Source: Kordia jejudonensis (GTDB lineage Bacteria; Bacteroidota; Bacteroidia; Flavobacteriales; Flavobacteriaceae). Taken from it: a DNA stretch of 64,000 nucleotides. Positions 1 through 64,000 of the stretch are shown here, in pieces. A program made the position numbers and the translations under genes. The notes under the pieces are model-generated. The model made no database searches. It was not told where the DNA came from and saw nothing but the letters and a program-made list of their open reading frames with translations. The stretch covers positions 1 through 64,000 of the forward strand of contig NZ_LBMG01000030.1 of assembly GCF_001005315.1 (NCBI RefSeq). The letters run 5' to 3'. Each line of letters begins with the position of its first letter. Position 1 is the stretch's first letter.

Positions 1-463
1 TCAGGGACGTACAACTTTTACATTTAAAATTCAGCATTTATAATTTAAAATTCCCAAACGTCACTTCGAGTGATTTTGTGAAATAAAATAGTATTGAGAA
101 GTACTTAAAAACGTATTTTTTTCCACTGTCATTCCACACCTTGTACTCAACTTGATTCGTTATTGATGCGGAATCTGTCTTACAATCAAAATATAGATTA
201 CTTTTTTGCTGAATCAAGTTCAGTACAGATCGCAGGAATGGCAAAATCTATATGAGAATACGCCTAAAAATCAAAAAGCGAAGCAAATCTAACGCTCTAA
301 ATCAGTCTAAAACCCATTTGTCCAACGCTTAGGAACTTTTGTCCATTTTCTGGCATGTCTTTCCGCCGCATCTTTGTACTGTTCAAATGAAGCAACGCAT
401 TTCATAAGCTTTTAAAAAGTAAAGTTGCCATTTTTAATTTAGTTATAAACAAAACCAGATAGT
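1..463. other. Intergenic region with dispersed repeat DNA
   Basis: I see no convincing gene here. Positions 122-240 hold a composite of short dispersed palindromic pieces (TGTCATTCC, TGCGGAATC, TGAATCAAGTTCAG, GCAGGAATGGC). The same pieces recur in the same order near 56,675-56,755. A minus-strand reading frame across it (38-244) follows the repeat and has no features of a protein. The stretch 330-463 is the likely promoter and leader region of the next gene, with CATCTTTG near 370 as a one-mismatch match to the Bacteroidota -7 element. Confidence 0.6.
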
Positions 464-562
464 ATGAAAGACACACAAATAACTACATGCCCAAATTGTT
501 GGGGATATCAAGAATACGACGAGCAATATCCAGATAGACAAATCTGTGAATGCAAAAATTAA
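464..562 (+). CDS. Small Cys-rich (zinc-ribbon-like) protein, 32 aa
   Basis: This is a 32-codon gene starting at ATG 464 and ending at TAA 560-562. The product has a CPNCWG knuckle at residues 9-14 and a second CxC pair near the C-terminus (Cys28 and Cys30). These four cysteines could bind one metal ion. It lies 23 bp before the carboxymuconolactone decarboxylase gene and is probably transcribed with it. The function is unknown. The CPNCW pattern, the position and the absence of any other gene in the leader support it being real, but its length makes chance possible. Codon use is AT-rich like its neighbours. Confidence 0.55.
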   Translation: MKDTQITTCPNCWGYQEYDEQYPDRQICECKN

Positions 563-585
563 AAACAAACAAAAAAACAGAAATT

Positions 586-1146
586 ATGAGTACACGAATT
601 GAAACATTAAACCCAGAAACAACAACAGGAACTTCTAAAGAATTATTTAACGCAGTTCAGAAAAAATTAGGCTTTATTCCAAACTTGATCAAAGTATTTG
701 GAAATTCTCCAGCAACCTTGAAATCGTATTTAAGTTTAGGCGAATTGACCGCAAGTGGAAACTTTAGCAACAAATTTAGAGAGCAATTAGCCTTAGCAAT
801 CGCAGAAGAAAATTCTTGTAATTACTGTTTGTCAGCACATACGGCAATCGGAAAAATGAACGGATTGACAGAAGAACAAACAGAAGCAAGCAGACAAGGA
901 TTGGCAACTGACGCTAAAGTACAAGCTGGATTGCAATTTGCGCAAAGCGTAACTAAAAATAGAGGACAGGTTTCAGGTTCAGAAATTGCAGCCGTAAAAG
1001 CAGCAGGATATAATGATGGAGATGTTTTAGAAATTGTCTTAAATGTAGTTTCAAATACATTGACAAACTACGTAAACCACATTGCAGAAACAGAAATTGA
1101 TTTCCCAAAGGTTGAAGCTGGACAGTTTGCTGCTGTAGCAGAATAA
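586..1146 (+). CDS. Carboxymuconolactone decarboxylase / AhpD-like protein
   Basis: This 186-residue cytoplasmic protein belongs to the carboxymuconolactone decarboxylase/AhpD family. The signature is at Cys78-x-x-Cys81-x3-His85, preceded by the glutamates of AIAEENS. That is the active-site layout of AhpD-type alkylhydroperoxidases, in which the cysteine pair cycles between thiol and disulfide. Length and a single CMD domain fit peroxidase-like members. I place the start at ATG 586 (MSTRIETLNP). An upstream in-frame ATG at 550 lies inside the preceding small gene and would add an uncharacteristic Lys-rich extension. The cupredoxin-like gene follows 171 bp downstream. A role in peroxide defence or redox homeostasis is inferred; the substrate cannot be read from sequence. 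Confidence 0.85.
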   Translation: MSTRIETLNPETTTGTSKELFNAVQKKLGFIPNLIKVFGNSPATLKSYLSLGELTASGNFSNKFREQLALAIAEENSCNYCLSAHTAIGKMNGLTEEQTEASRQGLATDAKVQAGLQFAQSVTKNRGQVSGSEIAAVKAAGYNDGDVLEIVLNVVSNTLTNYVNHIAETEIDFPKVEAGQFAAVAE

Positions 1147-1147
1147 C

Positions 1148-1172
1148 ATTTCGACTGCGCTCAATGTGACAA
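1148..1172. repeat. Dispersed TCGACTGCGCTCAA repeat
   Basis: The sequence TTTCGACTGCGCTCAATGTGAC follows the stop codon of the preceding gene. Its reverse complement recurs in other gaps of this window (32,628, 56,592 and 57,777) as the GAGCGCAGTCGAG element. It is a short intergenic repeat without coding capacity. Confidence 0.65.
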
Positions 1173-1317
1173 GAATTTAATATAAAAATAAGAATAGCAT
1201 GAATTTCCTGAGTTTTAGGAATAGAATTCAGGAATTCATTTCAACTTATATAATCACAAATACATACAATTATCAAAAGATCTTGAACTAAATTCAGGAG
1301 TATTAAAAATAAAAACA

Positions 1318-1698
1318 ATGAAAAAATTAATCGCAATTTTAGTACTATTCGTAGGATTTTCAATCACTACACAAGCACAAAACAACATGATGAAGACAAC
1401 TGCTAAAACCGTTTCTTTAGAACAAACAAAGGGAGAATTCACGCAAAAATCTATTACACTTTCAGAAGGAACTTATGTTTTTGAAATCGCAAATACAGAC
1501 GTTGGACACGATGTAGGTTTTGTATTAGCGCCCAAAGGAAAAACGGACGCTGCAAACCATATAAAAAGTGCTTATGTCACAGAAGTTGTAAAAAATAATA
1601 CCAAAGGACATTCCAAAGAAGTAACGCTTACAAAAGGTACATATGTATACTTTTGCCCCCTAAATCCAACACCGCAATATACGTTGGTAGTAGAGTAA
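1318..1698 (+). CDS. Secreted cupredoxin-like protein
   Basis: The product is 126 residues with a signal peptide ending near residue 20 (SITTQA/Q), so it is periplasmic or exported. The rest reads as a small Greek-key beta fold of the cupredoxin type, with His64 in the GHDVGF strand and Cys113 in YFCPLNPTPQY. Those are the places of the N-terminal His and the Cys ligand of blue copper proteins. The second His and the Met ligand expected after the Cys are replaced by Asn, Pro and Gln, so type I copper binding is doubtful. A clear terminator follows 30 bp after the stop. It may be co-expressed with the AhpD-like gene upstream. The assignment rests on fold motifs. Confidence 0.7.
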   Translation: MKKLIAILVLFVGFSITTQAQNNMMKTTAKTVSLEQTKGEFTQKSITLSEGTYVFEIANTDVGHDVGFVLAPKGKTDAANHIKSAYVTEVVKNNTKGHSKEVTLTKGTYVYFCPLNPTPQYTLVVE

Positions 1699-1727
1699 TG
1701 ACTACTTTTTTTTCATGATTGATAGTG

Positions 1728-1756
1728 AAAAAGCACGCTTTTCGGCGTGCTTTTTT
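1728..1756 (+). terminator. Rho-independent terminator
   Basis: AAAAAGCACGC (1728-1738) pairs perfectly with GCGTGCTTTTT (1745-1755) around a 6-nt loop and ends in a T run. It terminates the cupredoxin-like gene. The A run on the other side lets it work for the minus-strand gene at 1783 as well. Confidence 0.9.
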
Positions 1757-1782
1757 ATATTTGGGGAAACACAAACTAACTA

Positions 1783-2547
1783 TTATTCGTAAAAATATTG
1801 TGTAGACGTTACAGGAAGGTTATTGCCTTCTTCATATCCTAAAGAACTTACTGGATAATCGTTGGCGTTGTACACATATTCTAATCGTGTTTCACCGTTA
1901 TATAACGCAACAGGATTATTTGTAGCACCTTCTCCAGGCTCACCTAAAAGTTGAAAGATAAAAGCCAGATGTATATTTTTTAATGTTCCGTTTTTGGTAT
2001 CATATAAAAATACTTCTTCGTCACCATAATCTACAGAAAATCTTTTTGTCCAATTTCCATTAGAAAAAGTATCAATGCTTTCACTAATGTAAACATTTTG
2101 TGTTGAATGAGTTCCTCTGTATGATTTTGTGCTAATTTGATTATTAGGTAAATATGTAAGCACATGTCTGGTAGCTGAATCAACATTTCCTAAAACATAG
2201 TATATTGTATATTCTGTTAAAATATTATCGGCGCCATATGTTATCGTAGTATACGTTTCTTGAATATTTCCGATGTATGCGTCTATTCGTACCAACAGTT
2301 CATTTTCATAAGTATAGGTTACGTTAAAAGTATCTGATTCATTGTAACCTATAAGTTTATTTCCATTATATAAGTAATTAATAATATAATCATCGCCACT
2401 ATCATCTTGTGTTACGGTTCTCTTAAGAAGTAGTTCTGTAGAAGGATCAACAGGATCATTCATATCTTCTTCATTGTTGCTGTCTGAGGTGCATGAAAGA
2501 AAAAAAGCAATAAGAATGATTGTACATATTTGTGTTATTTTTTTCAT
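1783..2547 (-). CDS. Hypothetical lipoprotein with YD-like strands
   Basis: This 254-residue lipoprotein has a signal peptide with lipobox FLSC (Cys19). It is followed by an acidic linker (SDSNNEEDMNDPVDP) and a body of short Tyr-rich beta strands (ITYGADN, YTYENELL, LEYVYNANDYPV). These resemble the YD-like or DUF4595-type repeats found in Bacteroidota surface lipoproteins. The function is unknown. The first 45 bp after the lipobox region are identical at DNA level to those of the next gene (2594-3544), although the mature domains are unrelated. The acidic linker after the Cys could act as a lipoprotein export signal to the cell surface, which is an inference from known Bacteroidota signals. 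Confidence 0.75.
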   Translation of the reverse strand: MKKITQICTIILIAFFLSCTSDSNNEEDMNDPVDPSTELLLKRTVTQDDSGDDYIINYLYNGNKLIGYNESDTFNVTYTYENELLVRIDAYIGNIQETYTTITYGADNILTEYTIYYVLGNVDSATRHVLTYLPNNQISTKSYRGTHSTQNVYISESIDTFSNGNWTKRFSVDYGDEEVFLYDTKNGTLKNIHLAFIFQLLGEPGEGATNNPVALYNGETRLEYVYNANDYPVSSLGYEEGNNLPVTSTQYFYE

Positions 2548-2593
2548 TTTATGGTGTGTATTAAATGATATGTCTAAATCGTAGTAATTGTAT

Positions 2594-3544
2594 TTATTGA
2601 GTTACTCCGTATAGTAACGAAAGAGAATATCCATTAGCTGTAGCAAATGGAAACGGTTTTGATGTTACACTACCATCTAAAACATTTACGGCGTCAATTC
2701 CTGTGTCATTTGCGTAGATAATTTTCTTTTCTGCAACATTGTAAACAGCAGTTTCAGGGTAAAAGCCTTCGCCAGAAACTGAAAATGAGTTTAATAATGT
2801 ATTTGAGTCATAATTATATTCAGCAAGGATGAAGTCATCATTGGTATCTAAAACTAATACGTAAAATTTATTTTCTATATGATCGTAGTGTAATGAAAGC
2901 ACATAACCATCTGTGGCATCAAATGGAAATGATCTTGACGTAATACTACCATTTAATACATTTACAGCATTGATTCCGGTATCTGTTGCATATAAAATTC
3001 TTTTATTAGTACTATCGTATACGGTAGATTCTTCAAAAGCACCATCGTCTGAAATTGAAAATGTATTTGATAAAGTATTGTTATCAAAGTCATATTCACT
3101 AACCATAAAATTATCATCACTATCAGAAATTAGTGCATATATTTTTGTGTTTGAAGTATCATAATGAAGCGCCAATCCATATCCATTTGCAGCGTTAAAC
3201 GGAAATGGTTTTGATGTTATAGCACCATTTATAACATTTACGGTACTAATTCCAGTATCTGTTGCATACATAATTCTATTATTGGCAGCGTCATAAACGG
3301 TAGTTTCTTCATAAAATCCTTCACTATTTAAAGGGAAAATATTTGAGAGTACATTCGTGTCATGATTATAATTTGCTACGCTTGCGTTATCATTTGTATC
3401 TAATATCAACGCAAAAATACGTGCCTCCGACATGCCAGTTATAGGATCTACGGGATCATTCATATCTTCTTCATTGTTGCTGTCTGAGGTGCATGAAGAA
3501 CAAAAAATAGCAAGCATCGCTAAAAGTAATACAGGTTTTCTCAT
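2594..3544 (-). CDS. Lipoprotein with three ~90-residue propeller-like repeats
   Basis: This 316-residue lipoprotein (lipobox SSC, Cys18) shares its acidic linker with the neighbour downstream. The mature part is three tandem repeats of about 90 residues. Each runs [R/K]IYAL-x-DxDDN, then a TVYD/AVYN strand, then IxYAxDTGI-x-x-VNVxxGxxTSxxFPF and L-x-LHYD. The regular strand pattern suggests a beta-propeller or beta-solenoid and the repeats are still close in sequence, so duplication was recent. No catalytic motif is visible. A promoter with a good -7 element lies 26 bp upstream. A surface binding role is inferred only from architecture. Confidence 0.75.
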   Translation of the reverse strand: MRKPVLLLAMLAIFCSSCTSDSNNEEDMNDPVDPITGMSEARIFALILDTNDNASVANYNHDTNVLSNIFPLNSEGFYEETTVYDAANNRIMYATDTGISTVNVINGAITSKPFPFNAANGYGLALHYDTSNTKIYALISDSDDNFMVSEYDFDNNTLSNTFSISDDGAFEESTVYDSTNKRILYATDTGINAVNVLNGSITSRSFPFDATDGYVLSLHYDHIENKFYVLVLDTNDDFILAEYNYDSNTLLNSFSVSGEGFYPETAVYNVAEKKIIYANDTGIDAVNVLDGSVTSKPFPFATANGYSLSLLYGVTQ

Positions 3545-3569
3545 TGTAAATTTGTGTTCGTTTTTTTGG

Positions 3570-3602
3570 CAAATATATATGCGGAATCGTTCGCAACATC
3601 AA
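3570..3602 (-). promoter_or_regulatory. Bacteroidota-type promoter for the repeat lipoprotein
   Basis: On the minus strand TATATTTG (3577-3570) matches the -7 consensus TAnnTTTG exactly. A TTG at 3602-3600 lies 22 nt upstream as the -33 element. The ATG of the downstream gene is 26 nt away, at 3544. Confidence 0.6.
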
Positions 3603-3655
3603 TATCGACAATGCAAAGGGACGAATGGAGCTAAAAAAGTGAAGAATGGAATTCG

Positions 3656-6232
3656 TTACTTGAGAAGTATTTTGTGAACTTCTTTTTGATACGTCTTTCC
3701 TATAGGGATCGAAAGCTCGTTGATCGTTACAGATGTATAGTTATGCGCGCTTATTTTATCAAGTCGAACCAAATACGAACGATGAATTTGCAAGTAATTT
3801 ATTTTATCAGGCAACATTTTGTGAAAAGATTTTATCGTATCACGTGTTACAAATGATTTTTCGTTGGTAAAGATTTCAATATAGTTTCCTGACGATTGTA
3901 CATATAAAATAGCATCACTAAACAGTTTTACATGTTTTCCATCGCTTTTAATAGTAATAACAAGCTTCTCTGTTTTTATTTTATTGAAAACGGACATGAG
4001 CAAACCTCTAACAATATCTTTATTATAAGTTAACACACGAATTTTAAAGAATGTATAAATTAAAAAACCAACGGCAATTGCCATGAGCAATTTAAACCAC
4101 CAAGTTGTCCAAAATGCAGGTGTAATCTGAATGGGAAGTATCAGTTGATTAGCCGTATTCCACGCATTAGAACCTTCGCGTGCTTGAATGATAAAATTTG
4201 TATTGATGGCAGGAACATTATTCAATCGGATTTCGCGATTTTTGGTATAAATCCAATCCTGATTTTCAAATTTATAACGGTATGCTAAGTTCGCACTGTT
4301 GTTGAAAGCAATGCAATTGTACCGAATAAAAATTGCGTTTTCATCGTATGAGAGTTGTTTTAAATCATGTTTGGAGCGTTCTTCATTGTTAACGGTAATT
4401 TCTTCAAGTGTAAAGAATGGTAACTTGTTTTTATGAACGTTGGTACTCTTTTTTGTAGGATAGGAATACAATCCTTTTTTTGTCCCAATCCAAAGTGTAT
4501 CTCGTATTATTTGAACGTCATTGACTTCGATGCCCAAATCTTCCGCATGTGATAATCCTGAAATGGCAACAATACTATCATTGGCAATTTCAATTTTATT
4601 TACACCAACATTAGAACATGCCCAAACTACGGAATCATTTTCCACCAAAAGTTCGGTAATCTGATTGCTATACAAGCCATTTTTATCAGTAACTTCAAGA
4701 ATCGGTTTGTAATTTTTAAAAAATACGACGCCTTTTTCTGCGGTTGCAATTACAAAGTCATCCTGAAAACGGTCAATATCATTAACACGACCTTCATACA
4801 AACTTGATGAGGCAGTTGCGTCAACATAAAGTCCATCATTTTTTCCAACAAGCAGTTTGTCTTCAAACAATTGCAAATCAAAAGTCATGCGCACTTTTAA
4901 AATATTAGATTGCTCAATAATTGAAGGTGTAATTTTATTTTCTGTCATTCTATACACAAACGGATTGCCTCCAAAAATATATAACGAATCGTGCACGTCA
5001 TCCGAAAAACCACGCACATATTCTTGCTTTATAAACTTCTTGCCAAACAGTGTGTACGTACTATTGTTATTGTTAAAAATGACATCTTCAATGATATTAT
5101 TTGCCGAAAGCGATATGGGAAGATTACTGCCTGAATTGTACACAGAAACAAGCGAATCACCTTTGCGTTGAAAAATATGACCATCAAATGTTCCTACATA
5201 CAATGTATTTTGTTTTGTGACTAATGAGTGAATATGATTTGCAGGACTGGTTTTATGAAAAGTTAAGTTTGGATTTTTACAATAATACACACCAGAAGTT
5301 AATGACGTTGCCCATAACGATTGCTGATGATCAATTAAAAGAGAACTAATTGATTCTTTCCCTAAAAAGTGCTTGACAAAATTTCCGTTTTCATCAAACA
5401 CATCTACACCAGCGCCAATGTAACTTACCCAAAATTGATTGTCGTAAAATTGACCAATATTTAGAATTCGATTTTTGTGAAACTTCTTTTCGAAAATTTT
5501 ACCGTTTTTATAAAGAAACAAAGAATCTTTCTCACCAATGACACTTAGTTCATCATTAATTTTTGCAGCACTAAAACGTACAGTATTAAAACTTTTAACT
5601 CTTATATATTCATGATTTTTTAAAGAAAGTGTATCGTGTTTTGTGCCTTTATACGCTTTTACAACACCTTTTGGAGACGCATAAAAGTGAATGTAATTGG
5701 TTTGTTTTGAAATTTCAATTTTTTCCTGTGGAGCAACCGTTCCGTCACGATCAATTTCAATTTTTCTCAACATGGTCATTCCTGCAAATAAGGATTGATC
5801 CGGATAAACTATAAAATTATTAAAATTGGTATTGCTTGATTCCATCTTTAACGAAGCCGCTTTGATGTTGTCATTATATAGATATGGCTGAAACGTAACG
5901 GAATTGGTATTCATCAAAACCAGTTGATTGCTCAAACTTGAAATCCACACCAAACTGTCAGATACTTTGTGAAAATTCATCAAGGTATTATCAAGCAAAC
6001 CATCTTTGGTAGAAAAATTTTGAAATGAATAACTATCGTACATCGACAATCCACGATCGGTTAAAAACCAAATTTTACCTTTCGCATCCTGAAAACAATT
6101 GTATACTTCCGAACTCGGTAATCCTTGTTGTGTGTCAAAGTTTTTAAACACATATTCTTGTGAAAAACCTATAGAAAAAAACGCTAAGTAAAACAGGATT
6201 ATTAAATATGTAGCGCGTTGTCTTGACTTCAT
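3656..6232 (-). CDS. Membrane one-component regulator: propeller, Y_Y_Y, TM, LytTR
   Basis: This 858-residue protein has a signal peptide (about 1-24). A long periplasmic region follows with the WF-x-T-x-x-GL and IWxGTKKGLY motifs of the two-component regulator propeller family (about 25-640). Next come a Y_Y_Y domain (about 650-705; YRYKFENQDW), one membrane helix (about 712-731) and a C-terminal LytTR DNA-binding domain (about 757-858; LQIHRSYLV). It has no kinase or receiver domain, so a periplasmic signal would pass straight to a membrane-tethered DNA-binding domain. This differs from hybrid two-component systems, which add HisKA, ATPase and receiver domains. No operon partner is evident. 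Its target might be the divergent or adjacent secreted-protein genes, but this cannot be read from sequence. Confidence 0.85.
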   Translation of the reverse strand: MKSRQRATYLIILFYLAFFSIGFSQEYVFKNFDTQQGLPSSEVYNCFQDAKGKIWFLTDRGLSMYDSYSFQNFSTKDGLLDNTLMNFHKVSDSLVWISSLSNQLVLMNTNSVTFQPYLYNDNIKAASLKMESSNTNFNNFIVYPDQSLFAGMTMLRKIEIDRDGTVAPQEKIEISKQTNYIHFYASPKGVVKAYKGTKHDTLSLKNHEYIRVKSFNTVRFSAAKINDELSVIGEKDSLFLYKNGKIFEKKFHKNRILNIGQFYDNQFWVSYIGAGVDVFDENGNFVKHFLGKESISSLLIDHQQSLWATSLTSGVYYCKNPNLTFHKTSPANHIHSLVTKQNTLYVGTFDGHIFQRKGDSLVSVYNSGSNLPISLSANNIIEDVIFNNNNSTYTLFGKKFIKQEYVRGFSDDVHDSLYIFGGNPFVYRMTENKITPSIIEQSNILKVRMTFDLQLFEDKLLVGKNDGLYVDATASSSLYEGRVNDIDRFQDDFVIATAEKGVVFFKNYKPILEVTDKNGLYSNQITELLVENDSVVWACSNVGVNKIEIANDSIVAISGLSHAEDLGIEVNDVQIIRDTLWIGTKKGLYSYPTKKSTNVHKNKLPFFTLEEITVNNEERSKHDLKQLSYDENAIFIRYNCIAFNNSANLAYRYKFENQDWIYTKNREIRLNNVPAINTNFIIQAREGSNAWNTANQLILPIQITPAFWTTWWFKLLMAIAVGFLIYTFFKIRVLTYNKDIVRGLLMSVFNKIKTEKLVITIKSDGKHVKLFSDAILYVQSSGNYIEIFTNEKSFVTRDTIKSFHKMLPDKINYLQIHRSYLVRLDKISAHNYTSVTINELSIPIGKTYQKEVHKILLK

Positions 6233-6270
6233 AAAAGAAATTACCAGTTGATTGATTGACTATAAATATA

Positions 6271-6323
6271 AAACTAAAAAACTTGTAACTATAGTAAGTT
6301 TATCACTAAAAGTTACAAGTTTT
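6271..6323 (-). terminator. Terminator downstream of the M43 protease gene
   Basis: AAACTTGTAACT (6279-6290) pairs perfectly over 12 bp with AGTTACAAGTTT (6311-6322) around a 20-nt loop. The minus strand then runs into T-rich sequence. It lies 20 bp past the stop of the minus-strand gene ending at 6343. Confidence 0.75.
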
Positions 6324-6342
6324 AACGTGTATGTAGTTGTTA

Positions 6343-8364
6343 TTATAGTTTAATCAGCTTTTTGGTTGCCTTTTCTCCTTTGTTAGATTGGATGTTTACG
6401 AAATACACGCCACTTGCCAAATCGTCAATAGCAACAGTATTTTGAACTTGATTTTTCAATGTTACTGTTTTAACAGCCTTCCCATTTATATCAACAATAG
6501 CAATACTTTCTAGCACAGTTCCACTAGTAGAAGCAATCGTAATTTCGTTCTGAGCAGGATTTGGATACATAGAAATCAATGAGCTCAAATTTGGAAATTC
6601 TTGAGTAGCTAACACGGAGTTTTCATAGATTTTTACATTTCTATAAAACGAAGTTCCGTCGTTATAACTTCCGCCACCAGGGTAATTATCACCAGAAGTC
6701 CATGTTTCATTAAACAAATCGTTGTCTGCTGAAAAGAATAAATACTGTGCATTTCCTGTATACAATTGTCCAATTGGAATGGTGTAATGTTTGTACGTAT
6801 AGCGCTCTCCGTCAGTATACGTATTAAAATCAAGCGTATATGCAGCATTTGGCGGAATTGGTTGAAAACCGTATAACTTGTATGCAAGTTCTGGATCAAG
6901 TGTTAAATCGTTGTCAATTCCGATAAGATGTAATTCGCCGTCAATTGTACTCATAAAATCAAATTCAAGAACGGTATCTGCCGTAATTGTATAATTAATC
7001 TCAACAGCTTTCCATGCATTAACCGATAAATGTAAAGTAGCTCCATTATCGTACACGGTTGACACTCCATTATCTTGTGCTGCATCATAGCTCAAAATTG
7101 TTTCTGTACTAAAATCAATAATAGGAATCAACGTATCGCACGCGTCATTTTGGTTTGGATTTAAGTCTAAATTTACATCAGGATATCCATTACACATATC
7201 AAGACTATCGCAAACGCCATCGCCATCACTATCGTTATTTGGATCATTTGGACAGTCGTCACACGCATCAGGAATATTGTCTAAATCGGTGTCTAATCCA
7301 GAAGTACAGCCATATAAAGTTGTCAGTACATTGTCAACAGACCATAAGTTATTTCGATCGGCAACGGTAGAATTTAATGCCGCTTCCATACGCACTTTTT
7401 GTCCTTGTGTAAACATAGCATAGGTTGCGCCTGTATAATCCATCATGTTGGTCAAATTGTCTACGGTTCCACAATTTGTAACACTTCCAGGACCAAGATA
7501 ATCGTCTAAATCTCTAATGGTATTCCCTAATGTATTTGGTGTATCGGTTACGCTATCATCTTGGTTACAATATATACTGTTTCCGTTTCCACCTGCATTT
7601 GCCCAAATGTGATACACGTTGAGCCAATGTCCAACTTCATGTGATAAATTATGATACCAAGTTTGCCACATTTCGTCATGTTCTCCAAAAGCCCAAGCAG
7701 ACATCACATGTCCGTCTAAATAGGCAAGTGAAGGACCATCTACACTTGGTGGAAATGTTGCAAAACCAGACGTTCCGCTTCCATCAATTGCTTGACGCAC
7801 TACGTAAATATTGAAATAATTTTCACGTGGCCAATGGTATATTTGTCGCATGTTAGGATTGTTTCCACGTAAGGTGTAAAAAGCATCAACTTGTCTGTCG
7901 ATTCCGTTTGTTGGATTTCCTTGCGGATCAAACTTTGCTAGAACAAATCGTAATTTTTTAGTATCAAAAGCACCTCGGACAGGTAAAAAGCTAGGATCAA
8001 TATTAGGATCAAAAGCGGAATTTCCTGCAAAGAAAATATTCAATGATTCTATCGCTCTTTCTACAGCTGCATCAGAAATATTTTCGACACCATTATTATG
8101 GATAATATGAACAACCACAGGAATAATATAATCGGTTCCGATGGTTAACCCTTCAACACCTGTAAAATCTTCGCCCATTGATGGACTTGCTTGAAAGTTT
8201 TCCGTAAAACGTTCCAAATCTCCAAAAGCTTGATTGTTTTCAGGACGCGCTTCAGGATGTGCTGCAAACAATTGTTGTTGTACAATTTCTTGTCCGCAAT
8301 GTTGTTGACCAAAAGATAAAAAGGCAATACAAAAAAAGGTAAGGAATAGTAATTTTTTTTTCAT
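6343..8364 (-). CDS. Secreted M43-family zinc metalloprotease with T9SS sorting domain
   Basis: This 673-residue exported protease has a signal peptide about 1-20. The catalytic motif HEVGHWLNVYH is at 242-252 (His242, Glu243, His246, His252), with a Met-turn region MMDY near 307-310. This identifies a metzincin of the M43 (cytophagalysin/pappalysin) family. Positions about 355-410 carry Asp-rich thrombospondin type 3-like calcium motifs (DSDGDGVCD). A carbohydrate- or cell-binding-like beta domain follows. The last about 80 residues are a type A T9SS sorting domain (YPNPAQNEI, GVYFVNI, KKLIKL). It is therefore expected to be secreted or surface-attached through the type IX system and to degrade protein. 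It is a monocistronic unit with its own terminator. Confidence 0.93.
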   Translation of the reverse strand: MKKKLLFLTFFCIAFLSFGQQHCGQEIVQQQLFAAHPEARPENNQAFGDLERFTENFQASPSMGEDFTGVEGLTIGTDYIIPVVVHIIHNNGVENISDAAVERAIESLNIFFAGNSAFDPNIDPSFLPVRGAFDTKKLRFVLAKFDPQGNPTNGIDRQVDAFYTLRGNNPNMRQIYHWPRENYFNIYVVRQAIDGSGTSGFATFPPSVDGPSLAYLDGHVMSAWAFGEHDEMWQTWYHNLSHEVGHWLNVYHIWANAGGNGNSIYCNQDDSVTDTPNTLGNTIRDLDDYLGPGSVTNCGTVDNLTNMMDYTGATYAMFTQGQKVRMEAALNSTVADRNNLWSVDNVLTTLYGCTSGLDTDLDNIPDACDDCPNDPNNDSDGDGVCDSLDMCNGYPDVNLDLNPNQNDACDTLIPIIDFSTETILSYDAAQDNGVSTVYDNGATLHLSVNAWKAVEINYTITADTVLEFDFMSTIDGELHLIGIDNDLTLDPELAYKLYGFQPIPPNAAYTLDFNTYTDGERYTYKHYTIPIGQLYTGNAQYLFFSADNDLFNETWTSGDNYPGGGSYNDGTSFYRNVKIYENSVLATQEFPNLSSLISMYPNPAQNEITIASTSGTVLESIAIVDINGKAVKTVTLKNQVQNTVAIDDLASGVYFVNIQSNKGEKATKKLIKL

Positions 8365-8489
8365 AGTTGGTAAAAAGTTAATTCTAACAAAAATAACTCT
8401 TTTTTCGTAATAATTACCTGTTAATGTTCACAGAATCTATTGGTTAGCGTTCAAATAGTATTGCGTATTGAGAAGTTAGTATTGAGTTG

Positions 8490-8850
8490 TGCTGTATTTC
8501 GAATTGATAAATAATAAATATCGAATAACGAACAAGGAATAACGAATTTTGAAGTTTAAAAGTGTGGTTCAATTTCAAATATGTCTTTCAACTCAACTAC
8601 TCCATGAATTGACAAATAACAAATATCGAATAATGAATGATGAAGTTCAAATGTGTACTTCGATTTTAAATATGTCCTCCAACTCAACAAATTTACGAAT
8701 ACAGAATATCGAATAACAAATATCGAATAACGAATATCGAACAAGGAATAACGAATGATGAAGTTTAAATGTGTGGTTCAATTTCAAATATGTCTTTCAA
8801 CTCAACAACTTTACGAATTCCAAATATCGAATGATGAATTTTAAATCAAG
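8490..8850. repeat. Three imperfect copies of an ~80-115 bp intergenic repeat
   Basis: Three copies begin with GAAGTTnAAA at about 8551, 8642 and 8760. They share GTGTGGTTCAATTTCAAATA, TGTCTTTCAACTCAAC and a tail of reiterated AAATATCGAATAACGAA. The middle copy has the tail expanded (about 8700-8755). The two outer copies are closer to each other than to the middle one. The block fills the gap 8365-8908 between two minus-strand genes and has no credible gene; reading frames of about 62 residues on both strands simply follow the repeats. Confidence 0.75.
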
Positions 8851-8863
8851 AAAAATACTTTTT

Positions 8864-8907
8864 AAGACCCAAGACCCAAGACCCAAGACCCAAGACCCAA
8901 GACCCAA
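8864..8907. repeat. Heptanucleotide tandem repeat (AAGACCC)6
   Basis: Six perfect copies of the 7-mer AAGACCC end 2 bp before the stop codon of the aminopeptidase P gene. A degenerate relative of the same tract lies at 14,083-14,109 next to another minus-strand stop codon. Perfect short tandem repeats like this vary in copy number through slippage. Confidence 0.9.
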
Positions 8908-8908
8908 C

Positions 8909-10201
8909 TTACTGATTCATCAAATCTTCAATTTCGTCAGCTTCAATAGGAATATCACGCATTAAGTTAAATGGTTCGCCAGTTGGTTGAATGACAACAT
9001 CATCTTCCAAACGAATTCCGAAACCTTCCTCTGGAATGTAAATTCCGGGTTCTACCGTAAAAACCATGTTGGCTTGCATTGGTTCCGTTAAAATTCCATA
9101 ATCATGTGTATCTAACCCAATATGATGTGAAGTGCCATGCATGAAATATTTTTTATACGCTGGCCAATCTGGATCTTCGTTTTGTACATCGGCTTTGTCT
9201 AGCAACCCTAAACCTAACAATTCAGAAGTCATCAATTTTCCAACTTCTACATGATATGCTGCCCAATCGGTTCCTGGAACTAACATTTTTGTAGCTTCAT
9301 CTTTTACACGATTTACAGCGTTGTATACAGCTTTTTGTCGTTCAGAAAAACGTCCTGAAACGGGAATGGTACGTGTCATATCACTTGCGTAATTGGCGTA
9401 TTCGGCTCCGACATCTAACAAAATTAAGTCGCCAGCTTTGCATTGTTGATTGTTTTCGATGTAATGCAATACGTTTGCGTTGTTTCCTGCTGCGACAATT
9501 GGTGTGTAGGCAAATTTCTTTGAACGATTTCTTAGAAATTCATGAATCAATTCGGCTTCAATTTCATATTCCCACACGCCAGGTTTTACAAAATTAAGCA
9601 ATCTGCGGAAACCTTTATTTGTAATATCACAAGCTTGTTGCATCAAATCTAATTCAATAGGATCTTTCACGGAACGCAAGCGTTGTAAAATAGGATTACT
9701 TTTTGCCACACTATGTGCTGGATATTTGTCTTTTAACCATTTTGTGAAACGATCTTCACGTGTTTCCGTTTCTACATTGGCGCGATAATGTTCGTTGGTG
9801 TTAATGTATACCGTATCGCATTGCGTCATGATTTCAAACATGATTTTTTCCAAATCTTGCAACCAATACACCGTTTTAATTCCAGAAGTTGCTAAGGCTG
9901 CTTCTTTGGTCAATTTTTCACCTTCCCAAACCGCAATATGTTCGTTGGTTTCTTTTAAGAATAAAATTTCTCTGTGTTTCTCTTTCGGACAATCGGGAAA
10001 TAATACCAAAATACTTTCTTCCTGATCTACACCGCTTAAATAGAAAATATCTCTATGTTGCTCAAATGGCATCGTGCTGTCTGCGCTAATTGGATAAATA
10101 TCATTCGAATTGAACACAGCCAAACTACTCGGTTTCATCTGTGCCATGAAATTCTTTCTATTTTTAATAAACAGGTTGCGATCTATTGGATGGTATTTCA
10201 T
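8909..10201 (-). CDS. pepP: Xaa-Pro aminopeptidase (aminopeptidase P, M24B)
   Basis: This 430-residue cytoplasmic enzyme removes N-terminal residues that precede proline. It has the N-terminal creatinase-like domain (about 1-170) and the C-terminal pita-bread M24 domain. The five metal ligands are visible: Asp263 (LLLDVG), Asp274 (SDMTRT), His359 (HGTSHHIG), Glu384 (VEPGIYI) and Glu399 (IRLED), with the conserved GLDTHD loop. Length matches bacterial aminopeptidase P. The start at 10201 gives the normal N-terminus (MKYHPIDRNLF). CAAAAATA at 10227-10234, read on the minus strand, is a TAnnTTTG -7 box. It stands alone between repeats and a secreted-protein gene. Confidence 0.93.
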   Translation of the reverse strand: MKYHPIDRNLFIKNRKNFMAQMKPSSLAVFNSNDIYPISADSTMPFEQHRDIFYLSGVDQEESILVLFPDCPKEKHREILFLKETNEHIAVWEGEKLTKEAALATSGIKTVYWLQDLEKIMFEIMTQCDTVYINTNEHYRANVETETREDRFTKWLKDKYPAHSVAKSNPILQRLRSVKDPIELDLMQQACDITNKGFRRLLNFVKPGVWEYEIEAELIHEFLRNRSKKFAYTPIVAAGNNANVLHYIENNQQCKAGDLILLDVGAEYANYASDMTRTIPVSGRFSERQKAVYNAVNRVKDEATKMLVPGTDWAAYHVEVGKLMTSELLGLGLLDKADVQNEDPDWPAYKKYFMHGTSHHIGLDTHDYGILTEPMQANMVFTVEPGIYIPEEGFGIRLEDDVVIQPTGEPFNLMRDIPIEADEIEDLMNQ

Positions 10202-10385
10202 TTTGGTAATTTTAATGGATTTGTTTCAAAAATAATCAAACAAAAGAGGAATTGTGTAGCCAAATGGCGTTTTTTCTAATGTGTGATTTTTTTAATATAA
10301 AATATAATGATTTTTTGATTTGAAAATAAACTGTAAACAAATAGTTCTTATTTAAAAAATACTAAAATTTTCATTCTGCGTTTGT

Positions 10386-10435
10386 TTCAGAATCCACTTT
10401 AAAAACGTATCGATTCTTTCCTTCGCAGGAATGAC
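10386..10435. repeat. Dispersed palindromic repeat (TTCGCAGGAATGAC type)
   Basis: This sequence (CAGAATCCA ... GATTCTTTCCTTCGCAGGAATGAC) belongs to the dispersed intergenic repeat seen also at 41,088-41,112 and in part at 122-240. It lies just past the stop of the large minus-strand gene that ends at 10448. Confidence 0.6.
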
Positions 10436-10447
10436 AAAAAGTGCCGA

Positions 10448-13400
10448 TTAATACACAATTAACTTTCCTTTTTTAATTTTATCATTCAATCGAATATTGT
10501 ATAAATACACGCCAGCGCTTAAGTTCCATTGTTGTGTTGGAATCGCCTTGTTGGTTTGTGTAAAAACAGTTCCGATCAATTTTCCTTGAATGTTATATAG
10601 TGAAAATTTCAAGTCTTCGTTCTTTGTACTTTTAACAAAAACATTCGCATTATTCTTCACAGGATTTGGGTAGAATGTAATCGCGCTCGACGCAACTTCA
10701 TTTACACTTAATACGCGTCCCAAATTAATATTATCAACATACAACGCTTGTCCGTATGCATTGACATTTCTAAACTTTACTTGAACGTTTTCATTGCCAA
10801 TATAGGCTGACAAATCAATTGATTCTTCGCGCCATTGTGTAGCCGTTGGTACAAACTGAGCCGTAGTATTTGGAGCTGTTGCCAGAACGCTTCCATATTT
10901 GCTATATACATTTGTCCATGTCATGCCACAATCGGTTGAAATTTCTACTTCCAAACCATCTTCATACGCGCCAGAATACAACGCATACGCTACATCAAAA
11001 GTCAGTGTAGCATCTGCGACAGCTGTATTTACCATATTTAGTGGCGCAATAATATCGCAATGTGTCCCAACCTGAGAAATTACATAATTATTTACATACA
11101 TGGAATTGGTACTTTGTCCAAAACCACCAACAGTATTTTCATATGTCCATGTGTAATTTCCAGTGCCAGCTTGTGTCCAACCGTTAGGTACAAACGCCAC
11201 TTCAAAATCTTCTTCTAAATTTGTATTTGTCAATGCTTCTACATTTACTGTAATTGTATCCGTAGCAGAAACGCCAGCAGCATTGGTGACCGTTAATGTT
11301 ACCGTATGTGTTCCAGTTGTGGTAAACGTTACTTGCGGATTTCTCAAAGATGAAGTGGCAATATTTCCATTCTCAAAGGTCCAAGACCATGTTGCGTTGG
11401 TATGATTTAACATCGAATAATCATCAAAATAGAAAATATCTCCAGCGCATGTTGCGGTTAATTTATCAACCATAATTTTTGCCACAGGTCGTGAAGGTGT
11501 TTCAAATAAATTGCTTTCCCAGATGCCTTTTCCATAACTTGCCAAACGTATTTTTCCATCTCTGTAAAAAGGGCGTAAATCGTTGGCACCAATGGTTGTT
11601 GGTAAGTTTGCATTATCCAATGTCCATGAAGTCATGGTGTTGTTTTTATAATAAACCGACATGCTTGTGGCAACATACACGCCACCGTCAGTTCCACCAA
11701 TAGTAGTTAATACTTGAATGTTTTGTCCGTTTAACTCACTAGAAGTTTCGTTTGACCAGAAAGTTCCTCCATTAGTACTTTTGAATACTTTCGCACCATT
11801 ATTTCCACGTGGATATGCCAACCAAATCGTTTGATCGTTTTCAGGATCTAAACTAATTAATGCCAAACTTCCATCGCCGCTTGGTAAAGTAATTGTACTT
11901 GTTGTTGCCCAATTGTCTGTAGTTTTTACAAGGTATGCATTTCCAGTATTTGGACGTACAACAATATACATCGTGTCTGTATTTGTGCGCGAAATCTCAA
12001 TTCCTAAAACAGTACTACTTGCAGGAGCTGTATAAATGGCTTCATAACTTGCGCCAGCATCTTCACTTTTAAATAATTGATTTGAATTCCCTAAATATAC
12101 TTGATTGTAACAGCTTGGATGAAATTCCATTTCGGACGATTGTGCAAACCAAGGTTCTTCGGTTGGTGCCAATCCCATGGAAGCATTCAACACGGCACCG
12201 CTTATTGTATTTGGAATAAAACGGCTTCCAATATTGGTAGAATAAATTTGTTCAGTTCCTGGATTTACATATCCTGAAGCTGGTTCGCCACCACCTAGAT
12301 CTAAAAATACGCCAAAAGGAAATCCTTCAGAATATACATCTACACCATTGTGAAACGTTCCACCAACCAATAAATCACGATTCCAGCCTGAGCCAAATCC
12401 CCAAAAATCTGTTCCATGAACGCCATTCATTTTAAATTCTGGTTGTGAAGCAAATAAATCATTCGATTTAAAAATTCCGCCGTCAGTTGTTGCCCAATAT
12501 TCATTTCCAAACGCTCTAAAATCTTGCATGTCTACGTGCATCGGATTGTACGTTCCGCAACCATAATTATAAATACACGTAAAGGTTTGTCCGCCATCAT
12601 TGGATCGCCACATGCCAATTCCACCAACTAAAATTTGATCAGCATTGGAGTTGGAAGCCATCGCAGCGCAGTTGTAAAACCCTTGATTGAAACCTGTTGC
12701 TGAGGTATCAGAATTTAATAAATTTGGATGTGTTGCTGTGTATGGCGCACCATCATATCCCATGGTATTTGTCCATGAAACACCAGCGTCGTCACTTCTG
12801 TACACGCCAATAAAACCATTGTCGCCTGCTTTCGAATCTCCAATTAAAAACGCGTACACTCTATTAGGATTTGCATCACTAACGGCAAGTCGTGCACCTT
12901 CCACACTTCTGTTTGGATCTGTTGAATTGTACCAACCAGTAGATTGAACCAACCAAATAAAACCTCCATCTGTAGACTTTAAAAATTCGTGTCTATTCGT
13001 CGTAGGATTTTCTCGTACGGCATATAATGTATTTGGATTTCCAGGTTGTGCTTTTATATCAAAGCTTTCATTTACAACGACTCTATTCCAAGTAGCGCCA
13101 TCATCAATACTTCTGTAAATGCCTTCTTCTCCAGCTAATAATACAATACTTGGATTATTCGGATTGATAAATATTTCCGCAGGATTTACGCGGTAACCAA
13201 ATATCGTAATATTACTATCAAAAACGACAGTCCATGAGGTTCCGCCATTTGTTGTCTTAAATATTTCCGTTCCTGAACCTGCATACACAATGTCAGGATT
13301 TGTAGGATGTACTGCAATAGCACTCACACCTGAATTTGCAATTACGGCTTGCGGCGCTAACGATGTCACTAAGGTTTTAGAAACATTTGTCCAATTATCG

Positions 13401-13906
13401 CCACCATTCGTTGTTTTGTAAATTTCGCCTGATTCTGTTCCGCAGTATAAGGTATTCGGAACAGTTTGACATCTGCCAATACTGTATACATTGGTTTGTG
13501 CGCCACTTAAAACTGTGCCACCTTCTCGGTAACTTTCAAAAGGTCCAATAACAGACCAATTGCCCATTTCTGAGTTGGAATTTTGAGAATTCGTTAAATT
13601 TCGTGCGGCTTCAATAGCTTGTAATTTTTTGGTATGATCGTAAAAACCTTCCTTATTTACATACGGATCAATTGCTCTGCGCCATCTTTTATAATATTGT
13701 GTATGAAATGATTTTTCATAAGCATGTGTTTCATAATACAATCGATATAAGTTATCAATCGTATTCACATTTGGATGTTCGCTGTACATTAATTTTGCCC
13801 ATTCAGGTGCGTCTTTGTACAATTGGTTGGAAACATTTTTGTTGAGTGGTTGCCCATAACTTACGATTGCACTTAGCAATACGAAGAAAAGTACTAATTT
13901 TTTCAT
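10448..13906 (-). CDS. Large secreted BNR/VPS10-like repeat protein with PKD and T9SS domains
   Basis: The product is 1152 residues. I chose ATG 13906 (MKKLVLFFVLL) because it begins a clean signal peptide ending SYGQ; an ATG 24 bp upstream would add eight polar residues. The N-terminal two thirds contain many Asp-box/BNR and VPS10-like strands (KTTNGGDNWTNV, RSDDAGVSWTN, KSTNGGTFW), implying one or two beta-propellers. A PKD domain follows (about 800-890; WSWTFENGN), then a jelly-roll-like domain with FRNVNAYGQALYVDNINLG. The last about 85 residues are a type A T9SS sorting domain (YPNPVKNNANV to KKGKLIVY). It is probably a cell-surface or released glycan- or protein-binding factor. No sialidase active site is evident, so catalysis is unproven. 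Confidence 0.88.
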   Translation of the reverse strand: MKKLVLFFVLLSAIVSYGQPLNKNVSNQLYKDAPEWAKLMYSEHPNVNTIDNLYRLYYETHAYEKSFHTQYYKRWRRAIDPYVNKEGFYDHTKKLQAIEAARNLTNSQNSNSEMGNWSVIGPFESYREGGTVLSGAQTNVYSIGRCQTVPNTLYCGTESGEIYKTTNGGDNWTNVSKTLVTSLAPQAVIANSGVSAIAVHPTNPDIVYAGSGTEIFKTTNGGTSWTVVFDSNITIFGYRVNPAEIFINPNNPSIVLLAGEEGIYRSIDDGATWNRVVVNESFDIKAQPGNPNTLYAVRENPTTNRHEFLKSTDGGFIWLVQSTGWYNSTDPNRSVEGARLAVSDANPNRVYAFLIGDSKAGDNGFIGVYRSDDAGVSWTNTMGYDGAPYTATHPNLLNSDTSATGFNQGFYNCAAMASNSNADQILVGGIGMWRSNDGGQTFTCIYNYGCGTYNPMHVDMQDFRAFGNEYWATTDGGIFKSNDLFASQPEFKMNGVHGTDFWGFGSGWNRDLLVGGTFHNGVDVYSEGFPFGVFLDLGGGEPASGYVNPGTEQIYSTNIGSRFIPNTISGAVLNASMGLAPTEEPWFAQSSEMEFHPSCYNQVYLGNSNQLFKSEDAGASYEAIYTAPASSTVLGIEISRTNTDTMYIVVRPNTGNAYLVKTTDNWATTSTITLPSGDGSLALISLDPENDQTIWLAYPRGNNGAKVFKSTNGGTFWSNETSSELNGQNIQVLTTIGGTDGGVYVATSMSVYYKNNTMTSWTLDNANLPTTIGANDLRPFYRDGKIRLASYGKGIWESNLFETPSRPVAKIMVDKLTATCAGDIFYFDDYSMLNHTNATWSWTFENGNIATSSLRNPQVTFTTTGTHTVTLTVTNAAGVSATDTITVNVEALTNTNLEEDFEVAFVPNGWTQAGTGNYTWTYENTVGGFGQSTNSMYVNNYVISQVGTHCDIIAPLNMVNTAVADATLTFDVAYALYSGAYEDGLEVEISTDCGMTWTNVYSKYGSVLATAPNTTAQFVPTATQWREESIDLSAYIGNENVQVKFRNVNAYGQALYVDNINLGRVLSVNEVASSAITFYPNPVKNNANVFVKSTKNEDLKFSLYNIQGKLIGTVFTQTNKAIPTQQWNLSAGVYLYNIRLNDKIKKGKLIVY

Positions 13907-14080
13907 AGCGGATGTGTTGTTATAATACAATAAAATCGAGGCAGAAATAGTGAGTTTATAACGTGATTTTTAAACTCGATGGTAAAAATATAAAAATAAG
14001 CGATTGAAACCACATGTTCCTGTAATAATTTGAAGTTGTAACGATTTGATAATGATGTTAGTTTGTCAATTTATTTGCCA

Positions 14081-14110
14081 AAAACCCAACACCCAAAGAC
14101 CCAATACCTA
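14081..14110. repeat. Degenerate period-7/8 ACCCAA repeat
   Basis: The tract AAACCCAACACCCAAAGACCCAATACC repeats a degraded AAGACCC/AACACCC unit. It sits directly before the stop codon of the Crp-family gene, the same position as the perfect tract at 8864-8907. Confidence 0.55.
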
Positions 14111-14112
14111 AT

Positions 14113-14700
14113 TCACAAAACTACATTCTTCCGAATACGGCTCATATGTCGCGAGGAGATTCCTAAAAAGGAAGCCAAATAGCGCAGTGGAACTTCTTTG
14201 AGTAATTTTGGTTCGTTGGCAAGTAATTTTTTGTACCGTTCTTCGGGAGATAAGGTCAATAAATCAATTCTGTAATCGTCAATTCTGTAGATTTGATTTT
14301 CTATTAAATTGTAATAAAAACGATGAAAAGCTTCGTTGGTTTTTAGCAAATGTTGAAAGTTTTTTTGATCAATCACAAACAAATCGCAATCACTAATCGC
14401 TTTGATATTTTTACGTGATGGAATTTGATGCATAAAACTTTTCAATGCGGCTGTGGCAGAATTTTTTAAAGCGAGATAGGTTGTTTTTTCTTCGCCTGCT
14501 ACCAAAATATGATGTTGTAAAATACCGCTTTCAATAAAACAGAAATATTGACAAACTTTACCTTCTTCCACAAAAAATGTATTCTTTTTCACATGTACAT
14601 GTTTGAATGTTTCCAAAATTGCAGGAATTTGATCTTCCAAAGCAGTATCTTGAATGAAGGTTTTTAGATACGATTCGAAATTTGTGGTGGAATTATTCAT
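14113..14700 (-). CDS. Crp/Fnr-family transcriptional regulator
   Basis: The protein has 195 residues. An N-terminal cyclic-nucleotide-binding-type beta barrel (about 20-120; FFVEEGKVCQYFCFIESGIL) is followed by a dimer helix. A short C-terminal helix-turn-helix follows (about 165-190; VPLRYLASFLGISSRHMSRIRK). This is the compact Crp/Fnr class common in Bacteroidota, which often lacks the Arg/Ser needed for cAMP, so the ligand is unknown. CAAAAATA at 14706-14713 is a perfect -7 box on the minus strand only 5 bp from the ATG, so the mRNA may be leaderless or nearly so. It has no clear operon partner. Confidence 0.88.
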   Translation of the reverse strand: MNNSTTNFESYLKTFIQDTALEDQIPAILETFKHVHVKKNTFFVEEGKVCQYFCFIESGILQHHILVAGEEKTTYLALKNSATAALKSFMHQIPSRKNIKAISDCDLFVIDQKNFQHLLKTNEAFHRFYYNLIENQIYRIDDYRIDLLTLSPEERYKKLLANEPKLLKEVPLRYLASFLGISSRHMSRIRKNVVL

Positions 14701-14705
14701 GGTTA

Positions 14706-14713
14706 CAAAAATA
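14706..14713 (-). promoter_or_regulatory. -7 promoter element adjacent to the start codon
   Basis: On the minus strand TATTTTTG matches TAnnTTTG and ends 5 nt before the ATG of the Crp-family gene (14700). Transcription would start at about the start codon. No -33 TTG is obvious. Confidence 0.45.
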
Positions 14714-14757
14714 CAAGGTTAAAAATAAGCTTTTTTAGTTGTATGTACGCCATATTA

Positions 14758-15384
14758 TTATTTCAGTGATATTTGAATTTTATTCTTTTCTGGTTCTATT
14801 TTAATCCACGTTTTGTGCGCTCCGTCAGGTATACAATCAATTAAACTTAATCCGTTTATATAGTTGTTTATAGATTGTTTTCCGAATTTTATGTTCATTT
14901 CATAAATTCCTTGCCCGCCTTTTCCGATCCAAGCACGAGTCACTATCATCTTATCTTTTTTGATGCGTTCTTTGGACAAACTTTTTAAATCGTATGGATA
15001 ACAATCAACTCCGTCACACCAATATCCTACCACGTTTTCCATACCTAAGCTGTCAAAATCTAGCTTATATTCTAAATGTGAACAAAATTCGCTATTGAAA
15101 ACGGGTTCTTTGAAGTTAAAATTAAACGCTCCACACTTAATACATTCAATATTTTCCGAGTCTAATTCATCATTTTCACAACGATTACATGTGCCATAAT
15201 CAGGATTTATGTGAGAAACGATAATTTTTGCCTCTTTATGACTTAATCCGAAATCATCAACAATTTTCTTGATTGCAAACAATTTTAAATCTTGTTTAAC
15301 CATTCCCCAAATTTCAAATTTCTGTTCTTCCGTTAGATGAAGTAGGTAGATTTCATTTCCACATTTTTTGCAGTTCAGTTTCAT
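14758..15384 (-). CDS. Hypothetical zinc-ribbon protein
   Basis: I place the start at ATG 15384 (MKLNCKKCGNEIYLL; 208 residues), because the Cys knuckle then sits at the N-terminus as in most zinc-ribbon proteins. An in-frame ATG at 15435 would add 17 residues. Three CxxC knuckles are visible: CKKC near the start, CNRC near residue 80 and CIKC near residue 95. This suggests one or two structural zinc sites. The middle part (LSHKEAKIIVSHIN) resembles a small helical domain. The C-terminal half (GYWCDGVDCYPYDL, TRAWIGKGGQGIYEM) has no family that I recognise. Genes on both sides are also of unknown function; this is an accessory-looking patch. Confidence 0.6.
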   Translation of the reverse strand: MKLNCKKCGNEIYLLHLTEEQKFEIWGMVKQDLKLFAIKKIVDDFGLSHKEAKIIVSHINPDYGTCNRCENDELDSENIECIKCGAFNFNFKEPVFNSEFCSHLEYKLDFDSLGMENVVGYWCDGVDCYPYDLKSLSKERIKKDKMIVTRAWIGKGGQGIYEMNIKFGKQSINNYINGLSLIDCIPDGAHKTWIKIEPEKNKIQISLK

Positions 15385-15506
15385 TTTGAGTTGTTTAATT
15401 GATGGTAACGTAGTTATGCACAGATTTTTTGTCAATCAAGTTGCAAAGCTTTGTCAAACCTGATTCTATTTTTAATTCTTCTCTATGCAACTTCCAGAGG
15501 CAATTA

Positions 15507-16082
15507 CTAATGTCTAGTGTTAATTACTGTTATTTTTGTTACCATATTCTTATCATATTCCAAAATTAACTTACTTGAAAATAATTCAAATTCGAAATTG
15601 TATAAATATGTATTCATTAGCTTTTTGGGCATTCCGAATAAATGCTGAAAATCTTCAACAGTCGAGCCAATACTTAATCCGTTTTTAAGAGGGAAAAATT
15701 CTTGGTCACTTTCAAAGTGATGTATTTCGAATCCATTTGTTCCAAAAGTCCAAGTTGAATCCGTTTTGAAGATAGAGGATTTCATTTCCGCTATTTTTTC
15801 CCCTTTATAAATATATTTACAGTCATAATACTTTCTTGATATTACTTTTACGTCAGTAGGATTTTTAGTTTCGCTAGGCGTACATTCCGTTTCGTAATCA
15901 AGTTTGTTAATTGCCAAATTGTTACGAGGATCTTTAAGGAAATTTTTAACTTGAATGGTGTCAATCTCAATCTTTGACTTTGCTATATTAACTCCATTTT
16001 TCTTATCTGTACAACTAAAGATACAAGTCACGGTTAATATGAAAATTATAGATTGAATTTGTTTTGTCATAATTGTCGTCAA
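15507..16082 (-). CDS. Hypothetical lipoprotein
   Basis: This 191-residue protein has a signal peptide and lipobox IFSC (Cys24), so it is a likely inner- or outer-membrane lipoprotein. Its body includes YECT/YDCKYIYKGEKIAEM and GLSIGSTVEDFQHLFGMPKKL. The last motif resembles the short GxSxxEVxxxLGxP segment of SmpA/BamE-like small lipoproteins, but I cannot place it firmly. Its ATG overlaps the TGA of the upstream decayed reading frame (ATGA at 16082-16079), a classical translational coupling arrangement. This suggests both were once one operon. The upstream partner is now broken, so expression of this gene may have changed. Confidence 0.6.
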   Translation of the reverse strand: MTTIMTKQIQSIIFILTVTCIFSCTDKKNGVNIAKSKIEIDTIQVKNFLKDPRNNLAINKLDYETECTPSETKNPTDVKVISRKYYDCKYIYKGEKIAEMKSSIFKTDSTWTFGTNGFEIHHFESDQEFFPLKNGLSIGSTVEDFQHLFGMPKKLMNTYLYNFEFELFSSKLILEYDKNMVTKITVINTRH

Positions 16083-16555
16083 CTGTCTTTTGTATAACTC
16101 ATTACTTGTTCTATTCTACGATTTTTAATCCCAATATTGATTAAATCATGGCAAAATTTATTGAATTTATTTTTGAATTCGGATTGTAGTTTGGTGTCTC
16201 TGCACTCAAATTCCCATAATGCACCAGCGCCACCAAAAAGTTCATTAGTTGAAACGTATTTTCTGAAAAGTTGAGCATCTTTTTGTATGGCTGACGCTAA
16301 AATATTTGTCAATTCTTGTTGTCCAACACTTGTTCCAATTTTGGTTCCAATATTCTTCAATTCCGTCACACTTTTGGTTAGCGAATCGATGTTTTCATCT
16401 GAAAAAATTTCATTTTTAATGTATCACAAGAATTCCTGTTATTTCTTCTAAACTACAATTATCTTGTGCAAAGTCAAAACCACACAATGGGTTTTCACAT
16501 TTTCAATACCATCTTTCTTTAATTTGTTAAAAAAACCATCAAAATTTTGCCAAGT
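16079..16555 (-). pseudogene. Decayed gene with two compensating frameshifts
   Basis: The open part (16079-16423) encodes SDENIDSLTKSVTELKNIG and a longer helical protein tail ending VMSYTKDS. It has no ATG in frame; only a GTG at 16369 is available. Upstream, coding-like sequence continues in another frame (GFDFAQDNCSLEEITGILVI, about 16480-16422). Before that it returns to the first frame (WQNFDGFFNKLKKDGIENV, about 16552-16482). The simplest reading is one ancestral protein of about 155 residues broken by shifts near 16,480 and 16,422. The family is not recognised. The TGA overlaps the ATG of the lipoprotein gene downstream. Confidence 0.6.
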
Positions 16556-16597
16556 TTACAACATTAAGTACTTTGAAAGTCTAAACCAAAACCAACC

Positions 16598-19450
16598 ATG
16601 AAACCTAAAATTCTACTATCCGTATTATTTCTTTTTATAGCACAATTTAGCTTCGCGCAAAGCACTGCAACTTCTGCTTCAACAGTGCAAGAAGCGTTAA
16701 ATCAAAAAGCAAAACTTACACAAAATTCTACCGTAAAAAATATCAAATTTACCAATATTGGACCTACAATTATGAGTGGTCGTGTAGTAGATGTTGACGT
16801 GAATCCTAACAATACGACCGAATTTTACGTTGCGTATGCTTCAGGTGGATTGTGGCACACAAACAATAACGGAACGACATTTACACCAGTTTTAGACAGT
16901 TCGCCAACGCAAAACATTGGCGATATTGCTATCGATTGGAAAACAAATACCATTTGGGTCGGAACAGGAGAAAATAACTCTTCGCGTTCGTCGTATGCAG
17001 GAATCGGAATTCTAAAAAGTACCGACAATGGAAAAAATTGGGAAAACAAAGGATTGCTCGATTCGCATCATATCAGCCGAATTTTAATCAATCCGAATAA
17101 CAGCAATGAATTGTTGGTAGCTGTGTTGGGACATTTATATTCGCCAAATGCAGAACGTGGAATTTTCAAAACAACTGACGGCGGAAACACATGGAACAAA
17201 ACATTGTTTGTAAACAATGAAACAGGAATTGTAGACATTGCAGTTTCTCCAAATAATTTCAACATTCAATATGCGGCTTCTTGGGAACGCGATCGTAAAG
17301 CGTGGAATTTTGTTGGAAATGGAAACAATTCGGCAATCTTCAAAAGTACAGATGCAGGAAATACATGGAAAAAAATAAGTGACAATTCAGGATTTCCAGA
17401 AGGAGAAGGCGTGGGACGAATTGGATTGGCAGTTTACGATGAAAATACTGTTTATGCATTTCACGACAGTCAATTTAGACGTGAAACAAAAGAAAAAAAG
17501 AAAAGTGATTCCAAAGCATTGACGAAAGATGATTTTAAAACGATGTCGTCACAAACCTTTTTAAATCTTACAGATAAAGAATTAAACACATACCTAAAAA
17601 CAAACGGTTTTCAAGAAAAATACAGAGCTGAAAACGTAAAACAATTGGTCAGAAGCGGAACCATCAAACCAATTGATTTGTCAAAATATCTAGAAAACGC
17701 AAATTCATTATTATTTGATACGCCCGTAATTGGTGCACAAGTTTTCAAAACGATAAACGGCGGAAAATCGTGGAAAAAAACACATGATGATTATTTAGAT
17801 GATTTGGTATATTCCTATGGATATTACTTCGGAATGATTCGCGTAAGCCCAAAAAATCCTGATCAAATTTACATTGCAGGTGTTCCAATTATACGTTCGC
17901 AAGATGGCGGAAAAACATTCAAATCCATCAATGGACAAAACGTACACGCCGATCATCATGCACTTTGGATCAATCCGAATAATCCAAATCATTTGGTGAA
18001 CGGAAATGATGGTGGAGTCAATATTTCTTATGACAATGGCGACAATTGGATCAAATGCAATACACCTTCTGTGGGACAGTTTTATGCGATTTATGCTGAC
18101 GAACAACGACCGTATAAAGTATACGGCGGATTGCAAGACAATGGTGTTTGGGTTGGTCCAAACAGTTACAAAGCGTCTGTGAAATGGCATGAAGAAGGCG
18201 AATATCCGTACAAGCGAATTATGGGTGGAGATGGAATGCAAATTCAAGTAGACAATCGAAATCCGAACATTGTATATACAGGATATCAATTTGGAAATTA
18301 CTTCCGATTGAATCGTGAAACTGGTGATCGTCAATACATTCAGCCAAAACACGAACTAGGAGAATCGCCTTATCGATTCAACTGGCAAACGCCAATTCAC
18401 TTATCAGTTCACAATCAAGATATTCTATATTTTGGAGGAAACAAATTGCACCGATCGCTTGACAAAGGAGATACTTGGGAAACCATTTCTAACGATGTAA
18501 CGCAAGGCGGAAAGAAAGGAAATGTAGCTTATGGAACGTTGACGAGCATTTCGGAATCGCCTTTTCAATTTGGACTAATTTATGTTGGAAGTGACGATGG
18601 ATTGCTTCACGTTACCAAAAATGGTGGCGGCGATTGGCAAAAAATTTCAAATGGTTTACCAAGAGATTTATGGGTTTCTCGCGTGATTGCATCTTCACAC
18701 AAAAAAGAACGTGTATATGCAACACTAAACGGTTACCGTTGGGACGATTTTACAAGTTATGTGTACATGTCTGACAATTATGGACAAACGTGGAAAAACA
18801 TTGCAAACGGAATTCCAGATTCGCCAGTAAACGTGATTCGAGAAGATCCAGCAAACGAAAATATACTCTATGTTGGTACAGATAATGGTGCATACGCTTC
18901 GTTAGATATGGGGAAAACATGGCAACCGTTTCACAAAGGGTTACCAAATGTTGCAGTGCATGATATTGTGGTGCAAAAACAAGCAAAAGATTTATTGATA
19001 GGAACACACGGACGTTCTATATACAAAGCAAATATTGCCGTTTTACAAGAAATTGATGAAACTATAAAAGCAAAAGACGTTCATGTATTTGCCACTAAAA
19101 GCGAACGTTATCGTTCATCTTGGGGATCTACGTGGAGCAAATGGTTAGAAGCACGTGTGCCTGAAAAAGAAATCTATTTCCATGCGAAAAAGGCAGGAAC
19201 TTTTACCGTAAAAGTGATGGCGAATGATGTTGTTTTACAAGAAGATAAAATTACCGCGGATGCTGGATTCAATACTTGGAATTATGACTTGAGTGTCACT
19301 GAAAAAGGACGAAAAAAGTACTTAGACAAAAAGAAAGATGCGGCTATTCCTAAAAAGAAAAATGGTGCGTATTACTTGCCAAAAGGTACCTATACTATTG
19401 AAATTTCTGGAAATGGTGGAAAAAGTGCTACAGAATTAATTATAGAATAA
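16598..19450 (+). CDS. Secreted VPS10/sortilin-like BNR propeller protein
   Basis: This 950-residue exported protein has a signal peptide ending about residue 20 (FSFA/Q). Repeated Asp-box strands (STDNGKNWENK, TTDGGNTWNKT, SQDGGKTFKS, SDNYGQTWKN) and the GGLWHTNNNG and GTGENNSSRSSYAGIG motifs place it with the large sortilin/VPS10 ten-bladed propeller proteins often annotated as glycosyl hydrolases in Bacteroidota. A charged insertion lies at about residues 295-370. The C-terminus ends in a small beta domain (YYLPKGTYTIEISGNGG) and lacks a T9SS sorting signal, unlike the related gene at 10448, so it is probably periplasmic or outer-membrane associated. Enzymatic activity is not evident from sequence. 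Confidence 0.85.
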   Translation: MKPKILLSVLFLFIAQFSFAQSTATSASTVQEALNQKAKLTQNSTVKNIKFTNIGPTIMSGRVVDVDVNPNNTTEFYVAYASGGLWHTNNNGTTFTPVLDSSPTQNIGDIAIDWKTNTIWVGTGENNSSRSSYAGIGILKSTDNGKNWENKGLLDSHHISRILINPNNSNELLVAVLGHLYSPNAERGIFKTTDGGNTWNKTLFVNNETGIVDIAVSPNNFNIQYAASWERDRKAWNFVGNGNNSAIFKSTDAGNTWKKISDNSGFPEGEGVGRIGLAVYDENTVYAFHDSQFRRETKEKKKSDSKALTKDDFKTMSSQTFLNLTDKELNTYLKTNGFQEKYRAENVKQLVRSGTIKPIDLSKYLENANSLLFDTPVIGAQVFKTINGGKSWKKTHDDYLDDLVYSYGYYFGMIRVSPKNPDQIYIAGVPIIRSQDGGKTFKSINGQNVHADHHALWINPNNPNHLVNGNDGGVNISYDNGDNWIKCNTPSVGQFYAIYADEQRPYKVYGGLQDNGVWVGPNSYKASVKWHEEGEYPYKRIMGGDGMQIQVDNRNPNIVYTGYQFGNYFRLNRETGDRQYIQPKHELGESPYRFNWQTPIHLSVHNQDILYFGGNKLHRSLDKGDTWETISNDVTQGGKKGNVAYGTLTSISESPFQFGLIYVGSDDGLLHVTKNGGGDWQKISNGLPRDLWVSRVIASSHKKERVYATLNGYRWDDFTSYVYMSDNYGQTWKNIANGIPDSPVNVIREDPANENILYVGTDNGAYASLDMGKTWQPFHKGLPNVAVHDIVVQKQAKDLLIGTHGRSIYKANIAVLQEIDETIKAKDVHVFATKSERYRSSWGSTWSKWLEARVPEKEIYFHAKKAGTFTVKVMANDVVLQEDKITADAGFNTWNYDLSVTEKGRKKYLDKKKDAAIPKKKNGAYYLPKGTYTIEISGNGGKSATELIIE

Positions 19451-19496
19451 GTGAGTTGAAAAGTTTACTAGTTTATAAATTTAGTTTTTCAAATTC

Positions 19497-19570
19497 AGAC
19501 GTCATCTTGAACTTGATTCAAGATCACAAAAGAATATAATAATTTCGGAATGCTCAATCAAGTTTAGCAT
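19497..19570. repeat. Dispersed palindromic repeat (GTCATCTTGAACTTGATTCAAGAT)
   Basis: GTCATCTTGAACTTGATTCA folds back on itself (TCTTGAA/TTCAAGA) and recurs inverted at about 32,515-32,540. The following GGAATGCTCAATCAAGTTTAGCA is a second related piece. It belongs to the intergenic repeat family of this genome. Confidence 0.65.
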
Positions 19571-19586
19571 AACGAAATAATATTAC

Positions 19587-19624
19587 AAAAACGTACACTT
19601 AGCAATTTTGAGTGTACGTTTTTA
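19587..19624 (+). terminator. Strong bidirectional terminator hairpin next to a start codon
   Basis: AAAAACGTACACT (19587-19599) pairs perfectly with AGTGTACGTTTTT (19611-19623) around an 11-nt loop. It could end transcription from the sortilin-like gene 137 bp upstream. Its end is only 11 nt before the ATG of the next gene. Confidence 0.8.
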
Positions 19625-19634
19625 CTTTTACAGT

Positions 19635-20330
19635 ATGAAAAAACAAAAACTCTATTTCCTTTCGGGAACCATGTGTACACCACTATTGTGGGAATTTGTA
19701 TGTGCAGATTTGCCACAATTTGATTGTATTTTTATAGACACAACTTCGGCAACTTCCTTTTCAGCAATAGACGATTTGCTGGAAACAACATTAGAAGAAA
19801 ACGCATGTGTTGTAGCATTCTCGATGGGCGCGTACGCAATGATGCATTTTGCAGTTTCGCATCCTAATCGGATTCAAAAAATGATTAGCATTGCCGCTTC
19901 TGCAAATGGTTTAGCTGCAAAAGAATTACAACTGCGAAAAAGCACGATTGATTTCTTGGAAACTCATAACTACAAAGGGATTTCTACCGCAAGAGCATTG
20001 CAGTTTTTACATCCAAAAAATCATCAAAATACCGAGTTGATTCAAGTGATAAAAGACATGGATGCGGATTTAGGAAAAGAAGTGTTAATCAGACAATTGA
20101 AAGCCACTTCACAACGCGTAGATTTACACCAAAAACTATCAAAAATTCGAGCAAAAGTTCACATTATTGCGTCAAAAGAAGATGCGTTGGTAAATATTTC
20201 AGACGTAAAAGAAACACAAAAGTACTTTTCCAAAGCGACCATTACCATCTTAAAAAACTGCGGACATATGATTCCGTTAGAAATGCCCGATTTGGTAAAA
20301 AATACAATCCTTCAATTCTTTACAAATTAA
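19635..20330 (+). CDS. Alpha/beta hydrolase
   Basis: The product is 231 residues from ATG 19635 (MKKQKLYFLSGTM). A further in-frame TTG at 19608 lies inside the terminator stem and is unlikely. The nucleophile elbow is AFSMGAY (Ser in a relaxed GxSxG), an acidic residue sits in KEDAL, and the catalytic His is in CGHMIPLE. These give the Ser-Asp-His triad of a small cytosolic alpha/beta hydrolase. The loop LSGTMCTPLLWE is the oxyanion region. There is no lid-domain or substrate signature, so esterase, thioesterase or lactonase activity are all possible. It is a single gene behind a terminator hairpin. Confidence 0.8.
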   Translation: MKKQKLYFLSGTMCTPLLWEFVCADLPQFDCIFIDTTSATSFSAIDDLLETTLEENACVVAFSMGAYAMMHFAVSHPNRIQKMISIAASANGLAAKELQLRKSTIDFLETHNYKGISTARALQFLHPKNHQNTELIQVIKDMDADLGKEVLIRQLKATSQRVDLHQKLSKIRAKVHIIASKEDALVNISDVKETQKYFSKATITILKNCGHMIPLEMPDLVKNTILQFFTN

Positions 20331-20391
20331 CTCGTTCACGTGTTCAAAAAGGGAGTTTACGCATTGTAACTTTTCTTAACAATACTATCTA

Positions 20392-20415
20392 CGTATTTTA
20401 GGAACCTAAAATACG
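20392..20415 (+). promoter_or_regulatory. Perfect 24-bp palindrome before the TPR-protein start
   Basis: CGTATTTTAGG (20392-20402), a 2-nt AA centre and CCTAAAATACG (20405-20415) form a perfect inverted repeat ending 3 nt before ATG 20419. Its left arm contains a TATTTTA -7-like box. It may be an operator or a hairpin that controls initiation. A related smaller palindrome precedes the gene at 28464. Confidence 0.5.
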
Positions 20416-20418
20416 CCA

Positions 20419-21864
20419 ATGAAATTTTTATACTTCTTCCTTCTATGCAGTTGTTATGTTGTCAATGCGCAACCTGGAGATTATATGGCAATACGTAAAG
20501 CAAAATTGCAACAAATTGAAACCGAATTGCAAAATGATCCGAATAATACGTTACTACTTTGGAAACGTATAGATATTGTATTTCGACCAAATTTTGACAT
20601 ATATAAAAAACCAGGTGTCGTGCAAAGATTTCGTTACCGAGATGATGCAACTCCATATTATATTTTTGATGATTTGGATTATTTAATTGCAAAAAATGAC
20701 ACGATACAATATAGAAATCAAACCGTGTCATTAGCCGATTATTATCTAAGAAGAGGCGAGTTTTTCTATTTTCTTGGATATGTAGAATATGCGGTTGCGG
20801 ATTATGAAGCGGCACTTGAACTGAATCCGTCATTTAAACTAAAACGGAAACTATGTTTGGCATTGGCAAGGTATTATTACACCAAAGAAGATGGCAATTC
20901 CATAGAAAATTATGAAAAAGCCTTGGCTTACATAGATTTGGTTACGCCAAAGGAAGATATTAACAAGTCGTATGTGCAATCTTATAAAGTCAATCGTGAT
21001 TATTTTGAAAAGGAAAAAATACTATTGTTAAAGGCAACTCAGAATTCGGAACGTTTGGTAACCTATTTAAAATGTATTGCAAAAAAGTATGTGTCATTCT
21101 ATCAAACAGAAAAAGAAAAATCAGAAGCGTATCAAAAAAGGCATTCGTATTCAATTCAACATGCTTTACGCTTAGGTTTTGATAAGTTACATCAAATTGC
21201 TGAACATTTTTATGAAAACGGTCAGTACGAAAAAGCCAAAAAAATCATTGAAAACGTCATTGCATTCTTGCCAAGAAATAAAGATGGATATTACTACGAA
21301 AGCTATGCATATGGAAATTACTATCTGTTACGTTCCAAAATATATCGTACAGCCATGTTTCATGATGTTTCCTTAGAAATTGACAACTTGCTCGAAGGTT
21401 TTGGCGATCCAACGCAAGGATTAGCTTGGCAAGGTAAAAAGTTTGCCGATCGTTTGGATGAATTGTTGCAACGATATCCGTATGAACCCAAGTTATATCT
21501 GGCGAAAGCGATCTATCTTAAAAAAACGGAATATAAAAAAGGAGCTATAAACGTATTCGAAAATATCTTTTCATACCTACACCAAAGTGAACAATTAGGA
21601 CTAAAAGAGTATAGAATATACTATTTGAAAGCGTTATTGTTAAAACTAGAAAAAAGATACGAAGAAGCTTTGCGCGAAATAACAAAAGCTACAGTTTTAT
21701 ATGAAGGTCATACAAACGTATATGCGTTAAAATTACGTCTTTTAGAAAATCTAGAATCTAGTACTGAAGTAGAAATAGCAATGGCAAGAAAACAATTAGA
21801 AACTGCTAAAAAACTAGCAAAAGTTGATAGTATTGGTATTTTGAAAATGATTACGACATTATAA
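20419..21864 (+). CDS. Secreted TPR-repeat protein
   Basis: The product is 481 residues with a signal peptide ending near residue 17 (CYVVNA/Q), so it acts in the periplasm or on the surface. Tetratricopeptide-type helix pairs are visible (LRRGEFFYFLGYVEYAVADY, YENGQYEKAKKIIENVI, EKRYEEALREITKATVLY), typical of a protein-binding solenoid. No enzymatic domain is visible. It faces the convergent LytTR regulator gene, whose stop is 2 bp away, so the two transcripts meet tail to tail. The palindrome in front of its ATG is unusual. Function beyond scaffolding cannot be read. Confidence 0.75.
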   Translation: MKFLYFFLLCSCYVVNAQPGDYMAIRKAKLQQIETELQNDPNNTLLLWKRIDIVFRPNFDIYKKPGVVQRFRYRDDATPYYIFDDLDYLIAKNDTIQYRNQTVSLADYYLRRGEFFYFLGYVEYAVADYEAALELNPSFKLKRKLCLALARYYYTKEDGNSIENYEKALAYIDLVTPKEDINKSYVQSYKVNRDYFEKEKILLLKATQNSERLVTYLKCIAKKYVSFYQTEKEKSEAYQKRHSYSIQHALRLGFDKLHQIAEHFYENGQYEKAKKIIENVIAFLPRNKDGYYYESYAYGNYYLLRSKIYRTAMFHDVSLEIDNLLEGFGDPTQGLAWQGKKFADRLDELLQRYPYEPKLYLAKAIYLKKTEYKKGAINVFENIFSYLHQSEQLGLKEYRIYYLKALLLKLEKRYEEALREITKATVLYEGHTNVYALKLRLLENLESSTEVEIAMARKQLETAKKLAKVDSIGILKMITTL

Positions 21865-21865
21865 A

Positions 21866-22570
21866 CTACTCCTTCAAAACAGCCAACACATATTCCTTAT
21901 AACTAGCGCCAATAGGAACTTCTACATCAGTAAGTTCAATATCATGTGGCGTAAAAGCAGTGACTTTTTTACTATTAATCAAATACGATCTGTGTACACG
22001 TAGAAATGCATGTTTCGCAAGTTCAGCTTCCAAATCGCTAATCTTTTGTTTAGATACAATACACTTTGAAGCCGTATGAATCTTTACATAATCTTTTAAA
22101 CTTTCTATATAATTAATAGCTGAAACAGCAACTTTGTGATACTTCGTTCCTGACTTGATTTGAATCAAGGTTTCCACTTCATTTTTTGGCGTAGCAACCG
22201 CAATTTGTGTAGGTTTAATATCTCTGTAAAATCGTTCCACAGCTCTAAAAAAACGATCAAACGTGATTGGTTTCAATAAATAATCAGCAACGTCCAAATC
22301 GTAACTTTCCAACGCATATTCTCTATACGCAGTGGTAAAAATAGTTTTGGGCGGATGACGTAATGATTTCAAAAATTCGATTCCTGTAATCGTTGGCATT
22401 TTAATATCTAAAAACAGCAAATCAATTTCGTGTGTATTCAAAATTTCCAAAGCTTTCATCGCATTATTGCAAGTCGCCACAACTTCAAAAGAAGCAATCT
22501 TTGAAATATGATTTTCTAGCAATTTTATTGCCAACGGTTCGTCATCAACTAGTAAACATTTAACTTTCAT
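21866..22570 (-). CDS. LytTR response regulator
   Basis: This 234-residue cytoplasmic regulator has a receiver domain (about 1-120) with the acidic pocket at Asp9/Asp10, phospho-acceptor Asp55 (LLFLDIKMP), Thr in TTAY and Lys in LLKPI. A LytTR DNA-binding domain (about 135-234; FLRVHRSYLINSKKV, VPIGASYKEYV) follows. It overlaps the upstream kinase gene by 11 bp, so the two are translationally coupled as a LytS/LytR-like pair. The likely target is the divergent TonB-dependent receptor gene at 23864, whose upstream region carries period-20 repeats. Phosphorylation is expected to promote dimerisation on direct-repeat sites. Confidence 0.93.
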   Translation of the reverse strand: MKVKCLLVDDEPLAIKLLENHISKIASFEVVATCNNAMKALEILNTHEIDLLFLDIKMPTITGIEFLKSLRHPPKTIFTTAYREYALESYDLDVADYLLKPITFDRFFRAVERFYRDIKPTQIAVATPKNEVETLIQIKSGTKYHKVAVSAINYIESLKDYVKIHTASKCIVSKQKISDLEAELAKHAFLRVHRSYLINSKKVTAFTPHDIELTDVEVPIGASYKEYVLAVLKE

Positions 22571-23630
22571 GCGCTGTAGTTTTTAAGGTAATGACAACCT
22601 GAAACGAGTTTTCTTGTTGTTCAATAGCAATGGTATGTGTATTTGGATATAACAACTCCAATTGTTTTTTACTATTCTCCAAACCAATGGCACCACCAGA
22701 TTTTTCTTGTGGTAATTTTGCAGTAGTATTAAATACGGTAAAGGTCAATACGTCTTCTTCCTGTGTAAGATTAATGGTAATTTTAGGACTTCCAGAATCT
22801 TCGCCAGCGCCATGTTTAAACGCATTTTCAACCATAGACAATAAAATCAACGGTGCAATTTCTGTCTGCGGCGCAACATGATGTGTAAAAGTTACTTCCA
22901 AACGTTCGTCATAGCGCAATCGTTCCAACGAAATATAATTTTCTAGCAACGTAATTTCTCCCGCCAAGGGTACATATTTTTGATTGCAGCGATATAAAAC
23001 ATAATCTAAAATCTCAGACAATTTTCCAATAGATTCAGACGTTTTTGGCGAATTGATAATCGACAACGAATAAATATTATTCAAGGTATTAAACAAAAAA
23101 TGCGGATTCAACTGTGCTTTCAACATCTTCAATTCAATAGCAGTTTTTTCCTTTTTCAAAGATTGTTCTTCAATACGTTCAAAGGTCAATTTTATCAAAA
23201 GAAAGAACAAAGCAATTGAATAAATCGTCAAAAAATAACCGCTAATCAATTTTCCCCAATCGGTTAAAATCTCTAAAATCGGTTCTTGATGAAACGGCAT
23301 CGGACGGAACATGGGTTCCGCAATATGCACCATTAACACACGAGAAAAAGCACAAATAATATAGGCGCTTATCACTGCGTAAATCGTAAAAAGCACATAC
23401 TTTTTAGTATACAAAAACTTAGGAAGTAGCCAATACGCTAAAAAATAGGAGATCATAATTTGCGGAATAATATGCGCTCCTCGGGCAATCACAAAAACCC
23501 AAATTGGATCATTATCTTCTATCGGATCAGAAAATATCAAGAATAAATACAAGATAATCCAAAAAATCACGTGTTTCAAAACGCGTCGGTTTTCTATATA
23601 GCTAAAAATATTTTTTATCATCTGTATCAT
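22560..23630 (-). CDS. LytS-type membrane sensor histidine kinase
   Basis: The protein has 356 residues, four predicted membrane helices in the first 150 residues, and a His_kinase (LytS-type) domain. The phosphorylated His is at 177 in LKAQLNPHFLFNTLNN. A C-terminal ATPase region follows (MVENAFKHGAG, GAIGLENSKKQLELLY). The membrane part is short, with no extracellular sensor domain, so it may sense a membrane or small hydrophobic cue. It is the first gene of a two-gene operon with the regulator at 21866, running divergently from the receptor gene. ATG 23630 and ATG 23621 are both possible starts. Confidence 0.92.
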   Translation of the reverse strand: MIQMIKNIFSYIENRRVLKHVIFWIILYLFLIFSDPIEDNDPIWVFVIARGAHIIPQIMISYFLAYWLLPKFLYTKKYVLFTIYAVISAYIICAFSRVLMVHIAEPMFRPMPFHQEPILEILTDWGKLISGYFLTIYSIALFFLLIKLTFERIEEQSLKKEKTAIELKMLKAQLNPHFLFNTLNNIYSLSIINSPKTSESIGKLSEILDYVLYRCNQKYVPLAGEITLLENYISLERLRYDERLEVTFTHHVAPQTEIAPLILLSMVENAFKHGAGEDSGSPKITINLTQEEDVLTFTVFNTTAKLPQEKSGGAIGLENSKKQLELLYPNTHTIAIEQQENSFQVVITLKTTAHES

Positions 23631-23740
23631 AACATATCAAATCTAATAATATTCATAAAAGTACACATTACACTTCTATAAAAATTACAGATCGATGAAT
23701 GCGGTCAAAAAAGACCCAAACACCCTAAAAAAGTAGACGA

Positions 23741-23800
23741 ATCCAGTATTGGCGAAAAATATCCATGTCTGACGATTAAAAAACCATGTTCGGCTATTTG
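23741..23800 (+). promoter_or_regulatory. Three period-20 direct repeats upstream of the TonB receptor
   Basis: Copies at 23741, 23761 and 23781 share ATCCAnnnnnGGCGA-like sequence (ATCCAGTATTGGCGA, ATCCATGTCTGACGA, AACCATGTTCGGCTA), each exactly 20 bp apart. They lie between the divergent kinase operon and the receptor gene, about 30 bp upstream of a CATATTTG -7-like box (23825-23832). Tandem direct repeats near two helical turns suit LytTR dimers. Confidence 0.45.
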
Positions 23801-23863
23801 TAAAAATAGCGTTGGTTAAAGCAACATATTTGTGGCATCAATCAAATTAAAAAAACAACGAAC

Positions 23864-26218
23864 ATGAAAAAAATCATCATCCTATTAGTGTATTTGGCGG
23901 TAATGCTTGCCACTGCACAACAAAGCAAAAAACAAACCATTACAGGAAACGTATTGGACAAAACAACACAGCAACCGTTAGAATATGCCACAATTACCAT
24001 ACTGGATACCAAAACGAATACAGTATTAGAAGGTGGCATTACAAATGCAAGTGGAAACTTTTCGCTGACGATCGAAAAAGGAATCTACAATATTAATGTA
24101 GAATTCATTTCTTTTAAAACATACACATTAAAATCAGTTGCTATTGAAAAAGATATGAATCTGGGAACGATCAATTTGGAGGAAGATTTAGAAGCGTTGG
24201 GAGAAGTTGAAATTGTTGCTGAAAAATCAACGGTAGAATTAAAACTAGATAAAAAAGTATTCAATGTTGGAAAAGACTTGCTTACACAAGGCGGAACTGT
24301 GAATGATATCTTAGACAATGTGCCTTCAGTAACTGTAGATGCTGGTGGCGGAATCAGCTTGCGCGGGAACGGAAATGTGCGTATTCTCATCAATGGAAAA
24401 CCTTCAGCGTTGGTTGCGAATAATGGTTTGGATCAAATTCCAGGAGAAACCATTGAAAAAGTTGAGGTCATCACAAATCCTTCCGCACGTTACGAAGCAC
24501 AAGGAACAGCTGGAATCATCAATATCATTCTAAAAAAGAACAAAAAAGGAGGATTGAGCGGTTCGGTACAATTGGGCGCGGGAAATCCAAGAGATTACAG
24601 AGCGAATCTAAATTTGACGTACAAAACAGATAAAATAAATCTATTTACAAATGTTGGCTATCGAAATTCAAATTTCTTTGGAGAAGAAACTACACGCCAA
24701 GTTGTAACAAACAACGGAATTACAAATGGATTAACGCAACATAACGATCAAGATAGAAATGACAATGCACACAATATCTTTTTTGGTGGCGATTATTATA
24801 TAAATGATCAAAATACATTAACAGCAAGTTTTTATCATACTTTCTTGAAAAATACGGATGAAACCCGTTTAAATTATTCCTTTTTAGACGCCACAGGAGC
24901 AATTGATAGTACGATTTCTCGTATAGAAAACTACAAAGAGCCGCAAAATTTCAATCGATTAGAAATGAATTATGTAAAAACATTTGACAAAAAAGGGCAG
25001 AAGCTAGAAATGGACGTACAATATGATTTTTGGAATGATGATGAGCAAGAAAGTATTCGTCAGCAACGAACCTTTCCAACAACGACAGACTTTACAACCA
25101 TTCGTAGTGACGATGTGGAAAGTAGCAAAGACTTTCTGTTTCAAGCAAATTTTGTATCTCCATTAACAGAAACATCACGATTAGAAACGGGTTTTAGAGC
25201 CGAAATACGAAGAATCACAAGTGATTATATGGTACATATTGACGATCAATTAGTGCCCGATTTGGACAATGAATTAGACTACAACGAACGTATTTACGGT
25301 GTATATGCACAATACGGAGACAAAATAGGGAAGTTTAGTTACTTATTAGGATTGCGTGTAGAACACTCAAACATTGGTATTGATGATGAAAAACGATTAT
25401 TTAGTGATGACAAAGACTATACAAATTTGTTTCCAACGGCACATTTTTCATATCAACTTGCAGAACGAACAGACGTACAATTAAGTTACAGCAGACGGAT
25501 CAACCGACCACGATTTTGGCAATTGAATCCTTTTGGCGGATTGACAGATTTTAGAAATCTATTTGCAGGAAACCCAGATTTAAATCCTATGTATACAAAT
25601 GCATTTGAAGTAGCATTTTTAAAACGTTGGGGAAAATTTTCGATCAATCCATCGCTCTATTACCAACACACCAACGACTTTTTCAACTTTGTCACTACAC
25701 AAACGGATGATGGAAACTTTGTTACATTTCCAGTCAATTTAGACACGGAAGATCGTATCGGTTTTGAACTATCTACAACCTACAATCCATTCAAATGGTG
25801 GCGAATTTCAGGAGAATTCAATTTCTTTCAGTACGATCAAAAAGGAGATTTTGAAGGACAAAACTTTAATACCAAAGATGAAGCTTGGTTTACGCGAATC
25901 AACTCAAGATTTCGTTTCAAAAAAGGACTATCTATGCAAACGAGTTTTAACTATACGGGAAGAAATCAAAACGGACAAACCTTGCAAAAAGCACAATATT
26001 TTGCAGATTTCGCCATCAGTAAAGACATTTTCAACGACAAAGGCGCGCTTACGTTAAATATTAGAAACGTATTTGACTCACGAATTCAAGACAGAGTTGT
26101 CACAGGAGAAAACTTCCGTTTGGAATCTGAAAGAAAAGCCATTGGAAGAAGAATTTCGCTCACATTTGTATACCGATTCAATCGTAAAAAAGGACAACGT
26201 GATCGATTGCCAGATTAA
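23864..26218 (+). CDS. TonB-dependent outer-membrane receptor (outer membrane beta-barrel family)
   Basis: This 784-residue protein has a signal peptide ending near residue 18 and an N-terminal carboxypeptidase-regulatory-like domain (about 24-105; ITGNVLDKTTQQPLEYATI). A plug domain follows (about 120-215; NVPSVTVDAGGGISLRGNG, INGKPSAL, IEKVEVITNPSARYEAQGTAG). The rest is an OMP_b-brl_3-type barrel finishing with VYRFNRKKG rather than the usual terminal aromatic. No SusD gene follows, so it is not part of a standard glycan locus. Substrate could be a peptide, siderophore or other ligand. The divergent LytS/LytR pair and tandem repeats in the promoter suggest dedicated two-component control. 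Confidence 0.88.
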   Translation: MKKIIILLVYLAVMLATAQQSKKQTITGNVLDKTTQQPLEYATITILDTKTNTVLEGGITNASGNFSLTIEKGIYNINVEFISFKTYTLKSVAIEKDMNLGTINLEEDLEALGEVEIVAEKSTVELKLDKKVFNVGKDLLTQGGTVNDILDNVPSVTVDAGGGISLRGNGNVRILINGKPSALVANNGLDQIPGETIEKVEVITNPSARYEAQGTAGIINIILKKNKKGGLSGSVQLGAGNPRDYRANLNLTYKTDKINLFTNVGYRNSNFFGEETTRQVVTNNGITNGLTQHNDQDRNDNAHNIFFGGDYYINDQNTLTASFYHTFLKNTDETRLNYSFLDATGAIDSTISRIENYKEPQNFNRLEMNYVKTFDKKGQKLEMDVQYDFWNDDEQESIRQQRTFPTTTDFTTIRSDDVESSKDFLFQANFVSPLTETSRLETGFRAEIRRITSDYMVHIDDQLVPDLDNELDYNERIYGVYAQYGDKIGKFSYLLGLRVEHSNIGIDDEKRLFSDDKDYTNLFPTAHFSYQLAERTDVQLSYSRRINRPRFWQLNPFGGLTDFRNLFAGNPDLNPMYTNAFEVAFLKRWGKFSINPSLYYQHTNDFFNFVTTQTDDGNFVTFPVNLDTEDRIGFELSTTYNPFKWWRISGEFNFFQYDQKGDFEGQNFNTKDEAWFTRINSRFRFKKGLSMQTSFNYTGRNQNGQTLQKAQYFADFAISKDIFNDKGALTLNIRNVFDSRIQDRVVTGENFRLESERKAIGRRISLTFVYRFNRKKGQRDRLPD

Positions 26219-26431
26219 CGATTGTTGAATTTTAATTATCTACAGTTGTCACTTCTGTAAAGGTTAAGTAATTCGTTGACACTTTTGGTCAAACTTAGAA
26301 GTGTAAACTCTCATAAATCAACTGTTTCGTCTACATTTTACAAACTGTATCAAAAACAATCAAAAAATAATGGAAGTGTAACAAATTATAGGTTTTGTTG
26401 TCTACTAAGTATCAATCAAAAAAACAAAACC

Positions 26432-26929
26432 ATGAAATCAAAATTACTACTCTTATTAGCGTGTGGCATCTTTACAACTTCTTGTATTTCGGTACGAACC
26501 AAATCCAAACGAACCATTGTCAAACAAGAAACATACACACCTATTGATCAAGAATTATACAATACGATTGTTGCATTAGACAAACGTTTTTTTGATGCGT
26601 ATAATACGTGCGATTTAAAAACTCAAGCCGAACTCATTTCGGAAGATTTAGAATTTTTTCACGATCAAGGCGGACTGGCGACGTCCAAAACACAAATTAT
26701 GGAAGCGATGAAAAACAATGTCTGTGGAAAAGTTACGCGTACACTAATTGAAGGCACAACCGAAGTATATCCAATTCCAGGTTACGGCGCTGTGCAATTG
26801 GGAACACATAAATTCTTCAACAATCAAGAGCCAAATGCAAAACAAATTCCAAGCAAATTTGTGACGGTTTGGAAAAACGACAATGGAATTTGGACGATGA
26901 CGCGTATTATTAGTACACATAAAAGCTAA
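26432..26929 (+). CDS. NTF2-like/DUF4440-type lipoprotein
   Basis: The product is 165 residues from ATG 26432 (MKSKLLLLLACGIF). A longer reading frame starting at 26276 has no good start and includes the leader region. The lipobox is TTSC. The mature domain (ALDKRFFDAYNTCDLKTQAELISEDLEFFHDQGG to WKNDNGIWTMTRIISTH) matches the SnoaL/NTF2-like cone fold of DUF4440 proteins, small alpha+beta pockets that bind or turn over diverse small molecules. No catalytic pair can be named. It precedes a TPR protein by 60 bp, on the same strand, and could be transcribed with it. Confidence 0.75.
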   Translation: MKSKLLLLLACGIFTTSCISVRTKSKRTIVKQETYTPIDQELYNTIVALDKRFFDAYNTCDLKTQAELISEDLEFFHDQGGLATSKTQIMEAMKNNVCGKVTRTLIEGTTEVYPIPGYGAVQLGTHKFFNNQEPNAKQIPSKFVTVWKNDNGIWTMTRIISTHKS

Positions 26930-26989
26930 CCCAATTTTGATCTTCAATATGATTATCATAGTTTTAGCATTTACAACGAATTTCCAGCA

Positions 26990-28318
26990 ATGAGAAAAAT
27001 CATACTTGTACTTCTTTTTAGTGTTTCATTCATCAATGTGAATGCACAAATGAGCGAAAAGACTAAAGAAGCTTTGCAAAAAGCTCAAACAGAACTTACG
27101 CCAGCGTTTCAATATTTCTTTTCAGATTGTGTAGTCAATAAAGATTGTGATGATTGTGTAGAAGAACTTGTGTCAAAAGTAACAAACGAATATCAAGCGT
27201 ATGTAGTTGCGGGCGCATTGTACAATATTGATCCGAAAGCATCGTACACATTGCATAAAACAGCTTGTGAAAAAGTGCCAAATGCGCTCAATTTTAATTT
27301 AGAATATGCATTGGAAAGTCACAGAGCAGGAGATTACGAAACGGCTATTAAACACTATAAAATATACAAAAAAGAAGTTGAAAAAGATTATAGAGTTGAT
27401 GTTTGGTTGAGTGAATGTTACCTCAATTTAGACAAGTATGCAAAAGCAATTGAACATTGGAAAGCGGCAAATCATGCAAAAAATCATGTCGGAATTGACA
27501 AAGCCGTTCATATCATTCATGGAAAAACAGACCAATTGCAAAAGCGTTCAAACTTAGTGGCGAACGTCAAGGAAAAAGATTCAAAAAGCGCGTACGAACT
27601 AATTTTTCTTGACATGAATTGGGAATTAGATTGGTGGAATTCAAACATTCAAGACTACTTTTTGGAGAAAGATATGGAAATCATCAAAAGTGTTTTTGGT
27701 GTTGAAAGTAAAGAATACAAACATGTATCGGCGTATAAAAAAATCAAGGAACTTTCTAAAGAATTCAGTAATAACGATGTGTTTAAAAAAGCATTCACGG
27801 AAGCAAAGCTCATTCTTGATAACAATCAAATTCCAGAAAATGGAAACATCGCTTCCGATCTTCTTAGAATTGCATTTCAAAACAAACTGTTGGATGAAAC
27901 TACATTTTTTGAAAAAAGAGGAAAAGAAATAATTGCCTTAGCAGATACACAGAAAGATATAGAACTACTTAATATCTATGCATATTTAGAATCCACTGTT
28001 ACAGGACGTGTTACTGCTGAAACGGATAAAAAAGGTTGGAACGAATACAACAGTGAAAAATTCGCGATTAGCTATTTCATTGGATTGGCAGACAAAAACA
28101 CCTTTGACAATCCTGATTTGGCAAAAGCATTACAAGACTTTCCAAACTCGTCTAAAATTCATTGGGTAAAACTCAACTGTGCAAAAATTGAAGGAAAAGC
28201 TATTAAACAAGATCTCATTGCGGTTTTAAAAAAAGAATTTAAAACCTTGGGTTCTGATCCAAATACATATTCCTACGCGCTCAAAAGTTATTTCTACTTA
28301 CTTGAAAACGAACTGTAG
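26990..28318 (+). CDS. Secreted TPR-like protein of unknown function
   Basis: The product is 442 residues with a signal peptide ending near residue 19 (NVNA/Q). A CVVNKDCDDCVEEL segment near residue 45 has closely spaced cysteines. TPR-like helix pairs follow (YESHRAGDYETAIKHY-type, LNLDKYAKAIEHWKAA at about 100-160). The C-terminal half is helical with Lys-rich segments and no recognised domain. It lies 146 bp upstream of the membrane AraC-type regulator; the gap contains an operator-like palindrome, so the two are probably separate units. Function is unknown. A scaffold or sensor role fits the TPR content only loosely. Confidence 0.65.
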   Translation: MRKIILVLLFSVSFINVNAQMSEKTKEALQKAQTELTPAFQYFFSDCVVNKDCDDCVEELVSKVTNEYQAYVVAGALYNIDPKASYTLHKTACEKVPNALNFNLEYALESHRAGDYETAIKHYKIYKKEVEKDYRVDVWLSECYLNLDKYAKAIEHWKAANHAKNHVGIDKAVHIIHGKTDQLQKRSNLVANVKEKDSKSAYELIFLDMNWELDWWNSNIQDYFLEKDMEIIKSVFGVESKEYKHVSAYKKIKELSKEFSNNDVFKKAFTEAKLILDNNQIPENGNIASDLLRIAFQNKLLDETTFFEKRGKEIIALADTQKDIELLNIYAYLESTVTGRVTAETDKKGWNEYNSEKFAISYFIGLADKNTFDNPDLAKALQDFPNSSKIHWVKLNCAKIEGKAIKQDLIAVLKKEFKTLGSDPNTYSYALKSYFYLLENEL

Positions 28319-28439
28319 CTTACGAAGAAAAACTAACAATTACCATTGGTTTTAGTAAATTGTGTAAACGATCAATCAACACACTAATACCAACCAATTA
28401 AACAAAAAAGTACAATACTCAATTCATTTTCTGCGTATC

Positions 28440-28463
28440 TTTAGGTAACGAAACCTACCTAAA
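28440..28463 (+). promoter_or_regulatory. Palindrome TTTAGGTA-N8-TACCTAAA at the regulator start
   Basis: The 8-bp perfect inverted repeat (28440-28447 with 28456-28463) abuts ATG 28464. A TATCTTTA -7-like box overlaps its left side. It is a candidate autoregulatory operator or leader hairpin, and its arms resemble those of the palindrome at 20392-20415. Confidence 0.45.
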
Positions 28464-30128
28464 ATGTTACATTGGAATCTATACAATACCACAATTTTTG
28501 TGGGCGCTATTGGACTGTTATGTCTAGTTCTGTATCATATTTTCACTCGTAAAATAAGTGACCAAACTACACGCTATTTCTTTTGGTTTGTCGTATTAAC
28601 AGCAATTGCCATTTTGCAATACATTTCGTTCGACATTGGATTTTCTCGAAAATTTAAAGCGATTATGCTGTTCTTTTTTCCGTTCGAATTTCTAGCGCCA
28701 GTCATCTTTACGGCGTTTACCTGTTCGTATTTGCAAAACGAAGCACTCTTTCAAAAATACAAATATTACTTGCTCATTCCGTTCATAGTATTCTTCCTTA
28801 TTTACACTGTTGTGAAAATAAATGTCTTTGTCGATTACACTATACTATCACGCAAAACGGTTAGCAACATTCGGATGGAATGGAATGAAAACCTAGCATT
28901 ACTCTTTACATTTATCATTGAAGTCTGGAATTATAACATCATCAAAAATTACGAAAAAAGCTTGGGCGAACTCTCGTATCAAGTGGTCATTCGGAAAACA
29001 AAATGGTTGAAAAATATCTACATTACGTTAATCTTACTCAGTATATTTTGGCTCTTAACGCTTTTATACATAAAAATTGATGATAATGTCGGAGGAAACG
29101 ATACCTATTATCCACTTTGGATCGCCTATCTCGTTTGTTACTATATATTTTTTATAAAAAGTATAACACACTTAGAAAACATTCAAAAAGAAAGAAATGC
29201 AGAAGAAAAGACCTTTAATCTCTCAGGTTTAGACGAACTATTTGAACCCGAAACCATAAAAATTCTAAAGCAAAATCAATCGCAAGTCATTGCTATTTTA
29301 AGCTACTTTGCGACGTCACTATTTGACAAAAACAAAACAAAAGAAGTTCTTTGGGATATCCTAGAAAATTGTATATCCAGACTACAACTAGAAGACTGCG
29401 TATTGTATTTATTAGATACAAAAAGGATGGTGTTGCAACAAGAAGCCGCTTTTGGAAACAAAAAAGAAGCTACATTTGAAATTTACAAGCCAAAAGAAAT
29501 TCCTGTGGGGAAAGGCATTGTAGGAAGCGTTGCAAAAACAGGAAACTACGAACTTATTAAAGATACAAGCAAAGACAAACGTTATATTATAGACGACAAA
29601 GTTCGTTTATCCGAATTGGCGGTTCCAATTTTTATAGAAGACACACTGGTTGGTGTCTTAGATGCTGAACATTCCGAACGGAACTTTTTCACAGAAAATC
29701 ATCTGTGTTTGTTTCAACTCATTGCAAAACTTACAGAAAACAAATTGCTACAACTACAACAACAGAAAAAAGGGCTCCACATTGCAGATGACAATCTTTA
29801 TTACAAAAAAATATGTGTCTTAATGGAAGAAGAAAAACGCTATCGTGATCCAGAAATAAAACTTGCCACACTATCAAAAGAAATCAATATTAGCGCTAAT
29901 TATCTTTCACAACTCATCAACACACTTAGCGGACATAACTTTTCTGATTTTGTCAATAGTTATCGTATTGAAGAAATAAAAGCCAAACTACTTCATCCAG
30001 CATTTGCGGAATATCCTGTACTGTCTATCGGACTAGAAGCGGGTTTCAATTCCAAATCGGCTTTTTACAATTCGTTCAAAAAACATACGGGAATGTCCCC
30101 CACGGTATTCAGGGAAAAACACCCATAA
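28464..30128 (+). CDS. Membrane-bound GAF-AraC transcriptional regulator
   Basis: This 554-residue protein has about seven predicted membrane helices (1-235), a linker with a coiled segment and a GAF domain (about 275-435; EIPVGKGIVGSVAKTGNYELI, LAVPIFIEDTLVGVLDAEHS). An AraC-type double helix-turn-helix forms the C-terminus (about 450-550; LSKEINISANYLSQLIN, GLEAGFNSKSAFYNSFKKHTGMSP). Combining a multi-helix membrane module, a cytoplasmic small-molecule GAF and a membrane-anchored AraC DNA-binding domain is uncommon. Membrane AraC regulators in Bacteroidota usually follow TPR or 7TM domains without GAF. It probably controls a nearby promoter, perhaps its own palindrome or the beta-lactamase-like gene downstream. 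Confidence 0.87.
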   Translation: MLHWNLYNTTIFVGAIGLLCLVLYHIFTRKISDQTTRYFFWFVVLTAIAILQYISFDIGFSRKFKAIMLFFFPFEFLAPVIFTAFTCSYLQNEALFQKYKYYLLIPFIVFFLIYTVVKINVFVDYTILSRKTVSNIRMEWNENLALLFTFIIEVWNYNIIKNYEKSLGELSYQVVIRKTKWLKNIYITLILLSIFWLLTLLYIKIDDNVGGNDTYYPLWIAYLVCYYIFFIKSITHLENIQKERNAEEKTFNLSGLDELFEPETIKILKQNQSQVIAILSYFATSLFDKNKTKEVLWDILENCISRLQLEDCVLYLLDTKRMVLQQEAAFGNKKEATFEIYKPKEIPVGKGIVGSVAKTGNYELIKDTSKDKRYIIDDKVRLSELAVPIFIEDTLVGVLDAEHSERNFFTENHLCLFQLIAKLTENKLLQLQQQKKGLHIADDNLYYKKICVLMEEEKRYRDPEIKLATLSKEINISANYLSQLINTLSGHNFSDFVNSYRIEEIKAKLLHPAFAEYPVLSIGLEAGFNSKSAFYNSFKKHTGMSPTVFREKHP

Positions 30129-30218
30129 ACGTCCTGATTCTTTTAGTTTCAACAATACGGGACACTCAGAACCATTGCCAACACTAGGTTTGCATCGTTA
30201 TTAATTTTAAAAATCAAA

Positions 30219-32192
30219 ATGATGAATACAAAAACAAAATTGGCAATCTGGGGAATGTTACTTCTATTTTCATTCTCCTTTGCAGGAACAAAAAAAGGCG
30301 AAAACGGTCACAATGAAGAAAAACCGTATGCAACAAAAACATTAAAAAGTCACAGAGCGCGTCATGCACTTTCGTCGGCACAATATCAAACGGAAGTAAA
30401 CAACTTTGTGAGAGCAGGATACAAACTTACCTATGTAGATGGATATTATGTAAACGGGAAAACAAGATTTGCAGGATTGTGGGAAAAGGGAAATCCATCG
30501 GAACAAATATTGCGTCACAACCTAACGTCAAAACAATTTCAACAAGAATTTTCAAAAAATCACAATAATGGCTATCGTTTGGTACATATTGATGGATATT
30601 CTAATGGAAAAAAAGCACTATACGCTGCCATTTGGGAAAAGCAAAGTACAAGAGGATTACGTGCACGTCACGGACTCACAGGAACACAATATGCTGCCGA
30701 ATTCAGAAAGAATAAAAGTGATGGCTATCGATTGGTACACATTAGCGGTTATGGTGTAAAAGGAAGAACATACTATGCGGCTATCTGGAAAAAAGGAAAC
30801 CCAAACGGTTATATAGCGCGTCACGGTTTGTCAAGTAAACAATACCAAGAAACGGTTACTAAATACTGGAAACAAGGTTACCGAGTAACCCAAGTAGATA
30901 GTTATGATGTACGCAAAAAAACGTATTACGCTTGCATCATGGAAAAAAAATCTGGACGATTTACAGCGCGTCATCTTATGAATGCAAAAGACTATCAACT
31001 AGAATTTGACAATCATTACTATCAAGGATATGTGCCAATTTCAGTTAGCGGACACGACGCAGGAAAAAGTGCAGGCTATACGGCAGCTTTCAAAAATGTA
31101 ACAACGTGGAAAAGTAGTGATACCAATCAATTGGATAGTAAAATCAAAAAAGTGATGAAAGATTTCAAGGTTCCTGGAGTTTCTATCGGAATCGTAAAAG
31201 ATGGAAAACTGGTCTATGCAAAAGGATACGGTTATGGAAATAAAGAAGATAAAACCATTGCATCAGCGACCAGTTTAATGCGATTGGCAAGTGTGTCCAA
31301 ACCAATTACGGCAGTAGCGATCATGAAACTTGTAGAGCAGAAAAAACTAAACCTTAGCGACAAAGTTTTTAGCAATAAACTCTTAGGAACAAACTATGGT
31401 AAAAAATCATTAAGCAATCGTGAAAAAGCCATTACAGTACAGCAATTATTAGAACATACAGCAGGTGGCAATACGTGGGACAACAACTTAAAACCAGAAG
31501 GAATCGACACTTGGGGCGCACCTATGTTTCAAAAGAAAAATCTAAGTCAAGACAAACTCATTGGTTGGGTTTTAGACGATCGCAATCCGAGTCACACACC
31601 TGGAACACGTTACCATTACTCAAATTACGGATATTGTTTATTAGGAAGAATCATTGAAAAGAAGACAGGGAAAAATTATGAAAGCTATGTTCGAAACAGC
31701 ATTCTAAAACCATGTGGAATTTCACAAATGGTAATTGGCGCTAACGAAAAAAAGAAGCGTAAATACAAAGAAGTGATATACTATTCCAATGGAAATCCAT
31801 ATGCATTGCAAATGCAACGAATGGACAGTCATGGTGGTTGGATTGGTTCAGCAATAGACTTAATGCGATTCATGGTTCGTGTAGACAAGCAAAGTTCTAA
31901 AAAAGACATTCTAAAAAGTAGCACGATCACAACAATGACGACAGGTTCATCAGCCAATGGAGGTTATGCCAAAGGTTGGTCTGTAAATGGAAATAACTGG
32001 GCGCATGGTGGAAGTATGAGTGGAACAGGAACTTATATGAAAAAAATGAGCAATGGCGTGAGTTATGTGTTCTTAACAAACTTTTCAAAAAACTATGAAG
32101 AAGGCGATCCTACACACCGAAGCGAACTCAAAAAAGCAATGGAAGAAGGAATCGGAGCCATCAAATTTTGGCCAGACCTAGATTTATTCTAA
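30219..32192 (+). CDS. Serine hydrolase (beta-lactamase class C family) with five N-terminal 51-residue repeats
   Basis: This 657-residue exported enzyme has a signal peptide ending about residue 22. Five tandem repeats (about 45-292) have Arg-His at 48-49, 99-100, 150-151, 201-202 and 251-252, a period of 50-51. Each contains GYRLVHIDGY- and YYAAIWEK-like strands; this resembles Bacterial tandem repeat domain 1. The C-terminal half is a class C beta-lactamase/transpeptidase-like serine hydrolase with Ser358-x-x-Lys361 (ASVSK), Tyr467-x-Asn469 (YSNYG) and His596-Gly-Gly (AHGG). Natural substrates in this family are peptides or esters as often as beta-lactams. The repeats probably bind a polymer. 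Confidence 0.88.
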   Translation: MMNTKTKLAIWGMLLLFSFSFAGTKKGENGHNEEKPYATKTLKSHRARHALSSAQYQTEVNNFVRAGYKLTYVDGYYVNGKTRFAGLWEKGNPSEQILRHNLTSKQFQQEFSKNHNNGYRLVHIDGYSNGKKALYAAIWEKQSTRGLRARHGLTGTQYAAEFRKNKSDGYRLVHISGYGVKGRTYYAAIWKKGNPNGYIARHGLSSKQYQETVTKYWKQGYRVTQVDSYDVRKKTYYACIMEKKSGRFTARHLMNAKDYQLEFDNHYYQGYVPISVSGHDAGKSAGYTAAFKNVTTWKSSDTNQLDSKIKKVMKDFKVPGVSIGIVKDGKLVYAKGYGYGNKEDKTIASATSLMRLASVSKPITAVAIMKLVEQKKLNLSDKVFSNKLLGTNYGKKSLSNREKAITVQQLLEHTAGGNTWDNNLKPEGIDTWGAPMFQKKNLSQDKLIGWVLDDRNPSHTPGTRYHYSNYGYCLLGRIIEKKTGKNYESYVRNSILKPCGISQMVIGANEKKKRKYKEVIYYSNGNPYALQMQRMDSHGGWIGSAIDLMRFMVRVDKQSSKKDILKSSTITTMTTGSSANGGYAKGWSVNGNNWAHGGSMSGTGTYMKKMSNGVSYVFLTNFSKNYEEGDPTHRSELKKAMEEGIGAIKFWPDLDLF

Positions 32193-32246
32193 TGAAACTC
32201 AATTTTGAAAAGTCGAAGACGTATTCAAAATTGTTAGTTGAATTAG

Positions 32247-32272
32247 CTCCGCTGAAAAGCGGAGTCTTTTTC
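32247..32272 (+). terminator. Rho-independent terminator
   Basis: CTCCGCT (32247-32253) pairs with AGCGGAG (32258-32264) around a GAAA tetraloop, followed by TCTTTTTC. It lies 54 bp past the serine hydrolase stop. Confidence 0.88.
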
Positions 32273-32942
32273 TAACGCAACTAATAATTTAAAAATTTAC
32301 CAAGAAGCATTCTCATGCTTGATTTGCCACTGCTCGGAAAGCGATTTTCGTGTGGTGGTTTCTCACTTCATATTTTTTAATTGTTGCGTAGGCAGGAATC
32401 CATTTTAGAACGTCTTTGCGAGGAAACATGACGAAGTAATCTCTTCCTGCAAATAAAAATGTTCTTGTAAACATCATGCTAAACTTATTTTCAGCATCTC
32501 ACTCACGGTAATGTGATCTTGAATCAAGTTCAAGATGACGTTTGTTTTTCCCTTTGTAAATAATGTGAGTTCAACGTAGGAGTGATTACTGTCGAATATA
32601 AAGCATCCAATAGTAAGTAGTTGTCAGTTCGAGCGCAGTCGAGAACACAAGAAAACATGAATTTTAATTGCATCTCGATAGCTTTGCTTTGTATTTTCAA
32701 TCAAAAAATATTTCGATTTTAATAAAGCTCAATTTGATATTTTTAGTAAAGTGTTAATAATCAATCACATGTAAATAAAGGATTGTTCTTGTAAGTGTTA
32801 TGTTTGTTACAAAAGTAACTGCCAGTGCAACACTACTTCACAAAAGTCTTCACGGGTTTTCTGTTCGGTTTTTATTTGTTAAATTAGATGCTGAACTATA
32901 CAACAAAACAACACACAAACACGCTGTAGTGAACTTGAGAAA
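32273..32942. other. Gene-free region packed with dispersed repeats
   Basis: No gene is supported in these about 670 bp. Recognisable repeat pieces include GCAGGAATCCATTTT and TTTGCGAGGAAACATGACGA (about 32,391-32,440). CATGCTAAACTTATTTTCAG and TCTTGAATCAAGTTCAAGATGACG (about 32,475-32,540) form a strong palindrome, and TTCGAGCGCAGTCGAGAAC lies at 32,628-32,648. The last about 150 bp before 32943 are AT-rich and should hold the promoter of the next gene; I do not see a confident -7 box. Confidence 0.65.
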
Positions 32943-33863
32943 ATGAAAACACTAATCAAAATCATACTATTTACATTTATGGGATTATTTACTTCTTCTT
33001 TGGAACAAAAAGACGAAAAACATATTTATTTGGCTGGTTGGGAAGCTGAATTTAATGGAGACGAACAATGTCAAAAATTTCTTGAAACCCAAGTTGTAGA
33101 TAAAAAAACGGCAAACCATGTTTGGAGTTCAATTGACCTTGTCTTTAAAGATAACAAACTCATAAAAGCGTATGATATTGACGAAGGAATTAGAAGCGAA
33201 AGAAAATTAAAAGAAAGTGAGCTAGGATTTGAATTTCAAGAATTAGTACCCAATCAAATTTATGGCTTTACCCAAGTATCCAAATCTGAAAGTTACTTTG
33301 GTGGAGAAATCCCAAAAGAATTCTCTATTCCAAAATTTGAATTCAATGCACCTTTTCAATATTTGGGAAAACTCTCTAAATCAGACGAAGCGTTTAATTG
33401 GCTTCCTTTCGATTTGCATTTAGTAGCTCCAATCTATATAAATTTTGATAAATTATATATTGACTATTCAGATCCATTAAAACCAAAAGTTCTAAACATA
33501 GAGAAACTTAAAGAAACGGATAATTCATATGATGATATACAGCCAAATTCTGAAATAGTTTATGAAAAAGTATTCATAGCTACAGAAAAAACAAATGATT
33601 TTGAAAGTATCGGTTTTACAGGAGTTCCCAATTGGATTCAATATCCTGAAATTCCTACGTGTCCAAAATCAAAGAAAACAATGAAATTTCTTTGCCAATT
33701 GACCGACGCACTTGAAGTCAAAACCAAAAGAACAAACGTACACCCAAAAGACGAATGGTATACACAATACTTTGAAAATATGAATTTTTGGGGAGACGGA
33801 GATTTATACATATTCTTCGATCCTGAAAGTAAAGTAGCTTGTTTTATAATTCAAATGACATAA
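32943..33863 (+). CDS. Hypothetical exported protein, DUF1963-like C-terminus
   Basis: The product is 306 residues with an N-terminal hydrophobic segment (about 1-20) that could be a signal peptide. The C-terminal half contains GVPNWIQYPEIPTCPKSKKTMKFLCQL and FWGDGDLYIFFDPESKVACF. This order recalls the GGxPxWxQ and GDxGxxYxF motifs of DUF1963/YwqG-type proteins, whose function is unknown. The N-terminal half (IYLAGWEAEFNGDE, FEFQELVPNQIYGF) is not recognised. It is flanked by repeat DNA upstream and by a sensor kinase operon downstream and appears to be a lone gene. Confidence 0.6.
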   Translation: MKTLIKIILFTFMGLFTSSLEQKDEKHIYLAGWEAEFNGDEQCQKFLETQVVDKKTANHVWSSIDLVFKDNKLIKAYDIDEGIRSERKLKESELGFEFQELVPNQIYGFTQVSKSESYFGGEIPKEFSIPKFEFNAPFQYLGKLSKSDEAFNWLPFDLHLVAPIYINFDKLYIDYSDPLKPKVLNIEKLKETDNSYDDIQPNSEIVYEKVFIATEKTNDFESIGFTGVPNWIQYPEIPTCPKSKKTMKFLCQLTDALEVKTKRTNVHPKDEWYTQYFENMNFWGDGDLYIFFDPESKVACFIIQMT

Positions 33864-34004
33864 AACGGTCTATACATCACCGTACAAAATTGATTGTGAG
33901 TACAAGTCTACTCACGAAAATTCCTGTATGTTTTTCATACAAACTAAAAAAGCTTCCTCCTTAACTTTTTTTAAGTGACAATACATATTTAGGAGAAGTT
34001 TTTT

Positions 34005-34012
34005 TATATTTG
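34005..34012 (+). promoter_or_regulatory. -7 promoter element for the 7TMR kinase operon
   Basis: TATATTTG matches TAnnTTTG exactly and lies 117 bp before ATG 34129. There is no clear TTG at -33. The leader would be about 110 nt long. Confidence 0.4.
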
Positions 34013-34128
34013 GTTTGACACAAAGAAGTGAGTTTATTTTAAAAAATCTAAGTATTTATAATCAGTTAAAATATAAGGAAGATGAAGCATGTCAAATTTT
34101 AATATAAAATCATACGAAGTACACAAAC

Positions 34129-35970
34129 ATGCATAAATCAATCGTATTTTGCCTTCTTTTAGTTTCCCTCATTGGCATAAACAATAACAACGTTTTTTCT
34201 CAAGAAAACATCATTTCGGAAGTTTCATTCTTTGAAGACTCACAACACATACACGATCTAACTTCTGTTAAAAAAGAAAAATTTCAAAAAGCAAAAGATA
34301 ACATTGTCCGACTAGGAATTACCAAAAGTACCGTTTGGGTACATATAAACTTAAATCCTGCCAAATTAGACACGACAGCAGTTCTTGAAATAGACAGTCC
34401 TTTTTTAGATGAAATCATCCTTTTTTACACAACACAAGAAGGAAAACAAGTATCTGATACTTTGGGAATCATGTATTCTCAATCTAAAAACAAACTCAAT
34501 CATCACATTCCTGCATTTGAAATTCCGCTTAAAAATGTAAAATCTCCTGAAGTATTTCTGAAAGTAAACAGCAGATGGGCAATGGCCGTTTCTCCTGTCA
34601 TGAAACAAAAAGAGGTCTTTTACAAAGAAAAAGGGAATATTTATTTCGTTACAGCTTTACTATTAGGCGGTTTAATATGCATGGCGATTTATAACCTATT
34701 CTTATTTTTTAGTTTACGCGATTATGGTTATTTATTATACGTGTTGGCATTGGTTTCTACCATTGTAACGCAAGGATATGTGTTAGGTTTTTACATTCAC
34801 TATATCACTCCTGAATGGACAGAATTCTCTTTTCGAATTCCGGTGGTTTCTATGTTGACTACCTGTGTGTTTTCAAGCTGGTTTGCGCTAAAGTTTTTGA
34901 ATTTTAAGAAACAAGATGGTATTTTTTATTATCTCCTTGTATTGTTTACTATTTTACCGATACCTGCGCTTATTATTGAGTTTTTAGAGTTTGATTATTT
35001 GTCTCGGAAAATAACCATTGTCATAAGCCTTGCAGTGTCGTTTGTTATTTATCTTTCTTCTTTAGATCGACTTATCAAAGGACATAAAATAGCGTTGTAT
35101 TTCAACATTGCGTGGACGATTTATTTAATTGGTGTCGTGTTGTATGCATTCAATAGGATAGGAATTCTTCCTGAAAATATGTACACAAAAAACTTTGTCC
35201 ATATAGGAAGTTTTATAGAAGTGATGGTACTGTCGTTTGCGTTAGGTCACAAATACAATTTAGTGCGAAAAGAAAAGGAAAAATTAGAAAAACAAACAAA
35301 AGAAGAACTGGAAGCATTGGTAAAAATTCAAACCAATGAACTTGCGGTGTCTTTAGAAGAAAAAGAAGTGCTACTAAGAGAAATTCATCATAGAGTAAAA
35401 AACAACTTGCAGATTGTGATTAGCTTGTTGGATTTGCAAGTAGCTTCCGCCAAAAATTCCAAAAATAAAAAAGTATTACTGCAGAGTAAATCTAGAGTAT
35501 ACTCTATGTCGTTAATACATCAAAAATTATATCAATCAGATAATTTGGCACGAATCAATTTAAAAAGTTACTTAGAAGAATTGTTGTATTATGTAAAAAA
35601 CAGTTACACAAGTATCAATTCTCCTATTAAATATCAGATTTCTGTGGAAGATGTAGAATTGTCGCTAACACAGGCTGTTCCGTTAGGATTGATTGTAAAT
35701 GAATTACTTACCAATAGTTTAAAATATGGTGTAGAAGAAGGAAATACGGCGAATCAAATCCAATTAAAAGTAGCCACCACAAATGAACAACTCGAAATGG
35801 TAATAGCTGACTCTGGTCGAGGATTTGAAAATAAGGAAACGCACGATTTGAAAGATTCGTTAGGTTTATTTTTAATAAAATCGTTAAACAGACAATTGCG
35901 AGGAAAAATGGATCGCTATTTTGAATCTGAGATGTTTATGACGCGCTTGGTATTTCCGATGACGCACTAA
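34129..35970 (+). CDS. 7TMR-DISM sensor histidine kinase (HisKA_2 type)
   Basis: The protein has 613 residues with a signal-peptide-like start and an extracellular jelly-roll 7TMR-DISMED2-like domain (about 25-165; STVWVHINLNP). Seven membrane helices (about 175-380), a coiled segment and a HisKA_2 dimerisation domain follow, with phospho-acceptor His420 or 421 in EIHHRVKNNLQIV. An HWE/HisKA_2-type ATPase (NELLTNSLKYG, DSGRGF, SLGLFLIKSL) ends the chain. It likely senses a carbohydrate-like or other periplasmic ligand. The response regulator gene starts 10 bp after the stop, so this is a two-gene operon. The small secreted proteins 37-41 kb lie just downstream on the same strand. Confidence 0.92.
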   Translation: MHKSIVFCLLLVSLIGINNNNVFSQENIISEVSFFEDSQHIHDLTSVKKEKFQKAKDNIVRLGITKSTVWVHINLNPAKLDTTAVLEIDSPFLDEIILFYTTQEGKQVSDTLGIMYSQSKNKLNHHIPAFEIPLKNVKSPEVFLKVNSRWAMAVSPVMKQKEVFYKEKGNIYFVTALLLGGLICMAIYNLFLFFSLRDYGYLLYVLALVSTIVTQGYVLGFYIHYITPEWTEFSFRIPVVSMLTTCVFSSWFALKFLNFKKQDGIFYYLLVLFTILPIPALIIEFLEFDYLSRKITIVISLAVSFVIYLSSLDRLIKGHKIALYFNIAWTIYLIGVVLYAFNRIGILPENMYTKNFVHIGSFIEVMVLSFALGHKYNLVRKEKEKLEKQTKEELEALVKIQTNELAVSLEEKEVLLREIHHRVKNNLQIVISLLDLQVASAKNSKNKKVLLQSKSRVYSMSLIHQKLYQSDNLARINLKSYLEELLYYVKNSYTSINSPIKYQISVEDVELSLTQAVPLGLIVNELLTNSLKYGVEEGNTANQIQLKVATTNEQLEMVIADSGRGFENKETHDLKDSLGLFLIKSLNRQLRGKMDRYFESEMFMTRLVFPMTH

Positions 35971-35980
35971 AAAATAGTTC

Positions 35981-36679
35981 ATGAAAGATTGTAATATATT
36001 AATAGTTGAAGACGAACAAATCATTGCTGAAAATTTACGTTTCATCCTAAAAGAATACAAGTATGACAATGTAGATGTCGCAATTGATGCTGATGAAGCA
36101 CAAGAACTATTCAGCCAAAAAAAATACCAATTGGTGCTTATGGATATCAACTTGGGCGAATATAGCAGTATGGATGGTATTGATTTGATAAAAATACTAT
36201 CGCAGCAGCAAACGTTCAACTATATTTACATTACGGCAAACGCAGATGCCAAAACATTGGAAAAAGCTAAAACTACGACGCCTACAGGATACATTGTAAA
36301 ACCTTTTACAAACAAAGCGGTATTTGCCAATGTGGAAATGGCTTTGAGTTCAGTTTCAAAAAGTGATTCGTTTACATTTATAAACAAAGGCATCAAACAG
36401 CAAATACAACTCTCTGAAATTACGCATATTGAAGCAGAAGGCGCATATTCATACATTTACAAATCTGATAGCGAACGTTATTTGGTACGGAAATCACTCT
36501 CTGAATTTATGAAGATATACCAAAGCTTCTTCATTAGAATACACAAATCTACCATTATCAATAAAGAATACATCCAAGGCTATACAAGTCAATTTGTACG
36601 ACTAAGCGATTTAAAACTTCCGCTTGGCAGATCGTATAAAAAAGACTTTCTACAACACGTTAAAAACTTGTCATTCTAA
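35981..36679 (+). CDS. LytTR response regulator (partner of the 7TMR kinase)
   Basis: This 232-residue regulator has a receiver domain with acidic pair Glu/Asp near 10-12 (VEDEQ), phospho-acceptor Asp55 (LVLMDINLGE), a Thr at TANAD and Lys in IVKPF. A LytTR DNA-binding domain follows (about 130-232; FFIRIHKSTIINKEYI, LPLGRSYKKDF). It is the second gene of the operon with the kinase at 34129. The VMDINLGE-type receiver paired with a HisKA_2 kinase is the same pairing as at 50,358-53,136, so the two systems are probably paralogous. Targets might be the secreted-protein genes that follow, but no shared operator is obvious there. Confidence 0.92.
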   Translation: MKDCNILIVEDEQIIAENLRFILKEYKYDNVDVAIDADEAQELFSQKKYQLVLMDINLGEYSSMDGIDLIKILSQQQTFNYIYITANADAKTLEKAKTTTPTGYIVKPFTNKAVFANVEMALSSVSKSDSFTFINKGIKQQIQLSEITHIEAEGAYSYIYKSDSERYLVRKSLSEFMKIYQSFFIRIHKSTIINKEYIQGYTSQFVRLSDLKLPLGRSYKKDFLQHVKNLSF

Positions 36680-37368
36680 AAAATAGCAGCTAACAATCAC
36701 TTCAAAAGTTTACTTAATTAATATGAGTTCGATGTGAAAAATTTAGTTCTATACTTTTCTTTTCCGAAGTATAGCAGGGATTTTCCGTTAAAAATTTTTG
36801 AAGCCTTGGAAAAAATTTAGGGAAATTCATGCGGTTTTAGTTTTTTTCAGAAAGAAAAACTAAAAATACCTCTGGAAAAGTTCCCTTTCTTTTGTTTCTT
36901 TTCTTTGGGAAAGCAAAGAAAATGAAAATAAGATAATTAGTAGAGGGTTTCCAAACTTAAACATAAATTGAATTACCTACATAGAACTGACGCTAGTTAA
37001 AATATAAACTTAAGTAAAGTAACTTTCTAAAAAGTTGAAGTTTCGTCAAATCAAACTTGATTCAGACATGATTCAACATGACACCTTTTAAAACTTTTCA
37101 GACAATCTCTTTTATATCAACACTAGAAAGCATGTTGTTTGCAACAAAAAACGGTTGTTTATAACATATAATTTGCAGTTATGTGATGATTTGATACTAT
37201 TGTAACGTATTGCTACACCAACCTTTAATTAAAATATATAGTTAGAAAATCTAAATCATAACTACAACTTTTTCAAAAACGAACGTGGAAAAAGTTGTAC
37301 TACATCATAATATGGAGGAAGTCAAAAATCCTTCAAAAAAGCAGAAACAAACAATAAAAACCCACACA
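36680..37368. other. Long intergenic region with structured and dispersed repeats
   Basis: No gene is supported in this gap of about 690 bp. TTTTAGTTTTT (36835-36845) pairs with AAAAACTAAAA (36855-36865) in a hairpin set within a run of G/A- and T-rich blocks (36,770-36,940) that looks like a structured or repeated element. Positions 37,021-37,114 (AAGTTGAAGTTTCGTCAA ... CTTTTCAGACAATCTCTTTT) are a shorter relative of the inverted-repeat element at 60,061-60,200. A GTG-started reading frame beginning at 37285 only extends the next gene into its leader. Confidence 0.55.
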
Positions 37369-38832
37369 ATGAAAAAACTAATTTTGATTCTTTGCCTTTT
37401 TATTTTCGGCTTGAACTCACAAAAAATAATGGCTCAATATTCTGTTGCCTCCTCAAACTTACAGTACAACCTTACCAAAGGAAAATTAAAAGATATCACT
37501 ACTAAAAAAGACGCCAACCAAGATAAATCTAATATGAAATTAGGCACTAGAGTCTGTGTAACTGTTGACGGAACACCTACTAAAGGAATGGTTTATGGGA
37601 AGTCTATTTTGGATAAATATTTTGATGCGAAAAAACACACCTATAAGATACGGTATCTAGAAGGACCTAAACAAGGCCAAGAAAAGGATATGAAAGCTGA
37701 TAAAATCAATTATGTTGGTAAATGTGTAGAAACGTATACAGAAAGACCGACAGATGTTTTGCCATCTAATATTGATATCAGAGCGATGGAAAAAGCAATC
37801 ATAAAAGAGGTGAACATCGTACGACAAAATCCAAAAGCCTATGCAGCAGCGTTAGAAAAACTTTCTTTTAAAACATATGGACCAAAAGAAAACGCTGGTG
37901 AATTTATAGCAATAGGCAAAGGCTTTCTTTCAGTTTGTAGAGAAAATGATAATGCTTGTATTGCCGCCCGCCAAAAAAAATTACAAGTTGCAATTAATTA
38001 TCTTAAAAGAGCAACTTCATTACCAATCTTAAAAGAAAATACAACACTCGCGAAAGCAGCAGAACTTCTTGCGGCGGATAAAGGAATCATAAATGGACCT
38101 GAACACCTTGATAGTAAAGGACGAAGTCCATGGGCAAGAGCTGAAGTTGTTGGATACGAAGGTGTTCGTGGAGAATGTTTAAACGGAGGTCATATATCAC
38201 CAGCAGGTTTTGTAATAAGCTTTCTCACAAGTCCTGGGCATAGAGATATTTTAATGAAAGATAATATTGATGAAATAGGAGTAGATCTTGCCTTGCATAG
38301 TTCAGGTGACCAACGCTATTTACGAGATGTAATTATGGTTGGAAAAAGCAGTAATTCTTCTTCTAATACAACTACTACGTCCAATCCTGCACAAGATGAT
38401 AGTAATGAATGGCGCAAGTTAAAAAAAATACGTTTTGAACTCAAACGAGGAGAAAGTATCAAAGGACGTCAGATGCTCATGTCATCAAACCAAAATTATT
38501 TGTTATACCTCAATAAAGACAACATCCCAGAATTAGGAAAGATTGTAAAAAGAAAAAGAAAAGAAGAACTGGAACTAGCCAAAACTCAGACGGTTTATGT
38601 GTTTCCTGTGGTAAGAGCTTCTTGGTTAAAAACCGATGAAATAAAGTTTTTTGTTCAAAAATCTGATGGAAATCTACAATATGCAAACCCAAACAAACAA
38701 TATTGGGGAATGACGGATGGAAGAGATAAAAACAGAACTGTTCTACACAAAGTTGATAAACTAATCATTACTGATGATGGTAGAATTGTGTTGCTAGATA
38801 AAAACGGCAAAGAAATCTGGTCTCACAAATAA
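37369..38832 (+). CDS. Secreted CAP-domain protein with Tudor-like and B-lectin-like domains
   Basis: The product is 487 residues from ATG 37369 (MKKLILILCLFIFG), which starts a signal peptide; an upstream GTG would add 28 polar residues. After the signal, an about 65-residue SH3/Tudor-like segment (GTRVCVTVDGTPTKGMVYGKS, KIRYLEGPKQGQEK) precedes a CAP (SCP/PR-1) domain. That domain has EHLDSKG, RGECLNGG and SPGHRDILM, giving the His/Glu/His cavity residues. The C-terminus (FFVQKSDGNLQYANP, LIITDDGRIVLLDKNGKEIW) matches the bulb-type mannose-binding lectin repeat. Bacterial CAP proteins are often secreted and linked to cell surface or interbacterial roles. There is no T9SS sorting signal. Confidence 0.75.
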   Translation: MKKLILILCLFIFGLNSQKIMAQYSVASSNLQYNLTKGKLKDITTKKDANQDKSNMKLGTRVCVTVDGTPTKGMVYGKSILDKYFDAKKHTYKIRYLEGPKQGQEKDMKADKINYVGKCVETYTERPTDVLPSNIDIRAMEKAIIKEVNIVRQNPKAYAAALEKLSFKTYGPKENAGEFIAIGKGFLSVCRENDNACIAARQKKLQVAINYLKRATSLPILKENTTLAKAAELLAADKGIINGPEHLDSKGRSPWARAEVVGYEGVRGECLNGGHISPAGFVISFLTSPGHRDILMKDNIDEIGVDLALHSSGDQRYLRDVIMVGKSSNSSSNTTTTSNPAQDDSNEWRKLKKIRFELKRGESIKGRQMLMSSNQNYLLYLNKDNIPELGKIVKRKRKEELELAKTQTVYVFPVVRASWLKTDEIKFFVQKSDGNLQYANPNKQYWGMTDGRDKNRTVLHKVDKLIITDDGRIVLLDKNGKEIWSHK

Positions 38833-38951
38833 CAATCAATTGGAAAAGGACGAATAACTGTCAATTTAAATAATATACCAAAATTCAATAACAAGGGCGG
38901 AATCTGAAAAGCCTCATATGAAATAGAGTAAGAATCAATAATTAATATACA

Positions 38952-39509
38952 ATGAAACTTAAATTAATTTTCACTTTTTTTATCCTTATAAGTCAAATAA
39001 GTTTTGCGCAAAGCGATATAAGTGTAAGAAGTAAAGAATTTGCTAAAATTTTTGTTGCCGCTGATGGAAATTACAATCAATTCTATCTTTCTACAAAATT
39101 TAGAGGAACTGATAAAGTGTTGACACTCATCGAAAATAAAGGTAAATACACCGTAGCTTTAAAAGAAAAAGGAAAATATCCAAATCAAACATGGTACATA
39201 CATCCTGGTGGAGATGATCCTAGTCCAAAATTAGTGAACATGGAAACAGACATGGAAATTTATGGGTCTGGAAAAAATGTAAAAGTAAAGAAACGCTCAA
39301 GATCACGTGATAAAGCCATGGTAAGAATAAGAAAATGGAATTTTAACTATTATCAGTTCGTATTTTATATTGATACTGACAGTACAACAAATAGAGAGGA
39401 AGATGATGGAGAAAGAGCATTAGATATTTACAATAGTAAAAGAAATGCCGCTTTTATGGCAAAACCAGGAAGATATACAGGACAAATGTGGTTTCTAGAA
39501 AAGAAATAA
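38952..39509 (+). CDS. Small secreted protein with QxW motifs
   Basis: The product is 185 residues with a signal peptide ending about residue 19 (ISFA/Q). The mature part is beta-rich with a spaced NQTWYIHPGG and a terminal GQMWFLEKK. QxW-type motifs are the mark of ricin-like beta-trefoil lectins, here read with caution because only two are visible. A basic stretch KVKKRSRSRDK sits in the middle. It lies between the CAP/lectin protein and the leucine-rich protein and is transcribed in the same direction, 119 bp after the former. A secreted carbohydrate-binding role is possible but unproven. Confidence 0.55.
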   Translation: MKLKLIFTFFILISQISFAQSDISVRSKEFAKIFVAADGNYNQFYLSTKFRGTDKVLTLIENKGKYTVALKEKGKYPNQTWYIHPGGDDPSPKLVNMETDMEIYGSGKNVKVKKRSRSRDKAMVRIRKWNFNYYQFVFYIDTDSTTNREEDDGERALDIYNSKRNAAFMAKPGRYTGQMWFLEKK

Positions 39510-39844
39510 ATAATCACTTATTGTCTTAAGAAACAGGTAAGCTACTATCTTATCACTAGTACCCCAAAGATGCTACGGCATCAACTTAAATGCGCTACTA
39601 ATACAACCTTCGTATTCAGCAAACATGATAACTAACCAAAAACGCACTAATGGCGCTATGGAAACTATCAACGCTGTTAATATGGGCTTGAATTGGTAGC
39701 GCATTACTTATACTGTATACACATACGATTTAAAATATGATATCCAAACCAAATAATTTACAACTGAATTTATATCAATTATTTCCTAAAAAAAGCAGCT
39801 CAAAAGCGAAAATAATATTCATCATGAATTAACACTTTTACACT
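39510..39844. other. Intergenic region containing a duplicated gene end
   Basis: No intact gene is present. Positions 39,724-39,771 duplicate the last 33 bp of the next gene plus 15 bp of its 3' flank (40,841-40,888), with 47 of 48 bases identical. The duplicated fragment still reads YDLKYDIQTK-stop in one frame but is preceded by an in-frame stop. The rest (39,510-39,723) shows nothing recognisable. This is probably a remnant of a tandem duplication. Confidence 0.7.
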
Positions 39845-40873
39845 ATGAAATCACTAAAATTCATTACAACATTTACATTACTACTAATTTTTATCAACAA
39901 TAGCGTTGCGCAAGAAGTAAAAGAAGGTCAATGGGATATTAACAGCCAATCTGAGGTATCTGAGTATAAAAATACATCAAAGATTACAGGTATGTTTTGG
40001 ATAACTGGAGAAGATGTACACGATTTAAGTCCATTATCCAATTTAACAGAAGTTGCAGCTTTAGTAATAATGGGGACTGATTTATCATCACTCAAAGGAT
40101 TAGAGAACCTCTCCAAAGTAAAATATATTCATATTGAGAACAATCCCAAACTCAAAAACATAGCCCTTAACTCAGTTGAAGAAACTAATGTCATACAAAT
40201 ATTCGACAACCCTATTTTGGAGGCTGTACAGTTTGACAAGCTTAAGAAAATAACACCTACAGATGAAATTGACGCGTTCACATATATTGTTAATAATCCA
40301 AATTTAAGAGATTGTAGTGTTTTCATTCCTTTTTTGGATCTAACTGACTTTACAATTGGTAATAATGGCAAAGGTTGCAACAGTAAATCAGACATTCTAG
40401 AAACCGCCAAAAATAAGCAACCAACCGTAACAGATTGCAGTACCATCAATAAAAAAAGAAAACACAGCGTATATATTAAACCTGGAGAATACTATGCACA
40501 AAGTGTGGTTGTAAATAAAGCTTGCTACTCGGGAAGTCAATTCAAATCATTTTCTTGGATATCGCAAGGCAACAGTCCCTTTTCCATCAATGTAGAAATA
40601 TATAAAGGAGAAACAACGTCTGGAAATCCTGTATACATACAAGAAGGAATCAAATTCCAACCTGGAAATTTTGGTACAGAAAGAACAATCAATTTTCAAG
40701 GAGGAAAAGGTTCATTAGCTTTTCAGGCTGGCGAAACCTACACATTTAAATTTTATATGAAATATGGCAATCAATTAGTACAACTGATAGGTGATACGAC
40801 CAATGGGAAATTTAACCAAAAAGGCAACTTCGATAGCACGTACGATTTAAAATATGATATCCAAACCAAATAA
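39845..40873 (+). CDS. Secreted receptor-L-like leucine-rich protein
   Basis: The product is 342 residues with a signal peptide ending near residue 22 (NNSVAQ). The N-terminal half (ITGMFWITGEDVHDLSPLSNL, LVIMGTDLSSLKGLENLSKV, IHIENNPKLKNI) has short leucine-rich strands of the receptor-L/BspA-like kind; these are ligand- or matrix-binding solenoids. Paired Cys residues (about 160-200) follow and lead to an about 140-residue beta domain (VYIKPGEYYAQSVVV, AGETYTFKFYMKYG) reminiscent of a carbohydrate- or calcium-binding module. A paralogous 3' remnant lies upstream at 39,724. A strong terminator follows 48 bp after the stop. Function is inferred only from fold. Confidence 0.65.
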   Translation: MKSLKFITTFTLLLIFINNSVAQEVKEGQWDINSQSEVSEYKNTSKITGMFWITGEDVHDLSPLSNLTEVAALVIMGTDLSSLKGLENLSKVKYIHIENNPKLKNIALNSVEETNVIQIFDNPILEAVQFDKLKKITPTDEIDAFTYIVNNPNLRDCSVFIPFLDLTDFTIGNNGKGCNSKSDILETAKNKQPTVTDCSTINKKRKHSVYIKPGEYYAQSVVVNKACYSGSQFKSFSWISQGNSPFSINVEIYKGETTSGNPVYIQEGIKFQPGNFGTERTINFQGGKGSLAFQAGETYTFKFYMKYGNQLVQLIGDTTNGKFNQKGNFDSTYDLKYDIQTK

Positions 40874-40920
40874 TTAACAACTGAATTTTCATAAAATCAT
40901 ATTTATAAAGCTGTAGAATA

Positions 40921-40958
40921 ACAGAAAAGCAGGAATATCTAAGTTCTTGCTTTTCTGT
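40921..40958 (+). terminator. Terminator-like hairpin
   Basis: ACAGAAAAGCAGGAA (40921-40935) pairs with TTCTTGCTTTTCTGT (40944-40958) with one G-T wobble around an 8-nt loop. It has no strong T run but follows the leucine-rich protein gene. Confidence 0.65.
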
Positions 40959-41087
40959 CATACATACGCCAAACTCCTTAACACAAGAAATACGTCTAAA
41001 ATCAAAACAACATTTAATTATTGAATCCTTAAATCTTTGAATGGAGCGAATCGAATCGAATCTAATATTCTAACAATCTAAGAAGTC

Positions 41088-41112
41088 CAGATTCCTGCCT
41101 TCGCAGGAATGA
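41088..41112. repeat. Dispersed palindromic repeat (ATTCCTGCCTTCGCAGGAAT)
   Basis: ATTCCTGCCTTCGCAGGAAT is nearly a perfect palindrome (ATTCCTGC/GCAGGAAT) directly before the stop codon of the minus-strand hydrolase gene. Related copies lie at 10,410 and 56,735. Confidence 0.75.
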
Positions 41113-41117
41113 CAAAG

Positions 41118-42083
41118 TTATTGACCTATATGAAACAACGCATCTCCCTGATTCACAACTGCTTGATTGTTAATGCAAAACACAAAACCGTTATACGGAG
41201 CTTTCACTTCTTCACAGTAGCTGGCAAAAGTATCTGTTACAAAACCGAGCACTTCTCCCTTTTTTATAGAACTTCCATTCAACACTTGCGGAACAAACAT
41301 ACCAGCCGTTGGCGCTCGTAACCATTTGTGTTTGGTTAGCAATTCGCTCTCCTTACGTTCTATCAGCATGGGATCAATCTTGTCAATCATACCCACAAAT
41401 TTCATGACATTCAGCACACCTTGTATGCCTTCTTTAATGGCATATTCGTCAAAACGCATGCTTTCGCCACCTTCAAATACTATAATCGGAATCTTTCGGT
41501 CATATGCCGTTTTTCGAAACGATTTTGAAATCAGCGGTGTTGCAAAATAGAAAGGCGCATGAAACACTTCCGCAAGTTTTTTACTCTCAGGCATACTTTC
41601 AGTATAGCGAATCTGTGGATGATTGTGACGTTGTGCGCCGCCTGTATGCAAATCAATACCAAAATCTACTTGTGGCAATACGTTGTGTGTGACTTCATAG
41701 GCAATTCTCGCGGCAAGCGAACCGTTCTTGACACCAGGAAAACTACGATTTACATCTTTGCCATCAGGTACTTGACGTGAAAAATGTACAAACCCAAAAA
41801 TATTCAATAAGGGTAAGACAATCACAGCGCCACGTTTGATTTTATAACAACCTTCAAACAGCATTCTACGGATAATTTCCACACCATTTATCTCATCGCC
41901 ATGCAAACCGCCTTGTACCAACAATGTCGGTCCAGGTTGTTGTGCATTAAACACATATATAGGAATATCAATCAATGTTCCCGTCGGCAACCGATCAATA
42001 GGAATCTTAATCCATTTGGCTTCGCCAGGCTTCACAGTTTCTCCGTGAATGCTAATATCTTTATTTTCCGAATCTTCGAACAT
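41118..42083 (-). CDS. Succinylglutamate desuccinylase/aspartoacylase-family zinc hydrolase
   Basis: This 321-residue protein is of the M14-related AstE/AspA family. Zinc ligands are seen in GGLHGDEING (His61, Glu64) and DLHTGG (His146). The C-terminal about 80 residues (LRAPTAGMFVPQVLNGSSIKKGEVLGFV) form a lipoyl-like barrel. These enzymes cleave an amide next to a carboxylate. The gene overlaps the RimK-like ligase upstream by 23 bp, a tight coupling that suggests it acts on the ligase product, for example as a deglutamylase or on a glutamyl intermediate. This is an inference from the gene pair. The name AstE would be misleading because no arginine succinyltransferase genes are near. Confidence 0.85.
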   Translation of the reverse strand: MFEDSENKDISIHGETVKPGEAKWIKIPIDRLPTGTLIDIPIYVFNAQQPGPTLLVQGGLHGDEINGVEIIRRMLFEGCYKIKRGAVIVLPLLNIFGFVHFSRQVPDGKDVNRSFPGVKNGSLAARIAYEVTHNVLPQVDFGIDLHTGGAQRHNHPQIRYTESMPESKKLAEVFHAPFYFATPLISKSFRKTAYDRKIPIIVFEGGESMRFDEYAIKEGIQGVLNVMKFVGMIDKIDPMLIERKESELLTKHKWLRAPTAGMFVPQVLNGSSIKKGEVLGFVTDTFASYCEEVKAPYNGFVFCINNQAVVNQGDALFHIGQ

Positions 42084-42951
42084 TCTTTTCTAAATATTTA
42101 ATAATCTCGCCAGCTACATTAATATTGGTGTGCGATTCAATACCTTCCAAACCTGCGGACGAATTGGCTTCAATAACCAACGGACCACGTTTGGAGCGAA
42201 TAATATCAACGCCACAAACAGGCAATCCTAACACTTTTGAAGTATGTATGGCAATTTTCTTTTCGTAAGCTGTCAACGTTACAGATTCTGTCGTTCCGCC
42301 GCGATGCACGTTACTTCTAAAATCTTCCTCTGTACTACTTCGCATCATGGAAGCCACAATTTTATTTCCCACAATATACACACGAATATCTTGTCCGTTA
42401 GCTTCTTCAATAAATTCTTGTAAAATAATATTTACGTTCATATTATACAGCGACTCAATAATCGATTTCGCCGATTTTTTACTTTCTGCAATCATCACGC
42501 CCAAACCTTGTGTTCCTTCTTGCAACTTTATAATAATGGGAGCGCCACCAAGCAACTCAATATGTTCTTTAATATTAGCGGTATCTTTTGCAAACAAGGT
42601 TTTCGGAATTGGAATGCGCTTTCGAGCTAAAATTTGCATCGTACGCAACTTATTTCTCGATCGAATAATGCCTAAAGATTTTGCAGTAGTAAAAGCGCCA
42701 TTCATTTCAAACTGTTTTACAATAGCAGAACCGTGTCGTGTTACCGAAGTGCCAATACGCGGAATAATAGCATCTACACCATGTGTAATATTTTCAGAAC
42801 CTAGATAAATTTGAGGTTTCGCTTCTCCGAGAAGTACAGCACAACGCGTGTGATCTACCACACGGACATTATGTCCTTTTTTGGTGGCTTCATGGTACAA
42901 TCTATTCGTGGAATAAATTCGGGAATTAATAGAGAGAATATAAATATTCAT
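42061..42951 (-). CDS. rimK: RimK-family alpha-L-glutamate ligase (ATP-grasp)
   Basis: The product is 296 residues from ATG 42951 (MNIYILSINSRIY); a TTG 15 bp upstream is a weaker alternative. It has the N-terminal RimK fold and an ATP-grasp domain. That includes IIIKLQEGTQGLGVMIAES, the ribose/phosphate loop ILQEFIEEANGQDIRVYIVGNK, and the metal site with Asp in GVDIIRS and Glu and Asn in VIEANSSAGLEG. RimK adds glutamates to the C-terminus of ribosomal protein S6 in Gammaproteobacteria. Here the substrate is unproven. It forms a two-gene operon with the AstE-like hydrolase downstream. There is no RimB protease nearby. Confidence 0.9.
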   Translation of the reverse strand: MNIYILSINSRIYSTNRLYHEATKKGHNVRVVDHTRCAVLLGEAKPQIYLGSENITHGVDAIIPRIGTSVTRHGSAIVKQFEMNGAFTTAKSLGIIRSRNKLRTMQILARKRIPIPKTLFAKDTANIKEHIELLGGAPIIIKLQEGTQGLGVMIAESKKSAKSIIESLYNMNVNIILQEFIEEANGQDIRVYIVGNKIVASMMRSSTEEDFRSNVHRGGTTESVTLTAYEKKIAIHTSKVLGLPVCGVDIIRSKRGPLVIEANSSAGLEGIESHTNINVAGEIIKYLEKNVRRFGK

Positions 42952-43123
42952 TTTAGGTTGAGTCAAGTAAGAATTTTTAAAAATAAGTAAACTTTCTTAC
43001 TAAAAAAGACTCGTTCGATAAAAAACGATAAATATTTAAAAATCAATTATGTAAAAACATACTAAAATTTATAAAAAAGCCGTTATTCTTTCATATATTT
43101 TGGATTGAAAAATAAATAAACCG

Positions 43124-43996
43124 ATGAAAAAATTTCTGTATCTCGTAATCGTACTTTGCACATTTTTCTTGTCTTGTGCATCTGATGAAGACTGTTGTTT
43201 ACCAAACCCAGGAGAAGCAAATTTGATTATAAAGTTCAAGTTTGATGCAACACAAGCGCGTTTAGACAATTTGGGACAACCTGCTGTTATTCCAGCAGGA
43301 AATGCGGCACAATCGCCAAACTTTGCAAAAATGAGCGCTAATTATATAGAATTTGCGTCAAGCGCGAATACACTCTTAGGAGCTGGCGAAATCATATATT
43401 CAGGAGCAGAAACTACGCAAGGTGGTGCTACGGCAATTGATTTTCAATCGGCACAATTTGCAGGAAATGATGAGGTTTTCTTGTCAATTCCTTTAAGTGA
43501 AGTTGCTTCAGGAAACTACAATTGGGTGCGTGTTTCCTTGGCATATCAAGAAGGAAGCATCAATTTTTTACAAAATGGAAATGATATCACAGGAACTTTG
43601 GCAAGTTTTGTTGGGTACAACAATTACATCACTAACTTTGATGTCAACGGAAGTACATTCAACATTAATGAAAATAAATTACAAGGATTTTGGACATTTG
43701 AAGCCTTAGGATTTACCACGCAAGGACAAGCGCCAGCAGGAGCAACGACTGTTCCAAATCCGTTATTCAATTCGTCGCCAGTGCCACAAGGTTCGTGTGT
43801 AGTTACAGGACAATTCGAAAATGCTTTCATCATCACAGGAAACGAAATAGCAGACGTAGAAGTCACTTTATCTTTTTCGGTAAACAATAGTTTTGAATGG
43901 ACAGAAGTAAATGCCGATGGTAAATATGAACCTGCCATTGGCGAACAACCTGTCGATATGGGATTGCGAGGACTAATTCCTTCTGTTTCAAACTAG
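43124..43996 (+). CDS. Hypothetical lipoprotein with beta-sandwich domain
   Basis: The product is 290 residues with lipobox FLSC (Cys18) followed by DEDCCLPNPGEANLIIKFKFD. The body is a beta-rich domain with an Ig/jelly-roll pattern (NYNWVRVSLAYQEGSINF, FNINENKLQGFWTFEALGF, VVTGQFENAFIITG, DVEVTLSFSVNNSFEWTEV). The last motifs resemble the lipoprotein domain of DUF4843-like or MbnP-type families, but I cannot assign it firmly. The gene is divergent from the rimK operon and lies 206 bp before sdhC. It has no clear link to the succinate dehydrogenase genes. Confidence 0.65.
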   Translation: MKKFLYLVIVLCTFFLSCASDEDCCLPNPGEANLIIKFKFDATQARLDNLGQPAVIPAGNAAQSPNFAKMSANYIEFASSANTLLGAGEIIYSGAETTQGGATAIDFQSAQFAGNDEVFLSIPLSEVASGNYNWVRVSLAYQEGSINFLQNGNDITGTLASFVGYNNYITNFDVNGSTFNINENKLQGFWTFEALGFTTQGQAPAGATTVPNPLFNSSPVPQGSCVVTGQFENAFIITGNEIADVEVTLSFSVNNSFEWTEVNADGKYEPAIGEQPVDMGLRGLIPSVSN

Positions 43997-44144
43997 ACAA
44001 AAGAAACTACAAAATAGCCTCATTTTTTTACAATCTAAAAGCTAATTCGCGCAAACGTTATAGCAAAACAATCAAATAGCCGATTTTTTAGCAAGCAAAC
44101 TACTTAAATTCATTCTAAATAGACTTCAAAACAATCATTAAAAC

Positions 44145-44175
44145 TTGTAGAGATTCTTAGCGAGCCGTATATTTG
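44145..44175 (+). promoter_or_regulatory. Promoter of the sdhCAB operon
   Basis: TATATTTG (44168-44175) is a perfect -7 box with TTG (44145-44147) 20 nt upstream, the canonical Bacteroidota spacing. ATG of sdhC is 27 bp further on. This is the clearest promoter in the window. Confidence 0.75.
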
Positions 44176-44202
44176 TGAAACAAATAATTAATCACAATTA
44201 TA

Positions 44203-44895
44203 ATGAGCGGAATTTTAAATTCTTCGATTGGAAGAAAGTTTGCGATGGCACTTTCGGCACTCTTCCTAATGGTTTTTATCCTACAACACTTTGCAATCAA
44301 TATTCTTTCTGTGTTTAGTCCAGATGCTTTCAATGAAGCATCACACTTTATGGGAACGTTTTGGGCAGTACAATACCTATTGCAGCCAGTTTTAATTTTG
44401 GGAGTCATCTTTCACTTCGTGATGGGATTCGTTCTTGAAATAAAAAACAACAATGCAAGAAAAGTGAGTTATGCCAAAAACAATGGAAGCGCAAACTCTT
44501 CTTGGATGAGTAGAAATATGATTTGGAGTGGAGGTTTTATCTTGATCTTCATCGTCATACACATGATTGACTTTTGGGTACATGAAATGAATGTAAAATA
44601 CATTGCAGGCGATATGACAGGATTAATCAATCCAGCAGATCCAGGAAGTGGATTTAGATATTATGAAGAATTGGTAGTAAAATTTGAGCCAATTTGGAGA
44701 GTTGCTTTGTACTGTGTAGGATTTGTCTTTTTGGCATTACATTTATTACATGGTTTTGGTTCAGCATTCCAATCCATTGGAGCAAACAACAAATACACAA
44801 AAGCATTACAAGGTATAAGTAAAGTATATTCTATCGGAATTCCAGCAGGATTTATTTTCATTGCATTATATCACCATTTCACAGGAACACATTAA
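44203..44895 (+). CDS. sdhC: Succinate dehydrogenase cytochrome b558 subunit
   Basis: This 230-residue membrane subunit has five predicted helices. Conserved histidines for two heme b groups are in LQHFAINILS, VIFHFVMGF, IVIHMIDFWVH and ALHLLHGFGSAFQ. This is the single-membrane-subunit, diheme type (type B) of succinate:menaquinone reductase found in Bacteroidota and Bacillus. It anchors SdhA and SdhB on the cytoplasmic face and passes electrons from succinate to menaquinone. It is the first gene of sdhCAB, 18 bp before sdhA, behind a canonical promoter. The N-terminal motif SSIGRKFAMALSALFLMVF fits family members. Confidence 0.94.
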   Translation: MSGILNSSIGRKFAMALSALFLMVFILQHFAINILSVFSPDAFNEASHFMGTFWAVQYLLQPVLILGVIFHFVMGFVLEIKNNNARKVSYAKNNGSANSSWMSRNMIWSGGFILIFIVIHMIDFWVHEMNVKYIAGDMTGLINPADPGSGFRYYEELVVKFEPIWRVALYCVGFVFLALHLLHGFGSAFQSIGANNKYTKALQGISKVYSIGIPAGFIFIALYHHFTGTH

Positions 44896-44913
44896 AAAAT
44901 ACTTATCAAAACT

Positions 44914-46911
44914 ATGGCTTTAGATTCAAAAATACCTCAAGGACCACTAGCAGATAAGTGGACAAAACATAAAAACGAAATCAATCTTGTAAACCCTGCC
45001 AACAAACGTCTTATTGATGTGATTGTTGTAGGAACAGGACTCGCAGGTGGATCTGCGGCAGCGACATTAGCTGAACTAGGATACAACGTAAAAGCGTTTT
45101 GCTTTCAAGATTCTCCACGTCGTGCACACTCAATTGCAGCACAAGGAGGAATCAACGCCGCAAAAAACTATCAAGGAGATGGAGATTCAACCTACCGACT
45201 TTTTTACGATACTGTAAAAGGTGGCGATTACCGTTCGCGTGAAGCTAATGTATATCGTTTGGCTGAGGTTTCTGCAAACATCATTGATCAATGTGTAGCA
45301 CAAGGAGTTCCTTTTGCACGTGATTATGGCGGATTACTTGACAACCGTTCGTTTGGTGGTGTATTAGTATCACGTACGTTTTATGCCAAAGGACAAACAG
45401 GACAACAATTATTATTGGGAGCTTATTCTGCCATGAACCGCCAGATTGGTCGTGGAAAAATCAAAATGTACAACCGTCACGAAATGTTAGATGTTGTTGT
45501 TGTTGATGGAAAAGCTAGAGGAATTATAGCACGTAACTTAGTTACAGGAGAAATAGAAAGACATTCGGCACATGCAGTTGTATTAGGAACTGGTGGATAC
45601 GGAAACGTATTTTTCCTTTCTACAAACGCTATGGGAAGTAATGTAACGGCAGCTTGGAAAGCACACAAACGTGGTGCATACTTTGCAAATCCTTGTTACA
45701 CACAAATTCACCCAACATGTATTCCAGTTTCTGGAGATCATCAATCAAAATTAACGTTAATGTCAGAATCATTGCGTAATGATGGTCGTATTTGGGTGCC
45801 AAAACACAAAAAAGATGTGGAGGCAATTCGTGCCAAATCATTGAAACCTACCGATCTTAAAGAAGAAGATAGAGATTACTACTTAGAACGTCGTTATCCA
45901 GCCTTTGGTAACTTAGTACCACGTGATGTTGCGTCGCGTGCAGCTAAAGAACGTTGCGATGCAGGATTTGGTGTAAACGCTACAGGTGAAGCAGTGTATT
46001 TAGACTTTGCGGCAGCCATTGAGCGTTACGGAAAAGAGCAAGCACACGTAAAAGGATTGGATGAAAATGATGCGGCTTTAGTGAAAAAACTAGGACAAGA
46101 AGTTGTTAAAAATAAATATGGAAATCTATTCCAAATGTATGAGAAAATCGTTGACGAAAATCCATACGAAACACCAATGATGATTTACCCAGCGGTACAT
46201 TATACAATGGGAGGAATTTGGGTAGATTATAACTTGCAAACAACCGTTCCTGGATTGTATGCTATCGGAGAAGCAAACTTTTCTGATCACGGAGCCAACC
46301 GTTTGGGAGCTTCTGCATTAATGCAAGGATTGGCAGATGGTTATTTTGTATTGCCTTACACCATTGGAGACTTCTTAGCAAATGATATCCGTACAGGACC
46401 AATTTCTACAGAAACAAAAGAATTTGAAGAAGCTGAAAACAAAGTACGCGAAGATATCAATCACTTAATCAATAATAAAGGAACGAAGCCAGTTGACTAT
46501 TTCCACAAAAAATTAGGAAAAATTATGTGGAATAAATGTGGAATGGCACGTAACGAAAAAGATTTAAAATCTGCTATTGAAGAAATTTCACAACTAAGAG
46601 CAGAATTTTGGAAAGATGTACGTGTTCCTGGAGAAGCTGATGAATACAACGAAGAATTAGCAAAAGCAGGTCGTGTAGCAGATTTCTTAGAATTAGGAGA
46701 ATTGTTTGCAAAAGATGCTTTAGTAAGAGAAGAATCCGCAGGTGGACACTTTAGAGAAGAACACCAAACTCCTGAAGGAGAAGCAAAACGTCGTAAGGAA
46801 TTCCAATTTGTTTCTGCATGGGAATATAAAGGAGAACCAAAAGATGCTGTCTTACACAAGGAAGACTTGGCATATGAGAATATTGAAGTAAAAGAAAGAA
46901 GTTATAAATAG
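44914..46911 (+). CDS. sdhA: Succinate dehydrogenase flavoprotein subunit
   Basis: This 665-residue catalytic subunit oxidises succinate to fumarate with covalently bound FAD. The dinucleotide fold is [20 protein letters not shown] near residue 40. The FAD-attaching His is in [24 protein letters not shown]. The substrate and FAD region includes [24 protein letters not shown], and the Arg/His active-site motifs [16 protein letters not shown] and [14 protein letters not shown]. Length and the long C-terminal helical domain suit the type B flavoprotein. It is the second gene of sdhCAB; 76 bp of intergenic DNA with a CTCAATA tandem repeat separates it from sdhB. Confidence 0.96.
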
Positions 46912-46950
46912 ATGTCAGTATTGAGATATGAGATGTTAGAAAGCTAACTG

Positions 46951-46973
46951 CTCAATACTCAATACTCAATACT
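46951..46973. repeat. Heptanucleotide tandem repeat (CTCAATA)3
   Basis: Three copies of the 7-mer CTCAATA lie in the 76-bp gap between sdhA and sdhB, inside a transcribed operon. The unit differs from AAGACCC at 8864 but has the same period. Confidence 0.85.
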
Positions 46974-46987
46974 AAAATCTAATAGTT

Positions 46988-47734
46988 ATGAATTTAACAT
47001 TAAAAATATGGCGTCAAAAAGGCGCAAACGCTAAAGGGAAAATGGTTGATTATCAAATCAACGATGTTTCTCCAGACATGTCTTTTCTTGAAATGTTAGA
47101 CGTTCTTAACAGCGAACTTATAATAAAAGGAGACGAGCCCGTAGCTTTTGATCACGATTGCCGTGAAGGAATTTGTGGTTCTTGTTCACTATATATAAAC
47201 GGAGAAGCGCATGGACCAGATCGCTTGGTTACTACATGCCAATTGCACATGCGTAAGTTTAAAGATGGAGATACAATCTACATCGAACCATGGAGAGCCA
47301 AAGCATTTCCTGTAATCAAAGATTTAATTGTAGACAGAAGTTCTTTTGATCGGATTCAACACGCAGGAGGATTTGTTTCTGTAAACACCTCAGGAAACAC
47401 GCAAGATGCAAACTCAATTCCAATTGAAAAAGCAAATGCAGATGCAGCGTTTGATGCAGCAACATGTATTGGTTGTGGAGCATGTGTGGCAAGTTGTAAA
47501 AACTCAAGTGCCATGCTATTTGTTTCAGCAAAAGTATCGCAATTCGCATTACTACCACAAGGACAAGTAGAAGCAACTGACCGTGTGATGAACATGGTAA
47601 ATCAAATGGACGCTGAAGGATTTGGAAACTGTACAAACACTGGAGCTTGCGAAGTAGAATGTCCAAAAGGAATTTCGCTTGAAAATATTGCACGTATGAA
47701 TCGTGAGTATTTAAAAGCATCTTTCAAAGGATAA
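46988..47734 (+). CDS. sdhB: Succinate dehydrogenase iron-sulfur subunit
   Basis: This 248-residue electron-transfer subunit has a plant-type 2Fe-2S domain ([15 protein letters not shown], then RLVTTC). A 4Fe-4S-type C-terminal domain has [15 protein letters not shown] and [16 protein letters not shown], giving the 4Fe-4S and 3Fe-4S clusters. It passes electrons from FAD in SdhA to the hemes of SdhC. The start at 46988 ([12 protein letters not shown]) gives the normal N-terminus. It is the last gene of the operon; a rho-independent hairpin begins 25 bp after its stop. Confidence 0.95.
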
Positions 47735-47758
47735 ACGCTAAGCCTATACAATCATATC

Positions 47759-47792
47759 AAAATCCCAAGTACAACCTGCTTGGGATTTTTTA
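47759..47792 (+). terminator. Terminator of the sdhCAB operon
   Basis: AAAATCCCAAG (47759-47769) pairs perfectly with CTTGGGATTTT (47779-47789) around a 9-nt loop, with a T run after it. Confidence 0.9.
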
Positions 47793-47812
47793 ATTACATT
47801 CATCAAAAAACT

Positions 47813-48733
47813 ATGATACAATCAAAAAACATTTTAATTGTCCTATTACTGCTTTTTATAAGTTGTAAAACGGAGAAAGCATCTAAAAAAGAAGCAAAAG
47901 AACAATCTGAAGTACAAACGGAAATCGTGTATGATTTTGATAAAACGATCTTGTTAAATCATGTCAAAGAATTATCATCCGATGCATATGAAGGACGCGA
48001 AACAGGAACCCAAGGTGCTACAAAAGCTAAGAATTACATTATCTCAGAATTCAAAAAACTAAATGTACAACCATTAGGAAATGATTTTGGACAAGTATTT
48101 CCACTAAAAGAAATGCAAGGAGAAAACATTTTGGGACTCATCAAAGGAAGTGAAAAGCCTACTGAATACATAGTAATATCTGCACATTACGATCATGAAG
48201 GAATCAAAAATGGAGACATATACAATGGTGCTGATGATGATGCTTCTGGAATCAGCGCATTAATAGCGTTCGCAGCATATTTTCAAAAAAATCCACCAAA
48301 ACATTCAGTCATTCTTGCAGCGTTTGACGCAGAAGAGAAAGGCTTGGTAGGTTCGTTTTACTATGTAAAAAATCCAATAGTAGAACAAACGCAGCTCAAA
48401 CTAAATATCAATATGGATATGATTAGTAGAAGCGACAAAAAAGAATTGTACGCTGTAGGTCCGCAACACTATCCACAATACACATCAATTATCGAAAACA
48501 CCAAAACAAGCGGAGATCTAAGCTTAAAAATTGGTCACAAAGAATGGACACACATGAGCGATCATGCTGGATTTCATCAGGCTAAAATTCCATTCATATA
48601 TTTTGGTGTAGAAGATCATGAAGACTATCACAAACCCACGGACGATTTTGAAAACATTCATCCAATATTCTATACAAATGCAGTGCAAACCATCCTCACT
48701 TTTTTCAAAGATGTAGACAATAGTTCATTGTAA
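47813..48733 (+). CDS. M28-family zinc aminopeptidase, exported lipoprotein
   Basis: The product is 306 residues from ATG 47813 (MIQSKNILIVLLLL); a TTG at 47780 lies in the terminator and is unlikely. The lipobox FISC gives a membrane lipoprotein. The M28 metal and catalytic set is visible in SAHYDHEG (His), NGADDDASG (Asp), DAEEKGLVGS (Glu pair), NINMDMISRS (Asp) and DHEDYHKPTDD (His). It should remove N-terminal amino acids from peptides outside the cytoplasm. It is unusual only in following sdhCAB directly, with no functional link evident. A terminator lies 25 bp past the stop. Confidence 0.92.
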   Translation: MIQSKNILIVLLLLFISCKTEKASKKEAKEQSEVQTEIVYDFDKTILLNHVKELSSDAYEGRETGTQGATKAKNYIISEFKKLNVQPLGNDFGQVFPLKEMQGENILGLIKGSEKPTEYIVISAHYDHEGIKNGDIYNGADDDASGISALIAFAAYFQKNPPKHSVILAAFDAEEKGLVGSFYYVKNPIVEQTQLKLNINMDMISRSDKKELYAVGPQHYPQYTSIIENTKTSGDLSLKIGHKEWTHMSDHAGFHQAKIPFIYFGVEDHEDYHKPTDDFENIHPIFYTNAVQTILTFFKDVDNSSL

Positions 48734-48757
48734 ATAAAATCAAGAAAAAATAAAGAT

Positions 48758-48787
48758 CGAATATCGTAATAGGTATTCGCTTTTTTT
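48758..48787 (+). terminator. Rho-independent terminator
   Basis: CGAATATC (48758-48765) pairs with GGTATTCG (48772-48779) with one wobble around a 6-nt loop, followed by CTTTTTTTG. It separates the peptidase from the next regulatory region. Confidence 0.8.
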
Positions 48788-48810
48788 GTTTCATAACATC
48801 ACAAAGCGGT

Positions 48811-48876
48811 TTAGAACATTATAGAAAACGTTCAGAACATTTAAGAAACTGTCAAGTGCTTTTCGGTATATATTTG
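48811..48876 (+). promoter_or_regulatory. Putative LytTR operator plus -7 box for the FG-GAP T9SS gene
   Basis: Two AGAACATT boxes at 48813-48820 and 48834-48841 are exactly 21 bp apart, in direct repeat. A TATATTTG -7 element (48869-48876) follows 27 bp after the second box. No -33 TTG is seen, so activation by a bound protein is plausible. The same arrangement occurs upstream of 53289. The 9-bp direct repeat with 12-13-bp spacer known for LytTR proteins gives the same 21-bp period. Confidence 0.6.
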
Positions 48877-48915
48877 TCGTGCTAACCTACAGTAAACACT
48901 CAAATCTTAACTACA

Positions 48916-50241
48916 ATGAAGCAAAAATTACTTTTTCTATCGTGTGTGCTTTGCACATACATACTCACAGCACAAGCTGTATTTCCTGATACATTCGAAT
49001 TTCGAGGAATAAACTCCAATGCGCCCGATGTGGGCGCAGTACCAGCTCCAGGACCGAATCCTGCGGGTTTAGATGTAGCCGTTTTGCCAACATTAACTGG
49101 AAGACTCAGCGCACCAGTATTGGTCGATTTAGATGGTGATGGTGATTTGGACATGGTTTCTGGCGCACAAGCTGCGGAAGGAAAATTATTTTACTATGAA
49201 AACACAGGTTCTGCTACGGCTCCAAACTGGGTGCAAACAGCACAGCCAGCATTAGACGCCGTTGCCATTGCTCCAGGAGGAAATAATGAAACAAAAGGTC
49301 AATTTGTAGACATCGATGATGATGGAGATTTTGATTTATTCCTTGCGACTAAAAATGATATAAATCAATTTAACTTTAATGATATTCATTACTATGAAAA
49401 TACGGGAACCGCTACCGTACCGAATTTTGTAGAAACGACCATTCCTGGGATTTTGAATCAGAATATAGCAAACTTTCCAGGTCTCGGATTTGTCGATTTA
49501 GATGACGATGATGATTTAGATATGGTAGGTATCGGAAGTGATTCTATATCCTATCTTGAAAATACAGGAACTAAATTAGTGCCAATGTATGAACGTAGAT
49601 TGCATTTAGACAATCCTTGGGATATGAACACAGGTACAGGAGTATTGGATCGTAACTGGCCACACGGCGACATATTGGTAACAATGCCTAGTTTTGAAGA
49701 TGTAGATCGTGATGGCGATTATGACTTAATTGTGGGAACTGATACAGGAATTGTACGTTGGGTAGAAAATATCGGTTCGCCAACAGCACCAGACTTCGGA
49801 ACATATGCGTATCAAAATATGCCAGGAGATTTAGAAACATTCGATTTTGGACAATTTGCAACAGTTAGTTTTGGAGATGTAAATAGTGATGGAGTTTTAG
49901 ATGCTATCTTAGGATCGTTTAGCCCTGGATATTTTGCATGGTTTGAAGGTGTATTGACAACGCCATTAAGTATTGAAGAAGAAAACGTTGCTGTAAAAGT
50001 ACAGGTAAGTCCAAATCCTGTAAGTGATTTGTTAACGATACAATTTGAAAACAATCAAATCAATAAAACAAACATAACGATGTATACCATTACAGGACAA
50101 AAGGTATATGAAAGTAACAAACTCGTTCAGAGTGATAGAAGTGTAAAAATTGATGTGTCAAAATTAACATCAGGATTGTACTTTTTGCAGATAAAAAATG
50201 ACGGAAATGAAACCATCGTGAAAAAAATTACCGTTCAGTAA
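48916..50241 (+). CDS. Secreted FG-GAP/VCBS-repeat protein with T9SS sorting domain
   Basis: This 441-residue exported protein has a signal peptide ending about residue 20. FG-GAP/VCBS-type calcium-binding strands repeat through the middle (VLVDLDGDGDLDMVSGAQ, VDIDDDGDFDLFLAT, VDLDDDDDLDMVGIGSD, EDVDRDGDYDLIVGTDTG, GDVNSDGVLDAILGS). They form a propeller-like fold. The last about 85 residues are a type A T9SS sorting domain (VSPNPVSDLLTI, SGLYFLQIKNDGN, KKITVQ). It is presumably surface-bound or released. Its promoter region shares direct repeats with the gene at 53289, and the TPR kinase/LytTR pair lies between the two, so all four genes may form one regulatory unit. Confidence 0.88.
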   Translation: MKQKLLFLSCVLCTYILTAQAVFPDTFEFRGINSNAPDVGAVPAPGPNPAGLDVAVLPTLTGRLSAPVLVDLDGDGDLDMVSGAQAAEGKLFYYENTGSATAPNWVQTAQPALDAVAIAPGGNNETKGQFVDIDDDGDFDLFLATKNDINQFNFNDIHYYENTGTATVPNFVETTIPGILNQNIANFPGLGFVDLDDDDDLDMVGIGSDSISYLENTGTKLVPMYERRLHLDNPWDMNTGTGVLDRNWPHGDILVTMPSFEDVDRDGDYDLIVGTDTGIVRWVENIGSPTAPDFGTYAYQNMPGDLETFDFGQFATVSFGDVNSDGVLDAILGSFSPGYFAWFEGVLTTPLSIEEENVAVKVQVSPNPVSDLLTIQFENNQINKTNITMYTITGQKVYESNKLVQSDRSVKIDVSKLTSGLYFLQIKNDGNETIVKKITVQ

Positions 50242-50267
50242 GTATAACATATATACTGAGTACTACT

Positions 50268-50301
50268 TTAAGGAGACACTTTTAAAAAGCTGTCTCCTTA
50301 A
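50268..50301. terminator. Stem-loop after the FG-GAP gene
   Basis: TTAAGGAGACA (50268-50278) pairs perfectly with TGTCTCCTTAA (50291-50301) around a 12-nt loop. It has no T run, so its strength is uncertain. Confidence 0.6.
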
Positions 50302-50357
50302 CATATTTAAAAACATGTGTATTTTTGTGTAACCAAACGAACCTTTAACCTGTCTTT

Positions 50358-52406
50358 ATGAATTTCAAATCACTAAAATTCAGTCTTTCATTTTTGATGT
50401 TATTATGTGTTATTAGTGTAAAAGCACAAACCACTGAAATTCAAAAAGAATATGACAGTATTGCTGCAATACTTGAAAAAACAAAGCAAAAAGACAGTAT
50501 TGTATCCTTATTAAATCTTCAAAAAGAACTTGCAGAAAAAGCAAATGACAAGAAACGATTAGCTGAAACAATCTTTACCATTGCTTTACGAAGTAATTAT
50601 GGAGAAATGAAATCTATAGAAAACTTTGAAAAAGCAATTTTACTATATGAAGAACTAGATGATATTGCTGCACTGAGCAAAGCACATGTGGCTATAGGAA
50701 GAGCGTATCAATCGCAAAGTAAATACAATGAAGCATTTCAGGCTGTAAATAAAGCATTGGAATATGCAGAAATGGCTGAAGACACTGAACTCATCATCAA
50801 TGCATACTCTTTTCGATCAAATGTATATGGAAACTTTTCACAAGTTGACAATGCCATCAAAGACTTAAACAAAGCACAAAAATTAGCATTACAATACAAA
50901 GATGGAGAGAAGTTATTACCTATTCTTCAAGCAAAAAGCTTTCTATATTACTCAAAAGGATATTATAAAGAAGGAATAGCCGCTGTTAAAGAAATGATTG
51001 CTTATTTTGATCAAAAAAATAACAAGCGAAGTGTTGTTGTATGGCGAAATAACTTAGGGATGATTTATGCAAGTTGTAACTGTACTTCGTTAGATGAGCA
51101 AAAGAACAATATGCATGCTTCCATAGCATTATCAGACAGTATTAATTTTAATTATGGAAAATCGTATGCTTCAGTACATATGGCAAGAGCTTTAATGAAA
51201 CAGAAAAAGTTTGATAGTGCATATACATATCTTTCTACTGCAAAAGAAGGTTTACCAAAAAAAATAAATCCTAGCTTTTTAGGATACTTATATCAAACAA
51301 CTGGTGATTATTGGGGAAACCTTGGAAACAAACGAAAAACAATTCAAGAATTTGAAAAAGCATTCAAAATTTGGGACAAGCTCAATAAACTAAAAGATAA
51401 ACAATATGTTTCGCAACATTTAGCGAGTTTGTATCAAGATTTAAATAATGATAAAAAGGCGTTCTTCTATCTGGAAAACTACACCACGACAAAAGATTCT
51501 TTAGTAAATAAAACTAAAATTGAAAAAGAAAAAGAATTAGAACTTACGTATACTTTTGAAAAGCAACAATACAGAGACAGTATCCAAAATGCCGAAGCGC
51601 TAGATATCATGGCGTTAGAACAACAAAATGAAATTCAACGTGAGCAACACATACAACAAATTCTTTTAGGATTATTCTTGGCAGCATTAGCGCTTGGCGG
51701 ATTTGCCTATTACGCATACCAACGAAAAAAGAAAACCTCTAAACTATTAGACGAGAAAAATAAAATCATAGAAAAAGCATTACAAGAAAAACAACTTTTA
51801 CTAAAAGAAGTACATCACAGAGTTAAAAATAATTTCCAAATTGTATCAAGTTTGCTTGAATTACAAACGAAAGGTATTGAAGATGAAAAAGCACTGAGTT
51901 TGGCAAATGAAGGAAAAAACAGAGTCAAATCGATGGCGTTAATTCATCAAAAACTCTATCAAAATGAAACAGGGTTGATTGATTTTGACGAATACATCAA
52001 CGTATTGGTAAAAGAACTATCATACATGTATGCTTCTGAGAAAAAAGTACAAACGAATATCCATACAGAGAACATGCAATTTGATATCGATACGGCAATT
52101 CCATTAGGGTTAATTGTGAATGAATTGATTACAAATGCGTACAAATATGCGTTTGATGCTACCAAAGAAAATCAACTAAACATTTCGATCAACAAAGTCA
52201 ATGAAGAAGAATACAAACTCGTTGTAGCCGACAATGGAAAAGGAATTGATGATACAATCGATTTGGCGAAAGTGAAAAGTTTAGGATTGCGTTTGGTAAA
52301 ACGACTGACGAAACAATTGCAAGGAAAATTTACACTAAATAACAGTGATGGCGCTTCATTTGAAATTACCTTTAAAGACACACAACGAAGAGCATTATTA
52401 GACTAA
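50358..52406 (+). CDS. TPR-containing sensor histidine kinase (HisKA_2 type)
   Basis: The protein has 682 residues with a signal peptide ending about residue 24. A periplasmic TPR solenoid follows (about 30-400; KAHVAIGRAYQSQSKYNEAFQAVNKALEYAE-type units). One membrane helix (about 435-455; ILLGLFLAALALGG) and a short coiled linker lead to a HisKA_2 domain with EVHHRVKNNFQIVSSLLELQ. The HWE-type ATPase (IVNELITNAYKYAFD, DNGKGID, SLGLRLVKRLTK) completes it. Extracytoplasmic TPRs probably bind a protein or peptide. It is 7 bp from its response regulator gene. It lies between two T9SS genes with matching promoter repeats. Confidence 0.92.
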   Translation: MNFKSLKFSLSFLMLLCVISVKAQTTEIQKEYDSIAAILEKTKQKDSIVSLLNLQKELAEKANDKKRLAETIFTIALRSNYGEMKSIENFEKAILLYEELDDIAALSKAHVAIGRAYQSQSKYNEAFQAVNKALEYAEMAEDTELIINAYSFRSNVYGNFSQVDNAIKDLNKAQKLALQYKDGEKLLPILQAKSFLYYSKGYYKEGIAAVKEMIAYFDQKNNKRSVVVWRNNLGMIYASCNCTSLDEQKNNMHASIALSDSINFNYGKSYASVHMARALMKQKKFDSAYTYLSTAKEGLPKKINPSFLGYLYQTTGDYWGNLGNKRKTIQEFEKAFKIWDKLNKLKDKQYVSQHLASLYQDLNNDKKAFFYLENYTTTKDSLVNKTKIEKEKELELTYTFEKQQYRDSIQNAEALDIMALEQQNEIQREQHIQQILLGLFLAALALGGFAYYAYQRKKKTSKLLDEKNKIIEKALQEKQLLLKEVHHRVKNNFQIVSSLLELQTKGIEDEKALSLANEGKNRVKSMALIHQKLYQNETGLIDFDEYINVLVKELSYMYASEKKVQTNIHTENMQFDIDTAIPLGLIVNELITNAYKYAFDATKENQLNISINKVNEEEYKLVVADNGKGIDDTIDLAKVKSLGLRLVKRLTKQLQGKFTLNNSDGASFEITFKDTQRRALLD

Positions 52407-52413
52407 TCAAGCT

Positions 52414-53136
52414 ATGAGTAAAGTAAAAATATTAGTAGTTGAAGACGAAATTATCATTGCCGATCACATATGTGATACACTTGACGATTTAGGATATGAA
52501 GCGTTAGAACCTGTAATCAATTACACAGAAGCCATAGAAGCGATAGAAGCTGAAAAACCTGATTTGGCAATCTTAGACATTCAACTTTCTGGACGAAAAA
52601 CAGGAATTGATATCGCAGAAAAAATCCGAAAAGAATACGATTTCCCATTTATATTTCTAACCTCAAACTCTGATCCACTAACGGTTTCGGAAGCCAAAAA
52701 AGTAATGCCACCAGCGTATTTGGTCAAACCGTTTACCAAAGATGAACTCTACTCTTCTATAGAAATTGCACTCTACAACTATTCCAAACGTGTCGGAGAA
52801 GTCAATGAAGAAGAACTCATCATCAAAGATGCATTTTTCATCAAAGAAAAAAACGTATTTATCAAGTTGAAATTTGAAGACATTCTATTCATCAAAAGCG
52901 AACATGTATACGCGGAAATTCAACTAAAAAACAATCAAAAACATGTCATTCGTGGGAATTTAAACAAAATCATTACGAAGCTCAATCAAAAATTTGTACG
53001 TGTACATCGCAGTTACATTGTCAACTTAGAATACTTAGAACAAATAGATCAAAATACCATCGTAATTAACAAACAAGCCATTCCTATTGGTAAAAAATAC
53101 AAGGAAGAACTATTAAGCAAAATCAATTTGTTATAA
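52414..53136 (+). CDS. LytTR response regulator (partner of the TPR kinase)
   Basis: This 240-residue regulator has a receiver domain with the acidic pair in VVEDE, phospho-acceptor Asp55 (LAILDIQLSG), Thr in LTSN and Lys in LVKPFT. A LytTR domain follows (about 140-240; FVRVHRSYIVNLEYLEQ, IPIGKKYKEELLSK). It is the second gene of the operon with the kinase at 50358. It is the best candidate to bind the AGAACATT direct repeats before the T9SS genes at 48916 and 53289, because those repeats have the spacing of LytTR dimers and flank this operon. That link is an inference from position and geometry. Confidence 0.92.
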   Translation: MSKVKILVVEDEIIIADHICDTLDDLGYEALEPVINYTEAIEAIEAEKPDLAILDIQLSGRKTGIDIAEKIRKEYDFPFIFLTSNSDPLTVSEAKKVMPPAYLVKPFTKDELYSSIEIALYNYSKRVGEVNEEELIIKDAFFIKEKNVFIKLKFEDILFIKSEHVYAEIQLKNNQKHVIRGNLNKIITKLNQKFVRVHRSYIVNLEYLEQIDQNTIVINKQAIPIGKKYKEELLSKINLL

Positions 53137-53197
53137 ACAGCAGCTATCTTTTTCCAAGCTACCTATAAAATTAAATAAGCGCATTTAAATAGTACAT

Positions 53198-53262
53198 TCA
53201 GAACATTAAGTAAGCAGTTCAGAACATTTGTAAGAAACATGACAAGTAGTTGAATACCTTTA
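53198..53262 (+). promoter_or_regulatory. Putative LytTR operator plus -7 box for the second T9SS gene
   Basis: AGAACATT at 53200-53207 and 53221-53228 again lie 21 bp apart in direct repeat. TACCTTTA (53255-53262), a -7-like box, begins 26 bp after the second. The flank AAGAAAC-TG-CAAGT is also shared with the site at 48811-48876. Confidence 0.6.
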
Positions 53263-53288
53263 TAGTCTTAACCTAAATCTTACATGTT

Positions 53289-54047
53289 ATGACAAAAAAA
53301 ATACTCGCTTTTGTGATGCTTATAAGTGCATCATTATTTTTAAATGCACAATGTGGACCTTCTTTCAGTGACAATTCAAATTTTGATGCTGCAGGCAACT
53401 CAACAGGAATCTCTTTTACTACAGATGGTACTTGTAGCGGAATATTAACAAGCATCACATTCAACTCAGGTTTCTCTGTCATAGCAGCAAGTCCTGATAA
53501 TATGATTGGTCAAGCTATCGTACGTTTGTATGAAGGCGACGGATTGGGAGGAACTGTATTAGGTACATTAAATATTGCTGACATAGGCGCTAGTACTACT
53601 TTTGACTTTTCTGCATTGATGATTTCTATGAATACTTCTTCACAATACACAATTATAGTATCCGATTTTACACTGCCAACCTTAACAGGACGAGGATTTA
53701 ATGGCCCTTTTTCTACAAATTACACAGGTGGAGTACGATACAGAAATGGAGTTGCGCAAATTGGAGAACACTTGGCTTTCTCTGTTAATATTGATGATTC
53801 TACACTAAGCGTAACTGATGTGGATACAGCTGAAATGAAGTTACGCGTCTATCCAAATCCTGCTACAAATAGTATTCAGTTAACAGCTTTGCAAAAAACA
53901 GAAAACTATACAATTTTGGATATCTCTGGAAAAAAAGTTGTGGAAGGAATTGTAAACGAAAATGAACCAATTTATATTAAACAATTAACCAAAGGAATCT
54001 ATTTCATCCAACTAGAAAAAAGAGTACTAAAGTTTATTAAAAAGTAG
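53289..54047 (+). CDS. Secreted protein with T9SS sorting domain
   Basis: The product is 252 residues with a signal peptide ending about residue 20 (FLNA/Q). The mature N-terminal part is a beta-rich region (SGILTSITFNSGFSVIAA, IVRLYEGDGLGGTVLG, TSSQYTIIVSDFTLPTLTGRG) of the kind seen in surface proteins that bind through strand loops. No family is recognised. The C-terminal about 75 residues are a type A T9SS sorting domain (LRVYPNPATNSIQL, KGIYFIQLEKRVLKFIKK). Its promoter repeats match those of the gene at 48916. A strong terminator follows 49 bp after the stop. Confidence 0.82.
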   Translation: MTKKILAFVMLISASLFLNAQCGPSFSDNSNFDAAGNSTGISFTTDGTCSGILTSITFNSGFSVIAASPDNMIGQAIVRLYEGDGLGGTVLGTLNIADIGASTTFDFSALMISMNTSSQYTIIVSDFTLPTLTGRGFNGPFSTNYTGGVRYRNGVAQIGEHLAFSVNIDDSTLSVTDVDTAEMKLRVYPNPATNSIQLTALQKTENYTILDISGKKVVEGIVNENEPIYIKQLTKGIYFIQLEKRVLKFIKK

Positions 54048-54095
54048 ATTTGACAACGGTAATTGTTAAACTTTTCTTAGGATGAAATACTAGCG

Positions 54096-54127
54096 AACGC
54101 AAAGCTATTTGTTTTGCGTTTTTTTTT
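54096..54127 (+). terminator. Rho-independent terminator
   Basis: AACGCAAA (54096-54103) pairs with TTTGCGTT (54113-54120) around a 9-nt loop, followed by a long T run. Confidence 0.88.
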
Positions 54128-54160
54128 GTTTCTTGGCGAGATATTTCTCAGAATACCATC

Positions 54161-55936
54161 ATGCAGAACCCAATAACTTTTTACACAGCACAAAAAGCCA
54201 AATTTGAAGCCGAATTAAAAGTACAACGACGAAAACTAAACCAATCTAGTTTCTTGCGTTTGCTCGTTTTTTTAAGCATTGCTTTCGCGATATATCTCTT
54301 ATTTGGACAATGGCACTATGTAATATTGGCGTCCATAGTTGGTATGGGAATCTTTCTGTTTTTAGTCTTTCGTCATTCAGATTTAGTCTATCAAAGCAAC
54401 AAACTAAAAGCATTAATACAATGCAATCAGCTTGAAATAGATGTCATCAATGGCGATTTGTCAAAACTACCAACAGGCGAGGAATTTCTAGACGCTTCAC
54501 ACGAATTTAGTTACGATATTGATCTCTTTGGAAATGCTTCTTTCTTTCAATATCTCAACAGAGCAACCACACGCGAAGGAAAAAACAAATTGGCAGAATT
54601 ACTCGCAAGTAACGACATTTCAAACATTACTACACGACAAGAAGCCATCAAAGAATTAGGCGAAAAAGCAACGTGGCGACAACATTTTTCAGCCATTGCA
54701 TTGCTCATCAAAGTAGATGCAACTTCAAAAAGTATCACAACATGGTTACACGAATACAAAAGCTTCATTCCAAAAGCAGTTCGTTTCTTGCCAATGCTAT
54801 TTTCAGTACTTTCTATCACAATCATAACCTTATCGTTTTTAGAAATCATTCCGTTTTTATACGTGCTAATGTGGATAGGATTGGGCTTGGGAATTACAGG
54901 GAGATTTCTAAAAAGTATCAATCTATTATCGATCAATACGAACAAAGCAAAAGATACATTTCAACAATACGGACACTTGTTGCAACGTATTGAAGAAGAA
55001 ACATTTACAACAACACTGTTGAAAGAAAAACAACAAAACATTCACAGCGATGTACAAAAAGCATCTGCCTTAGTGCGCGAATTTTCAAAACGAATTGATG
55101 CATTGGACAATAGAAATAATATCTTAGTTGGAGTATTTTTAAATGGATTGTTATTGTGGGATATTTCAAAATCATATCACATCGAAACATGGATTGCAAA
55201 ACACAGTACAAAAGTGGCGCAATGGTTTGATGTCGTGACATTTTTTGATGCATATAACAGTTTAGGGAACTTTGCGTTCAATCATCCAGAATTTAATTAT
55301 CCAACGATTTCAGAAAACGCAACGCAAGTACTGAATGCTTCACAATTGGGACATCCATTATTGCGAACGACAAACAGAATTGACAACGATTTCAACATTG
55401 GGAACTCGGAATTTTTCATTGTTACAGGTGCAAATATGGCTGGAAAAAGTACCTTTTTACGAACGGTTTCGCTCGGAATTGTCATGTCTAATATTGGTTT
55501 GCCAATTTGTGCAGAAACCGCCGAATATTCGCCTATAAAACTTATTACAAGCATGCGTACGACGGATTCGTTGGCAGAAGGTGCTTCGTACTTCTTTTCA
55601 GAATTGCAACGCTTAAAAATGATCGTAGACAAAATTGAAGACGATACGTATTTTATCATTTTAGATGAAATTTTAAAAGGAACCAACAGTCATGACAAAG
55701 CGATGGGTTCAAAAAAGATCGTTCAAAAACTAGCTTCACAAAATGCTGCGGGAATCATTGCCACGCATGATTTAAGTTTGTGTGAATTGGAAAAAGAAAT
55801 TGACCAAGTAAAAAACTACTTCTTTGATGCCGAAATCATTAATGATGAACTCTTCTTTGGCTACTTACTCAAAAAAGGAATCTGCGCCAATATGAATGCT
55901 TCGTTCTTGTTGAAGAAAATGGAGATAGTGGAGTAG
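54161..55936 (+). CDS. Membrane-anchored MutS-like ATPase
   Basis: This 591-residue protein joins two pairs of predicted membrane helices (about 33-72 and about 210-250) and a middle MutS lever-like helical region. A C-terminal MutS ATPase domain has Walker A TGANMAGKSTFLRT (about 422-435), the MutS loop MRTTDSLAEGASYFFSELQ and Walker B FIILDEILKGTNS, with the ATHD H-loop. It lacks the mismatch-recognition domain I (no Phe-x-Glu), the connector of MutS, and the Smr domain of MutS2. It therefore is unlikely to be a normal mismatch repair protein. Membrane MutS-like ATPases of this layout occur in Bacteroidota, but their role is unknown to me. Confidence 0.88.
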   Translation: MQNPITFYTAQKAKFEAELKVQRRKLNQSSFLRLLVFLSIAFAIYLLFGQWHYVILASIVGMGIFLFLVFRHSDLVYQSNKLKALIQCNQLEIDVINGDLSKLPTGEEFLDASHEFSYDIDLFGNASFFQYLNRATTREGKNKLAELLASNDISNITTRQEAIKELGEKATWRQHFSAIALLIKVDATSKSITTWLHEYKSFIPKAVRFLPMLFSVLSITIITLSFLEIIPFLYVLMWIGLGLGITGRFLKSINLLSINTNKAKDTFQQYGHLLQRIEEETFTTTLLKEKQQNIHSDVQKASALVREFSKRIDALDNRNNILVGVFLNGLLLWDISKSYHIETWIAKHSTKVAQWFDVVTFFDAYNSLGNFAFNHPEFNYPTISENATQVLNASQLGHPLLRTTNRIDNDFNIGNSEFFIVTGANMAGKSTFLRTVSLGIVMSNIGLPICAETAEYSPIKLITSMRTTDSLAEGASYFFSELQRLKMIVDKIEDDTYFIILDEILKGTNSHDKAMGSKKIVQKLASQNAAGIIATHDLSLCELEKEIDQVKNYFFDAEIINDELFFGYLLKKGICANMNASFLLKKMEIVE

Positions 55937-56091
55937 TTCTCGATACAAGTTTCAATCAAGAATTACTCAAACTCACGATTGTACTTTCATTGTTAGTCAT
56001 TTGTTATTTGTCATTTGTCATTCCGCACTTGATGCGGAATCCAAGATTAATTTTAACTATTTGAATACAAACTACAGTGTATAAGATGCTA

Positions 56092-56499
56092 CTAATTAGG
56101 ATTTTCAACATCTTCAATCCGTAACACTTTTTCAAACGTTAACTGTTTTCCAGAATGCATTTGAGCTACAATTTTAAGCGTAACTTCATTGCCCGACTGT
56201 GGTTTCAAATTAAAATTTCCATTTCCTTTATTGAGCAAGCCTGGCGCCATTACAGCAACATTTTTTGCATTCGGAACTACAATTTTTAAAGGATTATCAA
56301 CGCCACGATAGACAATATTCATCTTTTTAAGTTCAACAATTGCTTCTGGTTGTGTATTAGAAAATTGTTGAAGCGTAGCTAACGAATCTTTAAGCATAGC
56401 ATTTTCTTCTTGTAATTTTACACAATTATTGTGTTGCGATTCGGTACAACTCACAAAAACGGTCAAAAAAATAATCAAAAGGTTAAAAGTATATTTCAT
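56092..56499 (-). CDS. Lipoprotein with a stand-alone GldM-like C-terminal domain
   Basis: The product is 135 residues with lipobox FVSC (Cys18), a short coiled segment (LQEENAMLKDSLATLQQ) and an about 80-residue domain. That domain holds KMNIVYRGVDNPLKIVVPNA, VAVMAPGLLNKGNGNFNLKPQSGNEV and KVLRIEDVENPN. These motifs match the third/fourth domains of GldM (PorM), the periplasmic energising shaft of the type IX secretion and gliding machine. Full GldM has about 500 residues with an N-terminal membrane helix; here only the C-terminal module is kept, on a lipid anchor. A role with T9SS partners is possible given the four T9SS substrates in this window, but is an inference. Confidence 0.8.
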   Translation of the reverse strand: MKYTFNLLIIFLTVFVSCTESQHNNCVKLQEENAMLKDSLATLQQFSNTQPEAIVELKKMNIVYRGVDNPLKIVVPNAKNVAVMAPGLLNKGNGNFNLKPQSGNEVTLKIVAQMHSGKQLTFEKVLRIEDVENPN

Positions 56500-56878
56500 T
56501 ACGACTTGATTTACTTATAAAAACTGAATGAACAACAATTTAGTATATTTTAAAATAAATAAGACGCATAAAGTATTCTTTTCATTTTTATGTCACATTG
56601 AGCGCAGTCGAGATGCAAGTTTCTATCAAAAATCACTCAAACTGACGCTTGTGACTTCATTGTTTGTCATTTATCATTTGTCATTCCGCACTTGATGCGG
56701 AATCCATTTTAAAGTATAGTAGATTCCTGCCTTACTGAATCCAGTTCAGCACAGAAAATAATTCGTAACAAAACGTATTAAGAACAGCTTTTAAAACGAA
56801 CAACTTCATTTTTTTTATAAAAAACTGTAATAAATAAAACAGGTCTGTACTAAAAGGAAAATACAAAATCAAAAAACG
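56500..56878. other. Intergenic region with several dispersed repeat pieces
   Basis: No gene is seen. TGTCACATTGAGCGCAGTCGAG (56,591-56,613), TGTCATTCCGCACTTGATGC (56,677 on) and AGATTCCTGCC, TGAATCCAGTTCAGCACAGA (56,729-56,754) are copies of the genome's intergenic palindromic repeats. A near copy of the second lies at 56,017-56,040, on the other side of the GldM-like gene. AT-rich leader DNA fills 56,760-56,878. Confidence 0.7.
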
Positions 56879-57757
56879 ATGAAAACAATACAATCTATGC
56901 TCTTATTCTTTTTTGCTTTCGCGAATGTACAAGCACAAGAAGTTACAACACCAACTGCTTTTGAAGTTTCCATACACGGAAAAGGCGATACTATGTTCCT
57001 AATTCCAGGCGCTTCCTGTTCAGGAAATGTTTGGAATGAAACAGTTGCCAAATACCAAAAAAACTATCAAATTCATGTCATTACACTTGCGGGTTATGGC
57101 GGCACAAAACCAATTGCCTCAAATACCATTTTGCAAGAAGTAAAATCACAATTAATCAATTACATCAAAAAACAAAAAACGGACAACTGTATTCTTATCG
57201 GGCACAGTATAGGTGGATTTACAAGCTTGCTTATGGCAATTGAGGAAGAACGTATCGTTTCTAAAATCATCATTGTAGACAGTTTACCATTCTTAGCTGG
57301 CGCTTCCAATCCTGCCATAACTGAAGACTTTGTAAAATCGTCTTATGGAATGCTCAAAGAAATGTACATGCCTATGGACAGTATAATGTTGCGAAATACG
57401 CTAAAACAAACGCTAAACGGTATGATGCGCAACAAAGAAAAAATTGGCTTCGTACTCAATGATGCTGCAAAATCAGATCGTAGAACGTTAGGATATACCA
57501 TGTTTGAAATGATGAGTACAGATTTACGGGAAGCCATCAAAACCATCAAAACGCCAACATTGGTACTCACAAATTGGAACGAACCTATTCCGCAATTTCC
57601 TAACTTTACCAAAGAAGCCAAACTAAAAATGTATCAAGATCAATATAAAAATTGCAATTCGTGTACGGTAAAAATTGTAGACAAAGCGGAACATTTCATC
57701 ATGTTAGATAATCCATCTGCATTTTACCAAGAAGTTTCAAACTTTATCAAACAATAG
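56879..57757 (+). CDS. Exported alpha/beta hydrolase
   Basis: This 292-residue protein has a signal peptide ending about residue 20 (NVQA/Q). The fold signature is complete: LIPGASCSGNVW as oxyanion loop, GHSIGGFTSLL (Ser in GxSxG) as nucleophile elbow, and EHFIMLDNPSAF with the catalytic His. NWNEPIP carries the likely acid region. The lid segment (KSSYGMLKEMYMP) resembles carboxylic-ester hydrolases and haloalkane/epoxide-like members, so substrate is undecided. It is followed by an ECF sigma factor gene 104 bp downstream but separated by an intergenic repeat, so it is probably transcribed independently. Confidence 0.82.
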   Translation: MKTIQSMLLFFFAFANVQAQEVTTPTAFEVSIHGKGDTMFLIPGASCSGNVWNETVAKYQKNYQIHVITLAGYGGTKPIASNTILQEVKSQLINYIKKQKTDNCILIGHSIGGFTSLLMAIEEERIVSKIIIVDSLPFLAGASNPAITEDFVKSSYGMLKEMYMPMDSIMLRNTLKQTLNGMMRNKEKIGFVLNDAAKSDRRTLGYTMFEMMSTDLREAIKTIKTPTLVLTNWNEPIPQFPNFTKEAKLKMYQDQYKNCNSCTVKIVDKAEHFIMLDNPSAFYQEVSNFIKQ

Positions 57758-57774
57758 CTTCAAATTTTTTTCTA

Positions 57775-57802
57775 GTGTCATATCGAGCGCAGTCGAGATA
57801 CC
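57775..57802. repeat. Dispersed TCGAGCGCAGTCGAG repeat
   Basis: TGTCATATCGAGCGCAGTCGAG is one of the short palindromic intergenic repeats, also at 1,148 (inverted), 32,628 and 56,591. It follows the hydrolase gene. Confidence 0.7.
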
Positions 57803-57861
57803 GTGATAAGAAGAGCAAAAAAATGTAGAAATTAAAGTCAAAAACACACAATACAACGCGA

Positions 57862-58353
57862 ATGCGAGAAGAATATTTCAAAGAAATCATCACACATCAC
57901 AAAGATAAAATCTATCGAATTTGTCTTGCCTATCTCTACGAAAAAGAGTTGGTAGATGATTTATACCAAGAAGTGCTCATCAATGTTTGGAATGGACTCA
58001 AAAACTTTAAAGGAAACTCAAAATTAACAACGTGGTTGTATCGCGTTACGCTAAATACCACCATTACCTTTAATCGTCACGCCAAAAAACATGTGCAATT
58101 ATTCAATAGCGAGCTTCCCGATACATTTGAAGAAGTTTTAGATACAGAACGGCAAGCCAAAGAAAATCGAGTCAACAAACTCATGCAATGTGTGCAAAAA
58201 CTCAAAAAAGACGAACGCCTCATTATCAGTTTGGTCTTAGAAGAATTGAGTTACAAAGAAATTGCAGACATCATCGGAATAGAAGCCAACAATGTCGGTG
58301 TCCGAATCAACAGAATTAAAAAACGCCTTTTAAAAATATACAATAATGAATGA
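57862..58353 (+). CDS. ECF-type RNA polymerase sigma factor
   Basis: This 163-residue sigma-70 family protein has region 2 (DDLYQEVLINVWNGLKNFKGNSKLTTWLYRV) with the core-binding and -10 recognition helices. Region 4 (SYKEIADIIGIEANNVGVRINRIKKRLLKI) recognises the -35. It directs RNA polymerase to a set of stress or surface genes; targets are unknown. It is 8 bp overlapped by the membrane protein gene at 58346, so that protein probably controls its activity. There is no FecR-type regulator. Confidence 0.93.
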   Translation: MREEYFKEIITHHKDKIYRICLAYLYEKELVDDLYQEVLINVWNGLKNFKGNSKLTTWLYRVTLNTTITFNRHAKKHVQLFNSELPDTFEEVLDTERQAKENRVNKLMQCVQKLKKDERLIISLVLEELSYKEIADIIGIEANNVGVRINRIKKRLLKIYNNE

Positions 58354-58954
58354 TTTTAACGACATCCTAAACGACTGGAAATCGGTTTCTTCAACAGAAA
58401 TTGAAGTCAACAGCGAAAGTGACTCGTTGTTTGCAAAACTCAAAAAATTACAGCGAAAAATAGTCTTCGGAAACTTGTTCATGAGCATTTCATTTGCCGC
58501 AGTATTTGCCGTTTTCATTTGGTTATGGAACGCAAATTTGGGCAAAGAACGTTCGGATAACTTCTACATGGGTTTAACATTCATGTTTGTTTTATTGAGT
58601 ATTACCTTAGTCATGATGTGGTATCGTGTATTATTTTGGCGAACGCCGAATGATATCTCAGAAAATATGAAAGCCTTTGCGACAAAAATGTTGAAAAAAC
58701 TACGCTATTTTAAATGGATTACGAGCTTTTTTATGCCAACATATTTAGTTTTGTTAGCTGTCGGAATCACAATTTACTACCAAGATGTTTTGCAGGAAAC
58801 GAGTCTCACCATCAAACTTATTGCTTACGGAGCAACGTATGTATGGTTATTTGTAGTAGGTTTTATAATGGTGCGAAAAAAACGAAAAAAGAACAACAAA
58901 GACGTTGATCCTATCATTGAAAACCTAGAAGAAGTATTAGACACACTAGCCTAA
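58346..58954 (+). CDS. Multi-helix membrane protein, putative anti-sigma factor
   Basis: The product is 202 residues with a soluble N-terminal about 40 residues (MNDFNDILNDWKSVSSTE, LFAKLKKLQRK). Four predicted membrane helices follow (about 44-63, 74-94, 128-148 and 155-178) and the C-terminal tail is acidic and basic. Its ATG overlaps the 3' end of the sigma factor gene by 8 bp, so the two are translationally coupled. Position and the cytosolic N-terminus suggest it inhibits the sigma factor. No zinc-binding HxxxCxxC motif of the ZAS class is present, so the mode would be different. Assignment rests on context. Confidence 0.65.
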   Translation: MNDFNDILNDWKSVSSTEIEVNSESDSLFAKLKKLQRKIVFGNLFMSISFAAVFAVFIWLWNANLGKERSDNFYMGLTFMFVLLSITLVMMWYRVLFWRTPNDISENMKAFATKMLKKLRYFKWITSFFMPTYLVLLAVGITIYYQDVLQETSLTIKLIAYGATYVWLFVVGFIMVRKKRKKNNKDVDPIIENLEEVLDTLA

Positions 58955-58968
58955 TTTTCATAAAAAAA

Positions 58969-58998
58969 ACTACAAGCGAACCAAATTTCGCTTGTAGT
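58969..58998 (-). terminator. Hairpin with T run on the minus strand
   Basis: ACTACAAGCGAA (58969-58980) pairs perfectly with TTCGCTTGTAGT (58987-58998) around a 6-nt loop. The run of eight As before it is a T run on the minus strand, so it ends transcription of the peptide gene at 59105-59365; it may also act for the sigma operon. Confidence 0.75.
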
Positions 58999-59104
58999 TA
59001 CACATCCATGTATGTCAGTATAAATATGATAATAAAAAGAGTGAACCCAAATTTTATTACTACTTTAAGAAAGTAATCAAAAATATACTGAATACAAAGC
59101 TATA

Positions 59105-59365
59105 TTATCTGTTACGTACTGGAGATGCTGGCTCTTTATCAATTGGAGTTGAAGTATCTACTCCATTACTACAAATACAAGATAACTCAAATGTATCTGT
59201 CGGGCAGTTTGTTGCTACAGGAAGTGATACTAAATCAGAATGTACATCTGAGTAATTTCCATAATTAGCATGATTAGAAGCTAAACCTCCGTTAACGAAT
59301 CTTCCGTTAATAATTGACACTGTACTTTTGTTTAATGCGATTTTACGTAAACTCTTTTTTTTCAT
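59105..59365 (-). CDS. Class I lanthipeptide-type precursor peptide 1 (86 aa)
   Basis: The product is 86 residues from ATG 59365; a longer frame starting 60 bp upstream is not credible. It begins MKKKSLRKIALNKS. Hydrophobic residues at 6, 9, 11, 16 and 19, Lys13 and Gly26-Gly27 match the other four peptides of this cluster without gaps. The core after the GG is long (59 residues) and contains three Cys and many Ser and Thr that could be dehydrated and cyclised. Leaders with L-x-L-x-K and a double-Gly site are typical of Flavobacteriia class I lanthipeptide precursors. The modification enzymes and ABC transporter are not in the window. No other homolog of this core is seen here. Confidence 0.75.
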   Translation of the reverse strand: MKKKSLRKIALNKSTVSIINGRFVNGGLASNHANYGNYSDVHSDLVSLPVATNCPTDTFELSCICSNGVDTSTPIDKEPASPVRNR

Positions 59366-59821
59366 AATGTTTGTTTTTGTGGTTAAACATGGTTCAAAGG
59401 AATCACAAAAAAATACACCAACCAAGACAAGCCTCTGAGCTTTTATAAAATGTCATCATGAAAAAAGAAGCATTATTTTTGATAAGAATTAAAACGTAAA
59501 TTTTCAACAATAATTAAGTTTAAAAAACTACAGATATAATTTTAAATATTTGATTTGCAGCTAATTATTTAAATTATTTTGTATAAATATTTTCTGATTG
59601 TATTCAAATTAAGAGATGACCTTTTATAAAACAGTAGGTTCGTTTTTTCAATACAGAAGTATCTTTTCAACTGCTATAAAAAAAGCAAGTACAGTTTCAA
59701 TTTTTGTGGGTGTAACAGCCTTCAAATGCGAATTAAATTTGAACTAATAATTTTTTGAATTACTTGGGTAACGTTTTTAAACTTCCTGTACTTTTAGGTA
59801 TAAACTTAAATTATTATAATT
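59366..59821. other. Divergent promoter region between peptides 1 and 2
   Basis: No gene is supported in this AT-rich gap between two divergent precursor genes. TACTTTTA before 59822, with a TTG 22 bp upstream, is the best -7/-33 candidate for peptide 2. TTCCTTTG on the minus strand upstream of 59365 is a one-mismatch -7 box for peptide 1. No common operator could be recognised by eye. Confidence 0.5.
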
Positions 59822-59998
59822 ATGAAAAAAAGAAGTCTAAAAAGTTTAGCACTGAACAAAAGAGCAATTTCTTCTCTTGAAACTACGGATCAGTCTAAAG
59901 GAGGAGCAAGTTACCCAACATTGAGAAGAACAGAATGTACTTGTGACACAATGTATTTTTGTGATACATGGGCATTATGTGATCCATATGAGCTATAG
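59822..59998 (+). CDS. Class I lanthipeptide-type precursor peptide 2 (58 aa)
   Basis: This is a 58-codon gene, ATG 59822 to TAG 59998. The leader begins MKKRSLKSLALNKR and has Leu6, Leu9, Leu11, Lys13, Ile16, Leu19 and Gly27-Gly28, identical in spacing to its neighbours. The 30-residue core has four Cys and several Thr (TECTCDTMYFCDTWALCDPY). It is divergent from peptide 1 and has its own terminator (60011-60032). The likely fate is export after cleavage behind GG; whether it is lanthionine-modified cannot be told without the enzyme genes. Confidence 0.78.
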   Translation: MKKRSLKSLALNKRAISSLETTDQSKGGASYPTLRRTECTCDTMYFCDTWALCDPYEL

Positions 59999-60010
59999 AA
60001 CTATATGATA

Positions 60011-60032
60011 AAACGAACTTCGGTTTGTTTTT
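60011..60032 (+). terminator. Terminator with UUCG loop
   Basis: AAACGAAC (60011-60018) pairs with GTTTGTTT (60023-60030, one wobble) around a TTCG tetraloop, ending in T-rich sequence, 13 bp after the stop of peptide 2. Confidence 0.75.
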
Positions 60033-60060
60033 AGTAAATATAATTCTGTAAAAAGACTTG

Positions 60061-60200
60061 AAAGAGACTATTTGAAAAGCTAAATTTTCGTCAAGCCAAT
60101 CTTGATTCGGTTTCTCATAATCATTGAAAATCAGTGTAATGAGATTCTGAATTGAATTCAAAATGACGCTTTTTTATACTTTTTAGATAGTCTCTTTTTT
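60061..60200. repeat. 140-bp inverted-repeat element
   Basis: The ends AAAGAGACTATTTGAAAAG (60061-60079) and CTTTTTAGATAGTCTCTTT (60179-60197) are imperfect inverted repeats. Inside lie CGTCAAGCCAATCTTGATTC and GAATTGAATTCAAAATGACG, a second inverted pair. A partial relative is at 37,021-37,114. It has no coding capacity and looks like a miniature mobile or structural repeat. Confidence 0.65.
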
Positions 60201-60324
60201 TGTAATATACATTTCTACACTTATTAAAATAGGAATCGAAAATTTTACCAAAACTGCTGCATAGCTTCATGACAGCGTAATTTTTAATTTATTATGCTTA
60301 ATTTTCCGCCAATAAGCAACCAAA

Positions 60325-61470
60325 ATGATACAACATACATCCAAACTTCCAAATGTAGGAACCACCATTTTTACGGTAATGAGTCAGTTAGCTGCCAAGG
60401 AAAACGCCATCAATCTTTCGCAAGGATTTCCTAATTTTCCTTCAGATCCAAAACTAATTGAAATGGTGCAGCAAGCTTTGCGTGAAAATTACAATCAATA
60501 CGCGCCAATGCCCGGCGCAATGATATTGCGGGAAGCCATTGCTGAAAAAATGGAGCATTTGTATCAAAAAAACTACAATCCAGCTACGGAAATTGTGGTT
60601 ACAGCTGGTGCAACACAAGCTATTTTTACCATTGTAAGCGCGTTTGTACGACCAACAGATGAAGTAATTATATTTACACCAGCCTACGATTGTTATGCGC
60701 CAGCTGTGGAAGCGCATGGTGGAAAAGTAGTGCCAATTCAGTTAAAAGGAAAAGAGTTTGCCGTCGATTGGAATGAAGTTCGAGCGAAAATAAACGACAA
60801 AACTAAGTTGATGATTATCAACACGCCACACAATCCAAGTGGAACAGTATTGTCGAAAGCAGATATGTTGGAACTTTCTTCAATTTTAGAAAATACAAAC
60901 ACTATTTTACTCAGTGACGAAGTATACGAACATATTATTTTTGACGGTGCACAACATCAAAGTGCGGCATTATTTCCGAAACTTGCCGAACGCGCGTTTA
61001 TCACAGCTTCTTTCGGGAAAACATTTCACAATACAGGTTGGAAAATGGGCTATTGTGTAGCGCCAAAAGAACTCATGGACGAATTTAAAAAAGTGCATCA
61101 ATTCAATGTATTTTCTGTAAATCATCCAATGCAAATTGGCATCGGGAAGTATCTCAAAAATCCTGCACATTATGAAGCACTTCCGAGTTTTTTTCAGCGA
61201 AAGCGAGATTACTTTTTAAATGCGATTAAAGATTCACGTTTTACATGGAAACCATCGCAAGGAACGTATTTTCAAGTGTTGTCTTATGAAGATATTACTG
61301 ACGAATTGGATACCGAATTTGCCAAACGCTTAACACGTGAACATAAAATTGCGTCCATTCCACTTTCTGTATTCAACACAAATAAAGAAGATCATAAATT
61401 GCTGCGTTTTTGCTTTGCCAAAACTGAAGAAACATTGCAACAAGCGGCTAAAATTTTGAATCAGATATAA
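60325..61470 (+). CDS. PLP-dependent aminotransferase (methionine/kynurenine-type)
   Basis: This 381-residue fold-type I aminotransferase has NLSQGFPNFPSDP near the start, YAPMPGAMILREAIA, and NTPHNPSGTV. The PLP Schiff-base Lys sits in SFGKTFHNTGWKMGY. LLSDEVYEHIIFDG carries the Asp that holds the pyridine nitrogen. Motifs fit the YbdL/kynurenine aminotransferase branch, which uses methionine or aromatic donors in 2-oxoacid salvage. It stands between the precursor peptide genes but has no visible link with peptide modification. A bidirectional terminator follows immediately after its stop. Confidence 0.9.
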   Translation: MIQHTSKLPNVGTTIFTVMSQLAAKENAINLSQGFPNFPSDPKLIEMVQQALRENYNQYAPMPGAMILREAIAEKMEHLYQKNYNPATEIVVTAGATQAIFTIVSAFVRPTDEVIIFTPAYDCYAPAVEAHGGKVVPIQLKGKEFAVDWNEVRAKINDKTKLMIINTPHNPSGTVLSKADMLELSSILENTNTILLSDEVYEHIIFDGAQHQSAALFPKLAERAFITASFGKTFHNTGWKMGYCVAPKELMDEFKKVHQFNVFSVNHPMQIGIGKYLKNPAHYEALPSFFQRKRDYFLNAIKDSRFTWKPSQGTYFQVLSYEDITDELDTEFAKRLTREHKIASIPLSVFNTNKEDHKLLRFCFAKTEETLQQAAKILNQI

Positions 61471-61498
61471 AAAAAGCTTCTCGTTTGAGAAGCCTTTC
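61471..61498. terminator. Bidirectional terminator
   Basis: GCTTCTC (61476-61482) pairs with GAGAAGC (61487-61493) around a GTTT loop. On the plus strand CTTTCT follows; on the minus strand TTTTTTT follows, so it serves both the aminotransferase and peptide 3. Confidence 0.82.
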
Positions 61499-61516
61499 TA
61501 ATCTGATAATTCACTA

Positions 61517-61702
61517 CTATTTTGGAGCTGTACAAATTCCTGGCGATCCAGTATTGTAGCACCATCTGTTGTATGTAAAATTGCAAAACTCTGGTTCTAC
61601 AGAAATTACAGTTGTGTAACCACCTTTGATTGCAGTATTTGCCTGAAGATCAGTTACTTTTTCTTTTGATAATTGTAGGTTTTTTAAATTCTTTTTTTTC
61701 AT
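61517..61702 (-). CDS. Class I lanthipeptide-type precursor peptide 3 (61 aa)
   Basis: The product is 61 residues starting MKKKNLKNLQLSKEK, with Leu6, Leu9, Leu11, Lys13, Val16, Leu19 and Gly27-Gly28. The core of 33 residues (FCNFTYNRWCYNTGSPGICT) has three Cys and several Ser/Thr, a composition usual for cyclised peptides. It lies 33 bp after peptide 4 on the same strand, so the two are probably one transcript, ending at the terminator at 61471-61498. Function is inferred from leader similarity only. Confidence 0.78.
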   Translation of the reverse strand: MKKKNLKNLQLSKEKVTDLQANTAIKGGYTTVISVEPEFCNFTYNRWCYNTGSPGICTAPK

Positions 61703-61735
61703 GGTTTTAAAATTTTTAGGTTATTAATGTTAAGA

Positions 61736-61894
61736 TTAGTGTGCGTGGCAAGAAGTTGGACACATCGAATCGAATGTTAAACAACCAGTCCAAGCGCGTG
61801 TGCCACCACCAACAATTCTATCTTGTTTTGCTACATCTAAATTTGCAATTGATGCTTTTGCTAATTGTAACGATTTTACTTTTTGAGTTTTCAT
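61736..61894 (-). CDS. Class I lanthipeptide-type precursor peptide 4 (52 aa)
   Basis: This is a 52-codon gene read from ATG 61894 to TAA 61736. The leader MKTQKVKSLQLAKAS keeps Val6, Leu9, Leu11, Lys13, Ile16 and Leu19, then GGG at 29-31. The 21-residue core (TRAWTGCLTFDSMCPTSC) has three Cys, four Thr and two Ser, the strongest lanthionine-like composition of the set. It is the first gene of a probable peptide 4-peptide 3 transcript. Its shortness and exact match to the leader pattern make it a real precursor rather than a chance frame. Confidence 0.76.
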   Translation of the reverse strand: MKTQKVKSLQLAKASIANLDVAKQDRIVGGGTRAWTGCLTFDSMCPTSCHAH

Positions 61895-62029
61895 AATTGA
61901 ATAATTTAATTTTTAGTTGATCTCAATATATGATTCGTATGCGCTGAAAAAAAGGAAACGTAACTCAAGAGAATTAAAAATTGCGAGATTTGAGGTGCGA
62001 TTTTAGTAGCTAATTTTAGTGACACACAT

Positions 62030-62062
62030 CAAAAAAAAATCGGAAGCTTGGCTCCCGATTTT
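62030..62062 (-). terminator. Terminator of peptide 5
   Basis: AAAATCGGAAGC (62036-62047) pairs with GCTCCCGATTTT (62051-62062) around a 3-nt loop, with a G-U wobble on the minus strand and a nine-base T run after it. It begins 25 bp past the stop of the gene at 62088. Confidence 0.78.
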
Positions 62063-62087
62063 GTACATGTGAATTGATAAGCGTGTA

Positions 62088-62243
62088 TTAAAAGCAAACA
62101 TAGTTTCCGCAATGCGTTCCAAGTCCGCTTTCTTCTCCGTCAAGCGTACGTGTTCCGCCTTTTAACTGAGAAGCTGTTATTTGATTAATTTTAGCAATGG
62201 TCGATTTTTTTAAATACACTTTTTGTAAAGTTTTCACTTTCAT
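62088..62243 (-). CDS. Class I lanthipeptide-type precursor peptide 5 (51 aa)
   Basis: The product is 51 residues from ATG 62243; a longer frame adds an unrelated 26-residue N-terminus and is not favoured. The leader MKVKTLQKVYLKKST keeps Leu6, Val9, Leu11, Lys13, Ile16 and Ile19, then Gly29-Gly30. The 21-residue core has two Cys, three Thr and one Ser (TRTLDGEESGLGTHCGNYVC). It lies between the regulator gene 62327 and peptide 4, all on the minus strand. A far inverted repeat sits in the gap to the regulator. Shared leaders with different cores suggest one set of enzymes serves all five. Confidence 0.75.
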   Translation of the reverse strand: MKVKTLQKVYLKKSTIAKINQITASQLKGGTRTLDGEESGLGTHCGNYVCF

Positions 62244-62253
62244 ACGTATTGGT

Positions 62254-62322
62254 TTTGAGTTGTAATTTATACAAGTAATATAGGCTATTAATGTAATTAG
62301 TACGCAGCGTATACAACTCAAA
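62254..62322. promoter_or_regulatory. Inverted repeat between the regulator and peptide 5
   Basis: TTTGAGTTGTA (62254-62264) and TACAACTCAAA (62312-62322) are perfect 11-bp inverted repeats 47 bp apart, filling the gap between the regulator stop and the peptide 5 start. They could be sites for a dimeric regulator or a transcript structure. Confidence 0.4.
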
Positions 62323-62326
62323 TTAG

Positions 62327-64000
62327 TTAATTTGAGGCAACGTTTTTATCTGTATCTTCAAGATTTTTAATATAATACGAAGGATATAATTTTGTGTAAG
62401 CTTTAAAATATTTTGTGAACGAATTTGTACTCTTATAGCCAATTTCTTCCGCAATATGCTTGATAGAATAGTTGCGAAATTTTGAATCTTCCTTCAAACG
62501 TTTCAATACATATTCAATGCGTAATTCGTTGATGTATTCGTAGAACTTTTTATGCTTATAAGTGCTTATGATTTTGGATAAATACGTTGTATTGGTCTTT
62601 ACTTTTTTAGCCATATTTTGCAAATTGCAATTGCTGTTTAAAAAATATAACGACTGTTCTAATTTTTCCAAACCATCCAAAATAGCATTGACTTTTTTAT
62701 CTTTTATGACAATATCCGTTTTCTTTTCAGGAGCTTTTTCTGCTTCAATTTGCGATACTAATTTTTGAAAAATGATCTTGTTTTGTTTTCGAATTTTTAT
62801 GAATTTAAACAAAAAGAAACCACACAATCCAACAACAAAAACACTAAAGAGAATTACGTAGATTAAACGGTTTTCTAACTTCGAAGTTAAGGAAGAAAGA
62901 TCGTCATTTTCTTTGCGAACCGTTTCGTATAAATCTTTAATGACTTCTATGTTTTTAACTTCATTGTGTTTGTTGAGTTGTACATATTTTTCGGTGTAAA
63001 ATAAATGTTGCTCATTGTTTTGCAATTGTTCAAACGAATTTGCCAATGCGCGAAAGGTTCCTAACAATTCTGGCGGATTGAAACTATTTTGATCGTTGGA
63101 ATTTTTAGTCGCAACAATAGTTTCAACCTTTTTCAAAAAGGCAATAGCTTTGTCATAATCCTTCAATTCGTAATATGATTTTCCGATGTAATAATAAATT
63201 TCGGTCAATCGTTTTTGGTTGTTAAGTCCTTTTGTAATTTTTTCTGCTTTTTGCAAATAATCAACCGCGATTTCAAAATCTCCCTTGATGAAATAGGCAA
63301 TTCCAATATCGATATAAAAATAACTTACGCCTTCGTCATCATTGATTGCCAAACTTTTTTGTAAGCCAATTTTTGAATAGTGTAAGGTAGAATCAGGTTG
63401 TTGCAAACGAAGAAATGTACCGCCGATTCCCATGTATGAATTTATGGCAACTAATTCGTCTTTAAACGTATGTTTTTCTGCCAAAAGCGCATTGTTTTTG
63501 TAAATTTCTAACGCTTCTTCGTAAAATTCCATGCGTCTTTTTACTTTGGCAATATTGGCTTTTGCACGCACAATGATTTCAATTTCTTTTGATGAATTTC
63601 CAATGTCGAGCGCTTTTAAATAATTTTCCAATGCACCTTTATTATCGCCCAAATACACAATGGCATTTCCTTTAATGAGCAATGGAAAAGCTTTCAAAAT
63701 ATCGTCTTTTAGCGCATCGGCAGTTAAAATTGCAGCATCTGCATGTTGAATGGCGAGTGAATAGTTTCCTTCAATATTGGCTATACGACTTTTTTGAATG
63801 TAAGCATCGTATACACCACGTTTATCATTATTATTTTTACTTTTTTCGAGTAAAATTTCAGCATACTTATTGGCTAAGTCAGGATTGGAATATTTGTGTT
63901 GATTGATAAATACGACAATGTCTTCAGCAGAAGCATCTTCGGGCATTTCTTGTGCAAAAAGAGTTGAAGCAGTAAGCATGAAAAAAAATAAACTCCAAAA
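62327..64000 (-). CDS. TPR-AraC membrane transcriptional regulator (5' end outside window)
   Basis: At least 557 codons are present; the reading frame stays open past the window edge. The visible N-terminus (WSLFFFMLTASTLFAQ) is the end of a signal peptide that must start beyond 64000, and an internal ATG at 63979 is not the likely start. A periplasmic TPR solenoid follows, then one membrane helix (LIYVILFSVFVVGLCGFFLF), a coiled linker and a C-terminal AraC-type HTH (MAKKVKTNTTYLSKIIST, IAEEIGYKSTNSFTKYFKAYT). Such proteins sense extracellular peptides or proteins. It sits beside the precursor peptide genes and is a candidate regulator of them. Confidence 0.87.
   Translation of the reverse strand, partial: FWSLFFFMLTASTLFAQEMPEDASAEDIVVFINQHKYSNPDLANKYAEILLEKSKNNNDKRGVYDAYIQKSRIANIEGNYSLAIQHADAAILTADALKDDILKAFPLLIKGNAIVYLGDNKGALENYLKALDIGNSSKEIEIIVRAKANIAKVKRRMEFYEEALEIYKNNALLAEKHTFKDELVAINSYMGIGGTFLRLQQPDSTLHYSKIGLQKSLAINDDEGVSYFYIDIGIAYFIKGDFEIAVDYLQKAEKITKGLNNQKRLTEIYYYIGKSYYELKDYDKAIAFLKKVETIVATKNSNDQNSFNPPELLGTFRALANSFEQLQNNEQHLFYTEKYVQLNKHNEVKNIEVIKDLYETVRKENDDLSSLTSKLENRLIYVILFSVFVVGLCGFFLFKFIKIRKQNKIIFQKLVSQIEAEKAPEKKTDIVIKDKKVNAILDGLEKLEQSLYFLNSNCNLQNMAKKVKTNTTYLSKIISTYKHKKFYEYINELRIEYVLKRLKEDSKFRNYSIKHIAEEIGYKSTNSFTKYFKAYTKLYPSYYIKNLEDTDKNVASN

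What the first reader, a model, noticed from the sequence alone, without database searches (positions are those of the whole stretch)
59105..62243. Five orphan lanthipeptide-type precursors with one leader design and unrelated cores
Five small genes (59105-59365, 59822-59998, 61517-61702, 61736-61894, 62088-62243) encode peptides that align without gaps at positions 6, 9, 11, 13, 16 and 19 ([L/V]6, [L/I/V]9, L11, K13, [I/V]16, [L/I]19), followed by GG at 26-31. Their cores differ completely but are rich in Cys, Ser and Thr (two to four Cys each). This is the signature of a leader-guided peptide family in which one enzyme set acts on many cores. No LanB/LanC, cyclase or peptidase-ABC transporter lies in the window, so the enzymes must act in trans or lie beyond 64 kb. 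The three closest genes share one strand, two have their own promoter regions, and a TPR-AraC regulator flanks them. The mix of an ECF sigma factor, a membrane regulator and many substrate peptides suggests a natural-product or signalling system.
Basis: partly seen in the sequence, partly recalled or inferred. Interest (0 to 1): 0.88.

Follow-up and report, generated by a model that had tools for sequence, protein, structure and literature searches.

The report
Scattered Kordia peptides with paired regulators
Five small genes here belong to a set of well over a hundred look-alike peptide precursors scattered through a marine Kordia genome in which only one matching enzyme set was found, and one of them sits right behind a membrane regulator in an arrangement that repeats many times, which hints at a many-channel peptide signalling system.

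Summary
Observation confirmed. All five genes carry the Bacteroidota class I lanthipeptide leader (LxLxKx5L, then GG); with a profile that excludes them they are the five best of 1064 window frames. The genome (nearest named LanB records: Kordia) has at least 179 such frames in the stretches I fetched but one LanB, split, beside LanC, a C39 exporter and two precursors on another contig. Each of 11 genomes of the genus has one LanB and 128-150 leader matches, 150 being a cap; 295 sampled genomes of the order outside it have at most 5. Most likely one enzyme set acts in trans, like prochlorosins but class I. Kordia's precursor richness is already in print (PMC11118758).

Not found in print: 23 of 28 TPR-AraC membrane regulators have a leader peptide 65-125 bp downstream, against 6 of 328 other genes; the pairing recurs in Kordia algicida and Aquimarina. 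Window gene 62088-62243 is such a partner, paired in 11 of 11 genomes. I propose regulator-ligand modules. Ring chemistry, leader reading and sensing are unproven.

The parts
59105..59365 (-). P1, precursor peptide, 86 aa, leader ending at GG 26-27, 3 Cys in the core
   Evidence: orthologues in 2 of 10 other Kordia stretches, core 68% and leader 60% identical over the three
59822..59998 (+). P2, precursor peptide, 58 aa, GG 27-28, 4 Cys in the core
   Evidence: best of the window frames; orthologues not examined
61517..61702 (-). P3, precursor peptide, 61 aa, 3 Cys in the core
   Evidence: missing from the list (70 of 220 candidates unscored there), found; orthologues in 2 of 10 other Kordia stretches, core 83% and leader 70% identical
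61736..61894 (-). P4, precursor peptide, 52 aa, 3 Cys in the core, MKTQK group
   Evidence: Over the NF038153 cut-off; 22 members of the group in 11 of 11 genomes, core 57% and leader 70% identical
62088..62243 (-). P5, regulator-paired precursor, 51 aa, 2 Cys near the C-terminus, start codon 83 bp behind the stop of the TPR-AraC gene
   Evidence: Weakest leader of the five (E 0.013); pair present in 11 of 11 genomes at 79-93 bp; leader 62% and core 47% identical
62327..64000 (-). TPR-AraC regulator, cut by the window edge (full ORF to C142:64027): N-terminal TPR repeats, one transmembrane segment, C-terminal HTH_18
   Evidence: Pfam, ORF past the edge, hydropathy, structure model
62317..62336 (.). 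Inverted repeat CTCAAATTA-N2-TAATTTGAG overlapping the regulator's stop codon; possible operator or hairpin, function unknown
   Evidence: The repeat recurs at this place in 11 of 11 genomes; but inverted repeats at regulator ends are only slightly commoner than at other gene ends

Best explanation
The five genes encode RiPP precursors of the Bacteroidota class I lanthipeptide type. One machinery on another contig (split dehydratase LanB-N and LanB-C, cyclase LanC, C39-peptidase ABC exporter with HlyD partner) reads the shared LxLxKx5L leader in trans, dehydrates Ser/Thr, closes thioether rings with Cys and cuts after GG during export, so that one enzyme set serves well over a hundred dispersed, separately evolving cores. 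P5 belongs to a second, regulator-paired type: a one-component membrane regulator (TPR sensor outside, one transmembrane helix, AraC DNA-binding domain inside) with its peptide gene directly downstream; the exported peptide is probably sensed by the TPR domain, which then switches neighbouring precursor genes. Shown here: the genes, the common leader, one LanB per genome in this genus, conservation of cores, the regulator-peptide pairing. Inferred: that this LanB reads the dispersed leaders, ring formation, export, membrane topology, sensing.
For: Leader equals the published motif of Bacteroidota class I precursors with GG and C39 protease (PMC7268733 passages). One LanB locus with LanC, exporter, HlyD, TPR-AraC and two precursors with the same leader; positions aligned with NisB active-site residues kept (roles recalled). 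11 of 11 genomes: one LanB, 128-150 leader matches, among them three closed single-contig genomes. LanB and leader co-occur: 16 genomes have both, 2 LanB only, 1 leader only, 61 neither, of 80. 124 cores: Cys 12.0% against 0.78% background, none in leaders; 123 of 124 have Cys and Ser/Thr; 122 of 124 have at least as many Ser/Thr as Cys. Pairing 23 of 28 against 6 of 328, 31 of 40 in other genomes. Paired peptides share the leader.
Against: No chemistry was seen. Only 27 of 128 leader matches pass the curated cut-off and 1 of 5 in the window. The same kind of leader occurs in radical-SAM and graspetide precursors: 61736-61894 also matches TIGR04149 weakly, below its cut-off, and the genome has two grasp-with-spasm maturases and one radical SAM/SPASM protein. 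A second LanC sits among precursors without LanB. Ser/Thr placing around Cys is mixed: enriched at -3 to -5 but most at +2. Two LanB genomes (G020, G036) had no NF038153 match. Sensing: co-variation of P5 core and TPR domain is weak (partial Mantel p 0.036; partial correlation 0.15 once the leader is taken out), and the TPR fold is generic.
Confidence: 0.6

Rival explanations
1. The peptides are disulfide-rich or linear double-glycine peptides: the leader serves only the C39 exporter, and LanB acts only on the two precursors beside it.
For: One strong C39 exporter in the genome; leader motif and GG would fit export alone; Cys-rich cores also suit disulfides; Ser is hardly enriched (7.1 against 6.2%).
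Against: Thr is doubled in cores (12.3 against 6.5%); the number of Cys is odd in 65 of 124 cores; leader and LanB co-occur across genomes; the clustered precursors have the same leader.
Confidence: 0.18
2. Several enzyme sets share the precursors: part goes to LanB/LanC, part to the grasp-with-spasm systems, the radical SAM protein or the second LanC.
For: Two grasp-with-spasm maturases and one radical SAM/SPASM protein, one about 3 kb from a TPR-AraC/peptide pair on C145; LanC with a nucleotidyltransferase among four precursors on C160, a pair also noted in PMC11118758.
Against: Three SPASM proteins in all, none on the window's contig; no NF038153-only clade was tied to any of them here. Not tested: YcaO and other RiPP enzymes.
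Confidence: 0.17
3. The TPR-AraC genes only regulate the neighbouring precursor genes; the TPR part senses something else (envelope state, another ligand) and the paired peptide is simply the first target gene.
For: Regulators beside their targets are common; further precursors often follow in the same direction; weak co-variation.
Against: The first gene behind the regulator is a leader peptide of a recognisable, Cys-poorer type in 23 of 28 cases at 65-125 bp, and also in Aquimarina; TPR part less conserved than the DNA-binding part (0.69 against 0.86); Foldseek lists Rap and NprR peptide sensors among weaker matches.
Confidence: 0.45
4. A decaying or selfish gene family: most copies are duplicated leaders with drifting tails and no product.
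For: Very many copies; some lack a clear GG (2 of 126).
Against: Purifying selection on five groups of orthologous cores (pN/pS 0.14-0.53); 123 of 124 cores keep Cys and Ser/Thr.
Confidence: 0.05

Closest known systems
Bacteroidota class I lanthipeptides with LxLxKx5L leader and GG (PMC7268733, passages; pinensins and Pedobacter lusitanus peptides recalled or from references only)
   Same: Leader motif, GG, LanB/LanC and a C39 exporter in the genome
   Different: There the precursors lie in the cluster; here two do and at least 170 do not
Prochlorosins / SyncA (class II; one ProcM or SyncM for up to 29 and 79 precursors: PMC12328550 passage; PMC9872173 abstract start)
   Same: One enzyme set, many leaders of one design, diverse cores, precursors away from the enzyme genes
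   Different: Class I split LanB plus LanC instead of LanM; other leader family; more precursors; paired membrane regulators
Kordia RiPP richness as reported by TrRiPP (PMC11118758, section 7 whole and passages)
   Same: Up to 176 precursors on a Bacteroidota genome, Kordia named, LanC plus nucleotidyltransferase near precursors
   Different: The text I saw does not mention a single LanB for the set or the TPR-AraC pairing; figures and supplements were not seen
RNPP/Rap peptide sensors (TPR receptor encoded with its peptide)
   Same: TPR receptor gene directly followed by a small exported-peptide gene; Rap and NprR structures among the fold matches
   Different: RNPP proteins are cytoplasmic and read re-imported unmodified peptides (recalled); these have a transmembrane segment, an AraC domain and RiPP-type precursors

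Membership tests
Class I lanthipeptide precursor (Bacteroidota type) | LxLxKx5L leader followed by GG | tested here: met
   5 of 5 window genes with L/I/V allowed at the L positions; genome-wide 119 of 126 relaxed, 87 of 126 strict, 124 of 126 with GG
Class I lanthipeptide precursor (Bacteroidota type) | Curated family NF038153 cut-off | tested here: inconclusive
   1 of 5 over the cut-off, 4 of 5 below
Class I lanthipeptide precursor (Bacteroidota type) | LanB and LanC in the genome | tested here: met
   One split LanB, LanC beside it; WCYGD and CHG motifs in two LanC (roles recalled)
Class I lanthipeptide precursor (Bacteroidota type) | Encoded in a cluster with LanB | tested here: not met
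   LanB is on C143, the window on C142; hence I file the genes as class I-type precursors in trans, not as members of a classical cluster
Class I lanthipeptide precursor (Bacteroidota type) | Core with Cys and Ser/Thr | tested here: met
   123 of 124 cores
Class I lanthipeptide precursor (Bacteroidota type) | (Methyl)lanthionine rings in the product | not testable with these tools
   Needs mass spectrometry
Prochlorosin-like one-enzyme-many-substrates system | One synthetase, many precursors in one genome | tested here: met
   One PF04738 match, at least 179 leader frames; 11 of 11 genomes with one LanB
Prochlorosin-like one-enzyme-many-substrates system | LanM (class II) enzyme | tested here: not met
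   LanC-like proteins of 625 and 650 aa score 92.6 and 68.6 bits to TIGR03897, cut-off 304; works like it, is not a member
RNPP/Rap-type receptor-peptide pair | TPR receptor encoded directly with a peptide | tested here: met
   23 of 28; 31 of 40 elsewhere
RNPP/Rap-type receptor-peptide pair | Cytoplasmic receptor | tested here: not met
   One strong transmembrane segment in 27 of 28
RNPP/Rap-type receptor-peptide pair | Binds its cognate peptide | not testable with these tools
   Needs a binding assay

The most novel reading that the evidence does not exclude
Kordia and Aquimarina run a many-channel peptide signalling network: some ten to thirty membrane-spanning TPR-AraC one-component receptors per genome, most encoded with their own leader-bearing (possibly lanthionine-modified) pheromone, all matured and exported by one LanB/LanC/C39 machinery, each switching its own set of effector lanthipeptides.
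Probability: 0.33. Interest if true: 0.9.

Novelty: new variant of a known kind. Interest (0 to 1): 0.74.

Why it matters
If true, it is a class I counterpart of the prochlorosins with more substrates per enzyme set, which matters for enzyme promiscuity and peptide engineering. The regulator-peptide pairs give the open question of what such large peptide sets are for a testable handle, in culturable marine bacteria such as Kordia algicida.

Tried and rejected
Proximity of TPR-AraC genes to the leader list alone gave 9 of 30 within 1 kb (expected 1.76, binomial p 3.7e-5; at 5 kb 13 of 30 against 4.86); looking directly downstream told more, because that list misses most paired peptides. Co-variation of P5 core and TPR domain over 11 genomes is weak and is not used as support. 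Inverted repeats at the regulators' ends exceed shuffles (p 4e-5) but hardly other gene ends (p 0.01; 5 of 28 against 43 of 344 at score 9 or more), so I claim no regulator-specific hairpin. TTYATRAA near the stop is enriched (15 of 23 against 21 of 344), found again in 7 of 13 K. algicida but only 4 of 21 Aquimarina stretches; the motif was picked after looking. Radical SAM/SPASM as the main enzyme: three SPASM proteins, none on C142. ECF sigma factor: no link found. Ser/Thr spacing around Cys: mixed. My pattern for P5 found 0; a corrected one found 11. The 179 frames come from a profile built on 80 of the same peptides; 55 of the 179 were not. One search printed only part of its matches, so the peptides of the ten other genomes were not inspected one by one, apart from the stretches. 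One hit counted (L223) has GG but not the leader motif; two that the filter missed (L214, L221) look like leader peptides. The second fold library was not available.
Full report
OBSERVATION. The five ORFs exist as stated. Positions 6, 9, 11, 13, 16 and 19 agree in 5 of 5 by direct reading, and GG follows. NF038153 (class I lanthipeptide leader) matches 5 of 5, one above cut-off. With a profile of 76 leaders that leaves the window genes out, they are the five best of 1064 window frames; 20 shuffled windows gave nothing at E<0.01. The weakest, 62088-62243, has E 0.013.

GENOME CONTEXT. The window is C142:1-64000 of a 5.36 Mb assembly of 217 contigs. NF038153 gives 128 matches at E<=1, 27 of them over cut-off, with 150 of 220 candidates scored. 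Of the 128 peptides read out, 126 start with Met and look like precursors; 2 do not and were dropped. Of the 126, 124 have GG, 119 the relaxed and 87 the strict LxLxKx5L motif. They fall into 79 groups (the two rejects included). A local profile finds 179 frames at E<0.01 in the fetched stretches, 55 of them not, so 179 is a floor for the genome, give or take weak tail hits. Three more precursors and a second TPR-AraC gene follow just beyond the window.

ENZYMES. One PF04738 match exists. On C143 lie a C39-peptidase ABC exporter 43256-45463, HlyD 45465-46823, two precursors, TPR-AraC 47992-49704, Lant_dehydr_C 49975-50892, Lant_dehydr_N 50885-53140 and LanC 53148-54365. The nearest solved chains are a thiopeptide-type dehydratase (9g04) and NisB; the R...R.T, D, D and R positions aligned with NisB are kept (that they are catalytic is recalled). 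Other LanC-like genes: C160 beside a nucleotidyltransferase among precursors; C2 beside APH and HopA1 domains (class V-like, recalled); C156 and C146 in clusters that look like NRPS/PKS. SPASM: three proteins, two of them grasp-with-spasm maturases.

TAXON AND SPREAD. Of 20 named LanB loci, 8 are Kordia (87-97% identity); the rest are Lacinutrix, Leptobacterium, Psychroserpens, Aquimarina, an unnamed Flavobacteriaceae and an Aminicenantes MAG. The scan may leave out the window's own genome. In 80 genomes, own included, leaders (E<=0.01) occur in 17 and LanB in 18, both in 16. All 11 genomes of the genus have exactly one PF04738 match and 128-150 leader matches at E<=0.1, 150 being the scoring cap. 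Of 295 other genomes of the order, none of this genus among those with matches, 16 have any match at E<=0.001, at most 5 each; at most 28 candidates per genome were scored. In this sample the expansion is a trait of the genus.

CLUSTERS ELSEWHERE. In the 8 Kordia LanB loci the order LanC, LanB-N, LanB-C, TPR-AraC, precursors, HlyD, C39 is kept. In 6 Aquimarina loci TPR-AraC genes and precursors lie upstream of LanC and LanB, in 5 of the 6 with a precursor close behind a regulator in the listing.

CORES. In 124 cores Cys is 12.0%, Thr 12.3%, Ser 7.1%; in 410 long background frames 0.78, 6.5 and 6.2%; leaders have no Cys. Orthologous cores are under purifying selection (pN/pS 0.14-0.53). In three of five groups (P1, P3 and one group without a member in the window) the core is more conserved than the leader; in P4 and P5 it is less. 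P1 and P3 rest on three genomes each, counts pool all pairs, and P2 was not examined.

REGULATOR PAIRS. A search with the window TPR-AraC protein gives 52 matches, of which I took 30 (E<=3.6e-28, two pieces of one gene merged; list). By eye 24 of the 29 with sequence behind them are followed directly by a small leader peptide. A fixed filter (MK start, 45-115 aa, G-type site, 40-160 bp behind the stop) gives 23 of 28, at 65-125 bp; two of the 30 were not counted, one at a contig end and one with a GTG start that the script did not accept. The same filter gives 6 of 328 other genes of 250 aa or more, five of the six being other precursors. The regulator set was examined by eye before the filter was written. 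Of 30 search loci from 21 genomes, 10 show a paired peptide by eye (one at 246 bp, one overlapping the stop), all from LanB genomes, where 12 others do not; of 8 loci from LanB-negative genomes 5 could be read and none has one, and only two of the five are strong TPR-AraC matches. So the tie of the pairing to LanB is suggestive only. Leptobacterium has seven regulators head to tail. The 23 paired cores have 7.7% Cys and 16.0% Thr.

THE REGULATOR. A hydrophobic N-terminus is seen in 19 of 28 and one strong transmembrane segment in 27 of 28 (some starts are cut). The AlphaFold model (27 sequences, mean pLDDT 85.3, pTM 0.59) is a TPR superhelix, a long helix and a C-terminal helical domain where Pfam sees HTH_18. 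Foldseek lists LGN-type TPR structures first, Rap and NprR peptide sensors lower. The P5 pair is present in 11 of 11 genomes; TPR part 69%, DNA-binding part 86% identical on average. The outer position of the TPR part is inferred.

MECHANISM. Most likely the C143 machinery reads the common leader in trans; P1-P4 are effector-type peptides, P5 the partner of the regulator. What they act on is unknown; competition and species-level recognition are both open.

LITERATURE. PMC7268733: passages. PMC3091789: passages, one LanA/B/C cluster in K. algicida OT-1. PMC11118758: section 7 whole and passages; up to 176 precursors on a Bacteroidota genome, Kordia singled out. PMC12328550, PMC10352776, PMC10734526, PMC7477175: passages. 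PMC10352776 notes TPR-domain genes in two Bacteroidales RiPP clusters and cites pheromone binding by such domains, so the general idea is in print. PMC9872173: abstract start in a listing. My ten searches covered open-licence PMC text only; I did not find the single-LanB expansion or the TPR-AraC pairing there.

VERDICT. The precursor expansion is real, holds across the genus and is partly known. The regulator-peptide pairing is the newer part and the better experimental handle.

Noticed in passing
window 57862-58954: ECF sigma factor overlapping a 202-aa protein without a family match over cut-off; a similar protein lies upstream of the same aminotransferase in 5 of 10 other Kordia stretches.
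   Followed up: partly
G000:C2:2594-7522 (L042): APH-domain protein, HopA1-domain protein and LanC in a row, class V-like (recalled), behind a 478-aa Cys-containing protein without NCBIfam match.
   Followed up: partly
G000:C160:25245-27465 (L043): LanC and a nucleotidyltransferase among four precursors, no LanB; the same combination is noted for Kordia in PMC11118758.
   Followed up: partly
G000:C156:45343-47220 and C146:48731-50683: Two proteins of 625 and 650 aa with an N-terminal LanC-like domain beside very large ORFs that look like NRPS/PKS.
   Followed up: no
G000:C145 (L159:757-1833) and C163 (L160): Two grasp-with-spasm maturases, the first about 3 kb from a TPR-AraC/peptide pair.
   Followed up: partly
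L178 (C172) and L179 (C213): Two TPR-AraC genes are followed by subtilase-like genes (Pfam S8 tested for the one in L179; the one in L178 by resemblance), possible leader proteases.
   Followed up: partly
G346:C1:1054554-1066660: Seven TPR-AraC genes head to tail in Leptobacterium, one with an in-frame stop.
   Followed up: no
L126, L130, L132: Psychroserpens-type LanB loci carry 4-6 near-identical precursors and a second, distant LanC upstream.
   Followed up: no
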